64,000 bases of DNA from Candidatus Poribacteria bacterium. GTDB lineage: Bacteria > Poribacteria > WGA-4E > WGA-3G. The DNA lies in contig OY282374.1 in assembly GCA_958295815.1 (NCBI GenBank), forward strand, positions 2,004,856-2,068,855, written 5' to 3'. Positions 1 through 64,000 of this stretch are shown piece by piece. How positions within the stretch are numbered: the first letter of the stretch is position 1; every line of letters begins with the position of its first letter. The notes below the pieces were generated by a model. That model was given only the letters and a program-made list of their open reading frames with translations. It made no database searches and had not been told where the DNA came from. A program made the position numbers and the translations under genes.

Positions 1-1638
1 CCATAGCAGGTCGAAGGCAACACCGAGTCGAATCGCTCTCTCAATTTCGGTGAAAAAGTTATGCATCACAGTGCGGTATTTGATGCCTTCCTTATTACGT
101 CTTTCTAAATTGAGTTCACCTACACCCCATAAATTGCCTCTACCCATTTCAACATGTCCGAGATTGTACCCGGGAGGCAAAAGAATTACCATTTCTGCTG
201 CACCACGCAGTTTGTCGAGATTTCTATGCGGATGGCTTTCGGCGTGAGCACTTAGATTTCGTGAGAGCGCGAGGACTTCGCTGTATGGAACACAAGCGAG
301 TTGATAATTATCCCAGTAGTGGAAATGCTTTGCTCCTAAGTCGTACGCGTGTGTCTGTAGCCAGAACGCATCGGCGCGGTGTACCTGTCCGTAGATACTC
401 ATGCCCCAACCTTTATTGGTCTGTCTGGCAGCACCTCGCAGGAATCCGTAGAGTATACTCGCCAGATTTTTCGGATCGTCTATTGGGATTTGGCAGTCAT
501 AGGTCATATTCATTTCCGGGAGTGTTCGCATTGTTCCGATTCTGCCGGGAGGTTCAAAGACAATCGCGGCGGGAGATGCCGTATTCCCTTCTGAGAGTTG
601 ATAGACAGCAGAACTGATTATGGTTTCCCATGTATATAGATTCTCCTGAAGAAACTGCATATTTCCCAAGTCTACATCTGGATCTGATTCCAGTCCGTTA
701 CATAACCGAGTGGGTGCTCCGTCGTATTTAGCGGTATGGAAGTAATCTTGAAATGCCTCAAATGCGATCTGCGGTGTCAATGCCTTCCGAAATGCGGCAT
801 CTTCTGCCAGTTTCGGTCTTAGGACATGGTCGCGTGTACAAACGGCGGGTTCATCCATGAAAAGAGTGGGACCGAGGTAGTTACTTCGGTATAAGCACTC
901 AGGATAGCCAAGTGTAGCGGCGTCAATTCCCCAATAAAAAACGTTCCGACGCTCGACCCACTTGACTTGCTCCGTATCAACACGAACACAGTTGATGCCT
1001 GCTGCAATCATTTCGTCGTAATCAGTTTCTGTCAGTGGAATGATCTCATAATCAGACATATCGTAGCGACGGGTCTCGTCTTTCTGCCTGTTATTGCTCG
1101 GTGGTCCAATAAGAACATCGGGACGCAGAGAAAGGCGTTGCGTCTCTGATGGTTCCGCAATTTCGTCTGAATCGGATATATCCACCAGCCGATAGGTATG
1201 CCCAAGGTATTTAGCGGTTTGCGGGAACTGATTATTCTGCGGGGCTTTATCTGTATGTTTCGGGAAGAGATGTTGCCATGCTCCAAGACCGGGAAGGACA
1301 GGTTTTCCAGTAAATCTATCGTGGAATTCTAACGGCGGGTCATCTCCTATCTGCAGGATGTAGCGAGAGATCGTCACACGGTCTTCCGCCAGATCTGCGG
1401 ACGGTGCGTTTTTACTGAGCAACCAGACTGCGAATTTTTCACCGGATACCTTCGTTGCCCGGAGACGCATCCACTGGGACGGCACACCAGCCATTTCATC
1501 GACTGAACCGATTGCCAGCGTTAGCGTCTTCACAACCGTTTTGGGCAATACGTCATCACTTTCATGTTGGTACGTCGCCACTTGTCCGGGTTTCCCGATG
1601 GGGTATACCTGGTCTTCCGTAGTTTCTGATGTCTGCAT
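1..1638 (-). CDS. Hypothetical protein, C-terminus cut by window edge (partial)
   Basis: The reading frame is open from an ATG at 1638 down to base 1, giving 546 codons with no stop, so the C-terminus lies outside the window. The start lies 9 bases after the stop of the PhyH gene, with only a weak GAGAG as ribosome site, so the two are probably co-transcribed. No signal peptide or membrane segment is visible. The middle and end (for example residues reading HYWDNYQLACVPYSE, and NKGWGMSIYGQVHRADAFW) have the look of a TIM-barrel glycosidase-like fold rich in aromatic residues. I do not recognise the family and give no function. The neighbours are a PhyH dioxygenase and a LamG protein. Confidence 0.75.
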   Translation of the reverse strand, partial: MQTSETTEDQVYPIGKPGQVATYQHESDDVLPKTVVKTLTLAIGSVDEMAGVPSQWMRLRATKVSGEKFAVWLLSKNAPSADLAEDRVTISRYILQIGDDPPLEFHDRFTGKPVLPGLGAWQHLFPKHTDKAPQNNQFPQTAKYLGHTYRLVDISDSDEIAEPSETQRLSLRPDVLIGPPSNNRQKDETRRYDMSDYEIIPLTETDYDEMIAAGINCVRVDTEQVKWVERRNVFYWGIDAATLGYPECLYRSNYLGPTLFMDEPAVCTRDHVLRPKLAEDAAFRKALTPQIAFEAFQDYFHTAKYDGAPTRLCNGLESDPDVDLGNMQFLQENLYTWETIISSAVYQLSEGNTASPAAIVFEPPGRIGTMRTLPEMNMTYDCQIPIDDPKNLASILYGFLRGAARQTNKGWGMSIYGQVHRADAFWLQTHAYDLGAKHFHYWDNYQLACVPYSEVLALSRNLSAHAESHPHRNLDKLRGAAEMVILLPPGYNLGHVEMGRGNLWGVGELNLERRNKEGIKYRTVMHNFFTEIERAIRLGVAFDLLW

Positions 1639-1647
1639 TGTTATCTC

Positions 1648-2433
1648 TCAATGTGTTTGTAATTTGCTTGTGATTCGCTCTACGACCCGTTTTCGCTGTT
1701 TCTGAATGGCAGGTTGTTCCAGTTCATATACCTCATCCGAAATCAGATGTTTATGGCTTTCAATAGGGAGGTTTTTGTGCGACCCGTTATCGATATATCG
1801 GTTAAAAATAGTGTATCGAGGATAAGTTTCCGTCCAGCGTCTGCCACCGTGATAGAGTGCTTCTGTAAAGATGACGCAATCGCCTGCACCGACAGGGACG
1901 TTAATAACCGTAGGCGGTCCATCGTAAATTGAGAGGTTTTCAGGCGGTTCAAAATTCCGCTTATGGCTTCCAGGCAGGCAAACAAATCCTGTTCCTGCTG
2001 GCACGTCAACCAAGGAGGTAGCGGCGTTGAGGAAACCTGCGCGAGGTCCTGATTCGTCAACACTGTAATCTTGACCAGCGGCATGAAAATGAATGTCATC
2101 GGAGGTTTTATAGTTCTTGGTCAGGGCACAATCAACGAGACAGGGGGCTTCTCGCGTTAGTGCGATGATCACTCGCATAATTTCCAAGTTGAGCACAAGC
2201 CGTTGGAACACCGGATCGCCGTATTGGATGTGATTGATCCAGTGGGCGATTGTTGGTGAAGTATCACCCGTCCGGGATGTGGAGGTCAGTGGTGGTGGCA
2301 GTTCATCCAGTGGCGTCTCGTGCCATCGGTTACCGAGTTCAATCATTCGTTCAACGTCTTCAGGTGGAACGACTTTGCGAAGGATAATGAATCCGTGGTG
2401 ATCAAAGAACCATTGTTCCTGAGGTGTCAGCAT
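1648..2433 (-). CDS. Phytanoyl-CoA dioxygenase (PhyH) family protein with altered metal motif
   Basis: A 261-residue protein of the Fe(II)/2-oxoglutarate oxygenase superfamily. Family marks are the LVDVPAGTGFVCLPGSHK stretch (residues 141-158), a distal histidine at H195 (ALYHGG) and R206 for 2-oxoglutarate. The usual proximal HxD is not seen. The corresponding segment reads IHFHAAG (residues 114-120), so the acidic ligand is replaced by alanine. Many bacterial PhyH-like proteins have similar HGG/HAG variants, so this may be a subfamily trait. The ATG at 2433 follows AAGGAA. It starts 17 bases after the LamG gene stop. The substrate is unknown. This is one of three PhyH paralogues in the window; the other two keep HxD. 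Confidence 0.8.
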   Translation of the reverse strand: MLTPQEQWFFDHHGFIILRKVVPPEDVERMIELGNRWHETPLDELPPPLTSTSRTGDTSPTIAHWINHIQYGDPVFQRLVLNLEIMRVIIALTREAPCLVDCALTKNYKTSDDIHFHAAGQDYSVDESGPRAGFLNAATSLVDVPAGTGFVCLPGSHKRNFEPPENLSIYDGPPTVINVPVGAGDCVIFTEALYHGGRRWTETYPRYTIFNRYIDNGSHKNLPIESHKHLISDEVYELEQPAIQKQRKRVVERITSKLQTH

Positions 2434-2450
2434 GTATATTCCTTAGGGTA

Positions 2451-3293
2451 TTATCGGACTGTCTTAAGAGCTCCCCACACGACGGGTAGTTTCTCGGCTG
2501 CTTGAACGGATAGCCCGATTTTCGATTCAAAATTACGGATCACTTCGTCATCGGTAAGCGGTCGATCATAAATGCGAACTTCGTCAATGATTCCGGGAAA
2601 GAAACGCTCGACTTTTCCGCGGTTATTTGCCGCGCCGATGTAGACCGGTTCTACAAACGGAATAAAGGTGTCAAGTTTTTTGACATCACCTTCAATGACT
2701 TCCTGTGGTTCGCCATCCATGTAGATACTAACCTCTGATTTGCCTGCATCTACAATTGCGAAAACGATGTGATGCCATTTGCCGTCCGACAACGGAAATT
2801 CGATCTCAACAGCGATTGCATTGCAGCCTGCCGCCGATTTCTGACGGACGTAGTAATGGACAATGTCTTCAGCGAGCGGAAATCCGGCTTTCGCACTCCG
2901 GTTGACATCAATTGCCCATGCCATATTACAGCCCTGATCAAGGACTTTGAAAAGCGTTGTCCAGTCTTTTTTGAAACTCGTTTTGACCCAGGCTTCAAAA
3001 GTAGATGAGGCAACCTGTCCCCCAAAATCGCCGAGATTCGTCAAGTTGACGTAATCGTCGCTCCCGTCAAATTCAAGAGCTTCTCCCACTTGTCCACCGA
3101 CAATTTTCGGGGCACCGACGATCTTGCCGTCGTTTTCGCCCCAGACATCTTTGACTGTGCCGCCAGCAATGTCTTTTCGATCGAATGTCCAATAACTGAC
3201 GAGTCCATCTGTGACGACGGGTTCTGTGTATCCGTTATGTGAAAGTGTTAGAATAATCAGGGTGAGCGTAAAGAGATAGAATAGCCTTTTCAT
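2451..3293 (-). CDS. Secreted LamG/concanavalin A-like domain protein
   Basis: A 280-residue protein starting with a clear Sec signal peptide (MKRLFYLFTLTLIILTLSHN, cut probably near YTEP). One LamG-like jelly-roll domain follows (residues about 28-250), with the usual opening DGLVSYWTFD, the GEALEFDGSDDYV strand and the closing IIDEVRIYDRPLTDDEV. The last 20 residues (EKLPVVWGALK) match the tail of the LamG protein at 40230-41003, so they may form a shared C-terminal module. The ATG at 3293 has a strong AAGGAGGA site and a good promoter upstream at 3383-3412. Such domains usually bind or cover carbohydrate; no ligand can be inferred. It is probably the first gene of an operon with PhyH and the truncated gene. 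Confidence 0.85.
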   Translation of the reverse strand: MKRLFYLFTLTLIILTLSHNGYTEPVVTDGLVSYWTFDRKDIAGGTVKDVWGENDGKIVGAPKIVGGQVGEALEFDGSDDYVNLTNLGDFGGQVASSTFEAWVKTSFKKDWTTLFKVLDQGCNMAWAIDVNRSAKAGFPLAEDIVHYYVRQKSAAGCNAIAVEIEFPLSDGKWHHIVFAIVDAGKSEVSIYMDGEPQEVIEGDVKKLDTFIPFVEPVYIGAANNRGKVERFFPGIIDEVRIYDRPLTDDEVIRNFESKIGLSVQAAEKLPVVWGALKTVR

Positions 3294-3382
3294 AGCCCTT
3301 ATCCTCCTTGCGGAAGTGAGCGTATTCCCGCATCTATAGGAAGTTTCTGGTGTGGTTTTGAGGCTTCAGCGTTAATAAAGCA

Positions 3383-3412
3383 ATTATAGCACTCTTGACA
3401 ATTTCTTGCCAA
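3383..3412 (-). promoter_or_regulatory. Sigma70-type promoter for the LamG operon
   Basis: On the minus strand TTGGCA (3412-3407) is followed after 18 bases by a perfect TATAAT (3388-3383). The expected start point is near 3376, about 80 bases upstream of the LamG ATG. Confidence 0.65.
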
Positions 3413-3438
3413 ATTTATTTTGAATGCCAGTTGACGCT

Positions 3439-3466
3439 TGCAAGTTATACCGAAAACTGATAAGAT
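3439..3466 (+). promoter_or_regulatory. Possible promoter for the TPP enzyme gene
   Basis: TTGCAA (3439-3444), a 16-base spacer and TAAGAT (3461-3466) lie 50 bases before the ATG at 3518. The match is only moderate. It is divergent from the LamG promoter, so the 224-base gap serves both genes. Confidence 0.35.
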
Positions 3467-3517
3467 AGATTTTATATCGTGTTGCAAACTACGCCGAAGT
3501 CGAGAGGAGAAAGAATT

Positions 3518-5191
3518 ATGCCGAAAATGACAGGTGCTAAATTTATTGCTGAAACCGTTCATGGATATGGGATCACGCATGTTTTTTTTATGCCATATAT
3601 CGGTCCCAGAACTTTAATGGAGATGGAAAGTCTCGGAATCAAACGCGTTCAGACACACGGTGAGAAGGCGGCGGCGTATATGGCTGATGCCTATGCGCGT
3701 GTGAATCGTGCGCCGAGTCTCTGTATGGCGCAGTCGGTTGGGGCAGTCAACCTCGCCGCAGGGTTACAGGATGCATATCTCGCCTGTTCACCTGTGGTTG
3801 CGATCACTGGCAAGGAAAACCAAATCAATCAACAACGGCATGCCTATCAAGAGGTAGACCACGTTAATCCGTTTTCTGCGGTTACCAAATATAGCGCGTA
3901 TGTTGCTACGCCTGAGCAGCTTCCCTTCTATTTGCGTCAAGCCTTCCGTTCTGCGACAACGGGAACACCTGGACCTGCACATCTTGATTTTGAGGGTATC
4001 GCGGGGTCGTCAGTTATTGATCGGGAGGGTGAACTTGAAGTAATTATTGAGGATGCATTCACCCAATTGCCGCCATTCCGACCGGAGGCGGAAGCAGAAA
4101 AAGTCGCAGAGGCTATCAAACTGCTTGCTGATGCCAAACGGCCTATTATTGTAGCAGGGGGTGGTGTAACGGCATCGGACGCACGGGCAGAACTCGTCGC
4201 ATTGGCAGAGAAACTTTCGATTCCAGTCGCTACTTCCCTGAATGCGAAGGCGATGTTTCCCAGTGATCATCCATTGGCGGTGGGAACTCCAGGTTCATAT
4301 TCGCGGGCGTGCGCTAACCAAGCCGTATGCGAAGCAGACTTGGTCTTCTTTATTGGGAGCCACACGGGTGGACAAGTGACTAATGGATACAAGATTCCGC
4401 CACAGGGCACACCGGTCATACAACTTGATATTGATCCAGAGGAACTCGGACGAAATTATCCGATCCAGTTAGGCATGCAGGGGGACGTCAGGAATACGCT
4501 TCGTCGGATGATTGCTGAGGCACAGGACGGAGCACCACGCACTGAATGGGTTGGTCGTGTTCAGGAGTTGGTGAAAAACTGGAAAGAGGATGTCAGCGAG
4601 AAAGTGAACTCGGAACAGTTGCCGATGCTACCGGAACGTCTCTGCCGAGAACTGACTGACTACCTACCGTCAGATGCAATCCTCGTATCCGACACAGGAC
4701 ATTCGGGCATCTGGACGGGGACGATGATCGACTTTAAGCATCCAGACCAGTCTTTCATACGTTGTTCAGGTTCGCTGGGATGGGGACTCCCTGCGGCGAT
4801 GGGAGCGAAGTGTGCCCAACCCGATAGACCGGTGATCTGTTTCACAGGAGATGGTGGTATTTGGTATCACATGACGGAGCTCGATACAGCAATGAAAAGC
4901 GGAATTAACGCCGTTATCGTGGTGAACAATAACCACTCATTGAACCAAGAGCAAGGTGGTGTCGAGTCGGTTTATGGTGGTCGGACTGCCGGTTCTGATG
5001 AGCTTTGGTTGTTCCCGGAGGCAGACTTCGCGAAGATGGCAGAGTCGATGGGATGTTTAGGGATTACAGTCAACAAACCGAGTGAACTCGCGAGTGCGCT
5101 CGATCAGGCACTTGATTCGGGTAGACCTGCGGTAGTGGATGTGAAAACGCATGTGGAAGGGATTGCACCGCGGACGTGGATGCCTTCCTAA
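3518..5191 (+). CDS. Thiamine diphosphate-dependent enzyme, acetolactate synthase-like
   Basis: A 557-residue protein with the three-domain layout of the acetolactate synthase/benzoylformate decarboxylase superfamily. The N-terminal pyrimidine-binding domain carries the catalytic glutamate (THGEKAAAYMADAYAR, E49). A central TPP_M domain (about 195-330) follows. The C-terminal pyrophosphate-binding motif runs from GDGG (444-447) to NNN about 22 residues later. The true start is taken as ATG 3518 because of the GAGAGGAGAAAG site just upstream; an in-frame GTG at 3479 has none. Length fits the family. No small ilvN-type regulatory subunit lies nearby, and the gene stands alone before a HIT gene. 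So a catabolic or unusual 2-oxoacid/acyloin role is as likely as branched-chain synthesis. Substrate not assignable. Confidence 0.85.
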   Translation: MPKMTGAKFIAETVHGYGITHVFFMPYIGPRTLMEMESLGIKRVQTHGEKAAAYMADAYARVNRAPSLCMAQSVGAVNLAAGLQDAYLACSPVVAITGKENQINQQRHAYQEVDHVNPFSAVTKYSAYVATPEQLPFYLRQAFRSATTGTPGPAHLDFEGIAGSSVIDREGELEVIIEDAFTQLPPFRPEAEAEKVAEAIKLLADAKRPIIVAGGGVTASDARAELVALAEKLSIPVATSLNAKAMFPSDHPLAVGTPGSYSRACANQAVCEADLVFFIGSHTGGQVTNGYKIPPQGTPVIQLDIDPEELGRNYPIQLGMQGDVRNTLRRMIAEAQDGAPRTEWVGRVQELVKNWKEDVSEKVNSEQLPMLPERLCRELTDYLPSDAILVSDTGHSGIWTGTMIDFKHPDQSFIRCSGSLGWGLPAAMGAKCAQPDRPVICFTGDGGIWYHMTELDTAMKSGINAVIVVNNNHSLNQEQGGVESVYGGRTAGSDELWLFPEADFAKMAESMGCLGITVNKPSELASALDQALDSGRPAVVDVKTHVEGIAPRTWMPS

Positions 5192-5206
5192 AATGGAATT
5201 GTGCGG

Positions 5207-5257
5207 TAGTGCGAGGTAGATGTTCAGTCTGTTGCAAGATTAGCATCCCTCGCACTA
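5207..5257. repeat. Inverted repeat between TPP enzyme and HIT genes
   Basis: A perfect 10-bp inverted repeat, TAGTGCGAGG (5207-5216) and CCTCGCACTA (5248-5257), separated by 31 bases. It starts 15 bases after the TPP gene stop. There is no clear T-run, so it could be a weak terminator, an mRNA-stabilising stem, or a palindromic repeat remnant. Confidence 0.55.
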
Positions 5258-5309
5258 TTCAATTATCGCGTAGCGGTGCCATGAAAGTGTTAGTTAGGAG
5301 GCGAATATT

Positions 5310-5690
5310 GTGAGTTGTCCCTTCTGCCCACCAAAAGTCAATGACAATGCGATTCCACTTGAGAACGAGTTATGTCTCTTCATCGATCTAAAGCACTCAG
5401 TCTTGCAAGGTTCTGGGATTATCGTGCCAAGAGCCCATCGAGAATCTACGTTCGATCTCACCCACGAAGAAATTACTGCCACATTTTTACTTCTGACGCA
5501 AGTCAAAGCATTGCTTGATGCTGAATACAATCCTCAAGGCTACAATTTAGGTTGGAATTGTGGTGCGGTCGCTGGGCAAACGGTATTTCACGCGCATTTG
5601 CATGTTATTCCACGTTATGCGTCTGAGCCTTATGCCGGTAAAGGAATTCGTCACTGGGTAAAGCAGGAATCCAATCGGCGTTGCATCTAA
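5310..5690 (+). CDS. HIT (histidine triad) family protein
   Basis: A 126-residue protein with the histidine triad FHAHLHVI (residues 93-100), the nucleotide phosphate-binding and catalytic motif of HIT hydrolases and transferases. CPFC at residues 3-6 is the zinc-binding start typical of Hint/bacterial HIT proteins. Start is GTG at 5310, set by TTAGGAGGCGA seven bases upstream. Likely a soluble nucleotide (NMP-conjugate) hydrolase. It is 118 bases downstream of the TPP enzyme with a hairpin between, and convergent with the PIN/ATPase cassette. Confidence 0.9.
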   Translation: MSCPFCPPKVNDNAIPLENELCLFIDLKHSVLQGSGIIVPRAHRESTFDLTHEEITATFLLLTQVKALLDAEYNPQGYNLGWNCGAVAGQTVFHAHLHVIPRYASEPYAGKGIRHWVKQESNRRCI

Positions 5691-5735
5691 CACGTCCTTA
5701 TTGTTGATATCGGGGATCTCATTGGGTATTTAAGG

Positions 5736-6167
5736 TTAAGGACATGTATCTTTGGTTAACATACGTCGCGCATGTGATTTTTTTGTATACACTTTGCCCC
5801 CAACTAACTCGCGATTCTTAAAATCTGTGAACAAATCTCTGTCACCCTCTCGGTAAGATACTAATACTTTTACTCTTGCTATCAGAGCTAATGCGATAAT
5901 ATGTTCGTCGTTTGATGTTATTTTGCCTTTGAGTTCATCTGCTTTTTCTTCAACGCCTTCAGACACTAATTTGAGTTGACCAGCCCGCATCATTTGGTCT
6001 CTCAAATGATTCATTCCACCTCTCTCCCACTCAACTTCAAATTTTTTAGTATTAGAGTAGACGATTTTGCCATTTTTACTATCCAACCATTTCCAGACAG
6101 GTTCCATGTCTTCATCAGTGGGGTTTTTGAATTTACCAAAAGTATTCGTATCCAAAATAATGCACAT
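5736..6167 (-). CDS. PIN-like domain protein paired with ATPase
   Basis: A 143-residue protein that starts MCIILDTNTFGKF, the first strand and first acidic residue (D6) of a PIN nuclease fold. A second acidic cluster occurs in SNDEHIIALALIARVKVLVSY and a third in EGDRDLFTDFKN. This spacing is typical of PIN RNases, but I see it as PIN-like rather than a proven VapC. It begins 3 bases after the stop of the upstream ATPase, so the two are translationally coupled. No small VapB-type antitoxin gene is present. The pair is AT-richer than its neighbours. Likely role: nuclease effector of a two-gene defence or toxin-like cassette (inference). Confidence 0.7.
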   Translation of the reverse strand: MCIILDTNTFGKFKNPTDEDMEPVWKWLDSKNGKIVYSNTKKFEVEWERGGMNHLRDQMMRAGQLKLVSEGVEEKADELKGKITSNDEHIIALALIARVKVLVSYREGDRDLFTDFKNRELVGGKVYTKKSHARRMLTKDTCP

Positions 6168-6170
6168 TAC

Positions 6171-7481
6171 TTAATCATCAAACCCCATGAGGCGTTTAGA
6201 CTCCTTCAGGAAGAAATCTCTGTAATGTGGCGGTATGCCTTCCATATTTCCCTCCTTATCGAAGCCAATATTATGTACTTTGACAACACTTCCCTTTGGT
6301 TCAAGATATATCAATGACACATCTTCAGGACGGATGTTCCTCTTTCTGATATCAATGCGGGCTCGGTCAATCATATAGTCACTGTGGGTTTCAACAATGA
6401 ATGATCTAGTGCCTTCGTTTGCCAACTTTACCATCAAAGAGGAAAGTTCAGCCTGAGCCCTTGGGTGCAAGTGGACTTCAGGTTGTTGTAATAAGAAAAA
6501 AGTAGTCTCATCAATATCGGGATTCAATATATGTACTAAAATTGGCAAGATTTGACTGATACCGTAACCAACATCAACGAGATTTGTATTAGGACCCCTG
6601 ACCTTAAATTGCAGTTGGAAAGGATCGCCCAAGGCCTGTTCAAAAGATCTTATTTGTATATTCTGAAATAAGCGAGAACTCTTACCAAATTCAACTAATC
6701 GAGTTTTCAATGCTTCCCATACGTCTTTTTGGGTTGCTTCTATACGCATTAACAGCATGGGAATATCGCTGCCTTCAGGATCATTAAATTCTCTTGTTGG
6801 ATCATAGGTTCGTTTAGGTTGTGAGCGGATTGGTGATGTGCTAAATACATATGGAATGTCCGATTCATTAGATGATTTGTGTCTGCTACTTACAAAATTT
6901 ATGTGGGTATCCAAATATTTTGCTAAAGCAGTTTTTCCCTCAGATTTCCCTTTTAAAATATTAATAGATGAATCTTGTAAAATATGGAGGATGGTGGAGT
7001 AGCCAACACTATCTAAAAAACTGGAATCGCAATCTATGTAATATTGATTCTGTTGTTTATCATAGGTATCTAGACGTAGAAGTTCTGGTGGATTATCTTT
7101 GATTTTGAAGGTAATTTCTCCATCAACGAATTTTGTTGTAGTTGAACTTACAGCGGGTTCAAATCCTCCTTTTTTTTCAACAAATTCGACTGTCCTCTCA
7201 ATCTCTTCATTCACATGTGTATAAGTAAACCCGATCTTAAAAGTCATATTATTGTTTTTGCTATCTCTGACGATATCTTTGAAGGTTCCTAATGAATAGG
7301 GAGATGCATTAAAATTTACTCCCGCTCGGCGAAAGTATTCTATTAACACGTGAAAACAGGCGAGTGCTGTTGTTTTGCCAGTACTGTTTTCCCCGACTAA
7401 AAATGTCAATGGTCGAATTTCAAAGGTCTGGGGTTTGCCAAAACAGCGGACGTTTTCTATTGTAAATTGGGAAATGTTCAT
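6171..7481 (-). CDS. AAA/ABC-type ATPase (AAA_15/DUF3696-like) with adjoining PIN gene
   Basis: A 436-residue ATPase of the SMC/OLD/RecF-like group. It opens with ISQFTIENVRCFG and the Walker A GENSTGKTT (about residues 31-39). The C-terminal half has a signature-like segment GYGISQILPILVHI and a Walker B-like strand TTFFLLQQPEVHLHPRAQ. The switch ETHSDYMIDRARIDI is followed by a short tail (EGIPPHYRDFF) as in DUF3696-type ATPases. No TOPRIM domain follows, unlike OLD nucleases; the nuclease partner is instead the PIN gene 3 bases downstream. Two hand-counted lines give 42% GC (6541-6600) and 32% (6961-7020), against 55% for 8101-8160, which suggests horizontal acquisition. Confidence 0.8.
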   Translation of the reverse strand: MNISQFTIENVRCFGKPQTFEIRPLTFLVGENSTGKTTALACFHVLIEYFRRAGVNFNASPYSLGTFKDIVRDSKNNNMTFKIGFTYTHVNEEIERTVEFVEKKGGFEPAVSSTTTKFVDGEITFKIKDNPPELLRLDTYDKQQNQYYIDCDSSFLDSVGYSTILHILQDSSINILKGKSEGKTALAKYLDTHINFVSSRHKSSNESDIPYVFSTSPIRSQPKRTYDPTREFNDPEGSDIPMLLMRIEATQKDVWEALKTRLVEFGKSSRLFQNIQIRSFEQALGDPFQLQFKVRGPNTNLVDVGYGISQILPILVHILNPDIDETTFFLLQQPEVHLHPRAQAELSSLMVKLANEGTRSFIVETHSDYMIDRARIDIRKRNIRPEDVSLIYLEPKGSVVKVHNIGFDKEGNMEGIPPHYRDFFLKESKRLMGFDD

Positions 7482-7763
7482 GTTGTTATCTCCACAGCGT
7501 CATCGTTTGGTTCTAATATGTGTTGAATTACAGATTTTTCAGTGAACTCGCTGCATCCATTATGATAACATATTCCATTAGGGTCTGTCAAAAGTAATCA
7601 CAGAAGGCTTAGGAGCATTTAGATTTATATTTTGCTTCATAAATGTAAGGGCTTTTAACGAAATATTTCGGGCTTACAAAGCCCTCCCACAAATTTTCTA
7701 ATAAAAACCGATAGCATCTGTAAATGAAAAGCGAAATAAAACCGAAGTGGTTCTTCGTCTGTC

Positions 7764-10340
7764 TTAGGTGCGTCTGAGATCAATTCGACGCAGGGCAATA
7801 TCTATAAGCAACAAAAACAGAGCAGTGATGAGCAAGGGTCGCCACAGATGGATGCGAAGCATAACAGGTTCTTCAGGAGAACGGAACGCCGCTTCTGGTG
7901 AAGCGTTGAATTTACCGTCCGACACCGCTGCGAGTTGCGTTAGAAGGGACTCGTTAGTGTTGTGAACGAGGTATTCTCGCGGGTAAGAGACAACAGTCCC
8001 CGTCACTTGCGTATTGACGATTTTGTTTCCCTGTTTCTGCCTGATGTTCAGGAAATAAGGTCCCACATCTTGCGTTGGGAAATCGAGTTCATATCGTCCT
8101 GGTGCGGTCTGCGTGACAGCGAGTTCCCTTTTTTTAAGATCGGGTGAGATGAGGGAGACCTCGCTTTTAAGTTCGTTGAGAAAATCCCCAGAATCATCAA
8201 GGGCATCAATTGCGAGGTGAGCGATACCTTTTTCTTGGCTAATTTCTGCTTGGAAATTGCTGAGCGTCGCCTTCCGCATCGTGTCGCGCACCAACTGCGT
8301 CCAGAACTTGCCATATCCGGACCATTCCAACCAATCTGATGCCCAACGGGCTTTGGCATCAGAAGTGAAAGCTACGGATTTCCCCAAACCGTATTGCCAA
8401 CTCGCGAGAAGTGGGTCACCGCGGTCGGAGACGAGAAATATCTCGGCGGTTGGTCGCGGTTGTGTAGCGACATAACCTAACAGGAACGGTGCGAGTTCAA
8501 GGTCTATGCCGCTCAAAACCTGCGTCGGTTTAATGTATTGTGGAATGAAAGGTTCGTCAATAATCGCGGATTTGGAGGCTGTAACAGTCTCCTTTGCAAA
8601 GATCTGTGGAATGTTATACGGATCTTGAGTGAAATATTCTCGCCCACCACCCCAATTCGCGAGATTGCCCAGCAGGTTCATATCAGCCCCACTACCGATG
8701 CCGACTGTTGAAACGGTGATGCGATTCGCTTGCATAGAACTCGCGATCCCATACCAATCTCCACCTTGGGACTGTCCATCACTGAGCACAATGACGTGTT
8801 TGAGTTTCGCCGTTGTCTCGGTTAGGGCAAAATATGCCTGTTCGAGTGCAGGATAAAGATTTGTGCCTCCGCCTGCTGTGATTGAACCGATCTGATCTGA
8901 GAGGTATTGTTTGTCGGAAGCATCGTGTATATCTGAAATCCAGAACGGTGAACCATCGAATGCGACGACTCCGATTTTATCACGCCGACCCAACAGTTCG
9001 ACGGCAGCTCGTGATGCCTCTTTCGCTAATTCAATCTTAATGCCACCCATACTCCCGGATTTATCGATAACCAAGACCATCGCCAGAGAGGGGGTTTCCT
9101 TCTTCTTTTCCGTATCGGTGCGGACGGGTAAAATTGCTTCAATAGGGGTTTTGTAGTAGCCTCCGAGTCCGAAACTGTTTTCGCTACCGAGCATCATGAA
9201 ACCGCCGCCGAGGTCTTGGACATAGGTTCGGACAAGTTCCATTTGATTTTGGGTGAGTCGGTTTGCTGGGACATCGCTGAAGATAACGAGTTCATAGTTT
9301 TGCAGATCGGCGAGTTCATTCGGTACACCTAACCCGTTGCGGACATCGACGCGGATTTCTGCGTCCTCAAGCGCACGCGCAAGGTAACGGGCTTGCGATT
9401 CGTTCTCATCTATTAAGAGGACTTTCGGTTTACCCGTAACAGCGACAATGCCGAGTGCCCGGTTGTTATCGTAGCGGGTGTCCTTCGTTGTACGACAGAT
9501 GGCATCGTAGGTAAGGGTGCCACTCTCCGTAGCTGTTTCGGTGAATACCACTCGATTTTCGCCTTCCTCAAGCCGAACCTCCTGTTTAGCGACCTCAAAT
9601 TTGTTCTTAAAAAGACGGATTTCCGCCAAATCATCGTGGTTACTGTGGATAAGGACCTCCACATTGAACGGAGTGCCCTGTTTGATTTGTGCCGGAGCGT
9701 CAATCCGTTCCAGCATAACTTCTGGATCATCGTTCGGGTATATCGGTACAGTGTCGATCTGTACGCCGAAATCTTTGCCGCGAAGTCCGGTGTGAATTGC
9801 GTCTCCCTGTGTCTCAATACCGTCGGTGATTAGGACGATGCGTTTATTCGCATTTGCGGTAAAGATACCCCAAGCAGTCTCGATTGCCTGTGCGATGTTT
9901 GTCGTGTCACCGGCGTCTTCATCTATTTCCAGCCACGTTTTCTTGATTTCAGCGAGTTGCAATTCTGCATTCGGTTTATCCCCACTTTTCAATGAGGTAT
10001 CAACGACTTCCGTTCTGTCGGTAAATGTCATGAGACCTGCTTGCTGATTGCTATCGCGCGATTTCAGTGCTATGTTGATATAATCCGTCGCTTTTGTCAA
10101 ACCGTCCTCGGATATGCTATCTGAAATGTCTACCAAAAACATGACCGCTAATTTTTCGTCGGTTTTCAGATACTGGAGACCTGCAATACTTAGGATAAGC
10201 AACACGACAATAATGATCCGGGTGATTAAACTCATCACGCGCTGCGTTCGCGACAAATCCACGAGACTACGACGGTAACCGTAGTAGAGGAATGGTAGCA
10301 GTAAGAGCAGTAGAAGTAGGAGAGGACGTGTAATTTCCAT
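7764..10340 (-). CDS. Membrane protein with two VWA domains and a central GATase1-like domain
   Basis: About 858 residues from the chosen ATG at 10340 (MEITRPLLLLL). A longer form from 10448 overlaps the upstream gene and was rejected, although neither start has a strong ribosome site. Two N-terminal membrane segments are followed by a first VWA domain (FLVDISDSIS, MIDAS DxSxS). Then comes a class-I glutamine-amidotransferase-like segment (KVLLIDENESQARYLARAL to GLGGYYKTPI) and a second VWA domain with canonical MIDAS (VIDKSGSMGG, later GGGTNLYPAL and LSDGQSQGG). A last membrane helix precedes the basic end RRIDLRRT. This layout is known from BatA-neighbour proteins in MoxR operons of Planctomycetes-like bacteria. 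It is the last gene of the six-gene operon. It probably works at the inner membrane as a metal-dependent protein-binding scaffold. Confidence 0.85.
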   Translation of the reverse strand: MEITRPLLLLLLLLLPFLYYGYRRSLVDLSRTQRVMSLITRIIIVVLLILSIAGLQYLKTDEKLAVMFLVDISDSISEDGLTKATDYINIALKSRDSNQQAGLMTFTDRTEVVDTSLKSGDKPNAELQLAEIKKTWLEIDEDAGDTTNIAQAIETAWGIFTANANKRIVLITDGIETQGDAIHTGLRGKDFGVQIDTVPIYPNDDPEVMLERIDAPAQIKQGTPFNVEVLIHSNHDDLAEIRLFKNKFEVAKQEVRLEEGENRVVFTETATESGTLTYDAICRTTKDTRYDNNRALGIVAVTGKPKVLLIDENESQARYLARALEDAEIRVDVRNGLGVPNELADLQNYELVIFSDVPANRLTQNQMELVRTYVQDLGGGFMMLGSENSFGLGGYYKTPIEAILPVRTDTEKKKETPSLAMVLVIDKSGSMGGIKIELAKEASRAAVELLGRRDKIGVVAFDGSPFWISDIHDASDKQYLSDQIGSITAGGGTNLYPALEQAYFALTETTAKLKHVIVLSDGQSQGGDWYGIASSMQANRITVSTVGIGSGADMNLLGNLANWGGGREYFTQDPYNIPQIFAKETVTASKSAIIDEPFIPQYIKPTQVLSGIDLELAPFLLGYVATQPRPTAEIFLVSDRGDPLLASWQYGLGKSVAFTSDAKARWASDWLEWSGYGKFWTQLVRDTMRKATLSNFQAEISQEKGIAHLAIDALDDSGDFLNELKSEVSLISPDLKKRELAVTQTAPGRYELDFPTQDVGPYFLNIRQKQGNKIVNTQVTGTVVSYPREYLVHNTNESLLTQLAAVSDGKFNASPEAAFRSPEEPVMLRIHLWRPLLITALFLLLIDIALRRIDLRRT

Positions 10341-10404
10341 GGTTTTATTTCGGTCGTGTCGTGTTAAAATCAAGAGTTGCGGCACGCGGAGGGTGCCTAC
10401 TACT

Positions 10405-12483
10405 TTAATCGATTCTTCTTCGTTGATACAAAAACCATTCCACAGCACTCAGTCCGACCGCAAGAAATACTAAGTAAAACCATGGTGGGTAGCGTAAGAG
10501 AGCAGCACTGCTTGGCAATACTGATTCGGCTAACAAGTTTTCAACCGCTGGATCGGGACCGATGTGGGACTCCATTTCGTCAGCAAGGTTAACAGCCCAT
10601 AATATTCCACTATTCTGTTCCATGGAAGCGGTTGCCTCTGGTAAGGAATTTGCTTCTGCTATAGGTGCTGCAGGTTCTGGTGGCGATGTTTCCTTAAGTT
10701 TCAATTCGTAAAAACCGGCAATCTGGGTCTGATCGAAAAGGATCTCGTCATGTTCAATAGAGATTTCCCATGTTTTATCTCCAGGTCCAGTGATTTTTAC
10801 ACGCTCTGATACATTTTGAGGCGAGTCTGTTTTGGCTTCTGATGCCGATTGAGAGATTGCAGCTGTCGGTTCGATTCGTTGCTTAAGAATTTCCCCTGTC
10901 TGCAAATGGTATTCCTGAATCCGAGTGCCTTGCTGGAACCACTGAATCATGTTAGCGATGATGACAGGGAATGCGATGCGCAAGGGTAGGTCAGATTCCA
11001 GAATATTGATGGCTGCAAAGACAATTTTCCGATTTGGTACTGTATTAACGAACAGCACGGGATCTTCAAACGAACGGGCGAGGATTTGTGCTGTTGGAGG
11101 CGGTGTAACCTGATATGCCTCGCCGATTAGGACGTTTTCCAAGTGGACATGACGTAGGATTGGGTGGTCCTGCTCCCACTCTGTAATGATTGGTGTTTCC
11201 AGTGGTTCGCCTATTTTCCAGTTCAGTTCCGTATTCGGTGATTCTGAAGACGGTGAAGCAGCAGGTGGATAGATAAACATGTAATTGCCGTTCCCAAGCG
11301 TCTCTGGGCTGTATCGATCGAAGATAACAATCTGATAGTTATTCTCGACGTTTGGGCTGCGGTTTTCAGAAGACACGTTCGATTCATACTTTATTGGCGT
11401 GACGACATTCAGCTTAAGCTTCTCATCGACAGCGAGTGCTTTTTCAAGGAACGGATTTCCTTCTGTCACAAGCAAAACGGGGATAAGTTCTCGTTTAGGG
11501 AGTGTCGCATAGGCGATGTTATCAGTAGGTAGTGCGTCATTCACATCTAAAATTGCTTTGAGTTTTCCGCCTTCAAAGGCAAAGTTCCTGAATATTTCGG
11601 ATTTACTTTCGCCAGGGGCAAGCGTGTAAGGGCGGACATCAAAGAGGTCATCCTTGAAATAGAGTTCAACATTAAACTGTTTCTCTTCTTCTGAGGCGTT
11701 GATGACGTTTAATAGGGTTTCGTAATCGAAGGCGTTAACGATGCTCTTTCTGACTCGAAATTGCGTGATCCCGACATTATCGCGCGCTTTTCCGACCCGT
11801 ATAAGACGGAGTTTGGTTTCTTGATCTGATTTTTGGGGATCTTTGTCCTGTTGGGCTTTGTTGTTAAGTTTGGCAAGCAGTGTTTCAGAAATAGACTGAA
11901 AATCGCTAAAAACAGTAATTTTGGGGTTGGGCTTGGTTTCGGCGATAGCGTAGGCTAAGTCTATGACAGGCTCAAGGTCCGTGCTAATGTCAGTCTGCTG
12001 GATTGCTTCAATAGCCTCACGCAGTGACTTCTGATGACTGGTAAATGGACTGTGAATTGTAGGACGTTTGTGCGAACTAATCACCGTCATTTCGTCCATG
12101 AAGCGCAGACCTTCTACCGTTCGGAGAGCGTGTTGTTTCGCAGATTCGAGCCTCGTTAATCCGTCTGGTTTTTCAATCGTGTTCATGCTCGCAGACTGGT
12201 CAATAATTACAACAAGCTGCTGCGCGGATTTCGTTATGAACGCAAACTGCGGCTGTGCGATAGCAAACACTAAAAGTGCCAAGAATAGCAATTGTAGTAG
12301 CAGCGATAGCAGATGCTTCAGTCTCTGAAACAGTGATGTGGTCTGTCTTTCTCTGAAAAGTTCTTCCCAGAACATCAGCGTGGAGACAGGAGCGCGCCGA
12401 CGCCGTAGTTTGAGGATATACAACGCGATGATCGGGAGAGCCAACCCAAATAGAAAAAGAGAGGTGGGAGATAAAAAATTCAT
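10405..12483 (-). CDS. BatA-type VWA membrane protein
   Basis: A 692-residue protein with the N-terminal BatA (aerotolerance regulator N-terminal) module. This has a first helix (SLFLFGLALPIIALYIL), basic loop KLRRRRAPVSTLMFWEELFRE and second helix. A VWA domain follows with MIDAS VVIIDQSASMNT (about residues 90-101). The middle is a long beta-rich, CARDB-like extracytoplasmic region. A C-terminal membrane helix (YPPWFYLVFLAVGLSAVEWFL) ends in a basic tail. It starts 17 bases after the DUF58 gene. With MoxR and DUF58 it makes the standard Bat set. A second BatA-like gene is at the right edge of the window. Confidence 0.85.
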   Translation of the reverse strand: MNFLSPTSLFLFGLALPIIALYILKLRRRRAPVSTLMFWEELFRERQTTSLFQRLKHLLSLLLQLLFLALLVFAIAQPQFAFITKSAQQLVVIIDQSASMNTIEKPDGLTRLESAKQHALRTVEGLRFMDEMTVISSHKRPTIHSPFTSHQKSLREAIEAIQQTDISTDLEPVIDLAYAIAETKPNPKITVFSDFQSISETLLAKLNNKAQQDKDPQKSDQETKLRLIRVGKARDNVGITQFRVRKSIVNAFDYETLLNVINASEEEKQFNVELYFKDDLFDVRPYTLAPGESKSEIFRNFAFEGGKLKAILDVNDALPTDNIAYATLPKRELIPVLLVTEGNPFLEKALAVDEKLKLNVVTPIKYESNVSSENRSPNVENNYQIVIFDRYSPETLGNGNYMFIYPPAASPSSESPNTELNWKIGEPLETPIITEWEQDHPILRHVHLENVLIGEAYQVTPPPTAQILARSFEDPVLFVNTVPNRKIVFAAINILESDLPLRIAFPVIIANMIQWFQQGTRIQEYHLQTGEILKQRIEPTAAISQSASEAKTDSPQNVSERVKITGPGDKTWEISIEHDEILFDQTQIAGFYELKLKETSPPEPAAPIAEANSLPEATASMEQNSGILWAVNLADEMESHIGPDPAVENLLAESVLPSSAALLRYPPWFYLVFLAVGLSAVEWFLYQRRRID

Positions 12484-12500
12484 TGGGTTTTTCTCGAGTG

Positions 12501-13391
12501 CTAAGAGACGAAGCCGCCCATCCTGAAAATGCGGAGAATGAGTTCCTCGAACGGTGATTCTGTCGTCGTCCGCACAAGACCTATTTCGCGTTGCGTGCAG
12601 TATAAATCCATGTCATCGCAATATTTTTGGAAAAGTGCTTGATACCGCTTGAGATGATTCTCGTTTATGGTGACCTGACGCAGCTGGTTTGTCTCAACAT
12701 CAACAAGATGGTAGTCACCGAGTAGATCAGGGGCGACTTCTTTCTGGTCAATGATGTGGATCACAAAGAGTTCATGTTTTTGAAACTTCAGGACATTCAA
12801 CCCATTGGCAAATCCGCTGCGATCAAAGAGATCGGAAATCAGAACAATGAGACCACGGCGTTTCGTTGTGTGAACAAAATTGTGGAATGCGTTCTCTAAA
12901 TCGGTCTCGCCAGTGCCGGTCGTCTGATCAAGGAAGTTGAGGACGGTAAAGATTTTACCTTTGCCACGTTCTGTCGGGAGTCGATTTACGCCGGTATTGT
13001 TGAAGGTGGTAATGCTAATCCGATCAAGATTAGACAAGCCGATGTAGGCGAGTGCAGCGGCGACGCGTTTGGCATAAATTAGTTTTGACGGTGCACCGTA
13101 CGCCATTGACTCACTGGCATCAACGAGAAAGTAGATATGCAGATCCTCACGTTCTTCATAGAGTTTTAGCAGGAGTTCGTCCAGACGTGCGAAGGCGTTC
13201 CAATCAATGTAACGAAAGTCGTCACCAGCGGTATAGTTCCGGTAATCGGCAAATTCGACGCTGACGCCACGGCGTGTACTACGACGCTCCGCCTTGATAC
13301 GTCCGGCGAAAATCTTTTTTGAGACAATATAGAGATATTCAAGTTTTTTGAGGAATTCGCTGTCGAAGGCGGACTGTGTATCGTTCATCAT
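12501..13391 (-). CDS. DUF58 domain protein of MoxR system
   Basis: A 296-residue DUF58 protein. Hallmarks are GVSVEFADYRNYTAGDDFRYIDWNAFARLDELLLKLYEEREDL (about residues 44-86) and a VWA-like core with FLVDASESMAYG. The start codon overlaps the MoxR stop by four bases (ATGA at 13391-13388), so translation is coupled. DUF58 proteins are thought to pair with MoxR AAA+ ATPases as substrate or adaptor partners; the exact task is unknown. The paralogue at 62078-63049 has the same motif block. Confidence 0.92.
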   Translation of the reverse strand: MMNDTQSAFDSEFLKKLEYLYIVSKKIFAGRIKAERRSTRRGVSVEFADYRNYTAGDDFRYIDWNAFARLDELLLKLYEEREDLHIYFLVDASESMAYGAPSKLIYAKRVAAALAYIGLSNLDRISITTFNNTGVNRLPTERGKGKIFTVLNFLDQTTGTGETDLENAFHNFVHTTKRRGLIVLISDLFDRSGFANGLNVLKFQKHELFVIHIIDQKEVAPDLLGDYHLVDVETNQLRQVTINENHLKRYQALFQKYCDDMDLYCTQREIGLVRTTTESPFEELILRIFRMGGFVS

Positions 13392-14371
13392 TGAATCTCT
13401 TCCAGCAGATGATGGATGATGTCGTCCGGGTTGATCCCTTCTGCCTCACCTTCAAAACTCAGAATCAGACGGTGCCGCAGACTTGGCAGTGCGACGACTT
13501 GAATATCCTCACGGGCGACGTTGTATCTACCATCGAGAATTGCCCGGACCTTCCCGCCGAGAATCAACGCTTGTGCACCGCGTGGGCTGGAACCGTAACG
13601 GACGTATTTCTTCGTGAGTTCGGGTGCCTCTTCCGATTCAGGGTGTGTACCCAGCACCAATCGTAGGGCGTACCTGCGTACGTCTTCAGCGATGAGGATG
13701 TCCCGGACGCTCTGTTCCAACATGTTAATCTGCTCGCCATCGCAGACTTTATCAACAGTAGGCATCTCTCGTTTGGTTGTCCGTTCCATGACGAGGTCAA
13801 GTTCGTCAAGGCTTGGGTATTCAACCTTGAGTTTGAAAAAGAAGCGGTCGAGTTGTGCTTCGGGCAAGGGATATGTGCCCTCCATCTCCAAAGGGTTTTG
13901 GGTCGCCATGACGAAGAAAGGTAAATCTAATCCGTGATGCCGTCCTGCGACTGTCACGGATTTCTCTTGCATTGCCTCTAAGAGCGCGGATTGTGTTTTG
14001 GGGGTCGCACGGTTGATTTCATCGGCGAGAATGAGATTGGAGAATATGGGACCTTGTTGGAATTCAAAGAACTTGCGTCCGCCTTCATCTTCAGCAACGA
14101 TGGTGGTGCCGATGATGTCCGCGGGCATCAGATCGGGTGTAAACTGAATACGGGAGAATCCGAGATCCAACACCTCGTGTAGCGTCCGGATGATCAAGGT
14201 TTTTCCTAACCCAGGGACACCTTCTAAGAGGGCATGCCCGCCAGTCATAAGGCAGATCAGAACGCCTTCAATGATTTCCTTTTGTCCGACGATTCGCTTG
14301 GATATTTCTTGTTGTATTTTCAGGAAGGTTTCACGGAATTCTTTGTATTTTTGTTCGGCTTGTTCGGACAT
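13388..14371 (-). CDS. MoxR-family AAA+ ATPase
   Basis: A 327-residue AAA+ ATPase. Walker A is GVPGLGKT, within GGHALLEGVPGLGKTLIIR. Walker B is ILADEINRATPKTQSALLEAMQE, then sensor 1 MATQNP and a sensor 2 region GSSPRGAQAL. Start is ATG 14371, preceded by TAGGAAG; an in-frame extension to 14437 has no support and would cover a palindromic repeat. Length is typical of the MoxR/RavA-like APE2220 type. MoxR ATPases remodel or activate VWA-containing partner proteins, and the partners here are the three downstream genes. Confidence 0.92.
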   Translation of the reverse strand: MSEQAEQKYKEFRETFLKIQQEISKRIVGQKEIIEGVLICLMTGGHALLEGVPGLGKTLIIRTLHEVLDLGFSRIQFTPDLMPADIIGTTIVAEDEGGRKFFEFQQGPIFSNLILADEINRATPKTQSALLEAMQEKSVTVAGRHHGLDLPFFVMATQNPLEMEGTYPLPEAQLDRFFFKLKVEYPSLDELDLVMERTTKREMPTVDKVCDGEQINMLEQSVRDILIAEDVRRYALRLVLGTHPESEEAPELTKKYVRYGSSPRGAQALILGGKVRAILDGRYNVAREDIQVVALPSLRHRLILSFEGEAEGINPDDIIHHLLEEIQ

Positions 14372-14397
14372 GTTTCTTCCTAAGATTATGGAGAATT

Positions 14398-14415
14398 CGG
14401 GGTTAGAAACCGCTC
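14398..14415. repeat. Degenerate GGTTAGAAACC palindrome copy
   Basis: GGGGTTAGAAACCGCTCC contains the palindromic core GGTT-AGA-AACC also found at 40145-40165 and, more decayed, at 55391-55410. It lies in the MoxR leader. Confidence 0.5.
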
Positions 14416-14451
14416 CTACATGTGAATATAACTTCAAACGCTAAAGGGTGT

Positions 14452-14486
14452 GTGGGAAACAGAAGGACAAATACCTTGTCTCCCAC
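14452..14486. other. Intercistronic hairpin between DUF4175-like and MoxR genes
   Basis: GTGGGAAACA (from 14452) pairs imperfectly with TGTCTCCCAC (to 14486), with an inner AGG/CCT pairing around a 7-base loop. It lies 10 bases after the stop of the upstream operon gene. No T-run follows on the minus strand, so a processing or stabilising stem is likelier than a terminator. Confidence 0.4.
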
Positions 14487-14495
14487 AACTTTGGC

Positions 14496-15974
14496 TTACT
14501 CATCTTTGGGTTTAATCGATTCAAAGTAACGTTTCACGTAGAATTTATAACCCAATGGAATTTGCTCTTGGATGAGGGCGTCCTCGGAGAGTTTCTGGTA
14601 CTTAGAGTAGGCATCTTTATAGCTTACGGCAGATTGCTGTCCCTCTGCGGATGCTTTAGAGGTCTGGACAGTAGAAGCCCCTTCTCCCTGTACACCGGTA
14701 ATTTGTTCAAGGTTTAGGGCGGAATCGAGTGAGCTTAGTTGACCGAGTTGACTCGCTGAGGTCATATTGCCGATACCGGTACTCGGTGAGGTGCTTAGTT
14801 TATAGGTTAAGCCCGTAGCCGTATTAACGGTGTTACAGGCACCAGCAATACCAGCTTTGCAAGTCTCACATTCAGACAGTAGTTTTGCCAATCGCAGGTT
14901 ACGATTTTTGAGGAGTGCGAGATCACGAATCTTTTTGCTTGAGGCGCGCAGTCGGAGCTGCGTACCTTCGAGGTCATCGCCATCCAGTGCTTCCCCTGCA
15001 CCTGAAAGTTCGGACCCAAGCCCGTCAAGTTCTGAGCCTTGCAAACTATTTCCGCCCCGCTTAAGTGCATCGGAAAGGTTTTGACGTTTTTCTTTGTCAA
15101 ACTTAGGGACATTTTTGGTCACATTGTCAAGTTTCGATGCAGCTTGTTGGTAATCACCGCGTTTCAGCTGCTGTCCAAATTCACCGAAATAGGGATTGCC
15201 GATGAACTGTTGCCCTAATCCTTTCATTAGGTCTTGCTGCTGTGCTATCTTGAGCGGATCAATCTTCGTCTTCAAGAGCGCGCTCAGTTCTGTCATTCGT
15301 GCGAGTGCTTCTTTAGGGGTAATCTGTGGTTTCTTCAATTCAAGTGCGCGTTTCTCAAGCTCTTTTAGCAGTTCCTCAAGCTCCGCATCCTTGTCCTGTT
15401 CGGCTTCCTTTTTTGCCTCTTCAATCTGTTTCAACAGGACGTCTGCCTCAGCTGCGATTTGCGGTGAAAAGTCGATTTCTGTGGAAGTTGCTGAGGGTGC
15501 GAAGAATTCAACGAACGAAAAAGCGATCAGGAATATGGCTACAAGCGCGATAAATTTAGTTTCACGCGGTATCGCATAGCGTACGATCTGATTCATGGAG
15601 ACCGCTTGTATCTTGTTAGAGGTATCCTGAAGTTGAAGCGAGGTAAGGGATTCATCGGTTTTCTGTTGAATTTGTTCCAAGCAGCTTATGACGCGATCCT
15701 TAAGGGATGCCCCTATATCAATCGTCCGTGCTGCCTCGTAAAGGCTCACTGGTCGGATAAGACGCACCACCATGGCACTCACGGCGATCCCCAGGACCAC
15801 CCAGAGAAAAACCAGTGGTGGGACGTTAAAAGCTGTGACGCTATCAACGATCACTAATGGGACACATGCTAAAAATCCGTAAAAAAGAAACGTCGCAAAT
15901 GTCTGAAAGTACCGTTGGATGTTCAGACGGTGGCGGACGTGTCGGATTTTTTCAAGAATCAATTTTTCGTCCAT
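14496..15974 (-). CDS. DUF4175-like membrane protein with long coiled-coil region
   Basis: A 492-residue protein. Two N-terminal membrane helices (about residues 24-45 and 52-70) are followed by VSLYEAARTIDIGASLKDRVISCLEQ, a block typical of DUF4175-like proteins beside MoxR operons. A third helix lies near 135-152. A charged coiled coil follows (about 170-215; EEAKKEAEQDKDAELEELLKELEK) and then a Gln/Gly/Ser-rich helical stretch. The start ATG 15974 has ATAGGAGAAAA. It lies between the giant TPR gene (46 bases after its stop) and MoxR. Membrane-anchored scaffold is the best guess; the family name is from memory. Confidence 0.7.
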   Translation of the reverse strand: MDEKLILEKIRHVRHRLNIQRYFQTFATFLFYGFLACVPLVIVDSVTAFNVPPLVFLWVVLGIAVSAMVVRLIRPVSLYEAARTIDIGASLKDRVISCLEQIQQKTDESLTSLQLQDTSNKIQAVSMNQIVRYAIPRETKFIALVAIFLIAFSFVEFFAPSATSTEIDFSPQIAAEADVLLKQIEEAKKEAEQDKDAELEELLKELEKRALELKKPQITPKEALARMTELSALLKTKIDPLKIAQQQDLMKGLGQQFIGNPYFGEFGQQLKRGDYQQAASKLDNVTKNVPKFDKEKRQNLSDALKRGGNSLQGSELDGLGSELSGAGEALDGDDLEGTQLRLRASSKKIRDLALLKNRNLRLAKLLSECETCKAGIAGACNTVNTATGLTYKLSTSPSTGIGNMTSASQLGQLSSLDSALNLEQITGVQGEGASTVQTSKASAEGQQSAVSYKDAYSKYQKLSEDALIQEQIPLGYKFYVKRYFESIKPKDE

Positions 15975-16020
15975 TGGATTTTCTCCTATCCGTGTTTTCT
16001 AAGGTGCTTTACGTACTTAG

Positions 16021-19000
16021 TTAATTCTCCTCTGAATCGCTGACATTTAAATCTGAAAAGGGAACTTCATCTGTGTCGGTAAGCCGTAGATAGAATCCTA
16101 AACCGGCCATCTCACTACAGACTTTAACGAGGATACTGTTTTTTCCTGCCTTGAGAGTTACCGGAATGGTATCTTGGTCCATTCCTGAGACATGGGCTTC
16201 ACTGTGTGTGAACACCTCTTCGCCATTCACCCAAAGCTTTGCCTGAATACCACCACCGAAGCGTAGTTGGGCTTTTCGGTCGTCCGGTGAATCCACGGTT
16301 GTCCAGGCATAAGCGGTATTCCAATTGATGGTTTTGTCAAAAATTTCGCGGAAATTAACAAAACCGTCATAAGTATCATCCGCCTGTTTCTGCCAACTCA
16401 CCTTCTCATCTACTCCATCGTACTTGGTATCTGTGTTGATTTCTGTGGTGTCTTCTGGGATGTATGCCTTATTATAGCCGATTCCACCGGTGTTGTCAAA
16501 TGGACCAATAATCCACCAAGCACTTTCAGCAATGAAAGCAGTTTTGTCCATATACGCTTGTGCTTTTTCAGGATCGGTTTCGTGGAAGAATTGTGCCAGC
16601 GTGATGTTGGCGTGTAGTTTGGTAGTGGGATTACTGGAAGGGAGGTTAACCAATTTATTTACCATTTCAACGTAACGCACTTCGTCTTTAGCGTTCTTGC
16701 CAGCTTGAGCAACGCGTGCCCAGAACTCCCTTGTCGCATCTGTGTGAAGGGAATAGCTTTGACTTATGCCGTTCATACTACGTTTGAATTGTTCAAATGC
16801 TTCTTCGTACCGGTCATTGGCAACGTATGCCTGACCCAGTGTTGAGGCTTCATACCAACCAATCCTCATCTGTGAGGCGCGTTCAGCGAGTGTTAACGCC
16901 GTTTCCGGCTTGATGTTTTTCTTGAGAAGTTGTTCTGCCAGGCTGCGATATCCCCAAGACCGTTGTTCGCGGTTCGCCTCTTTTAGTCGAATTGCCATCC
17001 ATTCGGCGTATAGGGCATCAGATTTTTCTGCATTGTCTGTTTCTTTGTAGGCATCGCCTAACAGTTCAAGTAGCACGGCTCTCGTCTGTCCCTTCTGGTC
17101 AAAAGCCGACTTCAGTTCTTCAAGGATAGTGATACCTTTATCCTCTTGATCTTTGTCAGCATAAAGTTTCCACATAGCTCGGAGTGCTCTATCGTATTCG
17201 CGATCTTCAAGTGAAGCATCCAATGCCCGACGATATACCGCATTAGCTTCTGATAGCCGATCACCTTTCATATAGGTTTGTGCTAACAGGTCGTAGAGTT
17301 GATATGAAGTTGGCTCAAGGTTAATCGCTTTCTCATACGCAGCAGTTGCCTTCGCCAATTGGGTTGCTTCATCTACCTGACGCGATTTTTGAGTAAGGTC
17401 GCCAATTTTTTTCTGCCATTCAGCGTTGTCGGGCTGCAGTTCACTGATTTTCTCGTATTGCGCGATGGCTTCGTCAACCCTATCGCTGAATTCATAAGTT
17501 TGTGCAAGGTCGAAGTATGCGTCGGGATCATCAGGGTTTTCCTTAATTTTTTGCAACTGTTCGGGAATTTGCTTTTCGTAAAGGTTGCCCTCTCTATATG
17601 CCCTGCGTATTGCTATGTCTGCTTTTCTGCGCATCTCATCGTATCTGGCAGCATTCTTCACCTGTTGGTAAGCATTGACAGCTTCTTCGTATCGTTTCGC
17701 ACCCAGGTAGCTTTTCCCAAGAATCTGGTGTAAATTCTCCAAGCCTGAGGAGAAACCGCTGAACCTTCCGCTCGCAGCAACTGCTTTTTCGCCTATCTTA
17801 ATGGCGGCGTCATACATTTCACCTTGAACACAGATAGATGCGATTGCCATGAGGAACCACATATCCGGTCCACGGTTGTGTGTTGAGAGCGCGATCTCGC
17901 CTTGATTTAACATTTCTTTCGCACGATCAGGTTGGTTACTTTTCTGGAACGCAGCGGCAGCGTAATAAAAACCGCGGGCGTTGCCGGGCTGCGCTTTGCA
18001 AAGGACTTGATATGCCTCCGCAGCCATTTCATGGTTGCCCGCATTTCGGTGAATCTCAGCAATCATTTCCAGAATTGCTGGATTCCCGGCATCCTTTTCG
18101 AGTCTGCTTTCAAAGATAATTCTCAACGCTTCAAGTTTCCCCTGATTTTTATAAGCGTTAATGAGATTTTCGCGGGCTTCATCACCAGCAAACAGGACCT
18201 TGACACCGAATGGACCCGTATGCATTGACATACTGCTTGATCCGGGCTGAGATGCTGTCTCATAGAGTTCCATTGCCAAATCGTTCTCACCAATCTGGAC
18301 GTATAGCTGCATCAAGTCGTTGGTGATGCTGTTTCTGTCCCATCTTTGTGGTGTCAGATCTAATGCTTTCTTGTAAGCCTCGATTGCTTTTTCTAATTCA
18401 CCTGCGTTACGATAGTCTTGGGCACGCTCACGTTGCATCTGAAACGTCAGGGTGCCTGCCTCTTCCGCCTGTTTCAGCATCTCTTCTAACTTACCTTGGC
18501 GGCGGTAAAGCTGCACTAACTGTCGCTCAATATTCTGTCGTTCCCACTCCTGTCCAGTGTGTTGAATGGCTTCCCCGTATGCGTTTTCGGCACCATCCAA
18601 GTCATCTTTACGGAGATACAACTGCGCCAGTTCCAGATATGCCTTTCCGTCACCGGTGCCAAGTTCAACAGCTTTTTTATAAGTGGTAATGGCGTCATCG
18701 AGCTTGTCTTCCGCAGCGTAGAGTTTTGCGAGACGTAGGTAGTGGAAACTACTTTCAGGATCCGCTTTAATGTATTGCTGTGCGAGTTGAAGTGCTTCAG
18801 TGATGTTATCAGCCTCTTGATAGGTATTAACGAGCCCATCCTGATACTTTGTATTCTCTGGATCGGCTTCGAGCAACGCTTTCCAGACATCTATCGCCAT
18901 ATCGTGCTTATTTTGGCGCGTATAAAGGGTGGCAAGCTGCGCCCGCGATTCAAAGTCTTCAGGCATAATTTTTACGATCTGTTCGTAAATCTCTACTGCC

Positions 19001-22000
19001 TTCTTGACTTCTCCTTGCCGCTCATGCTGCTGTGCTAAGGCGCGCTGCGTCCCGACATTGAATTTTTCTGTCTTTTTAGCCATTTGCGTTGTTTTTGCTA
19101 ATCCATCGCGTCGCCGTTTAATCTCCATCAGTTGCCGTTGTGCGGTGTCTCGAGTCCACCGTTGTACCGAGAAGTCATTAAGGATTTCCGTAAAGAGAGC
19201 TTCGGCATCGTCCCACATTTCGTTTCCCATGTATGTGTTGGCGACCTGTTCTTTCTCATAGAAAGCCCCACCTCTTTGCAAAAGACGTATCGCACCCATT
19301 TTACGAAATGTGTCCTGCGCCTTCTCTTTCTCACCTTTCTGCGCGTAGATTGTGCCAAGTTTTTGGTAGCTCTCCGAAAGTCCCCATGTATTTTGTAGTG
19401 ACATTTTTGCAATTGCGGATTCAAGCAGATGGAGTGCACGCTCTCGGTCATTTGCACCGCGGTAGGCATCTGCCAGGCTGTTGAACCACTGTCCGTTCAC
19501 TGACGCTGCGTCATTGTCAAGGAGACGGCTAACAAGTATGTCTGAACCTTCAAGATCGTTCGCTGCAATTTTCATTGACGCGACGAGGTAAAGTAACGAT
19601 AGTTCCTCTGGCTTCTCGGCGAGTTTTGCTTCATACTCCGTTACCAATTCTTCTATCCCACCGGATGCTTTGTGAAGTTCGGTGAGTTTGGAAACAATTT
19701 CGACTTGGACATAAGAATTTTGCGCGAGCATTGCAGCCTCAGTTTCCAACTTTTCGCGCAAGAACTGAATCGCCTTCTCAGGTTTACCCGCAGCAGCGTA
19801 ACCGGATGCCAAGTCAGTATATGTGTGGTGCTGGTTCGGATGGACCTCAACAATCTTTTCATAGATTTCGATACCTGCTTCGGTTTGGTTATTTTCGATG
19901 CACCGCCGTGCTACAGTCTGTGCGAAATCGTTGCCGAAGTTTCTACCGACAGACGGCACGATGAGTCCCTTTGCGAGTGAAACGAGTTCATCGACCATAC
20001 CTGCTTGGAAGTAGGTATCTATTGCCTCCCAGAAGTTATAACCGAGGGCATTGGGGTTGTCTCTGAGGAGGGTGGTGAACTGAGTAGCAGCGGCTTTCGC
20101 CTGACCACTCCGCTGCAGCATCTGGGCATACCGTTGGCGGGTCATGCTATCCTTGGGACGCAGCACGAGTGCAGCTTTAAAAGCGTCGGATGCTTTTTTA
20201 AGTTGATTTGTCCCTTCATAGAAGGTTGCCAACCTAACCTGTGCTTGGAACGAATCTGGGTTTTTTTCGACGGCTTCGACCAATTGTGGTTCACGTTCTC
20301 GTACGACTTTAGAACGTCCAACCGTCCGTGCGGCTTGCTGGAAATGCCACGAGTACAACGTCCGACCGTAGCGATCGCGTTGGTTCGCGAAACGTAGGGC
20401 GCGTTCTGCGAGTCGAGCGGCATCCTGTGCCCGACCGAGTTCTTCTAAATGCTGACTCAATTCTATTAAGAAGTTTGGATCGCGTTGGGACATCGCCAAT
20501 GTCATGGCTTTTTTTGCGATAGCAATTGCATACTGTGTGAGACCGCTCTGTTGGAGTTTTTGAGAAAATTGATGCAACTCTCGGGCACCAATCGGCGAGT
20601 TCAGCACTTTTGTTATTAACTCACGGACGGTAATTGTGTCGCCTGTGTGCGCAGCAAGTTGGAGTGTTAGGTCATAGTATTGTCTGCGATTTCTGGCATC
20701 TACGCCAGCGAGTTCTTCAAGCAAATCCAACGCAGTGGCGTGCTGTCCGGTTTGGATAGAAGCAAAAACGGTGTTGAGTTTGAGAGTGAGGTCGTTTGGA
20801 AATTCCTGTTGCAGCGCGGAGAGGATTTCTTGTGCCTTATCGCGCTGCCCTTCCCACCAAATGCAGTAGCTGAGTGCCAAACCGGGATAAATTCGATCCC
20901 TGCCTTTCGCTGCGTCCAACTTAGTCTGTAATTTGGTATACAACGCCTCCTGCTGATTTAATGACCGCAACTGACTGTAAACCTGCTGGAGAAACTCTAA
21001 ACGGTTCTGATCGTAATAAGTTGTGGGTGAAGGGTAGCTGGACTGAAGCGGCGCGTACCCTCTGAAGGATTGTGATGCGGATGCGAGTGTCGCAACGCTC
21101 CTTGCATTTGCAGCGGATGGTTGCGTTCGCTCAAAGAACGTCCAGTATAGTGTTATGGCTTTCTCGCTTTGTCCTTCACGTATATAAGCGGTCGCGAGAC
21201 TCTGATAGATGCCTTTATATTGGCTCCACTGTCGCTGTATAGGTGATTGCTGCCATGTTGTTGAGGTGCGAGGTCTTGGGTAGAGTGGTGGCATCGGAAG
21301 TTGTGCAAGAATTTTCTCTGCTGCATCAGTCTTACTTATCTGTGCGAGAGCAGTCACTAACATCGCACCGGTGCTAAGGTCAGTGATCTGTGCCTCTTCA
21401 ATCTCCGTCAAGAGCTTTTCAGCAGCTGCCTTCTGTCCACGACGATAGGCGTTGCTGGCGTATTGTGCGATATACCAAAGCCGTGCCTCAGTGGTTAGAT
21501 TGGTCATCTCATCAAGGTGTTTTTTCAACGTTTCATAATCAATGTTCCGTTGTATGGCTTGATTCAATCGCAAACTTTGATAGACTGGATCGTTTGGAGA
21601 TGCCGCAAATAGTCGGTCTGTCGCTTCCTTAGTTTTATCAGTGTTTTGCGTCAAGGTATAAATCTGCGCTAACCTTTCAAGCGTCTGGATATTCTTCGGA
21701 TTTGCAGCGGCTTCTGCCTCAAGTTGTTCGATCAGTTCACCCAATTTGCGCTGCTGTTGCGCGATTATTATTAGCTGGACGAGAGCACCTGCTTGTGCCT
21801 CTTCAAAATCGCGTGGTATCCACTGCCTCGCACTACTCTGTCCAAACGATTGTCCCTGAATGTTCCAGATGAGGTTTTGTGGGAGATTGAATTTCTGTGT
21901 GTTAATTCCTGGTGGTCCGAATGTTGAGCGTGATGAGCTTCCCATGACGTTTTGGGTTGCACTTTCAGGTGGTTTGGACATATCCAGAATCCGTTGGAAG

Positions 22001-24858
22001 TGTGGTTGTGCGCGGTCGAATTCATTCATCTGAACCAGTGCTGCACCGAATTGGTAAAGCGCGATGTGTGAGTTCTGACCTGTTATTTTTTCTGCAGCAC
22101 GATCAAGGACGGAAAGTGCTTCATCAAGCAATCCGTGCCGAATGAGTAAAGTTGAGAGTTTAATTTCTGCCTCAAGCGGCTGATTTTTTGCGTGGAGCAG
22201 TTTCGTCCACGCCTGAATTGCTTCCTGTTCGCGTCCGATATCAAATAGCAATTCCCCAAGTCGTTGTTGATGGCTGGGATCGGGTTGTGCTTTCGCGAGT
22301 CGTTCTTGATACGTGAGAGCCTCTTGGGTATCGCCGAGGTCAAGGCTAACTTTGACAAGTTGCGCTAATAGATCCGGGTTCTCGCGGTTCCTATCTAATG
22401 CTCGTGCGAGTTGAAAACGGGCACTCGGTAAATTGCCTTCTGTCTGATAAAGTTCCGCCAATGCAACGACAGGACCTACACTGGACGTGTCCGTTTTTGA
22501 CATCTGCTTTAAACGCTCTTCCAACTCCCGACTTCGTCCCAAGTCGTAATATGCTTCAGAGAGGGGCTTGACGAAAGCCAGTTTATCGTTGACGCTTGCG
22601 CTCAATTCCCAGCACCGCCAGTACTGCTCGATCGCTTGTCGAGGGTTCCCCGAAAGTTTGTAAACCGCTGCAAGTTCAGAACGCGTGTCGGTTGCTTCCG
22701 GTCGAAGGCGGATTGCCTGTTTGAGACTGTCAATAGCAGTTTGATAATCCGCAGTCTGTTTGGCGATTTCTGCCAGCATTTGATGCCCTTCAGGATTGCG
22801 TGGACTGTGTGCTATCGCCTGTTTCGCCGCGTCTGTAGCGGTATCAAAATCCATGACGCTTAGATGGGCGCGCGCAATGTTTGCGTAATATTCCCGGGCA
22901 TTCGCACTGTCAATCTCAATCAGGTGGGTGTAGATGGCGTCGGCTTCTTCGCGCAAACCTTGTCTGGCATAGACATCGGCGAGCCAACGGTTGACAAGCA
23001 CATCATCCGGGTGAAGGGCTTTCGTCTTCAAAAGGACTTCGATTGCGTAGGTGATATTACCCAACTTAAGGTACATCTTGGCAAGTTGTTTCTGCTGCGT
23101 GAAGGTATCGGCATCCGTAACATCTTGCTTTTTAAGTTCTGACTCTAATGCTTCTATTTTTTCAACAAGTGTCCCTTGTCGCCTATAGATTTCGATTTGC
23201 CGATCAGCCATCTGTTCGACGAAAAATTCGTTCGGTGCGAGTCTGGTTGCTTCAGCGTACTCTGACAACGCTTCGTCGTAGTCCTTGTTTTCCGTGAGTT
23301 GTCTCGCCAAAGCCTCGCGATAGCGGTAGGCATCAGGTGCTAACTCAACTGCTTTTCGACTCGCTGCAATAGCTTCGGATCGGAAATCCTTGACATCGAG
23401 TAATTGTGCCAACCTGTCATAATTCTCAGGCGTGCCGTTTTCACCAGCAACCATTCCGTTCCATGTTTCCACAGCCTTCTGTCGGTTTCCTTGACGAAAG
23501 TAGAATTCACCGAAATATTCAATATGATCCAGATTGTTAGGTGCAAGCGAAATCGCTTTTTGGTAGGCTGCGACTGCATCGTCTATCCACTCGTTTCCAG
23601 CGTAGATTTCAGCGAGCGTGAGATACGTGCCCGAATTTTCTGGGTCTCGGTCGAGCATACGCTGATATGTTATCCTTGCTTTGCTTTCGTCTTCTAATTG
23701 CAAGTACAATTCACCGAGTTCACGGTAGATGCCAAAATCGTCAGGGTTTTGTTCACTGAGGGATTCATACGCGGCTGCGGCGTCCTCAAATTTCTCGGCA
23801 TTTCGCAGGGCAGCAATTAGATTGAGTCGGAGTCCTACATCCGTTGGTGCGAGTTCCACTGCCTGTTGATATGTGGTGATGCCTTCGTCAGGTTGCTGGT
23901 TCTCAATGTATGAGGAAGCCAGCAAACCCATCAGCTCCGGGTCGTTCGGTGTGTTTTCAAGCTTTCCTTGATAGTGTGTGACTAAGCCTTCCCAATTGCT
24001 GGCAGCAGCGTAGATGCCGATGATGCGGTGTTGGAGGTCTTTCCGCAGCCAATTCCCGGGTGCTGTCAATGCCATGGCAGTGTCGTAACTTTGAATGGCG
24101 TCTTCATAATTGCCTTTCTCTTCGTGAATATTACCGATTTCTCGACGACTTAGACAGACCCGATATGGATCATCCGTTTTAAGTTCAATGATCGCTTCAT
24201 GCTGTGCGATGGCTTGTTCATAGAGTTCCTGTTCTCGGAAAAGGTCTGCGAGTTCAATGCGGGCGAAGATATTCTCTGGGTCGAGTTCAGGGATTTTTTT
24301 CCATGCCGAAATCGCCTCATCAACACGGTCTCGACTGAAGTAGGCGCGCCCAAGTGCCTCATAAATATCCATTAGTTCTTCGGGGGATGCAGCTTGGGTC
24401 TGTTCCGACAGTTCTGCTGCCTTCGTTAGTTCACGGATTGCGTCCTCATGCTGACGCAACGTCGCGAACATCTGTCCCAAAGCGAAATGCGGGTAATAAT
24501 TGGTTGGGGCGAGTTCAACAGCGCGTTGATATGCAGTAACAGTCTCAATGTCCTTGCCAAGCCGTTTGTAGGTATGCCCCAAAATAAGTTGGACGTTTGA
24601 GTCGTTGGGTTTGGCTTCTACCTCTGCCGCATAATCGGCAACCATGGCATCTAAACCAGCTCCTTCGAGGTAAAACTGATAGAGTCGGTCAAACGTGCTC
24701 CCTTCTTTTGGGTTCCGGTTGAGCATTAACTTGTAGCGTTCGATGATTCTTGCGTCGTTCGTTTCATCTTGCGCAGAGGTAATTGGTAAAAAAAGCAAAG
24801 TACAGGATATAAGATACAGCACACCCATAAGAACTGAACATTTTTCTCGTCCGAGCAT
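16021..24858 (-). CDS. Giant secreted TPR-repeat protein (2945 aa)
   Basis: The largest gene here, 8.8 kb. An N-terminal signal peptide (hydrophobic VLMGVLYLISCTLLFLPI, cut near TSAQDE) puts it outside the cytoplasmic membrane. Almost the whole length is tetratricopeptide repeats, many with the canonical pattern such as AIAQYEKISELQPDNAEW and AVAAYQKAISLAPNNLDH. They form several superhelical arrays broken by a Ser/Gln/Pro-rich linker near residues 960-1010 and others near 1250. The last about 180 residues form a beta-sandwich (AESAWWIIGPFDNTGG, QAKLWVNGEEVFTH, GKNSILVKVC) like the carbohydrate-binding/PA14-like modules attached to glycosidases. The ATG is backed by a perfect AAGGAGGT. It heads the six-gene MoxR/VWA operon, so it may be the extracytoplasmic protein-protein scaffold of that system. 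Confidence 0.92.
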   Translation of the reverse strand: MLGREKCSVLMGVLYLISCTLLFLPITSAQDETNDARIIERYKLMLNRNPKEGSTFDRLYQFYLEGAGLDAMVADYAAEVEAKPNDSNVQLILGHTYKRLGKDIETVTAYQRAVELAPTNYYPHFALGQMFATLRQHEDAIRELTKAAELSEQTQAASPEELMDIYEALGRAYFSRDRVDEAISAWKKIPELDPENIFARIELADLFREQELYEQAIAQHEAIIELKTDDPYRVCLSRREIGNIHEEKGNYEDAIQSYDTAMALTAPGNWLRKDLQHRIIGIYAAASNWEGLVTHYQGKLENTPNDPELMGLLASSYIENQQPDEGITTYQQAVELAPTDVGLRLNLIAALRNAEKFEDAAAAYESLSEQNPDDFGIYRELGELYLQLEDESKARITYQRMLDRDPENSGTYLTLAEIYAGNEWIDDAVAAYQKAISLAPNNLDHIEYFGEFYFRQGNRQKAVETWNGMVAGENGTPENYDRLAQLLDVKDFRSEAIAASRKAVELAPDAYRYREALARQLTENKDYDEALSEYAEATRLAPNEFFVEQMADRQIEIYRRQGTLVEKIEALESELKKQDVTDADTFTQQKQLAKMYLKLGNITYAIEVLLKTKALHPDDVLVNRWLADVYARQGLREEADAIYTHLIEIDSANAREYYANIARAHLSVMDFDTATDAAKQAIAHSPRNPEGHQMLAEIAKQTADYQTAIDSLKQAIRLRPEATDTRSELAAVYKLSGNPRQAIEQYWRCWELSASVNDKLAFVKPLSEAYYDLGRSRELEERLKQMSKTDTSSVGPVVALAELYQTEGNLPSARFQLARALDRNRENPDLLAQLVKVSLDLGDTQEALTYQERLAKAQPDPSHQQRLGELLFDIGREQEAIQAWTKLLHAKNQPLEAEIKLSTLLIRHGLLDEALSVLDRAAEKITGQNSHIALYQFGAALVQMNEFDRAQPHFQRILDMSKPPESATQNVMGSSSRSTFGPPGINTQKFNLPQNLIWNIQGQSFGQSSARQWIPRDFEEAQAGALVQLIIIAQQQRKLGELIEQLEAEAAANPKNIQTLERLAQIYTLTQNTDKTKEATDRLFAASPNDPVYQSLRLNQAIQRNIDYETLKKHLDEMTNLTTEARLWYIAQYASNAYRRGQKAAAEKLLTEIEEAQITDLSTGAMLVTALAQISKTDAAEKILAQLPMPPLYPRPRTSTTWQQSPIQRQWSQYKGIYQSLATAYIREGQSEKAITLYWTFFERTQPSAANARSVATLASASQSFRGYAPLQSSYPSPTTYYDQNRLEFLQQVYSQLRSLNQQEALYTKLQTKLDAAKGRDRIYPGLALSYCIWWEGQRDKAQEILSALQQEFPNDLTLKLNTVFASIQTGQHATALDLLEELAGVDARNRRQYYDLTLQLAAHTGDTITVRELITKVLNSPIGARELHQFSQKLQQSGLTQYAIAIAKKAMTLAMSQRDPNFLIELSQHLEELGRAQDAARLAERALRFANQRDRYGRTLYSWHFQQAARTVGRSKVVREREPQLVEAVEKNPDSFQAQVRLATFYEGTNQLKKASDAFKAALVLRPKDSMTRQRYAQMLQRSGQAKAAATQFTTLLRDNPNALGYNFWEAIDTYFQAGMVDELVSLAKGLIVPSVGRNFGNDFAQTVARRCIENNQTEAGIEIYEKIVEVHPNQHHTYTDLASGYAAAGKPEKAIQFLREKLETEAAMLAQNSYVQVEIVSKLTELHKASGGIEELVTEYEAKLAEKPEELSLLYLVASMKIAANDLEGSDILVSRLLDNDAASVNGQWFNSLADAYRGANDRERALHLLESAIAKMSLQNTWGLSESYQKLGTIYAQKGEKEKAQDTFRKMGAIRLLQRGGAFYEKEQVANTYMGNEMWDDAEALFTEILNDFSVQRWTRDTAQRQLMEIKRRRDGLAKTTQMAKKTEKFNVGTQRALAQQHERQGEVKKAVEIYEQIVKIMPEDFESRAQLATLYTRQNKHDMAIDVWKALLEADPENTKYQDGLVNTYQEADNITEALQLAQQYIKADPESSFHYLRLAKLYAAEDKLDDAITTYKKAVELGTGDGKAYLELAQLYLRKDDLDGAENAYGEAIQHTGQEWERQNIERQLVQLYRRQGKLEEMLKQAEEAGTLTFQMQRERAQDYRNAGELEKAIEAYKKALDLTPQRWDRNSITNDLMQLYVQIGENDLAMELYETASQPGSSSMSMHTGPFGVKVLFAGDEARENLINAYKNQGKLEALRIIFESRLEKDAGNPAILEMIAEIHRNAGNHEMAAEAYQVLCKAQPGNARGFYYAAAAFQKSNQPDRAKEMLNQGEIALSTHNRGPDMWFLMAIASICVQGEMYDAAIKIGEKAVAASGRFSGFSSGLENLHQILGKSYLGAKRYEEAVNAYQQVKNAARYDEMRRKADIAIRRAYREGNLYEKQIPEQLQKIKENPDDPDAYFDLAQTYEFSDRVDEAIAQYEKISELQPDNAEWQKKIGDLTQKSRQVDEATQLAKATAAYEKAINLEPTSYQLYDLLAQTYMKGDRLSEANAVYRRALDASLEDREYDRALRAMWKLYADKDQEDKGITILEELKSAFDQKGQTRAVLLELLGDAYKETDNAEKSDALYAEWMAIRLKEANREQRSWGYRSLAEQLLKKNIKPETALTLAERASQMRIGWYEASTLGQAYVANDRYEEAFEQFKRSMNGISQSYSLHTDATREFWARVAQAGKNAKDEVRYVEMVNKLVNLPSSNPTTKLHANITLAQFFHETDPEKAQAYMDKTAFIAESAWWIIGPFDNTGGIGYNKAYIPEDTTEINTDTKYDGVDEKVSWQKQADDTYDGFVNFREIFDKTINWNTAYAWTTVDSPDDRKAQLRFGGGIQAKLWVNGEEVFTHSEAHVSGMDQDTIPVTLKAGKNSILVKVCSEMAGLGFYLRLTDTDEVPFSDLNVSDSEEN

Positions 24859-25262
24859 GAGGATACCTCCTTGCGTTAATGAATTTGGTTGGAAGAAGAT
24901 TTAAAACGAGGCAAAATATTTGTGCGTTATTTATATAAACAGACTATTATGACAAAAAGATTACGCAGTTTCCCAAGAGAGGTGGGAATCCCTAATTTAC
25001 AGGTGCAAATTCCGTGCCAACCTGAACAGCCTTATATTGGTGGTGTTCCTTGTAAAATGCTTAGGAACCTGCACAAATTGGGACAGTCCTTTATGCTAAA
25101 TTGCACGGAATAGGGCAGGTTCAATAAGTCGTTAGTTCTAATTTTTCAGAGGCTTGTGGTGACAAAAACAACCTTTCAATTACAAGTGACGCTGTTTGGA
25201 GGCGAAAAAGGTGCATAAAATCATATTCTGTTCCAATGAATCTACCGGTTTCGGACAATTCC
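24859..25262. other. 404-base intergenic region upstream of giant TPR gene
   Basis: No gene is supported here. It holds the leader and presumed promoter of the TPR gene. Between 25009 and 25122 there are nested inverted repeats: ATTCCGTGC (25009-25017) with GCACGGAAT (25103-25111), and GAACCTGC (25065-25072) with GCAGGTTC (25115-25122). They may be a folded RNA or a decayed repeat. Confidence 0.5.
24928..24955 (-). promoter_or_regulatory. Possible promoter of giant TPR/MoxR operon
   Basis: On the minus strand TTGTCA (24955-24950), 16-base spacer, TAAATA (24933-24928), in an AT-rich stretch about 70 bases before the TPR start. Only a partial match to consensus. Confidence 0.3.
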
Positions 25263-25844
25263 TCACAATCCAATAACTACGATTCCCATAGCCAGCATCA
25301 ACACGCCCATGATGATATAAAAGATCGGGGTAATCTTATTTATTTTTGTCTCGTGGGTCTGATAATACTCGGCAACTGCTTTTACAATTTCATCCAAGAC
25401 GGGTTTCCCGCTGCGTTGTTTCATTTTTATCTGTGCAGTTCCTATCCATGATTGAACTGCAACTTGCAATTCCAGATCGTGTGAAGTGAGTTTAATATGC
25501 CCTAACGTTTCTTCAAATGGAATGTCTAACTTTTGCAGCACATTGTGGAGTGCGGCACGGAAGGATTCATCGGTAATCCCCATAGCTATGTATCCCCTTA
25601 TCGCAATTGCCATAACGATCATAACCACGACAACTATTAGGATATTAATCAGCATAATAGGATTTTCAGATACAGAAGGCATACCGAGTGGCAAGACTAC
25701 CGCAGGGGAAAAAGCTACCGCTAAAAACGCCAAAATCCATTTTGCACTAAAAAGAAGCGGACGTCGAGCAGCCATAACGCGAATTCCAATCGCGAAAAGA
25801 AATAAGGCTTCAACAAAACAGATGAGTATGAGATATTCAATCAC
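25263..25844 (-). CDS. Hypothetical inner-membrane protein
   Basis: A 193-residue protein with about four membrane helices: an N-terminal one (LILICFVEALFLFAIGIRV), two in the middle (SAKWILAFLAVAFSPAVVLPL and LINILIVVVVMIVMAIAI) and one at the C-terminus (IFYIIMGVLMLAMGIVVIGL). A soluble helical segment lies between helices 3 and 4. I chose the GTG at 25844 because AGGGAGAA lies 8 bases upstream; a longer reading from ATG 25934 lacks a ribosome site. Family not recognised. It stands alone, with empty gaps of about 400 bases on both sides. Confidence 0.65.
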   Translation of the reverse strand: MIEYLILICFVEALFLFAIGIRVMAARRPLLFSAKWILAFLAVAFSPAVVLPLGMPSVSENPIMLINILIVVVVMIVMAIAIRGYIAMGITDESFRAALHNVLQKLDIPFEETLGHIKLTSHDLELQVAVQSWIGTAQIKMKQRSGKPVLDEIVKAVAEYYQTHETKINKITPIFYIIMGVLMLAMGIVVIGL

Positions 25845-26219
25845 AATTTTAATTCTCCCTAATGTGGGTTCAGTAAAGAGTTTAACGCACAAGAACCGAT
25901 ATTTCTGAAATCGCTTTGCCCAATCTATTGGCATTAAGCAAGTTTGATGCCAATCGCTATGGTTGGATACAATATTATGCTTCTAAACACAGGCAGCCAC
26001 TGAGTTTATGAAAGTAAATGTCGCCGTACGTCGTTTTCTATGGAGGGTACTGTACTGAAGAAGTGAAGGTTATGGTGGCACTTTACCATCGTCATGGCGC
26101 AAAAATTGTAGGTTATTCTGCAATTTTTGCGCCTTTGGATGGATTTGAATATTGAAATGTGCTGAAGGACGCTCGTGCGAAATTACACTTATGTATGACG
26201 GATTACCAGGGTCTATATT
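25845..26219. other. 375-base intergenic region with perfect inverted repeat
   Basis: No gene is supported. The one clear structure is the 13-bp perfect inverted repeat at 26096-26133. Confidence 0.6.
26096..26133. repeat. Perfect 13-bp inverted repeat
   Basis: GGCGCAAAAATTG (26096-26108) and CAATTTTTGCGCC (26121-26133) around a 12-base loop. It lies about 90 bases downstream of the cupin gene stop on the minus strand. There is no T-run after it, so it is not a textbook terminator; it could be an operator or a terminator with the U-tract inside the stem. Confidence 0.6.
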
Positions 26220-26642
26220 TCAACGATCCTGAGGCTCAGATTCGCTAAAGACTTCCATTCCAGCAGAACCATCTGAAATCCGTCGAATCTGCTTCTCAAA
26301 TCCGGGTGGTGAGAGCGTCCATGTAATCCAGAGCGGTTCATCGCCTGTGTTCACAAAACGGTGTTCGATGTTAGGTGGAATATAGATTACTGTGCCGGGT
26401 TTCAGATCGGCAACTTCGTCACCAACATACCCTTTACCTTGCCCACCGTAGACAAAAATAATTTCTTCTTCTTTACTGTGAAAGTGAAGTGGAATTTCGC
26501 TGTTCGGATCTACCTCTTCAAGTCCCATCGCGAAATGCTCAGTCCCAACGGTATTTGGTTCAACGAGCGTATATAGGGTGCGTGGGGCTTCCCCTTCAAT
26601 CCGGATAACCTCAGCATCTTCTTTGTGGTAGATATGTTTCAT
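26220..26642 (-). CDS. Cupin domain protein
   Basis: A 140-residue single-domain cupin with motif 1 LHFHSKEEEIIFVYGGQG (two His, Glu as metal ligands) and motif 2 PPNIEHRFVNTGDEPLWI (third His). Start ATG 26642 has TTGGAGGAAAAG; the in-frame start further upstream at 26675 has none. It probably binds one metal ion in the cytoplasm. Substrate unknown. It ends a block of minus-strand sugar-metabolism-like genes, 57 bases after the HAD gene. Confidence 0.85.
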   Translation of the reverse strand: MKHIYHKEDAEVIRIEGEAPRTLYTLVEPNTVGTEHFAMGLEEVDPNSEIPLHFHSKEEEIIFVYGGQGKGYVGDEVADLKPGTVIYIPPNIEHRFVNTGDEPLWITWTLSPPGFEKQIRRISDGSAGMEVFSESEPQDR

Positions 26643-26699
26643 CTTTTCCTCCAAGATTAAGAGTTTTACACTCAAATCCGAAATATTTTCTAATAACTC

Positions 26700-27503
26700 T
26701 CATGTCTCTTCCACATTGGTTAAGACTGACAATACGTTATGTAACTCGCTCAGACTCGAAATCTGGGCATCTGGTGTAATATGATCGGTTGAATCATTCC
26801 CAGAGCGGTGCAGCCAAATCCCTTTGAGTCCAGCGCGTTGTGCTCCTAAAATGTCACGGGTCAAACTATCGCCAACCATCACCGTTTCCGAGGATGAAGT
26901 AGCAAGTGCCTCAAGTGCCAATTCAAAGATTCGGGAATCTGGTTTTCCAATACCGACTTCTCCTGAGATCAGGATTGGGTCGAAATATGGTTTCAAGTGA
27001 GCCCCTTGAATTTTTTCACGTTGTAGATCTAGTGCTCCATTTGTGACGAGGGCTAATTGGTAGATTTTTCCAAGACTCTTCAGATTGTCTTCAACATCGG
27101 GAAACACAATATGCCGGGAACGTCGCTCAGACAAAAAGATGCTGGACAACTGTTCAGCAAAGGATAAATCGTTTATGCCATGATCAACAAGGGCACGGAA
27201 CCATGTTTCACGTCTGTAGGTAGGTGCCCATTCACGAAGGCACTTTAGATGCGTATTGGTACCGAGAAAACGAGCCCACAAACCTTCCCATGAACTGATG
27301 CCGATAGCACGGCAGTAGGTGATGGTTGCAGATGCACGCCACAACTCGCGTGCGTGATAACGGACCGTTTGATGAAGTGCTTTCGGGTCAATGCCGTGCT
27401 TCTCATTTGCGTATTCGCAGGTCGCTAAAAAGGCTGCGTCCGCAGAGGCACCTTCTATTACAAGTGTATCATCGAGATCAAAGAGGATACTCATGATTGC
27501 CAT
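26700..27503 (-). CDS. HAD-superfamily hydrolase
   Basis: A 267-residue haloacid dehalogenase-like phosphatase. Motif I is LFDLDDTLV (nucleophile and general acid Asp). Motif II is ALVTNGALDL, the Lys is in SGEVGIGKPDSRIF and motif III/IV is VMVGDSLTRDILGAQRAG. An alpha-helical C1 cap lies between motifs I and II. Start ATG 27503 follows AGAAGGACAC; it is 14 bases after the stop of the propeller gene, so they are co-transcribed. It probably removes phosphate from a sugar or similar small molecule. A paralogue is at 37506-38228. Confidence 0.88.
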   Translation of the reverse strand: MAIMSILFDLDDTLVIEGASADAAFLATCEYANEKHGIDPKALHQTVRYHARELWRASATITYCRAIGISSWEGLWARFLGTNTHLKCLREWAPTYRRETWFRALVDHGINDLSFAEQLSSIFLSERRSRHIVFPDVEDNLKSLGKIYQLALVTNGALDLQREKIQGAHLKPYFDPILISGEVGIGKPDSRIFELALEALATSSSETVMVGDSLTRDILGAQRAGLKGIWLHRSGNDSTDHITPDAQISSLSELHNVLSVLTNVEET

Positions 27504-27517
27504 AGGTTGTGTCCTTC

Positions 27518-28909
27518 TTAAGTAAACCAATAGGCGTATAAACTCGCGTTCCTGATTTGAAACCGTAGCCGGACCTCTCTCCCTTTGAGTGTGTCTAACG
27601 AACCGTTGAACCTAACGGGTGCCTCTAATTGATCTCCAACGATCTGCTGAGAGGTATAATTTTCCAAGGGAGTGCCTATGTCATCGGTGACACTGACAAC
27701 AACGTACCCTTGACTTGCATCAACGTTGAGGCATAATTCTCCGCCATTGAGCGTCAGTGGTTTGGTTAGCATGTGTCCTTCTGCTTCGCCCGCATTGAGC
27801 GAAACGAATCCGTCACGTCGCAGAGTCGCTAAGCCGAGCATAGACTTGTGCTTGCGTTCGACTTGTTTGAACTTTCTGCCGGTGTGCGGACCATTCACAC
27901 CGCCGTAATAGAAATAGATTTGGTCGTTGTGTGTGATGAAATTCTGAGTGACACGCGTCATGCCATCTTCCCAACTTCCCCGTTCTCCGAGTGTAAGAAA
28001 TGTTTGACGATCCAATACGCGTTGCCAGTTGATACCATCACGACTCATTGCAAGAGATGTATCAATAGTGCCATCAACACCTTCGCGATAAACCCAAATC
28101 ATGCCGAGATAGATGCTATCGTAGATGTTGATGGGCATACCGTAAATCTGGGTTCCTTCTTCATCGATTTCGTCGCACTCAAAAACGCGTTCTGGTTCGC
28201 TAAAGTGGATGGCGTCTGGACTCTCAGCACGAGCGGTTTTGCGTCCGCCTGCACCAAATCGTCCAAAAACAACGTACTTCTGTATTTTTGGATCCCACAC
28301 CAAGGATTGTGTTGTGTCGCTATCGAGCGGAATGACGGGATTGGATTCACAATTTGTCCAGTATACACCGTCTGGCGAAAAAGACATCCACATACCGTCT
28401 CCGTCCCCGCGTCCCCAGATTGTGCGTCCTTCGTACTCGACGAAGGTGTTGATACCGCCATGTTCCCAATAGAATCCTTTGTAGCGACGCGCTGGATCCG
28501 TTTCGTTTGCATCGTAGATAGCGGCGAAACCTTCGCAGTTAGTTCTGCCGATGTCAATTAGGTTATTGGCGGTACTTCCCTTGAAATCGACCTGATTGAG
28601 GATAGGCTTCTCCCAGTGCACACCATCGGTTGAGATGGCGTAGCCAAGCAGCGTTATATTGCCGAGTGCGTCCCGTTGGCGAATTTTCACCATTCCATCC
28701 ACGTAAGGTCCTGTGAGATACCACATTTTGAAAAGGGAGTCTTGTGGATCATAGAGTACTGTGCCGTAGAGCGAGGCAACGCTTTCCCATGGATTCTCGC
28801 CCCGCAGGACTGGATTATCGGGATGCCGTTGCGGTTGGTGCATTCGGCGATACAGCCCTTCAATTCGGGTGATGTGATGAAGGTCGAGGAAAAGATAGCG
28901 GTGTTCCAT
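27518..28909 (-). CDS. Glycosidase-like five-bladed beta-propeller protein
   Basis: A 463-residue protein with blades rich in W/Y and DGVHWEKP, SPDGVYW, DGINWQRV motifs, as in the GH32/43/62/68/130-like propeller fold. The C-terminus (LRRDGFVSLNAGEAEG to RLRFQIRNASLYAYWFT) is a beta-sandwich shared with the paralogue at 34939-36435. No signal peptide is seen. Start ATG 28909 has AAGGAGC; an upstream extension to 28948 has no support. I cannot fix the catalytic acids by eye, so it may be an enzyme on phosphorylated or short sugars or a non-catalytic relative. It lies before a HAD phosphatase. Confidence 0.75.
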   Translation of the reverse strand: MEHRYLFLDLHHITRIEGLYRRMHQPQRHPDNPVLRGENPWESVASLYGTVLYDPQDSLFKMWYLTGPYVDGMVKIRQRDALGNITLLGYAISTDGVHWEKPILNQVDFKGSTANNLIDIGRTNCEGFAAIYDANETDPARRYKGFYWEHGGINTFVEYEGRTIWGRGDGDGMWMSFSPDGVYWTNCESNPVIPLDSDTTQSLVWDPKIQKYVVFGRFGAGGRKTARAESPDAIHFSEPERVFECDEIDEEGTQIYGMPINIYDSIYLGMIWVYREGVDGTIDTSLAMSRDGINWQRVLDRQTFLTLGERGSWEDGMTRVTQNFITHNDQIYFYYGGVNGPHTGRKFKQVERKHKSMLGLATLRRDGFVSLNAGEAEGHMLTKPLTLNGGELCLNVDASQGYVVVSVTDDIGTPLENYTSQQIVGDQLEAPVRFNGSLDTLKGREVRLRFQIRNASLYAYWFT

Positions 28910-29076
28910 GCTGCGGCTCCTTAGGGATTCTGTGCCGTTTGTGCACACATATTATCACAAGTGTGGACGTGGAACAACGTTTTCATTATTGCTATGGGGT
29001 TTTAGGTTATAAGTTGTAGGAAGAATAGCGATCAGCCAACGGTCTTTCAGTTGTCAGTGTTGGATTGTCAGAACCA

Positions 29077-29106
29077 GGATTTTCAGGATTCAAGGATTTT
29101 CAGGAT
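29077..29106. repeat. Tandem GGATTTTCAGGAT repeat
   Basis: Two identical 13-base units (29077-29089 and 29094-29106) with a 17-base period. They lie just downstream of the kinase gene stop and look like a dispersed short intergenic repeat. A decayed reverse-strand relative (AATCCTCAAATCCTGATTC) is at 55446-55464. Confidence 0.5.
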
Positions 29107-29120
29107 GATGGAATCAGAGG

Positions 29121-30260
29121 TCATAGCATGCGTATCTCATCAAATAGAGCCAAGTGTTGACGGTAGCCTGTCGGAAGTGGTCGGATTTCTTGATAAGCCT
29201 GAAAGAAAATTGTCTGTTCATTTTCACTGAAATGGCGTGAAACAGTCAGAATATCTGAGAGATAATAACCAAACCCAAATTGGAGCACGTCAATTGGGCA
29301 AGGCTGTCCCTCCGAGATAATGATATTATGAGGTTCCAGATCCGAGTGAATCAGTCCAAAAACGTCTCGTCCTGTCCCCTGTTCTGCGACAAACTGTGAG
29401 AGGCGTGAAGGAAGTGAGGTGAGTTTGGAAAGTTCCTCCGCCGAATAGTCTAAGTGACCAGTTCCAAGTGCCTCTTCAACTTTCGGCGTAACCCAGTCTA
29501 TGTCGTACCGAGGTCGGGTAAACCAGTGCGGTAATTCTAAAGTTTGCGACACATAGTGCATGCGACCCACCATGATGCCAAGACTCCGAATCAGTTCTGG
29601 TGTCTTTTCTGCTGCGGAGAGTGATGTAAGCGTCTCACCGGGAATCCAATCGTATACAGTCGCATATCGCACAGGGAGATCGCTTGGAGAAAGGCATTGA
29701 ATCATTTCCCCATCACGTCCAGACACAGGGGACAGGGTCTTGATGCGTGCTTTGTTCCAAAGACCCTGTAACCAATAGATTTCAGATCGAATTTTGTGAA
29801 AAGAGGTGCCAGCCTGATGGAGTCTCAGAGTGAACCGAGCGTTATCGGAATCTAAGAAAAACAACATGTTCGCAATGTCGAATCCAGAACCACTAATTTG
29901 GAATGAAGCGTTATTCAATCCATAGGACATAATAGCGGCTTTTACATAGTGCCAATCAGTGCCCATGTTTTGTAAAGCTTTTCCGCTATATACTATCAAA
30001 ATGCCATTGTCGCAAGCGTGTCGTGTTGATTCGGATATGAATGTTCGTTGTTCATCGTTGAGCGAATTAAGGAGGGCAATGATACTGGGGTCAATCTGAG
30101 GGTGCGGGTCAGAAACTGCTTCAAGCCAATACTGTCTGCATCTATCATGACAATCAAATCGGTAGACAGGTAGGGACGGATCTCGGTACCAATCGGGAGA
30201 TTTTTCGATAGCGTATTCAACTTGGGTGCCACAAAATGGGCACGACATTTTTTCTGTCAT
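29121..30260 (-). CDS. Aminoglycoside-phosphotransferase-fold kinase with N-terminal zinc ribbon
   Basis: A 379-residue protein. Residues 1-45 hold four cysteines (C7, C10, C37, C41) spaced like a zinc ribbon. From about residue 90 on it has the APH/choline-kinase fold: N-lobe strand NARFTLRLHQAG, hinge TVYDWIPGETL, catalytic loop LIHSDLEPHNI (HxDxxxxN, residues 305-312) and Mg site PID at D324. It could phosphorylate a small molecule or be a protein/spectinomycin-like kinase; the target is unknown. The zinc ribbon fusion is unusual for this family. It lies between the propeller gene and an MFS transporter. Confidence 0.8.
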   Translation of the reverse strand: MTEKMSCPFCGTQVEYAIEKSPDWYRDPSLPVYRFDCHDRCRQYWLEAVSDPHPQIDPSIIALLNSLNDEQRTFISESTRHACDNGILIVYSGKALQNMGTDWHYVKAAIMSYGLNNASFQISGSGFDIANMLFFLDSDNARFTLRLHQAGTSFHKIRSEIYWLQGLWNKARIKTLSPVSGRDGEMIQCLSPSDLPVRYATVYDWIPGETLTSLSAAEKTPELIRSLGIMVGRMHYVSQTLELPHWFTRPRYDIDWVTPKVEEALGTGHLDYSAEELSKLTSLPSRLSQFVAEQGTGRDVFGLIHSDLEPHNIIISEGQPCPIDVLQFGFGYYLSDILTVSRHFSENEQTIFFQAYQEIRPLPTGYRQHLALFDEIRML

Positions 30261-30303
30261 GGGGTGTTTGTTCTATGCTAACTTAATAATGGAGTGTCGA
30301 TTC

Positions 30304-31578
30304 TCAGGGTTCTTGGTTAAATCTCGGTTCACTTAATCGGAAGGTCAACAGAAACCCAACTGAAACGAGAGCTGAACAGCTGATGAAAACGGGTTCAAAC
30401 GCTAATGTCTCGATGAGTGCTCCGATCAAGGGTGAAACGAACAATGGAATTGCTTGGAAAAGACTCATTACGCCGAGATATTGCGGGTGTTTCTCCTGTG
30501 GTGCAATTTCGAGTGTGTAGTTTGTGACAATGCGGGCAGACACTGGTGTGAATCCCATAAGAGCAAAGATGATCCAGTAGAAGTCTGCACCGGAAGGCAT
30601 TCGACTGATCCCTACCGCCAATACCGGCATAGTAGCACTGATTAATATCAGGAGACGCAAGACGAATCGGTTCCCTGATCGGTCGGCGATGTTACCCATA
30701 ATACCGGCACCGATAGCATTGGATGCATTTTGTGCGATTATCAACGCGACGAAACCCGAAGGAGCTAATCCCAATGTTCGCTGTCCGAAAACCGTATAGT
30801 GTGGAAAAAGTGGCCAGATCGAGTAAAATAGCAGAATAACGACCGCGAATCGCCGAAAATTTCTGTCGTATCTCAATAGGAGAAGTGCTTCACCGAGAAA
30901 TTTGAAAAAAGGTGCCGTTCCCTCTGGCTGAGATGGAAGTTCTTTAAACCAGAAACTGACTGAGGCAGCGATACCGAAGGAGAGAGCTGTCGCACCAAAG
31001 AGCACAGCATAACGCGGGGGACTCGCAGAAAGCCAACGCGGTAGCAGGTAAAAAGCGACGCCGATCGAAAGTGTACAACCGATGATGTTGGAATAGGCGA
31101 GTAACCTGCCCCGCTTTTCAGGGCTGATCAGTTTTCCCTGTATCGTTCCGTTAGCCAGATGATTGCAGCCAACGGCGAGCCAGTGCAGGGTACACAGCAC
31201 GAGAAAAACAGCGATAATAATATTCCCTGACCAACGTGTTGAGCTTAATATTGCGGACAATATAAACCACGGAATCGCAAAACCGAAACCAGTGAGAACA
31301 AAGAATCCTTGTTTTTTGGGCATCTGTGCGACGCGTTGCGCAACCAGAAACTGGGGTAAGCTCTGCCCGATTCGTAGAATGAGCGGTAACAATCCGCGGA
31401 TGGTTCCAGACGAGGTATAGACATCAATAAACGCAGGAATAACTACAGATTCGGATTTGAACATCCAACCGAGACGCATCACAATTTGGTTCAGTGCGAA
31501 TACAATTAAATTGCGTTTTTCGTGCGGATAAGGTTCTTTAGCAGTGACGTTCGTTTGATTAGAGTCACTTTTCTGCAT
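30304..31578 (-). CDS. MFS transporter
   Basis: A 424-residue protein with about 12 hydrophobic helices and a hydrophilic central loop (SFWFKELPSQPEGTAPFFK). RLLAYSNIIG lies in the first half and NIADRSGNRFVLR (motif A-like) in the second. Start ATG 31578. It is a major facilitator superfamily permease of the inner membrane. By context between sugar-related enzymes, a saccharide or its product is a plausible load; no direct evidence. Confidence 0.88.
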   Translation of the reverse strand: MQKSDSNQTNVTAKEPYPHEKRNLIVFALNQIVMRLGWMFKSESVVIPAFIDVYTSSGTIRGLLPLILRIGQSLPQFLVAQRVAQMPKKQGFFVLTGFGFAIPWFILSAILSSTRWSGNIIIAVFLVLCTLHWLAVGCNHLANGTIQGKLISPEKRGRLLAYSNIIGCTLSIGVAFYLLPRWLSASPPRYAVLFGATALSFGIAASVSFWFKELPSQPEGTAPFFKFLGEALLLLRYDRNFRRFAVVILLFYSIWPLFPHYTVFGQRTLGLAPSGFVALIIAQNASNAIGAGIMGNIADRSGNRFVLRLLILISATMPVLAVGISRMPSGADFYWIIFALMGFTPVSARIVTNYTLEIAPQEKHPQYLGVMSLFQAIPLFVSPLIGALIETLAFEPVFISCSALVSVGFLLTFRLSEPRFNQEP

Positions 31579-31642
31579 TGAAACCCCGTTTGACTGTTGT
31601 TAAGCGTGCAAATTTATGCATTTTCTTCTTAGCTTTCGGATA

Positions 31643-32446
31643 TTATACTTTACCATTTTGGAGCATTCGTGCGCCGTAATTTTCCATCGCCGTTTTCGCC
31701 TCTGAGGTTAAGGTCTCTTGTTCGGAGAGTGCTTTTGCCACTCGGTGGAATCGTTCAATATTTCTCAGCCCCATAATTGTGACGTTCACACTCTTATGAC
31801 TGAGCACATAGCGATAGAAATCCTCTGACGGCGGTGCATCTGAGGCTTCAAAGAGTCTATCATTACGCGATGCGTTCATGATGACCACACCCGTACCGTG
31901 TTCATCGGCTGCTCGGAAAACCGTCCGTTCTGGTATCGACATCGCACAATTATACCAGCAGAGAACGGTATCAAAAAGACCGGTATCGACCGCTTCCTGT
32001 ACCTGAAACCAATCATGCCCAGTCACACCGATGAATCGTATCAGTCCTTCCTCACGTGCTTTCTGTGCCATTTCCATTGCTCCGCTGGGAGCCAATGCTT
32101 GTTGTCGGGCTTCTGGTGTGTTCAGATAATGAAGTTGATAGACATCAATGTAATCAACACCAAGGAGCCGTAGCGATGTTTCAAGTTCTCTCCGAGCATC
32201 TTTCGCATCGCGTGCTTGGGTTTTCGTTGCAAGAACTAAGTCATCACGCTTTCCTTTTATAGCAGCACCAATAACTTTTTCGTCTTCACCGTCTCTATAG
32301 GTTCGAGCTGTATCGACATAGGTAACACCGCAATCAATTGCTTCACGATAGGTGTCAGCAGATTCACAGTATGCACCACCGGTACCGAGCCGGGTAACTG
32401 TCAAGCCTGTGCGACCTAAAACTGTTTTCGGAATTTCATAAGCCAT
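31643..32446 (-). CDS. Aldo/keto reductase
   Basis: A 267-residue NAD(P)H-dependent oxidoreductase of the AKR superfamily (TIM barrel). The tetrad is visible as D and Y in TYVDTARTYRDGEDEKVIG, K in LVLATKTQARD and H in DVYQLHYLN. Near the end it has the family's cofactor-binding region (LSHKSVNVTIMGLRNIERF). Start ATG 32446 has TGAGGTGAA; the longer in-frame start has none. It probably acts on a sugar or aldehyde. It sits downstream of the SDR and GH32 genes. Confidence 0.92.
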   Translation of the reverse strand: MAYEIPKTVLGRTGLTVTRLGTGGAYCESADTYREAIDCGVTYVDTARTYRDGEDEKVIGAAIKGKRDDLVLATKTQARDAKDARRELETSLRLLGVDYIDVYQLHYLNTPEARQQALAPSGAMEMAQKAREEGLIRFIGVTGHDWFQVQEAVDTGLFDTVLCWYNCAMSIPERTVFRAADEHGTGVVIMNASRNDRLFEASDAPPSEDFYRYVLSHKSVNVTIMGLRNIERFHRVAKALSEQETLTSEAKTAMENYGARMLQNGKV

Positions 32447-32509
32447 TATATTCACCTCAAAAAAGCGAATTAACATTTTGGTTTGCTGAGCAAAAAGTAT
32501 AGTCCATAT

Positions 32510-33379
32510 TTATTGTGGAATTCGGTAGCCTCCTCCAACATACAACAACTGTCCTGTGAGCCAACGCGCTTGCTCGGAGCAGAGAAAAATTGTTACATCG
32601 GCTATATCTTCGGGGTTGCCAACCCTTCCTAAAGGAGTAGATTTTGCAAGTGCTTCCTCGTCTTCAGGTAAAATGTAGCCCGTTTGAACCGGACCGGGTG
32701 CAATAACGTTCACTGTGATGCCGTATTTCCCCAGTTCGCATGCAGCAGAGCGACTGTAGGATTCAATTGCGTGTTTGCTCGCAGCGTAACTGATGTTCAA
32801 CGGATGGCAATGTGCGGCATCTGTGCTTGTATTTACAATGCGTCCCCAATTCAATCCATTCTTCAGGTATTGCTTCAGATATGCTTGCATCAATAGCGCG
32901 TAAGCTCGGGAGTTGATGACAAAGTGGGCATCAATGTTTGCAGCAGTTGATAAGAAAATACCACTCCCTTCTGTTGAAGTTTGTTCCGGGTCAAATGTCT
33001 CCAAGACGCAATGGGTGTGATTATTAATCAGAATGTCAACTGGTCCCAGTTCTTCCTCACATACTTCAAAGAGTTTTGATATGTTTGATTCATCAGCAAG
33101 GTCTGCCTCTAAAGTCGATATTGTCATACCGGCATCTTTAAACTGGTTGACAAGATGGGAAATAGGCTTTTGTTGCATCGCTTGGTAGAGGATATCTCCA
33201 CCTATTCCTGTTTTTTCAGCACGTTTTAATTCTGTTTCGCTGTATGGGCACGGTGGACGAAAAAATGAAGCGAATACCTTCACCCTGTGTTTTCCGAGTG
33301 CTAAAGCCGTTGCAGCACCGATGCCGTGGTTAGCACCTGTAATCAGTGCCACTTTTCCTTCTAACTTCGGGTCAATCAT
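32510..33379 (-). CDS. Short-chain dehydrogenase/reductase (SDR)
   Basis: A 289-residue Rossmann-fold oxidoreductase. The cofactor motif TGANHGIG lies near residue 19 (after MIDPKLEGKVALI). It also has the NNH element (ILINNHTH), YAASKHA catalytic Tyr/Lys, and the end GNPEDIADVTIFLCSEQARWLTGQ. Start ATG 33379 with AGAGGCTGCC. It starts 11 bases after the GH32 stop, so the genes are joined in one transcript. Substrate unknown, probably a sugar alcohol or keto-sugar by context. Confidence 0.9.
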   Translation of the reverse strand: MIDPKLEGKVALITGANHGIGAATALALGKHRVKVFASFFRPPCPYSETELKRAEKTGIGGDILYQAMQQKPISHLVNQFKDAGMTISTLEADLADESNISKLFEVCEEELGPVDILINNHTHCVLETFDPEQTSTEGSGIFLSTAANIDAHFVINSRAYALLMQAYLKQYLKNGLNWGRIVNTSTDAAHCHPLNISYAASKHAIESYSRSAACELGKYGITVNVIAPGPVQTGYILPEDEEALAKSTPLGRVGNPEDIADVTIFLCSEQARWLTGQLLYVGGGYRIPQ

Positions 33380-33390
33380 AAGGCAGCCTC

Positions 33391-34917
33391 TCAAAACGCT
33401 GGTGCCATTTCCCACGCCTGAACGGATCTGAAATGTGTCTCTCCACCACGGCTCAACAACCTAACACCGGTACTATCGGTTCGCGTCGGATGGACCCGCT
33501 GTGTAATACACTGTCTACCGTTCGCGAATACCTCAACCACAGACTTATCGACATAGATACGGAGTTGGAGTGTTTCGTTGTTTTCCAGTGTGAATGGTGC
33601 GCGTTCTTCATCAATAAACCGCTCGGATTCTGGAAATCTTTCATTAGTAGTTCCGCCACTCCGAAGGCGCGGATATTGGATGGCTTCGTTTAGGGTGGAG
33701 CGACTGATGTCGATTTTCAAAGTGCTTTCTGCTGGGACGTACATAATCTCTGTACATTCAGCTTGATCTGGTGAACAGAGCACCTGAACACCCATTTCAG
33801 TTGCATCGCCGGGATCGATTTCGATAGCCAATTCGAGGCAGTTCCCCTGAATCTCTTCTAAATTCAACTCGCTGTCGGTATCCAGAGTGATGTTTTTACG
33901 TTCTTTGGGGTTCATCCGTAGGCATTCCATCTCTGGCACGGGTTCAATCTGCAAACTACCGTTGCTGGCGAGGGAAAGGATTCGTGGCAGGGTCATAACC
34001 CCTGACCAACCGGAAGCGCGTTCTTCTTCTATCCCGCGAATTTCGCGAATCCAATCGAAAAAGATACGCCGTCCTTGTCCGTCTAACAGTGATCGCGGTC
34101 CACCGAGCAGTCCACCGTACCAACTCATTCTCTCATAATTTTCGACGTGAAATTTCTCGTTTTCAAATCTACCGAGATAATACTGCGTTCCGAGCCAATG
34201 GCTACAAAACAGCAACATGTGCTTGTCTCCCAAAGGATAAAAATCGGGAACGGCACAGTCTTCATCTTCATCTGTCCATTCACGTCGCGATTCATAGAAG
34301 GAGCGAACAAATTCCCACTCTGCAAGATTGGACGACTTAAAGAGAGCCGTTCCATCACCACTCTGTCCGGGTATCCTGTTCCCGATCAATGCGTAGTAGG
34401 TGTCGCCTTCCAACCACGCACACGGATCAAACACGATATATTCACCGTGCCCTTTCTCACCGGGTGCTGGCACGGGAATTACTGGATTGGCTGGATGCTT
34501 ATCCCACGTAATGAGTAAATCGTCATCACTAGTTGCGATACACGTCCCATCGGGGATTCCGTGATAGATGAACGTCGGAATGCCATCTCGATTCACGAGA
34601 GCACCACCGCTGAAGCATCCACCACGATCGGGTCCATCGAGATCGGGCACTAAAGCGATTGGATGATGTACCCAATGCACCAAATCAACACTCGACGCGT
34701 GTCCCCATTGCATCCATTTCCAATAGCCGCCTTCGGGATTGTGCTGATAGAAGATGTGGTATCGCCCCTTCCAAAAGATTGAGCCGTTGATGTCGTTCAT
34801 CCATCCGAATGGCGGGGTGAAGTGATAACGTGGTCGATACGGGTCGTCATCGTACATTGCATCGAGTACACGTCTACTGTGAATAAGGGCTTCTGTTTTT
34901 TCGATGGCTGTGTTCAT
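33391..34917 (-). CDS. GH32-family glycosidase (beta-fructosidase-like), atypical RDP motif
   Basis: A 508-residue protein with the five-bladed propeller of GH32. It opens PPFGWMNDINGSIFW, with D42 as the presumed nucleophile of the WMND motif. The expected FRDP block reads VFDPCAW (residues 162-168), so the arginine is replaced by Phe. The EC motif region reads EDCAVPDFYPLG (about 219-230) and cannot be aligned safely by eye. A C-terminal beta-sandwich ends QRVHPTRTDSTGVRLLSRGG. No signal peptide. Start ATG 34917 is 21 bases after the propeller gene. Invertase/fructan-type activity is the family expectation, but the altered motif leaves specificity open. Confidence 0.85.
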   Translation of the reverse strand: MNTAIEKTEALIHSRRVLDAMYDDDPYRPRYHFTPPFGWMNDINGSIFWKGRYHIFYQHNPEGGYWKWMQWGHASSVDLVHWVHHPIALVPDLDGPDRGGCFSGGALVNRDGIPTFIYHGIPDGTCIATSDDDLLITWDKHPANPVIPVPAPGEKGHGEYIVFDPCAWLEGDTYYALIGNRIPGQSGDGTALFKSSNLAEWEFVRSFYESRREWTDEDEDCAVPDFYPLGDKHMLLFCSHWLGTQYYLGRFENEKFHVENYERMSWYGGLLGGPRSLLDGQGRRIFFDWIREIRGIEEERASGWSGVMTLPRILSLASNGSLQIEPVPEMECLRMNPKERKNITLDTDSELNLEEIQGNCLELAIEIDPGDATEMGVQVLCSPDQAECTEIMYVPAESTLKIDISRSTLNEAIQYPRLRSGGTTNERFPESERFIDEERAPFTLENNETLQLRIYVDKSVVEVFANGRQCITQRVHPTRTDSTGVRLLSRGGETHFRSVQAWEMAPAF

Positions 34918-34938
34918 AGTTTTCTTGTTCCTTGCAAA

Positions 34939-36435
34939 TCAGTCGGTGAACCAGAAGGCATAGATCTCTGCTTGAAGTAGGGAGAAGCGAAGTCGCACAG
35001 TCTTACCGCGAAGTTCAGCAACGCCAGTTTTCTCCTTCCAGCGTATTGGTTCGTCAATACTATCAACCATCGCAGCGATGCTTTCGTCCAGTGTGTACCC
35101 CGGTAGTGGTTGATCGTCATCTGCATTAAGAATCTCTACCTTAACTCGACCGCGCCAAGAATCCACATTAACTCGGAGATCGCTGCCTTCCACGACAAGG
35201 GGTTTGGTCAGCACCGAGCCCCACTCAATACCACCCTTGAGGGACACAAAACCGTCAACGCGAAGTTTGGCAAGTGACATGGCAAAGTTGTTGAGGTATT
35301 TTCTATTCATTATGTCCGCCAGAGGCTGGCTGCGGTGCCGAACGCCAAGGTAGTAGAACCACAATTCATTGTTACGTCTGATCGGTCCGTTGACGACCGA
35401 GATCTGTCCTGTGTCGTAAGCACTACCATCTCCTACAGGCGATAACTCGATAAATGGTGTGCGGTTGGCAACCCGTTCCCACTGTCGCAGGTCTCGACTC
35501 GAAGCCAGTTCCACCGACTTGCGACTGTCCACATTTTCGTATAACGGTGGGTGTTTCCCCGTCCAATGGTGCATCACGGGCAGCCCCAGGTATAACCCCT
35601 CGTAGCGAAATACGGGAAAATTATAAACGTCAGTACGCCACTCCTCAGGCCGGTTGTATATTGGGGTAAGATAATCGGGATCATCAATGAATTTTTGTAT
35701 CCGCGCTTCTCCGTTTTCCTGATCGGTCTGGTCGGCGTGAAAAATCAGTTCCAACTCGCTCCAGTTTTCAAAGTCCTGACTGGTACTCAAACAGAAGCTG
35801 CGTCCGTAGGGTGAGCGACCGTCGGGTCCACTGTGCTTGACGGTGGCAATGAATAGTCTCTCTTCTTGGTCATAGCTAAAGTGTGCCTCGTCCGAGCTTG
35901 GAACAAGTGGCACATCAAGATATGTCCAGTGAAGGCAGTCTGAGGAGATTGCTGGTGTTAACCCGCCTCCTTTTCCCCAACCCATGCCTTTGTAGCGACG
36001 TTGTTCATTAGGGTCGCTGGCATCGTAGACTGGTCCCAGTGGGACGCCAGTAGGAAGGATGTTGTTCTCTTTACCGATCGCTGTTCCGCGCCATGTGAGG
36101 GCATCGTAATCGTGAAGTCCCAACGCCGGTTTTTCCCAGTTCACACCGTCTTCCGAAGTCGCATAGCAGATAAAACTCTGCCCGCCGATCGGTGCTCCGG
36201 TCACATCAAGCTTGACATCCGGGCTATCTCCCTCTGAGCTGGCGTAGTAGAGCGTCTTGAAAACCGATTCATCTGGGATCCATGCAGGTGTTGTCCACAT
36301 CATAATACCGCAGTTCTCCCAGCGATACTCAGGTCGAAGCACGACGTTCTTGTCGAACTTTTGCAGTGGGTGGAGTTTCCGAGCGAGATTGTCGATCTCC
36401 TCAACAACATGATCATCAATGAATAGCGATTTCAT
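34939..36435 (-). CDS. Glycosidase-like beta-propeller protein (second paralogue)
   Basis: A 498-residue relative of the protein at 27518-28909. It shares YATSEDGVNWEKPALGLHD-type blades, the FAMSLAKLRVDGFVSLKGG block and the ending RLRFSLLQAEIYAFWFTD. Start ATG 36435 has AGAGGTG; an extension to 36453 was rejected. No signal peptide. It sits directly upstream of GH32 and 21 bases after the Gfo/Idh gene, so all belong to one likely operon. It may act on intracellular sugar derivatives; catalytic residues not fixed. Confidence 0.75.
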   Translation of the reverse strand: MKSLFIDDHVVEEIDNLARKLHPLQKFDKNVVLRPEYRWENCGIMMWTTPAWIPDESVFKTLYYASSEGDSPDVKLDVTGAPIGGQSFICYATSEDGVNWEKPALGLHDYDALTWRGTAIGKENNILPTGVPLGPVYDASDPNEQRRYKGMGWGKGGGLTPAISSDCLHWTYLDVPLVPSSDEAHFSYDQEERLFIATVKHSGPDGRSPYGRSFCLSTSQDFENWSELELIFHADQTDQENGEARIQKFIDDPDYLTPIYNRPEEWRTDVYNFPVFRYEGLYLGLPVMHHWTGKHPPLYENVDSRKSVELASSRDLRQWERVANRTPFIELSPVGDGSAYDTGQISVVNGPIRRNNELWFYYLGVRHRSQPLADIMNRKYLNNFAMSLAKLRVDGFVSLKGGIEWGSVLTKPLVVEGSDLRVNVDSWRGRVKVEILNADDDQPLPGYTLDESIAAMVDSIDEPIRWKEKTGVAELRGKTVRLRFSLLQAEIYAFWFTD

Positions 36436-36456
36436 CTGGACACCTCTTATCAAACA

Positions 36457-37458
36457 CTATACCCATCCATCTTCAACCATAAGCGTTAGTGGCGATTCCA
36501 TCTCTTCAAGGGGTAGATGAATCCGTCTACGTTTCCGGGACGATTCGTAAATCGACATGAGCAGTTCGTGCGTAGCATAGCCCTGATGACCGCTTGAACG
36601 GTGTTCCCGTCCCTCTTCAATAGCCTCAATCATATCTCGTACAGGATTGCTTTCTGAGGGGAGTTCTGGAGCTACCCAATCTCCACCCGATTCCGAGGTG
36701 CGGTATCGTAGGGAGGGTCCGCCCGGGGCAGAGAGTTCAAGTTCGCCTTCCGTCCCATAGCAGTAGATGTGGTGATAACCTGGGGCGGTATCACTGCCCG
36801 ATTCAATGACAGCCCGAACGTTGTCTTCAAACTTGAAGTAACCAATCGCGAAATCCTCGGAGTGCAGATCGTATTTGGTTGGTGTTCCGATACGTTCGAT
36901 TTGACCGATCACCCAGCTTACGGAACGGTCTCCATAGACGTATCGCATGAGATCAACAGTGTGTGTGGCATTGTCTTTCAGGTCACCGCCGCCACAGACA
37001 CCGTGAATCCGAAAGATGTCGCCAATAATACCGTCAGCAATCATCTGTCTTGCGGCTTCGTAGGGTGGGCTAAACCGTACTTGATGGTCGATTGCCAATT
37101 TCACACCGTGTTCTGAACAGGTCTCGAGCATCTCCCGTGCTTGTCCGAGATTCTCTGCCATAGGCTTTTCAGATAGAATCCCTTTCACACCATGTTTCGC
37201 GGTTTCAATCGCGACCGGTGCATGCAGTTTCGGGCGGGTACAAACGGAAACGAGGTCAATCTCTTCCGTTTCAAGCATCTCAATGTAATCGGTATACTGT
37301 TTTTCGACGCCGTACTGTTCGCCGTATGCTTTGATCCGATCAGCGTCAATATCGGCAATTGCAATCAGAGAAGCCCTCGTTTCATTCACATACCATCCTG
37401 CGTGCATGTGAGAAATTCCACCGCATCCAATTATCGCGACATTGTAGCTTTTGTCCAT
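36457..37458 (-). CDS. Gfo/Idh/MocA-family oxidoreductase
   Basis: A 333-residue NAD(P)-dependent dehydrogenase. The N-terminal Rossmann domain has IIGCGGISHMHAGW, DLVSVCTRP and the family signature SEKPMAENL (EKP). The C-terminal alpha/beta domain has HQVRFSPP and ATHTVDLMRYVYG; its THxxD His/Asp pair is typical of the active site. Start ATG 37458 has AGAGGAG. It likely oxidises or epimerises a sugar, inositol or related compound, in line with the neighbouring glycosidase-like genes. Confidence 0.92.
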   Translation of the reverse strand: MDKSYNVAIIGCGGISHMHAGWYVNETRASLIAIADIDADRIKAYGEQYGVEKQYTDYIEMLETEEIDLVSVCTRPKLHAPVAIETAKHGVKGILSEKPMAENLGQAREMLETCSEHGVKLAIDHQVRFSPPYEAARQMIADGIIGDIFRIHGVCGGGDLKDNATHTVDLMRYVYGDRSVSWVIGQIERIGTPTKYDLHSEDFAIGYFKFEDNVRAVIESGSDTAPGYHHIYCYGTEGELELSAPGGPSLRYRTSESGGDWVAPELPSESNPVRDMIEAIEEGREHRSSGHQGYATHELLMSIYESSRKRRRIHLPLEEMESPLTLMVEDGWV

Positions 37459-37505
37459 TTTCGACTCCTCTTGTTTCTCTCAGACTGTTTTAAAATGCGT
37501 ACCGA

Positions 37506-38228
37506 TTAATCCTGTATATGCGACAAGCAGGACAAAACATCATGCAGGCTTGAAATTGAGCAGTCTGGCCGTTCGTCCGCTGTTTTCGGTGTCAGGACAT
37601 CTGATTTTCGGTTGATGAAAACACTTGTCATGCCTGCACGGTTAGCACCAACGATGTCGTTTTGAATGCTGTCACCGACGTACACTGCCTCCTCAATCAA
37701 AACGTTAGCTCGTTCACAAGCCAATTTGAAGATTTCGATTTTCGGTTTCCTGACCCGTATTTCACCGGAGATGGTTAGCGACTGAATACGTTCGCTGAGT
37801 CCAAGGTGTCGGACTTTAGAAAGTTGGCTATCGGTATGTTCATCGTGTGCACCGTTTGTAATGATACCGACATGGTATGCGTGTAGTTCCTCAAGGACAG
37901 TTACATCTTCGTAGAGATGTAAACTCGTGAGGTAGCGCGAACTGAGAAAATCGTTTAATTCTTCTGTAATCGGACCTTGGGGCAAACCGAGTTCCTTGAA
38001 CAGGCATGGGAAACGCGAGTCTCTCACTTCTGCCATGGCGCATTTCCCGGCATCGAGTTGCTGAAAGAGCTTCGAGAGTACTGTTGTCCATGCGTTTGTG
38101 AGTACCTGCTCCGGAATATCGGGTTCACGCTTGCGAAAAAGTTGAAATGTTTCTTTTACCGCTATGCCCCATGGTGTATCGGAGTCGCAGAGTGTGCCAT
38201 CAAGGTCAAAGAATATTGCCTTAATCAT
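37506..38228 (-). CDS. HAD-superfamily hydrolase (beta-phosphoglucomutase/phosphatase type)
   Basis: A 240-residue protein with motif I IFFDLDGTLCDSD, motif II GIITNGAHDEHT, Lys in RVRKPKIEIF and motif III/IV VYVGDSIQNDIVGANRAG. An alpha-helical cap lies between. The ATG at 38228 directly follows the stop of the esterase gene (TAA-ATG, no gap), so they are translationally joined. It is similar in layout to the HAD at 26700-27503. Small-molecule phosphatase, substrate unknown. Confidence 0.9.
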   Translation of the reverse strand: MIKAIFFDLDGTLCDSDTPWGIAVKETFQLFRKREPDIPEQVLTNAWTTVLSKLFQQLDAGKCAMAEVRDSRFPCLFKELGLPQGPITEELNDFLSSRYLTSLHLYEDVTVLEELHAYHVGIITNGAHDEHTDSQLSKVRHLGLSERIQSLTISGEIRVRKPKIEIFKLACERANVLIEEAVYVGDSIQNDIVGANRAGMTSVFINRKSDVLTPKTADERPDCSISSLHDVLSCLSHIQD

Positions 38229-39167
38229 TTACTTCTCTCTTTCACTGTCGCCTTCCAGAAATTCGAGCAGAATATTCTCACTGATAGCTTTAGATGCGCC
38301 GTGTCCTTCGTTGACAACCTTGTAGTGGATCACGTCGCCGTTAAGGTAGCTAAAGATTTCCAGATTGCCATCGATCCTGCTGGGTTTGGACAACTTTTTT
38401 CCCTCATAACCCATCTGCCTCGCCCACAGAAAAATCGATTCTTCGGCATCAACAAAGCCCAACTTACCGTCTTTGGCGGGAATGTAGTTTGAAGTGCCGC
38501 CGTAATATGGGACCAGATCGTCAGTGGTACCCGATATATTCATCAGACGTTTGCCAGTCATTGGTGTGACCGCAACTTGATAATTGTTGTCAGGACCTTT
38601 GGCTTTAAAATATTTTCCATCGTGTTGATAGATATTTAATGGACTAACTGCACTCACATAATTCCGTAGGTTCGGTAGTTTGCTTTCGATCGCCAATTGG
38701 TTCACGAGAGCGGCACCATTTGAATTTCCCATCACACTGAAATTGTCCTTCTGAACGTTGGTGTATGTGGATAATTGCTTAACGATTGCTTCGATGAATC
38801 CGAGATCATCTGCTTGGGAGCCCTCCGACATGATGTTCCAACTCGTCTTATATCCGTTGGCAAACACCATGATGTACCTGGCTACCATGGTCGTGTGCCG
38901 TCTCATGAATTCATCCATAGCGTCCTTTGCATTTCCACCATGTCCGTGCAAAAAAATGAAAACCGGAAGCTTTTGCTGATCCGAATGTTCAGGGACATTG
39001 ACGTAATAAAGTCGCTTGAACGCTGTCTCCTGAGACCACGACTGTGTGATATGATATACTCCAGACTTTAGATGTTTTTCCGCAGCCACGATCGGAACGC
39101 TACTGGCAATCAAGGTAGTGCTCAATATTAACATGAAGTTCTTCACAATATCTTTCCCAAATGTCAT
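38229..39167 (-). CDS. Secreted esterase, PHB-depolymerase/feruloyl-esterase-like alpha/beta hydrolase
   Basis: About 312 residues from the ATG at 39167. A signal peptide (FMLILSTTLIASSVPIVAA) leads into an alpha/beta hydrolase with oxyanion motif FIFLHGHGGNAKD and nucleophile elbow VMGNSNGAA (GxSxG). A late Asp lies in SGTTDDLVPYYGG and a His in VNEGHGASK. This is the LpqC/poly(3-hydroxybutyrate) depolymerase-like group. Start choice is uncertain: a second ATG at 39134 would also keep the signal peptide, and neither has a strong ribosome site. It may remove acyl or feruloyl groups from polysaccharides outside the cell. Confidence 0.8.
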   Translation of the reverse strand: MTFGKDIVKNFMLILSTTLIASSVPIVAAEKHLKSGVYHITQSWSQETAFKRLYYVNVPEHSDQQKLPVFIFLHGHGGNAKDAMDEFMRRHTTMVARYIMVFANGYKTSWNIMSEGSQADDLGFIEAIVKQLSTYTNVQKDNFSVMGNSNGAALVNQLAIESKLPNLRNYVSAVSPLNIYQHDGKYFKAKGPDNNYQVAVTPMTGKRLMNISGTTDDLVPYYGGTSNYIPAKDGKLGFVDAEESIFLWARQMGYEGKKLSKPSRIDGNLEIFSYLNGDVIHYKVVNEGHGASKAISENILLEFLEGDSEREK

Positions 39168-39198
39168 CTGTTGTGGTGAGCCATCAAAGGTTCGTCCG

Positions 39199-39612
39199 CT
39201 AAGCAACCCAAGAGATGTATATGTAAGCGCATACTAAGATTATCCAAGCACATGCAGCGATTTTCATCACACGACTTTTCAGCCCCGTTTTTGTGAAGTT
39301 AAAGCCAATGTGATTGAACAATAGCATCAGCGCAATAAGAACGTTGAGGTTAAGAAGCCTATTAGAACCAAAATTGTGCCACCTGAGAAATTGAAACACG
39401 TTGTACGCAAGTAGGCATAGAATAATACCGAGCAGACCGTATTTCCAAAGATGTTTTGGGACCAGTTTCCTTCCAATAAACGTTTTTGTCGATGCCGCTT
39501 CAAAAGATTCCGGTAGGTCTGGATTATTTTCTCGAACGGCTTGTTGGCGTTCTTTTTGTTGTTTAATTTTCGCCTCAAGTTCCTGTTTCTCAGTATTGGT
39601 GAACTGTTTCAT
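39199..39612 (-). CDS. Small membrane protein with coiled N-terminus
   Basis: A 137-residue protein. A charged helical start (KQELEAKIKQQKERQQAVRE) is followed by about three hydrophobic segments (YGLLGIILCLLAYNVF, LLNLNVLIALMLLFNHIGF, MKIAACAWIILVCAYIYI). No family recognised. It lies 6 bases after the GNAT gene stop and upstream of the esterase, so probably co-transcribed. Confidence 0.6.
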   Translation of the reverse strand: MKQFTNTEKQELEAKIKQQKERQQAVRENNPDLPESFEAASTKTFIGRKLVPKHLWKYGLLGIILCLLAYNVFQFLRWHNFGSNRLLNLNVLIALMLLFNHIGFNFTKTGLKSRVMKIAACAWIILVCAYIYISWVA

Positions 39613-39618
39613 AAGAAA

Positions 39619-40122
39619 TTACGTCTTTCTTGGTGGCTTGAGCGGCATTACAAAAGCCAAACACTTTTCATCACGTTCCATCGGTTCCACGGCAAATCCC
39701 ATAGAGAGTTTGAGCAGATGGTTTTCAGGGTGGTTTTCGCCACTAATAGATCTAACTTGATAGCAGTCAAACAACGCTGCTTGTTTCAGGACATATTCTT
39801 GAAGTGCGGTACCGATACCTTGCCGTCGATAGCTTTCCTTCACCCCAAACGCAAGGATTTTTGCTTCCTTTAGCGTTTTACCCTGTATCTCAATGGGTGG
39901 GTGGTCACGATCATGGGGACCGATGTCCCACACTACAAACATAAGGAATCCGACAATAGTCCCATCCTGTTTTGCGGCTAAAAAATAACGTGAGAACTGC
40001 TCGAAATACGGATTAAATGCCCAACCCTCCTGATTTACGTCTTTGACGAGCGCAACGAATTCCTGCCAATCCGGGTGGTCGGGTGTGACTTCTGCGATGG
40101 AAAAGCGTTGTTGTTTGGGCAT
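39619..40122 (-). CDS. GNAT-family N-acetyltransferase
   Basis: A 167-residue protein with acetyl-CoA binding motif A: ILAFGVKESYRRQGIGTALQEYVL (R-x-x-G-x-G/A at RRQGIGTA), then strand QVRSISGENHPENHLLKLSMGFAV typical of the acceptor half. Start ATG 40122 follows a palindromic repeat. Acetyl acceptor not known. It heads the run of the small membrane protein, esterase and HAD genes. Confidence 0.88.
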   Translation of the reverse strand: MPKQQRFSIAEVTPDHPDWQEFVALVKDVNQEGWAFNPYFEQFSRYFLAAKQDGTIVGFLMFVVWDIGPHDRDHPPIEIQGKTLKEAKILAFGVKESYRRQGIGTALQEYVLKQAALFDCYQVRSISGENHPENHLLKLSMGFAVEPMERDEKCLAFVMPLKPPRKT

Positions 40123-40144
40123 TATGTATTTCGTTTCTCAGACA

Positions 40145-40199
40145 GGCGAGGTTAGAAACCTCGCCAGCGAGAGAAAACAAACAGGCGAAGTTAGATTAC
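40145..40199. repeat. Palindromic GGCGAGGTTAGAAACCTCGCC repeat plus partial second copy
   Basis: GGCGAGGTT (40145-40153), AGA, AACCTCGCC (40157-40165) is a perfect 9-bp stem with a 3-base loop. A second, decayed unit (ACAGGCGAAGTTAGA) begins near 40181. It sits between the LamG gene stop and the GNAT start and could also end transcription. Confidence 0.7.
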
Positions 40200-40229
40200 T
40201 TGAGTTGCTGTTTTCGGATGAATGCTATC

Positions 40230-41003
40230 TTAGTTTAACACTTTTATGCTTCCCCAAGTGACTGTCAATTTCTCGGTGGGTTCAACAGCAAGCCCTACAG
40301 CGTCCATGTTATTATTAATTTCATCTTCACTTAGACCGCGGTTGTAAAGGCGAAGTTCGTCAAGAAGACCGTTGAAAGGCAATCCGTCCGATTTTCTGGC
40401 ACCCATCCAAAAATTCTCTCCATTATGCTTGATATCACCCTCGAATTTTTTCTCGCTATCAAAATCACCGTTGATATAAATTATGGCTTTGGAACCGTCG
40501 TAAACACCGGCGACGTGATGCCATTTATTTACGTCGGGCTGTGCCACGCTATGAAAGGGCCAGGTCTCTAAGGCACCGTTCCAGAGATTAAAATCAACCC
40601 GAGTTTGGTCTGACCACGCAATTACATAAGAATTATTTCCCGACCTTGATATGCCTGCGAGAATCGCCCAACCCGGTTTATCAGGCTTTATCCACATTTC
40701 TAATGTTAGTTGATCTCCAATGTCGGTTAAATCCTTAGCTGTACCACAATCAATATGTCCTCCACTAAATTTGAGTGCGTCACCGACTTTACCTTTGACG
40801 ACCTCGACATTCCCATCCATTTTTCCATCGCTATTGCCAAAGATGTCATTAACCGTTTTATCTGCAACCGAATCCTTATTAAAAGACCAGTAACTCACCA
40901 GCCCATCGGTAATCGCCTGTTGGGCTTCTGCTGCAGTTATAACTATTAAAACAGTTGCTATGATGGCTATAACTAATATTTGTCTCAGAGTTCCGTTAAT
41001 CAT
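40230..41003 (-). CDS. Secreted LamG domain protein (second copy)
   Basis: A 257-residue protein with an N-terminal signal segment (ILVIAIIATVLIVITAAEA) and one LamG jelly-roll: DGLVSYWSFNKDSVADKT at the start, DALKFSGGHIDCG in the middle, LDELRLYNRGLSEDEI at the end. The last 20 residues (VEPTEKLTVTWGSIK) repeat the tail of the protein at 2451-3293. Probably a surface or secreted carbohydrate-binding protein. It has empty flanks and no obvious partner gene. Confidence 0.85.
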   Translation of the reverse strand: MINGTLRQILVIAIIATVLIVITAAEAQQAITDGLVSYWSFNKDSVADKTVNDIFGNSDGKMDGNVEVVKGKVGDALKFSGGHIDCGTAKDLTDIGDQLTLEMWIKPDKPGWAILAGISRSGNNSYVIAWSDQTRVDFNLWNGALETWPFHSVAQPDVNKWHHVAGVYDGSKAIIYINGDFDSEKKFEGDIKHNGENFWMGARKSDGLPFNGLLDELRLYNRGLSEDEINNNMDAVGLAVEPTEKLTVTWGSIKVLN

Positions 41004-41215
41004 TGGGTCCCCCTATGTTTCACTGATATTGAACAAATTAGGCACGTTCGTACACGGCTCGCGTTGGTTCATGAAAAAACTGGGTTTCAATTGACACAAG
41101 AAATCTCTTTAGACATATACGTCCTACGGACCTAAAATCGGCGTAAAACTACTAACAGAGCCACCCCTTATCTGTTATATGATAATCCTGAAACTACCAA
41201 CTTGTTGTAATTCAC

Positions 41216-41593
41216 TTAATCATCGTATTCAACGACTACATTGTCACCATCAACCTTGACAGGGTAAGTCGCCACACGCAATGTTTCATCGACAAGACAC
41301 TGTCCGGTCGCAATGTCGAATGTCCATTGATGCCAAGGACACCGAAGGATCTCACCTAAGTTATCGACAGAGGGTTCCATGCCGTGAATAGATGGTGGTG
41401 CGGTAGCATCGAACCTACCCGTGAGTTCACCAGTGCAGAGAGGTCCGCGCTTGTGTGGGCAGAGGTTGCGGACGGCGTAGAGCTTGCCATCGACATTAAA
41501 AACACCTATACCTGCTTTGCCACGAAACGGTACAATGATCTTGCGTTTCCCCGGTGGAATCTCCGACACTTTTCCGACGACAACGCGTGCCAT
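41216..41593 (-). CDS. Rieske [2Fe-2S] ferredoxin-like protein
   Basis: A 125-residue protein with both Rieske cluster halves, C45-x-H47 (LCPHKRGPLC) and C85-x-x-H88 (CPWHQWTFD). The insertion between them (about 37 residues) is somewhat long. It is a soluble electron carrier of the type that feeds ring-hydroxylating oxygenases. It starts only 2 bases after the amidohydrolase gene stop, so they are coupled. No oxygenase large subunit is visible in the window. Confidence 0.9.
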   Translation of the reverse strand: MARVVVGKVSEIPPGKRKIIVPFRGKAGIGVFNVDGKLYAVRNLCPHKRGPLCTGELTGRFDATAPPSIHGMEPSVDNLGEILRCPWHQWTFDIATGQCLVDETLRVATYPVKVDGDNVVVEYDD

Positions 41594-41595
41594 AA

Positions 41596-42759
41596 TTAAT
41601 TATTCTCCAGTCGAAGGATATCAAGTGCGTTTTCTGCGAAGATTCGTTGATGTAAGTCTTCTGGAAGTTTGGGGAAAACTGTGACTGGGTCGTTCCAGTC
41701 GAAGTGCGGGAAGTCTGAGCAGAATATCAATGTTTCGTCGGCATGCAACATCTCTAACATCTGATACATCTGTTCGGGTTTTTCTGGCTCGTGCATCGGC
41801 TGCGAACCGATTCGGATGTGTTCCCGAAAATACTCGCTTGGCAAGCGTTTGAGCCACGGTGTCTGGTCGCGTAGTGCTTTCCAGTCGGTATCAAGATGCC
41901 ACATCACCGGCACTGCCCACATCTGTTGCGCTTCGATGAGCGCGAACTTCAGGTTCGGAAACTTTTCAAACACACCTTCGCAGATTAACGACGTGGCGTG
42001 TGTGCTGGCGACGTACGGACGGCTCATCCGGCTTTCCATATAGTAGGTGGGATGTCCAACGGGGGTCGGTGTGTTTCGGGTGGCACCGCCGCCACCACCG
42101 ATATGTGACACGATAGGGAGTCCGTGCGCTTCACACGCTTCCCATATAGGGTGATAGAAACGATTACCAAAGGGACGACTCGTTCCCATCGGCACCATAA
42201 CAGCGGCAGTATCTTTACGATCTGCGAGTCTGTTAATTTCTTCTACGGCTTGCGGTGGATCGGATGGCGAGACGAGGATAGCGTTGACGACGCGTTCGTC
42301 ACGATCAAGCCAATGCTCGATTGTCCAATCATTGAAAGCCCGACACAACGCAGCTGCCCAATCAGGATCAGGTAACCCGGAATATCCGTAGAACGGGGGC
42401 GGTCCTGTAAGCAATGCAACGTCAATATTCCAGACATCGAGGTGCTGTTCTTGGAGGAACTCTAACGTGAAGTTGAAATCTCTGGGGTCACCACCGGAGT
42501 TCTTAGGCGTCGATTCGATGGCATCTTCGACCCTCCCTTTGAGATCTACGCGGTTGCTCCGAATCGGGATATTCGGGTAGCCACCGAGATGCAGCCCTTG
42601 GTCGAGGAGGTGCTCCTGATAGAACTTTGACAGGTGGGGCAGCAATTGTGTAGGGTGCCGGAAATTGTGGTGGACATCACAGTCAACAATAGCGATACCG
42701 TTTTTCGGTTTAGCAGTCCAACCCGGTGCAGCAACGGGTTTTGCTCCAACTTGACTCAT
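41596..42759 (-). CDS. Amidohydrolase-2 family metal-dependent hydrolase
   Basis: A 387-residue TIM-barrel protein of the ACMSD/amidohydrolase-2 group. Visible elements are IVDCDVHHNFRHPTQLLPH at the N-terminus, PIVSHIGGGG, FALIEAQQMWAVPVMWHLD and the last Asp in FCSDFPHFDWNDP. Metal ligands are probably in the first and last blocks. Start ATG 42759 has CAAGGAGACG. Relatives are often decarboxylases or hydrolases of aromatic or heterocyclic acids. With the Rieske protein it forms a two-gene unit, which suggests a catabolic pathway with an oxygenase encoded elsewhere (inference). Confidence 0.88.
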   Translation of the reverse strand: MSQVGAKPVAAPGWTAKPKNGIAIVDCDVHHNFRHPTQLLPHLSKFYQEHLLDQGLHLGGYPNIPIRSNRVDLKGRVEDAIESTPKNSGGDPRDFNFTLEFLQEQHLDVWNIDVALLTGPPPFYGYSGLPDPDWAAALCRAFNDWTIEHWLDRDERVVNAILVSPSDPPQAVEEINRLADRKDTAAVMVPMGTSRPFGNRFYHPIWEACEAHGLPIVSHIGGGGGATRNTPTPVGHPTYYMESRMSRPYVASTHATSLICEGVFEKFPNLKFALIEAQQMWAVPVMWHLDTDWKALRDQTPWLKRLPSEYFREHIRIGSQPMHEPEKPEQMYQMLEMLHADETLIFCSDFPHFDWNDPVTVFPKLPEDLHQRIFAENALDILRLENN

Positions 42760-42858
42760 TTCAACGTCTCCTTGTGATCAGAGGATAGGCATCCAGTTTT
42801 AGGCAATTATATGGATATGAAATGTTTTGTCAATCGAAAAGCGTAGATTTAGCGGTAA

Positions 42859-43689
42859 TCAGTTATGTTCTTTTGTTGATTTTTCCTTCATACGCTGAAC
42901 GGCGTCCAGTTTGGTTTGCTGCCAATCTGTCCAATCCTTTTCCCCTTCGTAGCGGACAACGTCGTGGATGGTTGCGCGCGGTTGATAGGTTATGTAGTTC
43001 CCAGTGTGCCACGCCAGATTCCGATAGACCATAAAATCTCCGGGTCCAAGATGCACCTGAACGGCACCGGGAAACTGTAGGCAGTGGTCTAAGCAGTATC
43101 GTTCAGCTTCGACGTTGGATTGCCCTTCTGCTGGTTTACGTAGCCTCGGATCGCCTGTAGACTGTTCCTCACCTTGCATGTCCCATTGCCGAAGGTGGCT
43201 CCCCGGAACGAACCACGTACAGGAATCGGCGTAAATTGCACAGTTGACCTGATTAAAGTGCCGTAGGTCGTACCAGACCTCCGCCAGTTTCGCGTTGACC
43301 GTTTCATCACGCGCGTCGGGTGGCACCTCCACAACGCCGTCACGGTGCCACCCGATGTGCCATGGATGCTCAAGTGGCTCTACGAGTAACCCCATAATGT
43401 CAACGTGCCCGTGGGTGTAGTTTTCACCGAGCAATTTCCCAATGGCGTCTCGGAGTTCTGGTAACTCGGTATAGTCATAAAAAGGTTTTAGGTCTAATTC
43501 ATCGCCATAATTGGATAGCGGTTGGATCCGTTGTGTCTGTGGTCCGTTGAGTTTGTGCGCGAGGTGGCGTGCTTTCTCTGCTTCACGACGCAAATCGGTA
43601 AGCAATGATGGCGGCACTATCCCTCGAAAAATCATAAAACCTTGCGATAGATAATCGTTGACCATAGAGTCTTGAAATTGAAATGCCAT
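42859..43689 (-). CDS. Phytanoyl-CoA dioxygenase family protein
   Basis: A 276-residue Fe(II)/2OG oxygenase with an intact proximal motif HRD (residues 115-117, IGWHRDG). The distal His is in YRNLAWHTGNYI, followed by the basic RATIHDVVRY region. FVPGSHLRQWD is the family's loop. Start ATG 43689. It stands alone between the amidohydrolase gene and a folded repeat. Substrate unknown. Confidence 0.9.
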   Translation of the reverse strand: MAFQFQDSMVNDYLSQGFMIFRGIVPPSLLTDLRREAEKARHLAHKLNGPQTQRIQPLSNYGDELDLKPFYDYTELPELRDAIGKLLGENYTHGHVDIMGLLVEPLEHPWHIGWHRDGVVEVPPDARDETVNAKLAEVWYDLRHFNQVNCAIYADSCTWFVPGSHLRQWDMQGEEQSTGDPRLRKPAEGQSNVEAERYCLDHCLQFPGAVQVHLGPGDFMVYRNLAWHTGNYITYQPRATIHDVVRYEGEKDWTDWQQTKLDAVQRMKEKSTKEHN

Positions 43690-43770
43690 TGTATTGTCCT
43701 ATCTCATCAATGAACCTTATATGTTTATCAATTAACGCGATTTCCCAAAAAATAGGAATACATTGGAAAG

Positions 43771-43892
43771 CCGGTGGGTTTGTTGGGTTTCGGGACATCT
43801 ACGTATCTACAGAGTTGTGTATAGTATCTATACCTATTTGTAGAAGCAAGCATGCTTTCGGTTATCCCTCAACCCAACCTACGAATAAACTT
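43771..43892. repeat. Folded intergenic repeat with GTTGGGTT/AACCCAAC outer stem
   Basis: GTTGGGTT (43782-43789) and AACCCAAC (43871-43878) form the outer stem. Inside lies GTATAG-TAT-CTATAC (43819-43833). On the minus strand the ends read as GTAGGTTGGGTTGAGG and CGAAACCCAACA, a widely dispersed bacterial intergenic repeat type. No gene overlaps it. Confidence 0.65.
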
Positions 43893-43915
43893 AATTATAT
43901 CCCGATTCTGAGATA

Positions 43916-44734
43916 CTATGTGACTGGCTGCAAGGATGCTGCTGTGAATGAATCGTGAAACCAGTTAGTGCAATTGCTGTGGACATAGGTGATGTCGTCT
44001 ATTACAATACGGATGTTGTTAGGAAACTTTTCTATCAAGTCGTGTCCTCGGAGGTATCTGCCATCATAGCGTCTAAAGAAGACGGTGCGACCACTTTTTT
44101 CTTCTATATAGACTTCTGCGAGTTCACCTCCGTGCGGATAGGAAATATCGGCATCTAAAACACGAAGACAGTGGAAAGTATTTTCACCGATCGTCACATC
44201 ATAGGTGCCTGCCCCAAATCCCTGACCATCAGTGATTGTGTAGGATCCATCGGGTTGCAGCTGATACCGACCATCATCGACGATGCGTCGTTTTGAAGGA
44301 GGACCCCACTGGTCTTCAAACCATTCATCACCTACCATGTAAAAGACTTTTTTTCCATCTACTATGTTAACGATGGCGATCCATCTTGAGTGCGTGTCGT
44401 CCAGCGAAGCATACATCAAGACCGGAGGGTCTGGCCAGTCGTGTACCAACCATTCTCTTATCTGGAGTTCAACGCAATCAATGTCTCGGATCTGAGCCGG
44501 TGTAATGGCTGTAATCTCTGTTACCGCTTCAAGTTCCTTCGTCTCGCCGTTGTAATCTGCCCAGAGACATACTTCGCCCATCTTCGGGATAGCAAACCAC
44601 CATTGCAGTTCTGGACAATCTACCTCAGTAATTATGTCGGAACTCTCAACTATTTTAACATCCGGTCTCATAGGCGGAAATGAATGTTTTATTCTCTCAT
44701 CTGAACGATTGGGTTGTATAAGTTTGGTGCTCAT
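43916..44734 (-). CDS. Hypothetical protein, family not recognised
   Basis: About 272 residues from the ATG at 44734; a TTG at 44752 would add six. Neither start has a clear ribosome site at usual distance. No signal peptide or membrane helix. The sequence is beta-rich, with W/Y-rich segments (ELQWWFAIPKMGEVCLWADYNG, GDEWFEDQWGPPSKRRIVDDG). I do not know a family and give no function. It sits between the PhyH gene with its repeat and a VOC gene. Confidence 0.6.
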   Translation of the reverse strand: MSTKLIQPNRSDERIKHSFPPMRPDVKIVESSDIITEVDCPELQWWFAIPKMGEVCLWADYNGETKELEAVTEITAITPAQIRDIDCVELQIREWLVHDWPDPPVLMYASLDDTHSRWIAIVNIVDGKKVFYMVGDEWFEDQWGPPSKRRIVDDGRYQLQPDGSYTITDGQGFGAGTYDVTIGENTFHCLRVLDADISYPHGGELAEVYIEEKSGRTVFFRRYDGRYLRGHDLIEKFPNNIRIVIDDITYVHSNCTNWFHDSFTAASLQPVT

Positions 44735-44942
44735 GTTTTTGTCTGAAGTCAACGCGGGTAGGAAGGTTGACCTCTCTCCTTTTGGTAATTGATTTGTTTA
44801 ATATCAAGATATGTTTATGGTATATGGAAATCCTTATCTGACAAATCAATTCAGATTTTATTTAAGAGGTCGTTTTGTCGATAGCGGTTCAGGCATCGAC
44901 ATGAGATACCGCGGATTTCAGTTTATCATATGTCCTAAAAAA

Positions 44943-45347
44943 TTAAATTGACACACCCCGCCACTCATCGGTCGCGCATGTAATATCGACAACGTTTCCG
45001 TCTGGATCGGCAACCTTGAAAGAGCGTTCGGGCGGCTTATTATCATCGATTTCATCGCCTTTCTTCACGTTATCCATAATTAATTCATAACCGCCATCGC
45101 GAAGCGTGTTATATATACTCGGTAAGTCCTCAACAATGATACCGAAGTGGATAAACTCTGTCCCTTCTTCAAATGGTGGACGTTCTGTGCCGTTGTATTG
45201 GAGGATCGTCATGTTCAGCGTGCCGTCCGAGAGATCCAGTCCACCGCGCCCTCTATACCCGACAAACTCAAAACCGATCGTCTCATAAAAACGACGTGAG
45301 GTCTCCATATCCTTCGTCCGGAGTGCAATGTGTCTCAAAAATGCCAT
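44943..45347 (-). CDS. VOC (glyoxalase/bleomycin resistance) family protein
   Basis: A 134-residue protein with two babbab modules. It starts MAFLRHIALRTKDMETSRRFYETIGF (first metal His), has EFIHFGIIVEDL in the middle and ends FKVADPDGNVVDITC. The last usual Glu ligand appears as Asp, so metal binding is uncertain. Start ATG 45347 follows TAAGGAGA. Likely a soluble lyase, isomerase or dioxygenase-like enzyme; substrate unknown. Confidence 0.85.
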   Translation of the reverse strand: MAFLRHIALRTKDMETSRRFYETIGFEFVGYRGRGGLDLSDGTLNMTILQYNGTERPPFEEGTEFIHFGIIVEDLPSIYNTLRDGGYELIMDNVKKGDEIDDNKPPERSFKVADPDGNVVDITCATDEWRGVSI

Positions 45348-45461
45348 GGTTCTGTCTCCTTACGTGATGAAATGAGCTGAGTCTGTAAAAAACTTGTTGG
45401 AATTACGTTTTATCTTACAACAAACTGCATTCAGAGTCAATATTGACCTATAACACAAACC

Positions 45462-47201
45462 CTATTTTCTACTTCCTTCTTTTTTCAATTTCCTTCGTGT
45501 GTGCCAATACCCTAACTGTCGAAGATAATAACTAATGCTTTTGGGAATATTCTCGAATTCTGGCACAAATGGACATCTCCCACCTAAAATAACTAACTCC
45601 GATTTGGCACGCGTCATTGCGACATAGAAGGCCCGCCGCTCTTCTGCAAGATCACTATCGCGACGCGGGAAATAGCGGTCAAATGTGTTGTGGACAAGAA
45701 TAACCTTTTCCCATTCCCTTCCCTTTGCCTTGTGAATTGTTGTTACTTCAGCGGAAGTCGGGGGCTTAGCGAGTATATCTTGAATCTGTTTCGCCTCAAA
45801 ATTAGTTCGCACCAAAATAGCTGTTTCTTGTTGTGATTTCAACTCATTCAGAAGTGTGATTTCTACGGTTTCCTTGGTCGTTTCAATAGTTTTTATGTCT
45901 TGCTGTAGTGGGTTATGGGCGCGTAGGTTTTTGCGAATTCGGGGTGCATTTCGTTCAATCAAGGCTCTTGCGTGTTCAACGATCATTGATGTGGAGCGGT
46001 AGTTGCGCGTGATTTCATATCTCTTCACGTTCCGTTGTTCCGTAAATTCCTGCATCATCCGTGAGTTGCCACCACGAAAGCCGTAGATTGCCTGATCATC
46101 GTCACCGACAGCGAAGAGGTTATCTGAAAGGAGCGAAATAAGGCGAAAGTCGGCTGGGGCGATGTCTTGAAATTCGTCAACGAGTAGATACGGATATTTG
46201 TTGCGATAGGTCTGTCGAAGGTCAGGATGGGTCTCAAGGATGTTCGCAGCGTGGATAATCATATCCTCAAAATCGACAGCGTTCGCTTCGGTTTTGAGTT
46301 TCTCATATTTTACAGCAAATACCTGTGCCACACGATTAGTAAGAACCGTTGGTTTGAACAGACCTGTGGTAACCTGCCGCTTTGCTCGCATGATAATGTC
46401 TTTTATATCGTTGAAACTGTCGCGGAGGTGCTCAAAATCAGGGTCTTTATCGAGGTGTTCTTTATAGGGGATATTGAAGTGCTGACAGAACATTTCGAGG
46501 ATTAATTGGTTGCTATACTGTACCCGTAACGGATCTGCCCGATTAAATACGCTGGCGCGTTCGCTATAGAACGCAATCCAGTAAGCTTCGCGACGGTTTG
46601 CCTCTCTTCCATGGACCCATTCCAAGACTTCAAAGATGAACTGTGATTTACCTTCAGATCGGATCGCTTGCCGGAGTCTATCGTTTGATGAGTGACTAAA
46701 GTGCTCTTTTTTACGTCTATCTGGGTTCGTGGTCTGCCCAATATAACACCTACCAGTCTTTTGGTTCTCGATTTTATAAATGGCGACCAAGGTAGATGAA
46801 GTTTCGAGTTCAATTTGTTTCTGTTCTTCCGCAATGATTTTATCGATTTGCCCTGTCCAAATTTCAGGATATTCACTAAATCCGGCGCGCTTATAGTTTT
46901 GGGTGATGATGTCTTTTCCAAACGCGTGGAGCGTCCGGATTTCAGGTTTTTTGTAAATTTGAGACTTGTTTGAGAGGTGTGATGTGGCGAGTTCGCGTAG
47001 GATTCGCGTCTCCATTTCTTCGACTGCTTTCCTATTGAAAGCGATGGCGAGAATGTGTGGAGGAGGAATGTTGTGATTTTGAATAAGATTCAGAATCCGT
47101 GCTGTTACGACTGTGGTTTTGCCACTGCCGGGTCCCGCGATGACGATTGCCGGTCCCGCAACGTGATTAACGGCTTTTTCTTGGTTTCTATCAAGTTTCA
47201 T
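45462..47201 (-). CDS. UvrD/Rep-type helicase with inserted GIY-YIG nuclease domain
   Basis: A 579-residue superfamily 1A helicase. Walker A is AGPGSGKTT (22-30), motif Ia IAFNRKAVEEM, TLHAFG (90-94), motif II LLVDEFQD (339-346), motif III VGDDDQAIYGFRGG (365-378) and motif VI ERRAFYVAMTRAK (521-533). Between TLHAFG and the usual VDFEDM block lies an extra domain at residues 138-222 (bases 46536-46790). It reads IYKIENQKTGRCYIGQT, DRRKKEHF, REAYWIAFY and FNRAD, matching the GIY-YIG Tyr, Arg, Glu and Asn residues. So an active nuclease is inserted in helicase subdomain 1B. The ATG at 47201 has no strong ribosome site. DNA repair or defence role is possible. Confidence 0.88.
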   Translation of the reverse strand: MKLDRNQEKAVNHVAGPAIVIAGPGSGKTTVVTARILNLIQNHNIPPPHILAIAFNRKAVEEMETRILRELATSHLSNKSQIYKKPEIRTLHAFGKDIITQNYKRAGFSEYPEIWTGQIDKIIAEEQKQIELETSSTLVAIYKIENQKTGRCYIGQTTNPDRRKKEHFSHSSNDRLRQAIRSEGKSQFIFEVLEWVHGREANRREAYWIAFYSERASVFNRADPLRVQYSNQLILEMFCQHFNIPYKEHLDKDPDFEHLRDSFNDIKDIIMRAKRQVTTGLFKPTVLTNRVAQVFAVKYEKLKTEANAVDFEDMIIHAANILETHPDLRQTYRNKYPYLLVDEFQDIAPADFRLISLLSDNLFAVGDDDQAIYGFRGGNSRMMQEFTEQRNVKRYEITRNYRSTSMIVEHARALIERNAPRIRKNLRAHNPLQQDIKTIETTKETVEITLLNELKSQQETAILVRTNFEAKQIQDILAKPPTSAEVTTIHKAKGREWEKVILVHNTFDRYFPRRDSDLAEERRAFYVAMTRAKSELVILGGRCPFVPEFENIPKSISYYLRQLGYWHTRRKLKKEGSRK

Positions 47202-47222
47202 ATTCTTTTGCAGATTAAGTAC

Positions 47223-47248
47223 AAAAACCTCCGGGGCTACCGGAGGTT
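47223..47248 (-). terminator. Rho-independent terminator
   Basis: AACCTCCGG (47226-47234) and CCGGAGGTT (47240-47248) make a perfect 9-bp stem with a 5-base loop. On the minus strand it runs straight into TTTTTG. It ends transcription of the two small genes upstream (47970 to 47347), so the helicase gene needs its own promoter. Confidence 0.85.
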
Positions 47249-47346
47249 ATTCAAGGCAAGAGATTACCTACGTACATGTATGATGTCTCACCTATGACCA
47301 AAACCTTTTTGTTTTAGATGATTTATAAAAGTCGTTTGTGTTACTT

Positions 47347-47637
47347 TTATTCCTCATAAATACTTGTCTGGACTTTAATCCATGAATCCCAATTGTGGTT
47401 CTCTGCAATACTCATAGCAAAATCCTTTGCTTTTTCCACTACATAATTTATTTTTTCAGGATCGGCATCTGGAGAATGACTACAGTGTAATAGAAGAGTT
47501 TTTCCATCCTTTCCAGGGAGATATATTATTGAACCGTCACTAAAGTCGAGATAAGGAAGGGTAGAATTTAGCAGAACCGTCAGCCATTCCAAACGGGAAG
47601 GGGTATATGATTCAAATCCTGGTGCTTTTTCGGACAT
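47347..47637 (-). CDS. Small hypothetical protein
   Basis: A 96-residue acidic protein without signal peptide or membrane helix (MSEKAPGFESYTPSRLEWL to WIKVQTSIYEE). The start is well supported by AAAGGAGATAAACG. Family unknown. It lies 15 bases after the coiled-coil gene and before the terminator, so they form one transcript. Confidence 0.6.
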   Translation of the reverse strand: MSEKAPGFESYTPSRLEWLTVLLNSTLPYLDFSDGSIIYLPGKDGKTLLLHCSHSPDADPEKINYVVEKAKDFAMSIAENHNWDSWIKVQTSIYEE

Positions 47638-47652
47638 CGTTTATCTCCTTTG

Positions 47653-47970
47653 CTATTTCTGAACAAGCAGGGTAACAATGATGCCTATGAGTGCCACAAG
47701 GCTTGTAATACCGAGAGCCATTAACGCCATTACTTGGTTTTTTATGCCCTTGAGGTCGTCCTTAAGATCTTTTTTGGTTTCCTTGATGTCATCTCTGAGA
47801 TCAGTTTTAACCTCTCTAATGTCTTTCTCAAGGTCTATTTTTACTTCTTTAACGCGGTCCTCTAAGTGGGATCTTACTTCAGTTAACTCTCTACTATATT
47901 CTTGTTCTTTTTGAGTTAGATAGTCTCCAAGTCCCGCAGTTATATCCTCACCTGATCTCCTGTGTTCCAT
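47653..47970 (-). CDS. Coiled-coil protein with C-terminal membrane anchor
   Basis: A 105-residue protein. Residues 20-78 form a charged coiled coil with recurrent KxDLxxDIxEVK elements (EVKIDLEKDIREVKTDLRDD, ETKKDLKDDLKGIK). A single hydrophobic helix MALMALGITSLVALIGIIVTLLV then ends the protein. This is tail-anchored geometry, with the coil in the cytoplasm. The start has TGGAGAAATT. Similar short proteins are often found as DUF1640-like or phage/transporter scaffolds; function unknown. Confidence 0.65.
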   Translation of the reverse strand: MEHRRSGEDITAGLGDYLTQKEQEYSRELTEVRSHLEDRVKEVKIDLEKDIREVKTDLRDDIKETKKDLKDDLKGIKNQVMALMALGITSLVALIGIIVTLLVQK

Positions 47971-48158
47971 AATTTCTCCAGTGAAGTGTGTTTTGTAATG
48001 ATGTTCGATTGTGCAATTATGAGTATATCACAACAAGCGAAAAGACCGCAAGTTGGTTTTCTTCTGCTGTCAGCCTGTCAAGTCAGTGCCGTTTTCTTTT
48101 CCGAATCTGAAATATCAGCAGACGCGTTTTTCTGTTCCACTGAAAATAGACAACCGAT

Positions 48159-48593
48159 TCATTTCGGCATGCGTCGGACCCATAGCATCAATGCCACATT
48201 CATCGCACCGATGAAACCGAAAACATAAGACTGAATGCCTGCTAACGTGTCAAGTGAGCGTGTAAGGAATGGGAAGAAAACCGGGATCCCCAGCGCAATG
48301 CAGGTATAAAAAGTTAAGAGTTTTGCCCCTTTTGCTTCCCAAAACGTTATCTGTCGCCGTAAAACCTGTAGATACGATTGGTCCCATAAACGAGATGTCC
48401 ACTTCCCTTGCATAAACCCCAATCCGATCCCCAATCCGTAGCCAAAACTTGACCAGTGAGGGTTAATACGCACGTCTTGTGCGATAACCGCTGCCCAAAG
48501 CAATTGCCCCAGCACTGAAAGCACTATGAACGCCCAGAAAACCGGCAGCTTCATATAGAAAGGGAGTAAACGTCGGTAGAGTTTATTTGCCAT
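48159..48593 (-). CDS. Hypothetical membrane protein overlapping purQ
   Basis: About 144 residues from ATG 48593 (MANKLYRRLLPFYMKLP). It has roughly four hydrophobic helices (VFWAFIVLSVLGQLLWAAVIA, a short YGLGIGLGF segment, LLTFYTCIALGIPVFFPFL, YVFGFIGAMNVALMLWV). The start overlaps the last 11 bases of purQ, so translation is coupled to it. Family not recognised. A link with purine synthesis is only positional. Confidence 0.65.
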   Translation of the reverse strand: MANKLYRRLLPFYMKLPVFWAFIVLSVLGQLLWAAVIAQDVRINPHWSSFGYGLGIGLGFMQGKWTSRLWDQSYLQVLRRQITFWEAKGAKLLTFYTCIALGIPVFFPFLTRSLDTLAGIQSYVFGFIGAMNVALMLWVRRMPK

Positions 48594-49386
48594 GCGATTT
48601 GACGTAATTAACAGCGTTTTTGAAGATAGCGAGTCCATCGCCTTCTTCGGAACGGGTTCTTTCTGTTTCTGAGAGTCGGGTCCAGCGCGGGTGATTCCAT
48701 TTCATCAGAAACCGTTCTGGATGTGGCATTAATCCGAAGATTCTACCTGTTGGGTCGCAGATACCGGCGATATTGACATCAGAGCCGTTCGGATTGTGTG
48801 GGTATTCGCTCTTAGCATACCGAAACACAACCTGTTTATTTGATTCTAATTCTTCCAGCACATCTGGCGGGGCAGTAAATCGTCCCTCGGCATGGGCAAC
48901 GGGTAGATAAACCTGTTCTTTGATGCCTTTCGTAAAGACACAGGTACTCTTTTCCGTTTCAAGGTCTACCCATCTACACTCGAATTTTGCCGAAGTATTC
49001 ATTGCCAGTGTCGTTTGCTGCATCATTTCTGGCGTATCACTACCGGATCGATTTATCCCAGGCAATAGACCCGTTCGTACAAGTACTTGAAACCCGTTAC
49101 ATATACCGATTATCAGTTTTCCATCTGCAACGAACCTATTGAGAGCGTCTGTTAGTTTATGTTTCATCTCGACTGCGAGCAGAATACCCGCTGAAATATC
49201 ATCGCCGTAGGAGAAACCACCAGGAATAGCGAGGATCTGATAGTCGTTTAGGTTAACCTTTCCAGATATAAGATTTTGGATGTGAATTAACGCCGTCTCC
49301 GCACCAGCGAGTTGGAACGCCGCATCTGTTTCAGCATCACAATTGGTTCCAGCAGTCCGTAAGATGAGTGTTTTTGGTTTCAGCAT
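48583..49386 (-). CDS. purQ: Phosphoribosylformylglycinamidine synthase, glutaminase subunit PurQ
   Basis: A 267-residue class-I glutamine amidotransferase. It has RTAGTNCDAET at the start, PGGFSYGDDISAG, the nucleophilic Cys in IGICNGFQVL and the His/Glu pair in PHPERFL. It supplies ammonia to PurL in step 4 of purine synthesis (FGAR to FGAM). It lies 128 bases downstream of purL on the same strand. The usual third subunit gene purS is not seen nearby. A TTTTTAACTAT element on the plus strand directly precedes its start. Confidence 0.95.
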   Translation of the reverse strand: MLKPKTLILRTAGTNCDAETDAAFQLAGAETALIHIQNLISGKVNLNDYQILAIPGGFSYGDDISAGILLAVEMKHKLTDALNRFVADGKLIIGICNGFQVLVRTGLLPGINRSGSDTPEMMQQTTLAMNTSAKFECRWVDLETEKSTCVFTKGIKEQVYLPVAHAEGRFTAPPDVLEELESNKQVVFRYAKSEYPHNPNGSDVNIAGICDPTGRIFGLMPHPERFLMKWNHPRWTRLSETERTRSEEGDGLAIFKNAVNYVKSHGK

Positions 49387-49514
49387 TTTTAACTATGACA
49401 CCTCCTGGCAAGTTGACCTAATAAATTTATTTGATGGTTTGTTAGCGTTGTATATTGGGTGCAATTCCAATCGTGAGGGACCAGTTTCCGATAGCAACTG
49501 CTTCTACCTAAGAC

Positions 49515-51911
49515 TTAAGATTGCAAAGGTGACTGCCATGCGGATTTGAGGGTATCAATCGAGGTTTCTACAATTCGGCGTCCAGCAGTTCCGTTGACGA
49601 TGAAATTGGGTGTATCTGTAACGGTGCCGAGGTTGCCTATCGGAACGTCCGCCATGTGGGATTCGTAAGCCTGTTGGTGTTGCGGTTCGATCTCTACGAG
49701 AAAACGACTATTTGACTCCGAAAATAGGAGGATGTCATCAGCGGTGCTCTTATCGCCTGTTGGAATGTTATCCAAATTCAAGGACATCCCATATCCACCA
49801 GAAAACGCCATTTCCGCCGCTGCGACACCGATACCACCTTCAGAACAGTCGTGACAGGAACGGACCAATCCATTACTGATGGCGGTACTGAGTTTTTCCA
49901 TTGTCAGTTTGCCTTTATCGGGACGGACGATTGGGGCGTTGTTCCCGATAAATCCGTGGATGCCGAAATAGTGGGATCCGCCCAGTTCGGCATAGGTATT
50001 GCCGACGACATAGATATAGTTACCAGGGGCTTTTACATCCATCGTGACTGCCCGTTGAATATCAGACATCACGCAGATAGCGGATATGAGGAGTGTCGCT
50101 GGGATTGCGCGTTGCTCGCCGGTTGTTGTGTCGCGGTATTCGTTGTAGAGACTATCTTTACCAGAGATGAACGGGGTGCCGTAAGCAGTTGCGATGTCAT
50201 AGCATGCCCGTGCGGCACGCACTAACTCGCCAAGTCGGTCGGATTTGTCAGGATTCCCCCAGCAGAAATTATCTAACAATGCCGTCTTCTCAAGTGTGCC
50301 ACCGACAGCGATGATATTCCGCAAAGCCTCATCAATCGCCGCTGCTGCACTGCTATACGGATCTACGTCGCTGTATTTTGGGTTGATTCCGTTGGCAACG
50401 ATGACACCCTTTCGACTCCCGATTACCGGTGTGACGACGCATGCATCACTTGGTCCATCGTTTTCTACGCCGACAAGCGGATTAATAACGATACCGCCTT
50501 GCACAGCGTGGTCATATTGCCGGATGACGGATTCTTTACTCGCAATGTTTGGACTCGCGAGGAGTTGACAGAGATCATCTGTGTAGTCCTGAACTGCTTT
50601 GTCCCGTGATGCCATTTCGGGGTGCTGTGGTGGGTGCCAGACAGCTTCTTTGACGGGTTGTGGTAAGCCGTTGTGCAGGAATTCCATCTCTAAATCCGCA
50701 ACAACTACTCCTTCGTAAAAAACCTGTAGTCTGTGTGTGTCTGTGAAAGTACCGAGAACTGTCGCTTCGACGAGTTCTGCCTGACATACCTCTATCAGTT
50801 CGTCTAAATTTTCAGGTGGCACGGCGATGACCATACGCTCCTGCGCCTCGGAGAGCCAAATTTCCCACGGTGCAAGCCCTTCGTATTTCAGAGAGACGCG
50901 TTCGAGGTGTACTTCTGCACCGACGTGTTCTCCCATCTCACCAACTGCTGAAGAAAAACCGCCTGCACCACAGTCCGTTATGGAGCGATATAGGTTGCGG
51001 TCACGTGCTTGTAACAACGCGTCGACGATCTTCTTTTCCATAATCGGATTGCCGATCTGTACCACACTGCCGAGATTTTCAGATGTGTCGTCCAATTCGG
51101 CGGAGGAGAAAGTCGCACCGTGGATGCCATCCCGACCCGTTTGTCCGCCAATGGAGACGACCAGGTCGCCGGGTTCAACTGATTTCTCACACCTGTCTCT
51201 GGGTATTAAACCGACGTTTCCGCAAAAGACGAGCGGGTTTGCGGTATAGCGCGGGTCAAATAAAATAGCACCGTTCGCAGTAGGAATGCCCATCCGGTTG
51301 CCGTAATCGCGCACGCCAGCGACAACCCCATTAAATACGCGTTTTGGGTGAAGTGTGCCTTTCGGGAGCTGCGCATAAGGCGTATCCGGCATCCCGAAAC
51401 AGAAGACATCCGTATTGAGAATAGGCTTCGCGCCAAGTCCAGTGCCAAGTGAATCGCGAATCACACCACCGATGCCTGTGCCTGCTCCGCCGTAGGGTTC
51501 AATCGCTGAGGGGTGGTTGTGCGTTTCTACCTTGAAAACGAGATTATAGGTGTCATCGAATTCGATAATCCCAGCGTTATCTGAGAAGACAGAGACACAC
51601 CAGGGTTTGGCTATATCCTCTGTAGCACGCTGGATGAAGGTTGGGAACAATCCGTCGATTTTCTCTGGTTCTTTTCCCTCTTCAGAATAGAGAATCATAC
51701 TCTTGAAGGTTTTATGGACGCAATGTTCCGACCAAGTTTGCGCGATGGTCTCGATTTCTACGTCGGTAGGGTTACGTCCTAATCCATCGAAATGGGACTG
51801 AATCGTCTGCATCTCGTTCAGGTTCAGGGATAGCGTTCCTTCTCGACTGATACGCATTAGTTCCGTATTGTCAGCGTTTAGAATCTCTATTTCTTTGACC
51901 GTACTGGACAT
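49515..51911 (-). CDS. purL: Phosphoribosylformylglycinamidine synthase, large subunit PurL
   Basis: A 798-residue small-type PurL (no fused amidotransferase). It has QTWSEHCVHKTFKS in the N-terminal region, VFKVETHNHPSAIEPYGGAGTGIGG, and two AIRS-like ATP-binding halves (SITDCGAGGFSSAVGEMG; SCHDCSEGGIGVAAAEMAF). It converts FGAR, ATP and ammonia to FGAM with PurQ and PurS. It is some 50 residues longer than a typical Bacillus-type PurL, mostly at the ends. The leader carries a stem-loop (51934-51958) and the same TTTTTAACTAT element as the neighbouring genes. Confidence 0.95.
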   Translation of the reverse strand: MSSTVKEIEILNADNTELMRISREGTLSLNLNEMQTIQSHFDGLGRNPTDVEIETIAQTWSEHCVHKTFKSMILYSEEGKEPEKIDGLFPTFIQRATEDIAKPWCVSVFSDNAGIIEFDDTYNLVFKVETHNHPSAIEPYGGAGTGIGGVIRDSLGTGLGAKPILNTDVFCFGMPDTPYAQLPKGTLHPKRVFNGVVAGVRDYGNRMGIPTANGAILFDPRYTANPLVFCGNVGLIPRDRCEKSVEPGDLVVSIGGQTGRDGIHGATFSSAELDDTSENLGSVVQIGNPIMEKKIVDALLQARDRNLYRSITDCGAGGFSSAVGEMGEHVGAEVHLERVSLKYEGLAPWEIWLSEAQERMVIAVPPENLDELIEVCQAELVEATVLGTFTDTHRLQVFYEGVVVADLEMEFLHNGLPQPVKEAVWHPPQHPEMASRDKAVQDYTDDLCQLLASPNIASKESVIRQYDHAVQGGIVINPLVGVENDGPSDACVVTPVIGSRKGVIVANGINPKYSDVDPYSSAAAAIDEALRNIIAVGGTLEKTALLDNFCWGNPDKSDRLGELVRAARACYDIATAYGTPFISGKDSLYNEYRDTTTGEQRAIPATLLISAICVMSDIQRAVTMDVKAPGNYIYVVGNTYAELGGSHYFGIHGFIGNNAPIVRPDKGKLTMEKLSTAISNGLVRSCHDCSEGGIGVAAAEMAFSGGYGMSLNLDNIPTGDKSTADDILLFSESNSRFLVEIEPQHQQAYESHMADVPIGNLGTVTDTPNFIVNGTAGRRIVETSIDTLKSAWQSPLQS

Positions 51912-51958
51912 TTTTTAACTATAGACCTCTGGGCTGCCCTCCACTGCGTTTCGGGCAG
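51912..51958 (-). promoter_or_regulatory. Conserved stem-loop leader element of purL
   Basis: CTGCCC (51934-51939), 13-base loop TCCACTGCGTTTC, GGGCAG (51953-51958), then 11 bases and TTTTTAACTAT (51912-51922, plus-strand reading) next to the start codon. The same architecture with different stem bases occurs at 52810-52855. Confidence 0.55.
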
Positions 51959-51972
51959 ATTATTGGTTAAAT

Positions 51973-52797
51973 CTAATGGTTCTTAAATGAAGCGGTGACT
52001 CGTGGAATACTCTCTTCACAGGCGAACCGTTCGATGCTGGAAGCACCAACGAAACCGACGGTATCTGTTTTTTCATTGATAAACGCCGCCTCTGGTGCCT
52101 TTGAGATAGGACCACCGTGCGCGAGACAGATAACATCTGGGTTTACCGATTGTGCAGCGTCGCAGATCTCTTGAACGCGCACCGCTGCATCTTCAAGGGT
52201 GAATGCTGTTTCTGCACCGATGGTGCCGCCTATTGTTGTACCCATGTGTGCGATGATGACGTCCGCACCGACCTTTGCCATATTCTCGGACTCTTCAGGA
52301 TTGAAGACGTAAACGATCGTAAAAAGATCCATTTCGTGTGCAATACCGATCGTCTCTACCTCTTTGTAGAATCCCATTCCTGTCTCTTCGAGTGTTACCC
52401 GAAAGGTGCCATCAATCACACCGACCGTAGGGAAGTTATTAACGCCGTCGAAACCGACGTCGCGAACTTGCTTGAGGAAGTTGCTCATCCGACGCGTCGG
52501 GTCTGTGCCGTTGACACCAGCGATAACCGGTGTTTCTTTGACAACAGGCAGCACTTCGCGTTCACCCATCTCCATAACAATAGCGTTTGCGTCGCCGTAA
52601 GCCAAAAGTCCAGCGCAAGAGCCGAACCCGGACATCCGGTAACGTCCTGAGTTGTAAATTACAATCAGGTCGGCTCCGCCTTGTTCGGCGAATTTTGCTG
52701 TAATACCTGTTCCTGCCCCGACAGCGAGGAGCGATTTGTTTCTATCCAGCTCTGCTCTTAGTCGTCCTAATACCTCATCTCGTCTATAATCTGGCAT
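51973..52797 (-). CDS. TIM-barrel protein of the phosphoenolpyruvate hydrolase family (PF09370-like)
   Basis: A 274-residue TIM barrel. Its first strand is SLLAVGAGTGITAKFAEQGGADLIVIYNSG, followed by VIAGVNGTDPTRRMSNFLKQ, GFDGVNNFPTVG, ADVIIAHMGTTIGGTIG and ICLAHGGPISKAPEA. This pattern matches the family described as TIM-barrel signal transduction/PEP hydrolase. Real activity of most members is unknown. The start ATG 52797 has GAGGGAAATTG. It lies 61 bases upstream of purL and may be co-transcribed; both leaders carry the stem-loop. Confidence 0.8.
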   Translation of the reverse strand: MPDYRRDEVLGRLRAELDRNKSLLAVGAGTGITAKFAEQGGADLIVIYNSGRYRMSGFGSCAGLLAYGDANAIVMEMGEREVLPVVKETPVIAGVNGTDPTRRMSNFLKQVRDVGFDGVNNFPTVGVIDGTFRVTLEETGMGFYKEVETIGIAHEMDLFTIVYVFNPEESENMAKVGADVIIAHMGTTIGGTIGAETAFTLEDAAVRVQEICDAAQSVNPDVICLAHGGPISKAPEAAFINEKTDTVGFVGASSIERFACEESIPRVTASFKNH

Positions 52798-52809
52798 TCA
52801 ATTTCCCTC

Positions 52810-52855
52810 TTTTTAACTATTAACTCTGAGCATCGTTCCACTTTGTTTCATGATG
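52810..52855 (-). promoter_or_regulatory. Conserved stem-loop leader element, second copy
   Basis: CATCGT (52831-52836), 13-base loop TCCACTTTGTTTC, ATGATG (52850-52855), then 10 bases to TTTTTAACTAT (52810-52820). The loop matches the purL copy at 11 of 13 positions, while most stem bases differ but still pair. Confidence 0.55.
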
Positions 52856-52926
52856 GTATCCGGTAAGACCGGAAAACCTTTCATCACCTGTAGCAGGTTG
52901 ATTTCACCGAAAACCACTGCGAAACG

Positions 52927-52953
52927 AAATTGTGAGCTGTTAGCTAACAATTT
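52927..52953. repeat. Hairpin downstream of sulfatase-like gene
   Basis: AAATTGT-G-AGCT, loop GTT, AGCT-A-ACAATTT: 11 paired bases with one mismatch. It lies about 50 bases after the sulfatase stop on the minus strand. No clear T-run; possible weak terminator. Confidence 0.5.
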
Positions 52954-53002
52954 GTGTTAACTTTACATAGTGGAGCAGTGACCAGATTTAATCGTTTAAA
53001 AA

Positions 53003-54397
53003 CTATTCGTCTCTCGATTTTGCTTGTAGGCGTGCTGCTTGACCCGGATTCCCGATGTGCATTGTGTTATACGCCTGTTCGGATGTCTTAAACGGACCGA
53101 CCCCTTTCTGTCCGTGCCAATCGCCTTGTGTCATGATCGGATTGGTGAGTCCAGTTTCCTGTTCCCGCTGGTGAATCCAGTTTTTCATCCGTGTCTCAAG
53201 GACATTGACGATGTCGGGGTGTGTCTCAGCGAGGTTGTTATTCTCATCAGGATCTTGGATGAGATTGTAGAGTTCAACTGCGGGCTTAAAATGGAAGTCA
53301 GGTTCAAGTGCAACGATGAGTTTCCATTCTGGTGTTCGCCAACCGTGCTTGCGCATCCACGTGCACTCTGTGATATAGAATTCGCTGTCGTAGGAAGCTA
53401 TATCGCCATTAACAAGCGGCATGAGACTTTGCCCGTCAAATTCGATACCTGAGTCAATATCTGCTAATTCAAGCAGCGTCGGCACGAGATCTTTGTGTTG
53501 GTTATATCCCGCAACACGTTTGCCAGCGGGGACGCGTCCTGGATAGCGGATGATGAGTGGGACATGCAAGGTAACATCATAGATTCCGTGATGGTCGAAC
53601 CAGCACTCGTGGTCGTAGAGGGTTTCTCCGTGGTCACCATTGATAACGACTATCGTTTCATCGAGCACGCCGCGCGTTTCGAGGGCATTAAAAAGCGTCT
53701 GGATACAGGCATCCATATAGGCGATTGCGCCGTCGTATTGTGCGATGACATAATCTTTATCGGTAATTCCTTCCGGCATCCAAGAAGCGAAATAATCGCA
53801 AAACGGTTTAAACGCCATTACCGGTTCCATGGATTTATTGCTCGGATCACACTCATCACCGTGGTAAAATGTCCGTTCATAAGGAGCAGGCGGTAGGTAT
53901 GGAGAGTGAGGATCCATGTGACGCAGGAACAAGAAAAACGGTTTTTCGTCGCTCTGATCGATTAAGCGATTCAGTTCTGGGAGGGTCGTTTTATTGAGGT
54001 TCTCTGCTTTAGGGCTACGACCACTTTCGTCGGGTCCCCATCCAGAGTACTCAAGATAGGTATCAAATCCACGTGCGCTCGGTCCACCGAACCCAACACA
54101 GGTTGTATCGTAGTTCGATTCACGTAGAATTTCCGCCAACGTTTTGACCTCCTCGCGAAGTGGTCCTTGATGGCGCAAGGCGACGACCTGTGTGCTGAAA
54201 GTATCTAAGCCGGTCAGCATAGATGCGTACGCACTCGTCGTTGGAATGTGTGCACTGTAGGTTTTCTCAAAGAGGGTCGCACCCTCTGCAAACCGGTCGA
54301 TGTGAGGGGTCGTGAGTCGATGATACCCATAACAACTCATGTGTGTTGCGAGTAGTGAATCAACGCCCATTAGGACGATATTAGGCTGTTTCGCCAT
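53003..54397 (-). CDS. Sulfatase-fold hydrolase lacking the formylglycine motif
   Basis: A 464-residue alkaline-phosphatase-superfamily protein. The start (NIVLMGVDSLLATHMSCYGY), the metal/anion site NGDHGETLYDHECWFDHHG and the later YPGRVPAGKRV and TECTWMRKHGWRTPEWKLI are sulfatase-like. The expected CxPxR for formylglycine reads TTSAY (residues 53-57, within IPTTSAYASMLTG), so Thr replaces the Cys/Ser and Tyr the Arg. It could therefore use Thr as nucleophile, as phosphoester hydrolases of the superfamily do. No signal peptide, so probably cytoplasmic. Start ATG has GAGGAGA. Flanked by PEP-hydrolase-like and PhyH genes. Confidence 0.88.
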   Translation of the reverse strand: MAKQPNIVLMGVDSLLATHMSCYGYHRLTTPHIDRFAEGATLFEKTYSAHIPTTSAYASMLTGLDTFSTQVVALRHQGPLREEVKTLAEILRESNYDTTCVGFGGPSARGFDTYLEYSGWGPDESGRSPKAENLNKTTLPELNRLIDQSDEKPFFLFLRHMDPHSPYLPPAPYERTFYHGDECDPSNKSMEPVMAFKPFCDYFASWMPEGITDKDYVIAQYDGAIAYMDACIQTLFNALETRGVLDETIVVINGDHGETLYDHECWFDHHGIYDVTLHVPLIIRYPGRVPAGKRVAGYNQHKDLVPTLLELADIDSGIEFDGQSLMPLVNGDIASYDSEFYITECTWMRKHGWRTPEWKLIVALEPDFHFKPAVELYNLIQDPDENNNLAETHPDIVNVLETRMKNWIHQREQETGLTNPIMTQGDWHGQKGVGPFKTSEQAYNTMHIGNPGQAARLQAKSRDE

Positions 54398-54463
54398 ATT
54401 CTATTCTCCTCTGTTTTGTGTCCTGTCGTTATTTGTGTATCGGGATATTCCAATGTCTACTCT

Positions 54464-55270
54464 TTATGCGTCCCAATCCTTATGCCAAATAAGCGAATTA
54501 TGTTTATCGTTGTTAAGCAGGTCACCGATTTCCAGCGAGTTAAAATAGTCCTCCGGTAGGATATTCCGCTTTCCGTTGAATGTGCATCCGTCGGGCATAA
54601 AACCGCATGTCATCGCTCTCCGGTGATGGATCGTCATATTCGCGCCAGCACCGTGTGCGACGAGTCCGTTATGCCATACGATAGAGCCAGCCGGACAAGG
54701 CGCGCATTGCGGTTCGATATCTTTCCATTCAGGATATACATTGAACAGTTCACCGATGTTTATACCGATACCGACATTTTCGAAACGTGCCGTTTTATGC
54801 GTGCCAGGTAGGTACCACATGCATCCGTTTGCGAGTGTTGCATCGTCCAATGCAACCCAAAAAGAGACTGCCTCTCGTGAATCGAACGACCAGTATGGGA
54901 CATCGAGGTGCCAGGCAGTCGGATTGCCGTGCGGCGGTTTAATCAGTGCCTGATCGTGCCATATACGCATCCCATCAACGCAACCCAGTTGTGATGCCAT
55001 CTTGCCGAGTCTCGGATCGTGAACCAGTTTCCGCATTCCTTTGTGAGTATCTGATAAGCGGAGACACTGTGTAAAAACACGGGCGTAAAACTGTTTCGCG
55101 TCCATCTGGTTTGTCATGAATTCGACTGAATTTCCGAGCCGTTCCTCAACAGATTCATCCGTACAGCGTCGCCATTCTTCTAATTCGTCGGCATCGAGGA
55201 AGTTCTCGATCGCCAGAAATCCGTTTTCTCGATAAAAATTAATTTGTGATTCGGTGAGTTCGTTTTGCAT
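54464..55270 (-). CDS. Phytanoyl-CoA dioxygenase family protein (third copy)
   Basis: A 268-residue Fe(II)/2OG oxygenase. Proximal motif HLD (residues 121-123, AWHLDVPYWS), family loop GCMWYLPGTHKT, distal His in VAHGAGANM, basic HHRRAMTCGF. Start ATG 55270 has AAGGAGTAGGT. It has the complete metal triad and so should be active, unlike the paralogue at 1648-2433. It lies 66 bases before the sulfatase-like gene, in the same direction. Confidence 0.9.
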   Translation of the reverse strand: MQNELTESQINFYRENGFLAIENFLDADELEEWRRCTDESVEERLGNSVEFMTNQMDAKQFYARVFTQCLRLSDTHKGMRKLVHDPRLGKMASQLGCVDGMRIWHDQALIKPPHGNPTAWHLDVPYWSFDSREAVSFWVALDDATLANGCMWYLPGTHKTARFENVGIGINIGELFNVYPEWKDIEPQCAPCPAGSIVWHNGLVAHGAGANMTIHHRRAMTCGFMPDGCTFNGKRNILPEDYFNSLEIGDLLNNDKHNSLIWHKDWDA

Positions 55271-55390
55271 CTTCGACCTACTCCTTCCAATTCTTCGTGA
55301 TTATGGGTTTGCAAGCGACCCTTTACAAAATTGTATCATATCAACGATTAATAGACAAAAGAAAAATGGTAGAAAGTTTCCGTCTGGGTA

Positions 55391-55410
55391 GTTAGGTTTC
55401 TAATCTCGCT
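55391..55410. repeat. Decayed copy of the GGTTAGAAACC palindrome
   Basis: GTTAGGTTTCTAATCTCGCT, read on the minus strand AGCGAGATTAGAAACCTAAC, matches the 40145-40165 repeat at most positions. It lies in the 296-base gap between the divergent PhyH and Rpn genes. Confidence 0.45.
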
Positions 55411-55508
55411 ACTGACTGATGATGACCGACCACACAATCTTGGGGAATCCTCAAATCCTGATTCAGATAGTAGACAGGACACATTATACCAAATTCAACG
55501 CTTTTTGG

Positions 55509-55538
55509 TTGGATTACGCAGGTTAATCGTGCTATATT
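55509..55538 (+). promoter_or_regulatory. Possible promoter of the Rpn-type gene
   Basis: TTGGAT (55509-55514), 18-base spacer, TATATT (55533-55538), 28 bases before the ATG at 55567, which itself has GAGGAGGG (55556-55563). Confidence 0.4.
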
Positions 55539-55566
55539 ATATACACACTGCACAAGAGGAGGGACT

Positions 55567-56628
55567 ATGGCAAAAAAAGAAACAGAAATAGGGAGTTTTT
55601 TCGATATTCCCATCGAACATTTTCCTGACCGGAGTGCGCGATGGTTGCTTCAAGATAAAGAGAACGTCCGGGGTTTGGTGGAGATCGTTGCCAGCGAACT
55701 TGTAGCATTCTTAGATTTTAGTCAACTTGCACACCTGAATAGAAGTTTTATTTCTGATACCCTCCGAGAACAAGAGTCTGATATTCTCTTTAGTGTGCCA
55801 TTTCAGAGCGACTCAGAAACCGATGAATTGCTCATCTATATTTTGATTGAGCACCAATCCACAGTTGATGTGTTGATGGGGTTTCGGGTATTATTTTACA
55901 TGATGCAGATATGGGATTCACAACGTCAAGAGTGGGAATCGTCGAATGTTCCGAAAAGTCAATGGCGTTTGCGTCCAATTCTGCCGATAGTGTTTTATAC
56001 GGGTTCGCAACGGTGGACGACACCGCTGACGCTGACGGCACTCATGGACATCCCTGAAGTTCTGACGCGTTTTGTCCCAACTTACGAGACGCTGTTTCTC
56101 AGCGTCAAGGAGACGGCTTCGTCGAGGTTAACGCAAAGTGATCATCCGTTGGGGTGGTTGCTGGCGGTTCTTCAAAAGGAGGATGCTGACAAGGGGTCGA
56201 TAAGCGATGCGTTGCTTGAAGCGTTATCGCACCTGAACAGTCTTGATACAGAGCAAGGCGATCAGCGTCGTCGAGCGATCATCTATTTGCTTCTACTGAT
56301 CCTGCATCGGCGTCCAGTTGAGGAGCGCGAAGAGTTGATAACGCTTGTTGATCGATATACGCAAGGCATGGAGGTAGAAACGATGGCACAGTCTATGGCT
56401 GAAGTTCTCATTGAACAAGGCATTGAACAAGGTATTGAACAAGGCATTGAACAAGGAGAAACACGTGCCAAACACGAGGCGATCCTGAAATTGTTACAGT
56501 TCCGATTTGATACCGTTCCAGAATCGGTTGCTACAAGGATTACCTCAATCCAGAACCGCACTCAGCTTGATTCTCTCTTTGAGAAGGCACTGGTTGCAGA
56601 GAGTCTTGATGAACTGGACGCGTTCTAA
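55567..56628 (+). CDS. Rpn-family recombination-promoting nuclease/putative transposase
   Basis: A 353-residue PD-(D/E)XK nuclease of the Rpn/Transposase_31 family. It has D72 in REQESDILFSV and E95-x-Q97 in YILIEHQSTVD, then the family helices (GFRVLFYMMQIW, LRPILPIVFYTG). A C-terminal alpha-helical domain follows a Glu-Gln-Gly-Ile repeat (about residues 282-297). Members cut DNA and some are antiphage toxins. The start has AGAGGAGGG. There is a strong internal Shine-Dalgarno site and in-frame ATG at codon 273, giving a short C-terminal product. No insertion-sequence ends were seen, so it is not a mobile element by itself. Confidence 0.88.
   Translation: MAKKETEIGSFFDIPIEHFPDRSARWLLQDKENVRGLVEIVASELVAFLDFSQLAHLNRSFISDTLREQESDILFSVPFQSDSETDELLIYILIEHQSTVDVLMGFRVLFYMMQIWDSQRQEWESSNVPKSQWRLRPILPIVFYTGSQRWTTPLTLTALMDIPEVLTRFVPTYETLFLSVKETASSRLTQSDHPLGWLLAVLQKEDADKGSISDALLEALSHLNSLDTEQGDQRRRAIIYLLLLILHRRPVEEREELITLVDRYTQGMEVETMAQSMAEVLIEQGIEQGIEQGIEQGETRAKHEAILKLLQFRFDTVPESVATRITSIQNRTQLDSLFEKALVAESLDELDAF
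56383..56628 (+). CDS. Predicted intragenic C-terminal product of the Rpn gene (RpnS-like)
   Basis: An in-frame ATG at 56383 (codon 273) is preceded by GGAGGT at 56370-56375 with 7 bases spacing, a nearly ideal ribosome site inside the gene. It would yield 81 residues starting MAQSMAEVLIEQG and covering the whole C-terminal domain. In E. coli, rpn genes are reported to make such a short intragenic protein that blocks the full-length toxin. Prediction only. Confidence 0.6.
   Translation: MAQSMAEVLIEQGIEQGIEQGIEQGETRAKHEAILKLLQFRFDTVPESVATRITSIQNRTQLDSLFEKALVAESLDELDAF
56410..56457 (+). repeat. Four 12-bp tandem repeats within the Rpn gene
   Basis: Four units ATTGAACAAGGN (N is C, T, C, A) at 56410-56421, 56422-56433, 56434-56445 and 56446-56457 encode IEQG repeats. 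Each unit keeps the frame, so slippage changes linker length in both full and short products. Confidence 0.8.
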
Positions 56629-56742
56629 ATATCTGTCGTTCGTCATATCACACCGAATGTGGATGTGTTATTCATCGGTGGGTGATTTATAGTGGAGCGT
56701 CTTTCTACATACGTGCTATCCTGTTGGGGTTTATTATTTATA

Positions 56743-56771
56743 TTGAATTGGCTATTCAATTGTGATATAAT
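56743..56771 (+). promoter_or_regulatory. Promoter of the SufR-like regulator
   Basis: TTGAAT (56743-56748), 17-base spacer and perfect TATAAT (56766-56771) with an extended TGA before it. The start codon follows about 75 bases later. Confidence 0.7.
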
Positions 56772-56848
56772 GTCCTGAAAGTTTGTAAAGTGTGTAGACT
56801 ATTGTTGTTCTCCCATATTGAATTCACCCCATATTACGAGGAAATCAC

Positions 56849-57481
56849 GTGAATTGCGAAATGAGCGAAACCCGAATGCGAATCCTGCAGCTGCTCAAGA
56901 TGCGATCTGGTATGACGGTCAGCCAGTTAACAGACGCCTTGCCTATCAGTCAGATGGGGATCCGACAACACCTCGCGATACTTGAGTCAGAAGACTTGGT
57001 TGAATACTATCGAGAAAAGCAAAAGCGTGGACGTCCGCTCCACATTTATCGCTTGACCGATCAAGCAAACAGTCTTTTCCCGACGACGTATGCCAATTTT
57101 GCAGTTGGTCTGATGCATGAAGTCGCAAAATTCAACGGTCCCGGTTTCATCAATAAAGTTTTTCAAGAACGGATGAAATCGCAGTTGCAAGCGTACCAAC
57201 AGCGGCTTCAGGGGAAAGATTTGCCCGAACGCGTCAAAGAACTTGCGCTTATCCGAGACGAAGAGGGGTACATGGCATGCTTTGACGAGAACGATGATGA
57301 CTACGTCCTAATTGAGCATAATTGCCCGATTTCCGTGATTGCTGAGGAGTATCCGTATGTATGCGAAATTGAGTTAGGGCTCTTCCGTCAATCGTTGGGC
57401 ACGAAAGTTGTTCGGGAAGAACATCTTATGCAAGGTAGTCATAGATGTTGCTATCGGATTGCTAAAGCCAGAAAAGAGTAG
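56849..57481 (+). CDS. Winged-helix transcriptional regulator, SufR-like (probable Fe-S sensor)
   Basis: A 210-residue protein. The N-terminal winged HTH (residues 5-70; TVSQLTDALPISQMGIRQHLAILES, then wing QKRGRPLHIYRLT) is of the ArsR/DeoR-like group. The C-terminal half holds C159, C172, C200 and C201. C159-x12-C172 and the end GSHRCCYRI resemble the cysteine block of SufR-type regulators, which bind an iron-sulfur cluster. GTG start at 56849 with ACGAGGAAATC; an ATG at 56861 is the alternative. Directly followed by a multi-cluster ferredoxin, which it may control (inference). Confidence 0.8.
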   Translation: MNCEMSETRMRILQLLKMRSGMTVSQLTDALPISQMGIRQHLAILESEDLVEYYREKQKRGRPLHIYRLTDQANSLFPTTYANFAVGLMHEVAKFNGPGFINKVFQERMKSQLQAYQQRLQGKDLPERVKELALIRDEEGYMACFDENDDDYVLIEHNCPISVIAEEYPYVCEIELGLFRQSLGTKVVREEHLMQGSHRCCYRIAKARKE

Positions 57482-57515
57482 CATGTCTCACAACGCGTAG
57501 GGATGAAATATAATA

Positions 57516-58106
57516 ATGGCTGATGAAACAGGGAGACGTGGTTTTTTCAAGGAAGCCTTGAACCAGCTCATCCAACCCGTTGCGGAATTTCTTGATGACA
57601 CGGTTGGGGACCACTTGCTTGCTGAGGATGCCGAGCAACGTGTTATCTTTCGACCCCCAGGGGCATTGCCTGAAGCGGAGTTCTTGGAAACATGTCATCG
57701 GTGTGGTAACTGCGTCAAAAACTGTCCCGCAAACGCCATTCAGCCCTTGCAGAGTTCCGATGCCAGCATTGCAAATACTCCTTACATAGACCCAGATGAG
57801 CAGCCCTGCGTCATCTGCGATTCATTGGCATGCATGTATGTCTGTCCGAGCGGTGCCTTGCAACCCGTATATGCTGAGGACATTAGAATTGGGTTGGCGG
57901 TTTTCACCGTAGAAACCTGTCTCCGTACAAAAGATGTAGAGTGTACCTACTGCGTTGATACATGTCCTATCGGTGAGGAAGCAATTCGCCTCACGTCCGA
58001 TGGGGTTGTAGAGGTGCTTGGCTCAGGATGCACAGGATGCGGTGTTTGCCAATACGCGTGTCCAACTGCCCCGAAATCGATAGTTATAAAACCGCTTGCG
58101 GCATAA
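57516..58106 (+). CDS. Multi-cluster 4Fe-4S ferredoxin-type protein (MauM/NapG-like)
   Basis: A 196-residue protein with four clusters of Cys: CHRCGNCVKNCP, CVICDSLACMYVCP, CLRTKDVECTYCVDTCP and CTGCGVCQYACP. These are typical of MauM/NapG/NapF-like electron carriers. The N-terminus has TGRRGFFKEAL, like a Tat box, but no hydrophobic segment follows, so export is doubtful. Start ATG 57516 has AGGGATG. It sits 34 bases after the SufR-like gene, in one operon. Redox partner unknown. Confidence 0.88.
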   Translation: MADETGRRGFFKEALNQLIQPVAEFLDDTVGDHLLAEDAEQRVIFRPPGALPEAEFLETCHRCGNCVKNCPANAIQPLQSSDASIANTPYIDPDEQPCVICDSLACMYVCPSGALQPVYAEDIRIGLAVFTVETCLRTKDVECTYCVDTCPIGEEAIRLTSDGVVEVLGSGCTGCGVCQYACPTAPKSIVIKPLAA

Positions 58107-58160
58107 AGTGTTGCCTTGTATTATCTCCTTCGATTCGTTATTTTCTCGCCTTTTTGAAAT

Positions 58161-58715
58161 ATGTCTGTACTCACACAAATCCTTGCGCAGGGTGCTGTGG
58201 ATGTTCAGAGCCTGCGTGACATCAAACCACCACTGGAGGTAACGCAAAACCTACTGCTTTATTTTCTTGGTGGGGCAGTGGTACTCGGTTTCATAGCCGT
58301 TTCAGCGTTTCTCTACATTCGTAGACGTCCTCAGACCTTGCCAATATCTCCAACAGAAGAAAATGACGTTCAGCTGCCGCATGAGATGGCGTACGAGCAA
58401 CTGACAGCAATTGAAGCGTCGGATTGGCTCAAACGCGGTGATATGGAGACGTATCACACCCAAATCGCCTATGTCCTCCGTGAATATATCAACGCACGCT
58501 ATCAGATTCCAGCTTTGGAGTTGACAACGACAGCATTGTTTCAGGCAATGATGATCGCGCAAATAGATACCCTGTGTGTTGAGCGTATCCAGCAGTTACT
58601 CGCGAATTGTGATAAAGTGAAGTTTGCAACCTATCAGCCGGAACTCTCAGAGGCGTCTGCTCGGATATCAGATGCTCGTTGGATTGTAGACGAGACAAAA
58701 ACCTCGGTTCCGTAG
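58161..58715 (+). CDS. DUF4381-like single-pass membrane protein
   Basis: A 184-residue protein: short N-terminal segment, one membrane helix (LLLYFLGGAVVLGFIAVSAFLYI), basic stop RRRP, then a cytoplasmic helical domain (AYEQLTAIEASDWLKRGDMETYHTQIAYVLREYI) like the DUF4381 proteins found beside MoxR/VWA genes. No strong ribosome site. Its location just ahead of the Rsb genes and the second DUF58/BatA pair supports a role in that system. Confidence 0.65.
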   Translation: MSVLTQILAQGAVDVQSLRDIKPPLEVTQNLLLYFLGGAVVLGFIAVSAFLYIRRRPQTLPISPTEENDVQLPHEMAYEQLTAIEASDWLKRGDMETYHTQIAYVLREYINARYQIPALELTTTALFQAMMIAQIDTLCVERIQQLLANCDKVKFATYQPELSEASARISDARWIVDETKTSVP

Positions 58716-58795
58716 GGAATATTGAAAAGGTAGTTTTCAATTGTTCGTTGTTATTAGGTGCTATGGTTAACTGAGAAATCAAGCGAATAAAAAAC

Positions 58796-58824
58796 TTGAC
58801 ATAATTTAAAAGAAGTGATATGAT
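58796..58824 (+). promoter_or_regulatory. Near-consensus sigma70 promoter before the Rsb genes
   Basis: Perfect TTGACA (58796-58801), 17-base spacer, TATGAT (58819-58824). It gives a leader of about 150 bases before the GTG start at 58985. Confidence 0.8.
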
Positions 58825-58984
58825 TTAAGAAGGTTTTCATAAGTTACATCTAACGTGTCGGTCGGAATCGACCTAATTTTATTACTATCTTCATTTGCCG
58901 CCGACTGAATCAGCAGACATAAGCCTGAATCAATTTTGTGGGTTCCTATATGAACACGAGCCATAGCAAGGAGGGAAATACAAC

Positions 58985-59428
58985 GTGTCAGATACAGAAA
59001 AACACGTAATCCTCACTATACCTATGCATCCTGATATGGAACTTGCTGCAGCTAAAACCGCCTCTGTTCTTGCCGAATTGATGGATTTCGGGGAAGGGGA
59101 GGTTGAGGAAATCCAACTCGCGATCATCGAAACTTGTATCAACGCTTTTGAGCATAGCCAAAGTGATGATCAGGAAGTCCATATTGACTTCTTACTTAAA
59201 GATGATGAGTTGCAGTTTAAAGTCACAGATCGGGGGGTTGGTATCTCTCCAGATACACTTGACGGGCGCCGTTTACTCGGAAGCCCGGGGATACATACCG
59301 ACCTACGTAAACGCGGAAGGGGATTGCAAATTATCAAAACCCTGATGGATGAAGTGGATATAGAAAGCAGTCCTAACGGAACAACTGTGAGCGTCATAAA
59401 GAGAAAGAGAAGGACCGAGGAAACGTAA
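58985..59428 (+). CDS. Anti-sigma factor serine kinase (RsbW/SpoIIAB-like HATPase)
   Basis: A 147-residue GHKL-type kinase: N box ETCINAFEHS, G1 box DRGVGI and G2 box RGRGLQIIKTLMDEV. Such proteins phosphorylate a STAS antagonist and bind a sigma factor or other target. Start is GTG 58985 with AAGGAGGG. It lies 169 bases before the STAS gene, with the phosphatase next, so a full partner-switch module is present. No sigma factor gene is in the window. Confidence 0.88.
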   Translation: MSDTEKHVILTIPMHPDMELAAAKTASVLAELMDFGEGEVEEIQLAIIETCINAFEHSQSDDQEVHIDFLLKDDELQFKVTDRGVGISPDTLDGRRLLGSPGIHTDLRKRGRGLQIIKTLMDEVDIESSPNGTTVSVIKRKRRTEET

Positions 59429-59597
59429 ACGATTGTACCGTTTTGCTACATCAATAACACAATTTGGGAGCGATGCTGACATATCCCAAAACCTGTGGGA
59501 AAATTTGTTGTTAAGCGATAGGCTCTTGCTACATAGCATCTTTGTATCTACGGCGTAACTCGCTGGTCCATGTTAGGAAGTTAAGGAGGTAAGGATT

Positions 59598-59939
59598 TTG
59601 AATAAATTTGATATCCAAATCCGTGAAGACGGAGATCACGCAGTGATTGAGACAGCTGGGTACCTGAATGACTCTCTCGGTGAGCAACTCTCCGAAAAAG
59701 CACGAGAACTCATTAAAAATGGTTATACGCAGCTTGTAATTAATCTTGAGAAAACAACGCTCATTAATAGCATTGGTATATCCATACTTATTGAGATCAT
59801 AGAGGCACTTCACGAACGCGAAGGTGCATTGAACTTCTGTGGATTATCAGACACGCAGGAACGGACTTTTCGTATGATGGCACTTGCTAAATACGCAGGT
59901 ATTTTCCCAGACGAAGAATCCGCTATTGCGAATCTATAA
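59598..59939 (+). CDS. STAS-domain anti-sigma factor antagonist (RsbV/SpoIIAA-like)
   Basis: A 113-residue STAS protein with the phosphorylation-site loop LINSIGISILIEIIEALHER and the strand RELIKNGYTQLVINLEKTTL before it. Start is TTG 59598, seven bases after a perfect AAGGAGGT. It should be phosphorylated by the RsbW-like protein and dephosphorylated by the PP2C protein that follows. Confidence 0.9.
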   Translation: MNKFDIQIREDGDHAVIETAGYLNDSLGEQLSEKARELIKNGYTQLVINLEKTTLINSIGISILIEIIEALHEREGALNFCGLSDTQERTFRMMALAKYAGIFPDEESAIANL

Positions 59940-60104
59940 TCCTTTTCTTATTTTATTTAAATTTTTCGTCTTGAAAGAGATAAAAAATTTGTCTCTGTTT
60001 TATGTTCACAATGTGTTTCGGGTGACTTATATTCCCGTGTCTTAGGGACATCCTTGTAGTAATAGATACAACAAATACTATACCCAATATCTGGATGCAA
60101 CACT

Positions 60105-62039
60105 ATGAAAGATTCAAGCGATCCCATTTTAGGAGATGGTTTGCAGCAAGCCCATGAGACACAAAACACCGCCGAACGGACTATGGAACGGCTTATATTT
60201 AGTCTGTCTGAACTGGAGCATTTGGGGCAAACGTTAATCTCTGGATATGGGAACTTTAACCATTCAAGCAAAACATATCTGCGTATCACACTCGGGACTC
60301 TGCAGGTTACACGCGGTGTGATATTGCGTTACCACCCAACCGGACTAAATCTTGATGTCGTCGCATCGACACCTGAACGGGTGTTCCCCCCAATTCCTAT
60401 TGAACCAGAGGAGGTCGATAACTTACTGCAACATCCATATATTGAGAATAGTGCGCCTCCAGCAGGTCTGCAGGAATTCTTTACTCGGAGTGCTGAGCTC
60501 ATTGAAACTGTTGACGTACGCCTCTGGGTTCCGTTGAAGATTCAAGACGAGTTCTTAGGGATGATTGGTTTAGGGCGGTTTTTGGGAAGGGAGACTTTGG
60601 AAGAATGGGAGAAGGAGTTGTTAACAACTCTCGCCCATCAAATTTCAATCGCTATCGCTTATTCGCAGATGGTGGAGGGTATACAAAGCGAAAAGTTTCG
60701 GTTGTTCATGCTTGCCGAAAGTGCGCCACAAATCTGTCAGCTTTTAGAGCCTGAAGATGCCGCTGAGCAGGTTGTCCTCCAAGCCGTTTCATTCTTGGAT
60801 GCCAATGCTGGTGCGCTTATGCTCGCGCGCCCGGAACAACAGGAACTTGAACTCGGTTATGCCTTTCCAGAGACCTTGGTTGAAAGCGTACAGTACAACG
60901 GTAATCAGCTCGTTATCCCTTGTGGTGAAGACGCACCCGTTTCTCCAGAAGCAACATCGGTGGACATGCTGAAATCTGTCGTTAACGACGGAATTCCAGG
61001 GCACTGCTTGCCGGAGTCGGATACACTTTTCGGTGGGAAGAATTTAATGGCAGTTCCTATCCTTGGGCGAGATGGTGATATTTTGGGTGTCCTCGTCGTG
61101 GGTGACAAAGAGGAACGTGGCGGTAGAATCGCCCCGTTTAACGATGAGGATGCGGTCCTACTCGACTCCTTTGCTAAGCAGGCAGGTGTGGCGATTGAGA
61201 ACGCGCATCTCCACCAAGAGGCACTTGAGGCGCGACAGTTGCAAGCAGAAATGGAAGAGGCACGCAAAATCCAAGTAAACCTCATTCCAGATAACTTGCC
61301 TGATATTCTCGGTTATGAAGTGGCAGGTTACTACGAACCACGTGGAGCCGTTGGTGGGGACTATTATGATTGTATCCCGTTACCTACTGGACGTTGGGGA
61401 CTCGCGATCGCCGATGTCTCTGGAAAGGGAATGCAAGCGGCGCTGCTCATGGCAACCTTGCGCGCGGGTCTCATTTCTGAATTATCACGCGGGGAGAACT
61501 CCACATCAGGAGAAGCAGGAGATGAGGTGCCTCCCGCGACTATGTATCTTGAACTCACCGAAATGGCTATGACGCTCAACTCACTCCTTTACGCCAGCGG
61601 GACAGAAGAGAAATACGCCACTTTCTTCTATAGTCATCTTAATCCTGAAACGAATGTACTCACAACGCTCAATGCGGGTCATAACCCACCGCTGCTCCTT
61701 AGAAAAGATGGGACCTGTAAGTGGTTGGGTGAAGATGTTGGCGGCATTCCACTCGGAATGTTTCCAAACGATATGGTTTCAAGTATCGCTGAATATGAGG
61801 CTGAGCATATTGAACTCATTAGCGGTGATGTCGTCGTATATTATACCGATGGTGTCACGGAAACCGTTAACATTGAGGATGAGTACTATGATGAAGAGCG
61901 ACTTCTTGAGGCGTCCAAGGCATGCAAGGATGACAGTGCTGAGGCTATCCGAGAGTACCTTCATGACGCAGTGGTGAACTTTCAGGGCGAGGCAGATCAG
62001 TTTGATGACCTTACGCTCCTCATTTTAAAAAAGAAATAA
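60105..62039 (+). CDS. SpoIIE/PP2C-type phosphatase with two GAF domains (RsbU-like)
   Basis: A 644-residue protein: two GAF sensor domains (about residues 25-185 and 205-365), a linker helix EARQLQAEMEEARKIQVNLIPD and a C-terminal PP2C/SpoIIE domain. The domain has GGDYYDCIPL, IADVSGKGMQAALLMA, NAGHNPPLLL, VVYYTDGVTETVN and the last Asp in QFDDLTLL, all Mn-binding positions intact. It probably dephosphorylates the STAS protein in response to a signal at the GAF domains. No membrane segment. The start ATG 60105 lacks a good ribosome site. Confidence 0.9.
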   Translation: MKDSSDPILGDGLQQAHETQNTAERTMERLIFSLSELEHLGQTLISGYGNFNHSSKTYLRITLGTLQVTRGVILRYHPTGLNLDVVASTPERVFPPIPIEPEEVDNLLQHPYIENSAPPAGLQEFFTRSAELIETVDVRLWVPLKIQDEFLGMIGLGRFLGRETLEEWEKELLTTLAHQISIAIAYSQMVEGIQSEKFRLFMLAESAPQICQLLEPEDAAEQVVLQAVSFLDANAGALMLARPEQQELELGYAFPETLVESVQYNGNQLVIPCGEDAPVSPEATSVDMLKSVVNDGIPGHCLPESDTLFGGKNLMAVPILGRDGDILGVLVVGDKEERGGRIAPFNDEDAVLLDSFAKQAGVAIENAHLHQEALEARQLQAEMEEARKIQVNLIPDNLPDILGYEVAGYYEPRGAVGGDYYDCIPLPTGRWGLAIADVSGKGMQAALLMATLRAGLISELSRGENSTSGEAGDEVPPATMYLELTEMAMTLNSLLYASGTEEKYATFFYSHLNPETNVLTTLNAGHNPPLLLRKDGTCKWLGEDVGGIPLGMFPNDMVSSIAEYEAEHIELISGDVVVYYTDGVTETVNIEDEYYDEERLLEASKACKDDSAEAIREYLHDAVVNFQGEADQFDDLTLLILKKK

Positions 62040-62077
62040 AATGTGGTTAGGGGTGACATAAGGGGTATAATTAATAA

Positions 62078-63049
62078 ATGCAGAGCCAATCAGAGGGCCG
62101 TAGATTCCTAAATCCCGCAGTTCTTGCCCGAATCGGAAATCTTGAACTGATTGCTAAATTCGTCGTTGAAGGCTTTATTTCAGGCCTCCATAAAAGTCCG
62201 TATCACGGATTCAGCGTCGAATTTTCGCAATATCGGCAGTATATGCCTGGGGATGATACTAAACATATAGATTGGAAAGCCTATGCCCGGACGGACAGAT
62301 ATTATATCAAGCAGTTTGAGGAAGAAACCAATCTCAATTGCTACTTGCTTCTGGACACAAGCGAGTCTATGTCACATCCAATAGATGATGTTCAAGAGGA
62401 TGGCACTACGGAGTCGAGAGAAGCCGGACAACGGTTAACAAAGCTGCAATATTCCAGTTTCCTGATCGGGTCACTCGCCTATTTTATGGCGAAGCAACGA
62501 GATTCTGTTGGGTTTGCGTATTTTGACGATACACTTCACCAGTACCTTCCGGCTCGGAGTAGCACATCACATTTGCATTCTATCTTGCTCACGTTGGAAA
62601 CGCTACAAACGGCAAAAAACACGCGAATGGGAACACCATTACATCAGATCGCCGAACGCTTAACGAAGCGCGGCTTAGTGCTCTTTATCTCAGATCTCTA
62701 CGATGAGAATCAGGAAGAGGTAGTTGCTGGTTTAGAACATCTCCGATACGAAGGTCATGAAGTGATCGTTTTTCACGTTCTCGCGCAACAGGAAGTTGAT
62801 TTTACCAATTTTGAAACAGGACGGAGTTCGGAAGCACTTATCCGTTTTATTGATTCGGAAAGCAATGATGAGATTATTACAACGCCAGAGGCGATTCGGG
62901 AAAGTTATCTGAGTAATTTCAATACATTTCTTGATACTTACAAACTGGCACTGCGACAAGCGGATATTGATTACAACATGATAACAACAGCGACACCGAT
63001 TGATTTCGCACTCGCTTCCTATCTTGCCAAACGGCAGGGGATTCTCTAA
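62078..63049 (+). CDS. DUF58 domain protein (second copy)
   Basis: A 323-residue DUF58 protein with GFSVEFSQYRQYMPGDDTKHIDWKAYARTDRYYIKQFEEE near residues 48-88 and VWA-like LLLDTSESMSHP. Longer than the copy at 12501-13391 by 27 residues, mainly at the N-terminus and after the MIDAS. Start ATG 62078, 38 bases after the phosphatase stop. It joins the Rsb genes to the BatA gene in one direction. Confidence 0.9.
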   Translation: MQSQSEGRRFLNPAVLARIGNLELIAKFVVEGFISGLHKSPYHGFSVEFSQYRQYMPGDDTKHIDWKAYARTDRYYIKQFEEETNLNCYLLLDTSESMSHPIDDVQEDGTTESREAGQRLTKLQYSSFLIGSLAYFMAKQRDSVGFAYFDDTLHQYLPARSSTSHLHSILLTLETLQTAKNTRMGTPLHQIAERLTKRGLVLFISDLYDENQEEVVAGLEHLRYEGHEVIVFHVLAQQEVDFTNFETGRSSEALIRFIDSESNDEIITTPEAIRESYLSNFNTFLDTYKLALRQADIDYNMITTATPIDFALASYLAKRQGIL

Positions 63050-63063
63050 TACTATACTAAAAT

Positions 63064-64000
63064 ATGTTTGGATTAGGATTTTTAGCACCTCTATTTGTAG
63101 CAGCCGGTATCGTAGGCGCATCTATCCCGATTATTTTGCACCTATTGAATCGGGAACGTGCGAGACGGTTGGTATTTAGTACAGTCCGTTTCATTCAGAT
63201 GTCGCATCAGACGAATGTGCGCCGACATAAGCTGAAACGACTGCTGCTCTTACTGATGCGTATTCTTATTTTGGCACTGCTCGGTGTTGCCTTTGCTCGT
63301 CCGTTCTTGGCAGCAGCCCCGGTCATTACGCAGAAAGTTGGTGGTAAACGGAACGCTATTATTATTCTGGATACCTCTTATAGTATGCAGTATGAGGAAA
63401 CCTTCGAGAAGGCTAAGGAAGAGGGAGTTAAGATTCTGAATGGGTTTGATTCAACCGATGCTGCTTGCCTCATCCTGTCCTCGGACAGCGCACGTGTCGT
63501 GGCACCCCTCGGTTCAGAGTTTTCGCATATTCGGAGTGCTTTAAACACCGCAGAGGCTACTTACAAGCCCACGGATTACTTAGATGCACTACAAACCGCA
63601 GATGAGGTGCTTCAATCTATTGCTATTGGACAGAAGCAGGTTTATCTCATCGGTGATATGCAGAAACGCGGTTGGGATAACTTTATTGAAACAGACAAAC
63701 TTAATCCCGATGTTCAAATTGAATTCGTTAATGTCGGTGTTGAGCAATCGCAGAATCTTGCGATTACAGGTCTTAGTGTGCCACCTGTCGTTCTAAACGA
63801 ACAGCAAGCATCGCATCTTGTTGCTCGCGTCCATAACTTCGGTGATGAACCCGTTGAAAATTTACCGGTTAGCCTTTTTATAGATGGAAACGTGATTCAT
63901 ACCATCGAACTCGATATTGAACCAGACGATATGGTAGACGCCGTCTTCAGAGTTGATTTCAAAAACGAGGCAACACATACTGGCTGGGTCGAACTTCCAG
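63064..64000 (+). CDS. BatA-type VWA membrane protein, C-terminus cut by window edge (partial)
   Basis: Open frame from ATG 63064 to the end of the window (312 codons, no stop). N-terminal BatA module: helix FLAPLFVAAGIVGASIPIILHLL, basic ERARRLVFSTVRFIQMSHQ and second helix RLLLLLMRILILALLGVAFA. A VWA domain follows with MIDAS IIILDTSYSMQYEE, then a beta-rich CARDB-like part (NLAITGLSVPPVVLNEQQAS). Starts 14 bases after the DUF58 stop. Parallel to the gene at 10405-12483. Confidence 0.88.
   Translation, partial: MFGLGFLAPLFVAAGIVGASIPIILHLLNRERARRLVFSTVRFIQMSHQTNVRRHKLKRLLLLLMRILILALLGVAFARPFLAAAPVITQKVGGKRNAIIILDTSYSMQYEETFEKAKEEGVKILNGFDSTDAACLILSSDSARVVAPLGSEFSHIRSALNTAEATYKPTDYLDALQTADEVLQSIAIGQKQVYLIGDMQKRGWDNFIETDKLNPDVQIEFVNVGVEQSQNLAITGLSVPPVVLNEQQASHLVARVHNFGDEPVENLPVSLFIDGNVIHTIELDIEPDDMVDAVFRVDFKNEATHTGWVELP

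Follow-up and report, generated by a model that had tools for sequence, protein, structure and literature searches.

Across Candidatus Poribacteria, a giant TPR protein, predicted to be exported, is inherited together with a cluster of MoxR and VWA genes, and comparison of sequenced relatives gives good support to the view that this cluster forms one unit. In the window, the 64,000-nucleotide stretch analysed here, which lies in the 5.13-Mb single-contig genome of a sponge symbiont, the cluster comprises six minus-strand open reading frames at 7764-24858 encoding the TPR protein, a 492-aa protein (P0002), MoxR, a DUF58 protein, a BatA-type VWA protein and a double-VWA protein (P0006). Bat/MoxR operons often include a TPR protein (BatB/E type), which is normally small; 2945 aa is far above the usual size. 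The kind of operon is already known, and the new part is the co-inherited giant TPR that multiplies in relatives. The features are as follows.

16021..24858, minus strand: giant TPR protein, probably exported, 2945 aa; signal peptide at ~residues 1-29, cleavage site placed by eye
16069..16539, minus strand: C-terminal jelly-roll domain of the TPR protein, ~residues 2774-2930; GH2 sugar-binding-type fold
14496..15974, minus strand: P0002, 492 aa; three hydrophobic segments, a long helical part and a conserved C-terminal YVKRYFESIKP; without Pfam family
14451..14487, minus strand: hairpin, from folding, in the 124-base gap before MoxR
13388..14371, minus strand: MoxR AAA+ ATPase; frame opens to 14437, start corrected
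12501..13391, minus strand: DUF58 protein with a VWA-like MIDAS motif
10405..12483, minus strand: BatA-type membrane protein with VWA, from Pfam, hydropathy and motifs
7764..10340, minus strand: double-VWA/GATase1_like membrane protein (P0006); frame opens to 10448, start corrected

Pfam and NCBIfam searches of the six proteins returned TPR arrays, AAA_3 with AAA_lid_2, DUF58, BatA with VWA_2, and two VWA domains with GATase1_like. P0002 had been labelled DUF4175-like in an earlier note on this DNA, a label that was dropped since no DUF4175 match appeared in Pfam even at E≤1. Two starts were corrected: most MoxR orthologues align from residue 1 counted from the ATG at 14371, and full-length double-VWA orthologues mostly begin their alignment at residue 20-36 of the longer frame, which places that start at ~10340. 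The corrections leave gaps of 124 and 64 bases upstream of MoxR and the double-VWA gene, respectively, and with them the coordinates bear out the six genes and the spacing given in the earlier note. The claimed ATGA overlap of MoxR and DUF58 was found as four shared bases, and the claimed hairpin was also located, the 124-base gap having a folding energy of -33.4 kcal/mol versus -23.8 in shuffles (z -2.96). Intergenic repeats were considered as the origin of the false N-terminal extensions and rejected; every such sequence occurs just once in the window, and the one that was tried on all 255 loci matched solely the window's own locus.

MoxR scored 205.2 bits against AAA_3 and 44 bits against bpMoxR (cut-off 27 for both), with a P-loop, GVPGLGKT and not GXXXTAKS, that is identical in 27/27 aligned MoxR rows, its own row included. 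The DUF58 protein scored 133.6 bits, and the BatA-type protein 52.4 bits against BatA and the same against VWA_2. Among the aligned rows (27 MoxR, 26 DUF58, 25 BatA-type and 19 double-VWA, own copies counted), Walker and MIDAS motifs are retained, except that MIDAS is found in 24 of the 25 BatA-type rows, the remaining row being a gap. By plain hydropathy, hydrophobic segments are predicted at residues 25-43, 55-73 and 134-152 of P0002, 8-26, 58-76 and 668-686 of the BatA-type protein, and 36-54, 71-89 and 864-882 of the double-VWA protein; none are predicted in MoxR and DUF58. If the positive charges of the loop between the first two segments are kept inside, the VWA domains would lie in the periplasm. 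A cytosolic MoxR and DUF58, three membrane proteins and an exported TPR, as hydropathy predicts, would fit the envelope complex that had been suggested earlier.

The structure model of P0002 is weak (mean pLDDT 70.9, pTM 0.43), and no relatives of it were found in the viral contigs searched. Candidatus Poribacteria account for 33 of the 35 related loci with named genomes. In the other two the match is confined to the C-terminal part of P0002; one of these (L115) contains MoxR, DUF58, BatA-type and double-VWA genes, with no TPR match within 20 kb.

The giant TPR protein has a single hydrophobic segment of signal-peptide type (residues 9-27, plain hydropathy) and, by a crude consensus, 17 strong TPR-pattern repeats, compared to a mean of 0.4 and a largest value of 3 in 200 shuffles. 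Residues 2640-2945 were modelled by AlphaFold2 from 43 sequences as helices followed by a beta-sandwich (mean pLDDT 89.6, pTM 0.86). When the Foldseek matches were re-examined, the best solved matches to the sandwich were N-terminal domains of GH2 enzymes, with 6ldc at Z 12.2 and rmsd 2.7 over 129 residues; Glyco_hydro_2_N reached 24.3 bits in the sandwich, under the Pfam cut-off of 28. The 'carbohydrate-binding-like sandwich' described earlier is right as a fold, a GH2-type jelly roll in the predicted structure. In the giant TPR of G038 an AhpC/TSA redoxin domain replaces the jelly roll (L062:11148-11927), and the C-terminal end is evidently exchangeable. The C-terminal domain was also considered as a cluster-specific export tag and rejected: further proteins of this genome also contain it, including one that looks PSCyt-like by eye, as do g19 genomes without the cluster. 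These six g19 genomes have 5-10 matches each, and a module so frequent there is no specific tag. In genus g1, the best match to the C-terminal module is below 1e-130 in 20/20 cluster genomes and in 1/18 others (G019). Against plasmids, the TPR N-terminus gave matches of <60% identity, mostly TPR proteins where annotated. Searches with the N-terminus detected 87 TPR copies in 38 of 84 phylum genomes (1-4 per genome); the window's genome carries a single member of this TPR family, so TPR arrays are not needed. Upstream of the TPR gene, 25263-25934 encodes a small protein with four hydrophobic segments and without Pfam match; a DNA search left this site unmatched in 12 relatives, with one 76% stretch elsewhere in G035.

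The order of the genes is kept across three families. A synteny survey of the same phylum, set beforehand as a refuting test, found TPR to be the next upstream same-strand gene of the set in 24 of 25 loci bearing a P0002 orthologue in f1, f2 and f4; in the remaining locus (L057) the sequence reaches only 3.5 kb upstream. Of the 37 other P0002-bearing genomes, these loci represent 25; the remaining 12 belong to g19, and two of them (G081 and G068), read by eye, have other genes between TPR and P0002. This adjacency, together with co-inheritance across the phylum, upholds the earlier claim that the giant TPR is part of the MoxR cluster. As one transcript the operon is not strictly maintained, the double-VWA gene being unlinked from P0002 in G068 and the TPR genes remote from it in G079. 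Tight spacing is special to the window. In the 25 loci of relatives, TPR and P0002 lie 43-1683 bases apart (24 measured), the MoxR-DUF58 gap ranges from -11 to 1986 (23 measured), and BatA is >1 kb from the double-VWA gene in 11 of 16 measured loci; such loose spacing does not imply a single transcript there.

Several relatives carry additional large genes around the cluster. Eight of the 25 loci include part of a second giant TPR at their upstream edge, and G006 has four giant TPRs on one contig (open frames of 1944-3144 aa), with two WD40-group proteins upstream of the array, of which the one that was scanned has the TPR C-terminal region. WD40 or LRR-WD40 proteins are found near the cluster in G005, G032, G068 and G081. 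A protein of ~334 aa, hydrophobic by eye, occurs in the fetched loci of 17 compared genomes, for example between BatA and the double-VWA gene in G001, and was not found in the window. In G005 the cluster is elsewhere in the genome, and its usual place, with the flanks unchanged, is taken by ~9.6 kb of N (L208:9195-18776).

Co-inheritance was surveyed in 84 genomes of the phylum, searched for P0002, P0006, the TPR middle part, the TPR N-terminus and MoxR. P0002 is present in 38 genomes (identity at least 52%; next best at most 30%), P0006 in 40 (at least 65%; all others at most 37%), the TPR middle part in 39 and the TPR N-terminus in 38. MoxR of at least 82% identity is present in 43 (42 from the search plus G028, added by hand at 83% in L056), including four without the rest of the cluster. 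The TPR N-terminus, P0002 and P0006 are jointly present or absent with three exceptions, G015, G046 and G051. P0002 and the TPR N-terminus are both found in 37 genomes and both missing in 45, with only P0002 in G046 and only TPR in G015; for P0006 and the TPR N-terminus, 38 genomes have both, 44 neither, and two (G046 and G051) only P0006. In G046 the TPR is cut by a contig edge, G015 is 78% complete in 880 contigs, and G051 has the TPR middle part at 46%.

On a tree of PurL, a single marker gene run as a quick search without bootstrap for 70 of the 84 genomes (7 had no match, and 7 with partial or distant matches were left out), the presence of P0002 and the cluster requires 11 changes, and 10 of these are forced by well-supported branches. 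For P0002, 10 independent contrasts could be drawn: TPR differs in parallel in nine, in the opposite sense in none and not at all in one (sign test p 0.004). All seven PurL-nearest relatives of the window's genome lack the cluster. P0006 lies ~146 kb from P0002 in G068, the TPR genes lie ~346 kb from P0002 in G079, and in G038 MoxR-DUF58-BatA are on a different contig from TPR-P0002-P0006. Genes that are unlinked in these three genomes yet jointly present suggest a link that is more than adjacency, and a giant TPR kept or lost in relatives together with a membrane machine, itself one of a widespread and little understood class, points to one working unit.

The patchy distribution favours an old cluster that has been repeatedly lost whole, as read from the P0006 tree together with the cluster-less sites, some gains being compatible with the numbers of changes. 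In five relatives without the cluster (G022, G010, G012, G031 and G035) both flanks are retained, 0.9-2.4 kb apart compared to 18.7 kb here, with at most small unrelated ORFs between them. The P0006 tree, built from 39 of the 40 carriers (G051 left out), recovers g19, f2 and f4 as supported clades and g1 as one side of a weakly supported branch (59/43), with three group changes in all, the least possible. Recent transfer was rejected as the main cause of patchiness because this tree follows genus and family. Two neighbours were examined as candidate parts of the system and discarded: P0008 (6171-7481) and a 143-aa ORF (5736-6167) both adjoin P0006 in several genomes, but are present in 5/5 and 4/5 of the cluster-less genomes, respectively. 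Together, 5736-7481 encodes an AAA_15-type ATPase (best PADLOC match NsnB, 1e-44) and its 143-aa partner, which has no Pfam match; whether or not the cluster is present, relatives carry the pair, or just the ATPase, at the corresponding position.

Four g19 genomes without the cluster (G067, G074, G075 and G078) retain an 82-84% MoxR, which suggests that MoxR has some role without the giant TPR. In G078 this MoxR adjoins WD40 and LRR-WD40 proteins and two proteins with the TPR C-terminal region; G074 and G075 have large ORFs in the same place beside MoxR. In the outgroup G060, P0002-like, MoxR and DUF58 genes form a group, with TPR unmatched in 8.3 kb of sequence, and the same three are together in G061, where the contig ends inside the P0002-like gene. 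From these gene sets, the core looks older than its link with TPR.

Comparison with described systems places the cluster among Bat/MoxR operons, with which it shares a MoxR AAA+ protein, an adjacent DUF58 gene, a BatA N-terminus followed by VWA with MIDAS, a further VWA protein and a TPR gene. It differs in the ~3000-aa TPR, multiplied in relatives, and in the added 492-aa P0002; BatD had no match among the six proteins (Pfam, E≤0.001). BB0173 of Borrelia combines an aerotolerance-regulator domain with three membrane helices and a VWA in the periplasm, the same topology as predicted here for the VWA proteins (PMC5700661). The Rhizobium leguminosarum genes RL3499-RL3502 (cmdA-D), in which mutation alters the envelope and cell shape (cited in PMC5700661), are grouped with MoxR/VWA operons, but the passages on them in that source mention no giant exported repeat protein. 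The nearest working analogy would be the Bifidobacterium PFNA operon, where the gene for a large secreted fn3 protein lies directly before MoxR and DUF58, and whose authors suggest that MoxR may fold FN3 (PMC8430577). MoxR, DUF58 and a large secreted protein are common to both, secretion being predicted here from the N-terminus only. The PFNA operon differs in its kinase Pkb2, its transglutaminase-like gene and its Gram-positive hosts, and a TPR array goes unmentioned in the excerpt of PMC8430577; Pfam searches of the six proteins gave no match to a Pkb2 kinase or transglutaminase. The MoxR-vWA ternary conflict systems (VMAP, beta-propeller) likewise combine MoxR, vWA and a repeat-rich third component, but have other vWA architectures and another P-loop (PMC7159879); the VWA proteins here have hydrophobic segments at both ends. 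Among the matches listed in a search of literature titles, none concerned a giant TPR with MoxR.

We propose, at about even odds with all other readings combined, that a Bat/MoxR-type envelope machine assembles, loads or checks the exported giant repeat protein as its client. The six genes would then form an accessory MoxR/Bat-type machine, in which MoxR and DUF58 would work in the cytosol and drive the membrane VWA proteins. The BatA-type and double-VWA proteins would have inner-membrane anchors and expose their VWA domains to the periplasm, and P0002 could be a helical arm reaching into the same space. The giant TPR would be exported by Sec and handled in the periplasm or at the cell surface, with VWA domains gripping extended segments and MoxR cycles driving release. 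In other genomes the clients would be TPR paralogues and perhaps the WD40/LRR neighbours. It is these paralogues and the adjoining WD40/LRR proteins that make us lean to TPR as client.

The main rival, which takes up the earlier note's suggestion of TPR as an outer scaffold and which we hold to be rather unlikely, casts TPR as the support of a Bat complex whose targets would be other envelope proteins or stress damage, a role proposed for the smaller TPR proteins of Bat operons. Bat TPR domains have been proposed to hold a large complex (PMC3557215, PMC5700661), and the constancy with which one TPR stays beside P0002 in f1 genus g1, f2 and f4 (24/25) agrees with this role; up to four diverged giant paralogues with differing C-terminal ends (AhpC/TSA in G038) look more like diversifying products than a single scaffold. 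Less probable still is a sensing or conflict system, in which giant repeats outside the cell would bind partner or host molecules and the MoxR-VWA proteins would relay or deploy a response, as proposed for the MoxR-vWA ternary systems. In those systems MoxR and vWA are accompanied by a third component containing TPR and beta-propeller regions (PMC7159879), and the patchy presence of the cluster would suit such a role, but the six proteins gave no PADLOC match at E≤1e-5 and no Pfam effector domain, the VWA proteins (P0004-P0006) lack a beta-propeller in Pfam, and the P-loop is not the GXXXTAKS named in PMC7159879. Least probable, and quite improbable in our estimate, is that the genes are mere neighbours removed by one deletion. 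Joint absence does say little on function where adjacent genes can be lost in one event, and the five cluster-less sites resemble single deletions at a common place; against this stand the joint presence of unlinked genes in G068, G079 and G038 and the gene order kept in three families.

Broadening the client reading, one may imagine, tentatively and with more doubt than belief, that the giant exported repeat proteins of Poribacteria (TPR, with WD40/LRR in some lineages) have an assembly line of their own, in which an inner-membrane MoxR-VWA machine would build a surface or periplasmic structure for life inside sponges from clients that are interchangeable and multiplying. If true, the Bat/MoxR class would acquire a giant client dedicated to it. 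A part in sponge-symbiont contact has been discussed for TPR and other eukaryote-like repeat proteins (PMC3909097), and a very large TPR protein is now tied to a specific membrane machine. The role of MoxR-VWA (Bat) operons is still open; a study of bat deletions in Leptospira noted that 'Bat function remains elusive' (PMC3557215). With a large co-inherited partner and about ten independent contrasts, the question of the MoxR/VWA client becomes directly testable.

Other observations were made in the window and its relatives. The stretches L118:8381-11299 and L123:7846-10878 have similar starts. A UvrD-type helicase is encoded at 45462-47201, with a GIY-YIG match inside the helicase stretch. 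At 60105-63049, a second DUF58 gene directly follows a GAF-SpoIIE phosphatase gene.

Follow-up and report, generated by a model that had tools for sequence, protein, structure and literature searches.

Helicases of the UvrD type move 3'-5' on single-stranded DNA, and in solved complexes their 1B subdomain lies near the duplex. In RecB, AddA and AdnA/B, a UvrD-type motor shares one polypeptide with a nuclease, which is a terminal PD-(D/E)xK domain. Rep and UvrD monomers are autoinhibited by their 2B subdomain, and the Rep monomer becomes active when 2B is deleted (PMC13238157). Nucleotide excision repair uses the GIY-YIG domain of UvrC for the 3' incision and UvrD for removal of the cut strand (PMC7835731). 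GIY-YIG domains have also been recorded in the same chain as a motor. Tlr8p of Tetrahymena contains a GIY-YIG domain and a putative superfamily 1 (SF1) helicase in one polypeptide, and HsdR of Methylococcus capsulatus has an internal GIY-YIG domain, an isolated, recent case in which a close homologue is uninterrupted (PMC1564403).

The window analyzed here is a 64,000-nucleotide stretch of a Candidatus Poribacteria genome that encodes a protein of 579 amino acids. This protein has all motifs in common with the SF1A helicases UvrD, PcrA and Rep (PF00580, PF13361). These helicases have a 2B subdomain inside 2A, whereas the 579-aa protein has no 2B and carries, in an enlarged 1B, a GIY-YIG domain plus about 36 extra residues. 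It scored 212 bits against a PcrA equivalog cut-off of 911 (NCBIfam) and was far below equivalog cut-offs. As in RecB, AddA and AdnA/B, a UvrD-type motor and a nuclease domain are combined in one polypeptide, but no terminal PD-(D/E)xK nuclease was matched in Pfam at E values up to 1, and the protein ends about 46 residues after motif VI. In Tlr8p, a protein of a eukaryotic mobile element, the GIY-YIG domain follows the helicase on its C-terminal side, whereas the poribacterial domain lies inside 1B of a bacterial chromosomal gene. The likeness to HsdR is a GIY-YIG domain inside a motor protein; the poribacterial insert is instead fixed in its family, and no uninterrupted orthologue was found. 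DNA helicase IV of Escherichia coli (HelD) has a different N-terminal region and no GIY-YIG domain. One uninterrupted profile match over 299-539, with 241 residues against 261 model positions, suggests that HelD also lacks 2B. GajB of the Gabija system is a UvrD-type helicase too, and PADLOC GajB models matched the poribacterial helicase. However, GajB works with GajA, no such neighbor is present here, and the GIY-YIG part was not matched by the GajB models. Gabija was ruled out, as no gajA adjoins the gene.

A GIY-YIG domain within 1B of a UvrD-type helicase was not described in the titles and passages of the searched literature joining GIY-YIG with UvrD-like or SF1 helicases, a search that covered little of the subscription literature. 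The same literature yielded only a paper on mollicute symbionts for Poribacteria together with GIY-YIG.

Results

The helicase lacks 2B and has an enlarged 1B. The minus-strand reading frame (Table 1) was open throughout. Pfam matched UvrD-helicase (PF00580) at residues 4-389 (E 1.2e-60) and UvrD_C at residues 485-538 (E 2.5e-21). In an alignment with E. coli UvrD, a poribacterial UvrD and UvrDs of candidate phyla, the conserved SF1A motifs I, Ia, Ic, II, III, IV, V and VI of domains 1A/2A were all present. Besides the motifs in Table 1, DF-E was located at residues 308-314, III at 364-377, IV at 397-404 and V at 485-494. The original observation that all helicase motifs remain was borne out. 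The segment from motif Ic to the DF motif comprised 212 residues, compared with 91 in E. coli UvrD, which places the insert inside 1B as had been proposed. The excess consisted of about 85 residues of GIY-YIG domain and about 36 residues by which 1B is extended further. An enlarged helical part follows the nuclease. Poor conservation of the flanking 1B sequence leaves the exact junction of the nuclease uncertain. At the expected 2B site, only 5 residues separated QIQDILAK from EVTTIHKAKG, compared with 184 in E. coli UvrD. The loss of 2B goes beyond what was originally noticed, as do the insert-bearing tandem paralogues of relatives.

The AlphaFold2 model of the whole protein, built with 48 sequences, had a mean pLDDT of 81.8 and a pTM of 0.71. 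Confidence was mostly above 90 in the insert and lower in domain 2A. Because of the modest 2A confidence and this pTM, the model does not fix the position of the nuclease relative to DNA. The best PDB matches to the whole model were UvrD, PcrA and Rep (Deinococcus radiodurans UvrD 4c30/4c2t, PcrA 3pjr, UvrD 2is4 and Rep 1uaa). The genome (5.13 Mb, one contig) contained a single copy of the GIY-YIG helicase, and its other UvrD relatives were open frames of 755, 1151 and 1172 aa. The closest orthologues of the 579-aa protein were from Candidatus Poribacteria.

Table 1. Features of the helicase gene in the window and of its tandem paralogues in other loci
Feature	Position	Strand	Basis
2B-less UvrD-type SF1A helicase with GIY-YIG domain in 1B, 579 aa	45462..47201, stop codon included	(-)	open reading frame, Pfam, AlphaFold2, PDB matches
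GIY-YIG nuclease domain, residues 138-222	46536..46790	(-)	Pfam, conservation, I-TevI alignment/fold
Walker A motif GPGSGKTT, residues 23-30	47112..47135	(-)	motif alignment
Motif Ic TLHAFG, residues 90-95, N-terminal border of 1B region	46917..46934	(-)	motif alignment
Enlarged 1B region, C-terminal part and return to 1A, residues 223-307	46281..46535	(-)	alignment and AlphaFold2
Motif II LLVDEFQD, residues 339-346	46164..46187	(-)	motif alignment
Expected 2B subdomain site, residues 480-484	45750..45764	(-)	alignment with E. coli UvrD
Motif VI YVAMTRAK, residues 526-533	45603..45626	(-)	motif alignment
Tandem downstream paralogues, examples	L042:7293-11033, L046:7909-11724, L053:7288-9714, L064:6796-10827, L074:7461-11801, and others		
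Second GIY-YIG copies, examples (ORF residues)	300-389 in L074, 238-319 in L073, 233-309 in L064		

The insert has the fold and the catalytic residues of GIY-YIG nucleases. The domain mapped exactly to the interval originally proposed for it, and the block of about 85 residues carried all GIY-YIG elements. Pfam matched GIY-YIG (PF01541) at residues 141-210 with an E value of 5.3e-10 and 39.9 bits, above the curated cut-off of 22.6. The best NCBIfam match of the insert was grpIintron_endo (TIGR01453) at residues 140-220 (4e-13), whose 49.8 bits were just below the cut-off of 56. Structure prediction, which had been suggested as a check, gave the canonical fold with the order b-b-a-a-b-a and a pLDDT of 90 when the insert was modeled alone. 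The top Foldseek matches were structures of the I-TevI catalytic domain (1ln0 at TM 0.80/0.82), followed by UvrC N-terminal domains at TM values of about 0.55. The insert profile also matched I-TevI among PDB sequences at 1e-5.

The catalytic-site residues Y142, Y153, R163, H167, N173, E205 and N220 were invariant in all 49 distinct orthologues. Six of them aligned with residues of I-TevI (Y142, Y153, R163, H167, E205 and N220 with Y6, Y17, R27, H31, E75 and N90, respectively), and N173 lies in the helix that follows. The numbers of the I-TevI residues are taken in part from the title of a matched PDB entry. The equivalence of R163 to R27 and of E205 to E75 follows from two deposited I-TevI sequences that read Ala at the R27 and E75 positions, respectively. 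All tested features of the GIY-YIG superfamily were present, i.e., the fold, the two motif tyrosines, the Arg, the Glu and the C-terminal Asn, the last of which occurs in most members. The insert is a complete GIY-YIG domain, for which metal-dependent cleavage is predicted. An ordinary 1B subdomain devoid of GIY-YIG residues, the finding that would have spoken against the domain, does not occur. Chance resemblance was ruled out by the score above the curated Pfam cut-off, the I-TevI fold match and the invariant residues.

Both parts of the protein are under purifying selection, with a median omega of 0.090 for the helicase and 0.108 for the insert (NG86, 224 close and non-independent pairs). 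Invariant positions made up 35% of the insert and 0-39% of the other protein segments among the 49 distinct orthologues. The GC content was 0.458 in the helicase and 0.460 in the insert.

The insert is fixed at one site in one family. A search for the insert in other homologues found it at the identical site in all 49 distinct orthologues. The insert-bearing helicase was present in 54 of 59 genomes of the window's Poribacteria family (genera g1, g18, g19 and g20). It was absent from all 26 genomes that represented other families of the phylum, where three weak matches (E of about 1e-6) fell in frames of at most 325 aa. The insertion site is single, and the helicase has been inherited vertically together with its insert. 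Of the five negative genomes in the family, four have a completeness of 73-83%, and the remaining one, G022, is complete in one contig, belongs to the same genus as the window's genome and is close to it (purL 93% identical). In G022, the flanking genes were in order, the whole helicase gene was missing and tblastn detected no remnant, indicating that the gene is dispensable and can be lost whole. Among the family genomes examined, no orthologue lacking the insert alone was found.

In many loci the gene follows purL-purQ, with variable small genes between. The neighbors were a glyoxalase-like gene, small ORFs, purQ, purL and metabolic genes. Between purQ and the helicase, the loci L038, L040, L042, L043, L044, L053, L054 and L060 contained small variable genes, among them one of about 136-146 aa that resembles an HNH endonuclease by eye. 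In the window, two small ORFs lay at positions 47347-47970, just upstream of the helicase. One (96 aa) was not matched in Pfam, and the other (105 aa) encodes a coiled coil that has a hydrophobic segment at its C terminus.

Searches of phage and plasmid collections (tblastn) and an IMG/VR scan returned only low-identity UvrD-type homologues of the helicase. The helicase ORFs of the distant loci retrieved, viral ones included, had no GIY-YIG domain. The insert profile was also run against samples of four other phyla, which comprised 289, 379, 362 and 376 genomes. It returned four matches, each of them in a short frame (149-271 aa); an empty answer from such samples is weak evidence. Distant examples of the architecture may have been missed, because the pattern-based scan of genome contigs reaches mainly close relatives.

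The nearest relatives of the insert outside the family are phage endonucleases. A first IMG/VR scan with the bare insert sequence gave no match. In a profile scan, the nearest relatives outside the family were phage GIY-YIG endonucleases, whose best-scoring frames had 235-377 aa and were up to 43% identical. I-TevI-type homing endonucleases share the catalytic fold (TM about 0.8) and all catalytic residues with the insert. In contrast to them, the insert is neither free-standing nor intron-borne; it is embedded in a helicase and vertically inherited. It stops at the catalytic domain and then passes into helicase helices, and a separate recognition tail (NUMOD, HTH) is absent, with no NUMOD found by Pfam. 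The source is likely the catalytic domain of a phage-type homing endonuclease, stripped of the recognition tail. An intein or a group I intron was ruled out, as there is no Hint domain, the insert has only about 85 residues, the frame is open and all orthologues carry the same insert.

Free-standing GIY-YIG endonuclease genes with NUMOD-like repeats and, by eye, phage-like surroundings were seen in a genome of the same genus, G018 (L219 and L220 on the 80-kb contig C3, where the gene is present twice, and L221 at C2:154500-158500). In the window's own genome, a 401-aa frame (L217, G000:C1:2078500-2082000) combined an N-terminal GIY-YIG with repeated HTH-like segments and adjoined an apparent IS1595-type transposase gene.

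Tandem paralogues carry intact and broken GIY-YIG copies. A homologous ORF was located just downstream of the helicase in eleven loci (L038, L042, L046, L052, L053, L056, L064, L070, L073, L074 and L076), some of which end at contig ends. Complete paralogues had at least 809 aa, up to an open frame of about 1700 aa, and consisted of the same helicase with one or, often, two GIY-YIG domains. In several of them, these parts were followed by a GrpE-like domain, with E values of 6e-23 to 4e-26, and by S1 repeats, whose E values went down to 5e-59. The occurrence of up to four S1 repeats with GrpE-like and GIY-YIG domains in one frame is a very unusual combination.

The second GIY-YIG copy had lost the equivalents of R163 and E205 in all aligned cases. 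The first copy kept Arg and Glu in every case, and its final Asn was lost or unaligned in a few. This indicates that the catalytic pair is kept selectively, and no other natural evidence speaks as strongly for selection on catalysis in the single-domain protein. Paralogues and single-domain proteins separated in the trees of both the helicase columns (support 1.0) and the insert columns (0.82), which is most simply explained by an insertion older than the duplication. The only strong conflict between the two trees lay inside one genus.

Discussion

The 579-aa protein is probably a bifunctional helicase-nuclease, with both activities putative, that is ancestral to one Poribacteria family. As all relatives examined retain the residues for cutting, the protein is very probably a real two-in-one enzyme rather than the product of a recent, accidental invasion. 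A true helicase-nuclease was one of two readings originally offered and is the better supported. The other, domain invasion by a homing-endonuclease-like element, holds for the origin of the domain (I-TevI fold, TIGR01453 and phage relatives). A current or recent invasion is not supported in view of fixation, vertical inheritance, equal GC content, the low omega of purifying selection and the lack of any insert-less allele among the genomes examined.

Could the domain nevertheless be selfish, having invaded the helicase gene and been kept by homing with no benefit to the cell? The homing-endonuclease type of the domain, its phage relatives and the recorded insertion into HsdR (PMC1564403) would fit. 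However, homing endonucleases are recognized by a patchy distribution with uninterrupted target alleles, whereas this insert occupies one site in 54 of 59 genomes, leaving no uninterrupted allele to home into, and has no NUMOD-type recognition tail. Moreover, homing enzymes tend to decay after fixation, but here the catalytic residues are all retained and the omega of the insert equals that of the host gene. A selfish domain is thus very unlikely. It is somewhat less improbable, though still quite unlikely, that the fold is catalytically silent and that its sole use within the enlarged 1B is in DNA binding or regulation. The persistence of second paralogue copies devoid of catalytic residues makes a noncatalytic role conceivable for this fold, but the invariance of Arg, Glu, both Tyr, His and Asn in the single-domain orthologues, and of Arg and Glu in every first copy, argues for catalysis. 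The paralogues also bear on a helicase-nuclease directed to RNA or RNA:DNA hybrids and tied to transcription or translation, as they carry S1 RNA-binding repeats and the GrpE-like domain. The 579-aa protein itself has neither, and nearly all UvrD-type motors and GIY-YIG nucleases that have been studied act on DNA. Residue conservation does not discriminate DNA from RNA as the substrate. An RNA- or hybrid-directed enzyme of this kind is extremely improbable.

An anti-phage or anti-plasmid effector, in which a GajB-like helicase with its own nuclease destroys invading DNA, deserves more weight but is still unlikely. The match to PADLOC GajB models (best E 7e-64) would fit, but these are UvrD models that match UvrD relatives generally. 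GIY-YIG is found in the known defense proteins PD-T4-3 and PD-lambda-1 (PMC10952713), small variable genes (HNH-like and antitoxin-like) adjoin the helicase in several genomes, and one complete genome has lost the gene. On the other side, neither gajA nor another defense partner adjoins the gene, no phage- or plasmid-borne copy was found, and inheritance was vertical in a housekeeping setting beside purLQ. Because of this inheritance and neighborhood, genome maintenance is favored as the cellular role over defense against mobile elements, but only marginally.

For the bifunctional helicase-nuclease, the following course of events is proposed. The GIY-YIG domain would have entered the helicase gene once, before the family diverged and before the tandem paralogue arose, and the I-TevI-type domain would since have been retained in 1B as a working, domesticated part. 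The motor, with its predicted 3'-5' translocation on single-stranded DNA, would engage a 3' single-stranded tail or a branched or nicked junction. Given the closeness of 1B to the duplex in UvrD relatives, the nuclease within it would be carried beside the junction and may cut or nick there, coupling incision to unwinding in one polypeptide. The loss of 2B would allow the monomer to unwind, as expected from the autoinhibitory role of 2B and the activating effect of its deletion in Rep. By analogy, the protein would join the same two kinds of predicted activity as the 3' incision by UvrC and the strand removal by UvrD. Replacement of UvrC was ruled out, as a UvrC-like frame (629 aa) and a protein that resembles the N-terminal part of UvrC (267 aa) are also encoded in the genome.

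A bolder version is possible but doubtful. The protein might be a single-polypeptide cut-and-unwind machine, in which a 2B-less motor free of the usual autoinhibition, with 1B rebuilt around a domesticated phage-type GIY-YIG domain, incises at the junction that it unwinds. Such a machine would be a compact analogue of UvrC 3' incision plus UvrD excision, and it would have given rise to the paralogue with two nuclease copies and GrpE-like and S1 domains.

Helicase-nuclease fusions are known, usually with the nuclease at an end. Here it lies inside 1B, near the contact of UvrD relatives with the duplex, in a protein that has lost the 2B brake. A natural control is provided by those paralogues in which one GIY-YIG copy is intact and the other catalytically broken. 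If active, the poribacterial protein would offer a simple model for the coupling of incision and unwinding in one chain, and it would clearly exemplify the domestication, within a chromosomal motor protein, of a homing-endonuclease domain of phage type.
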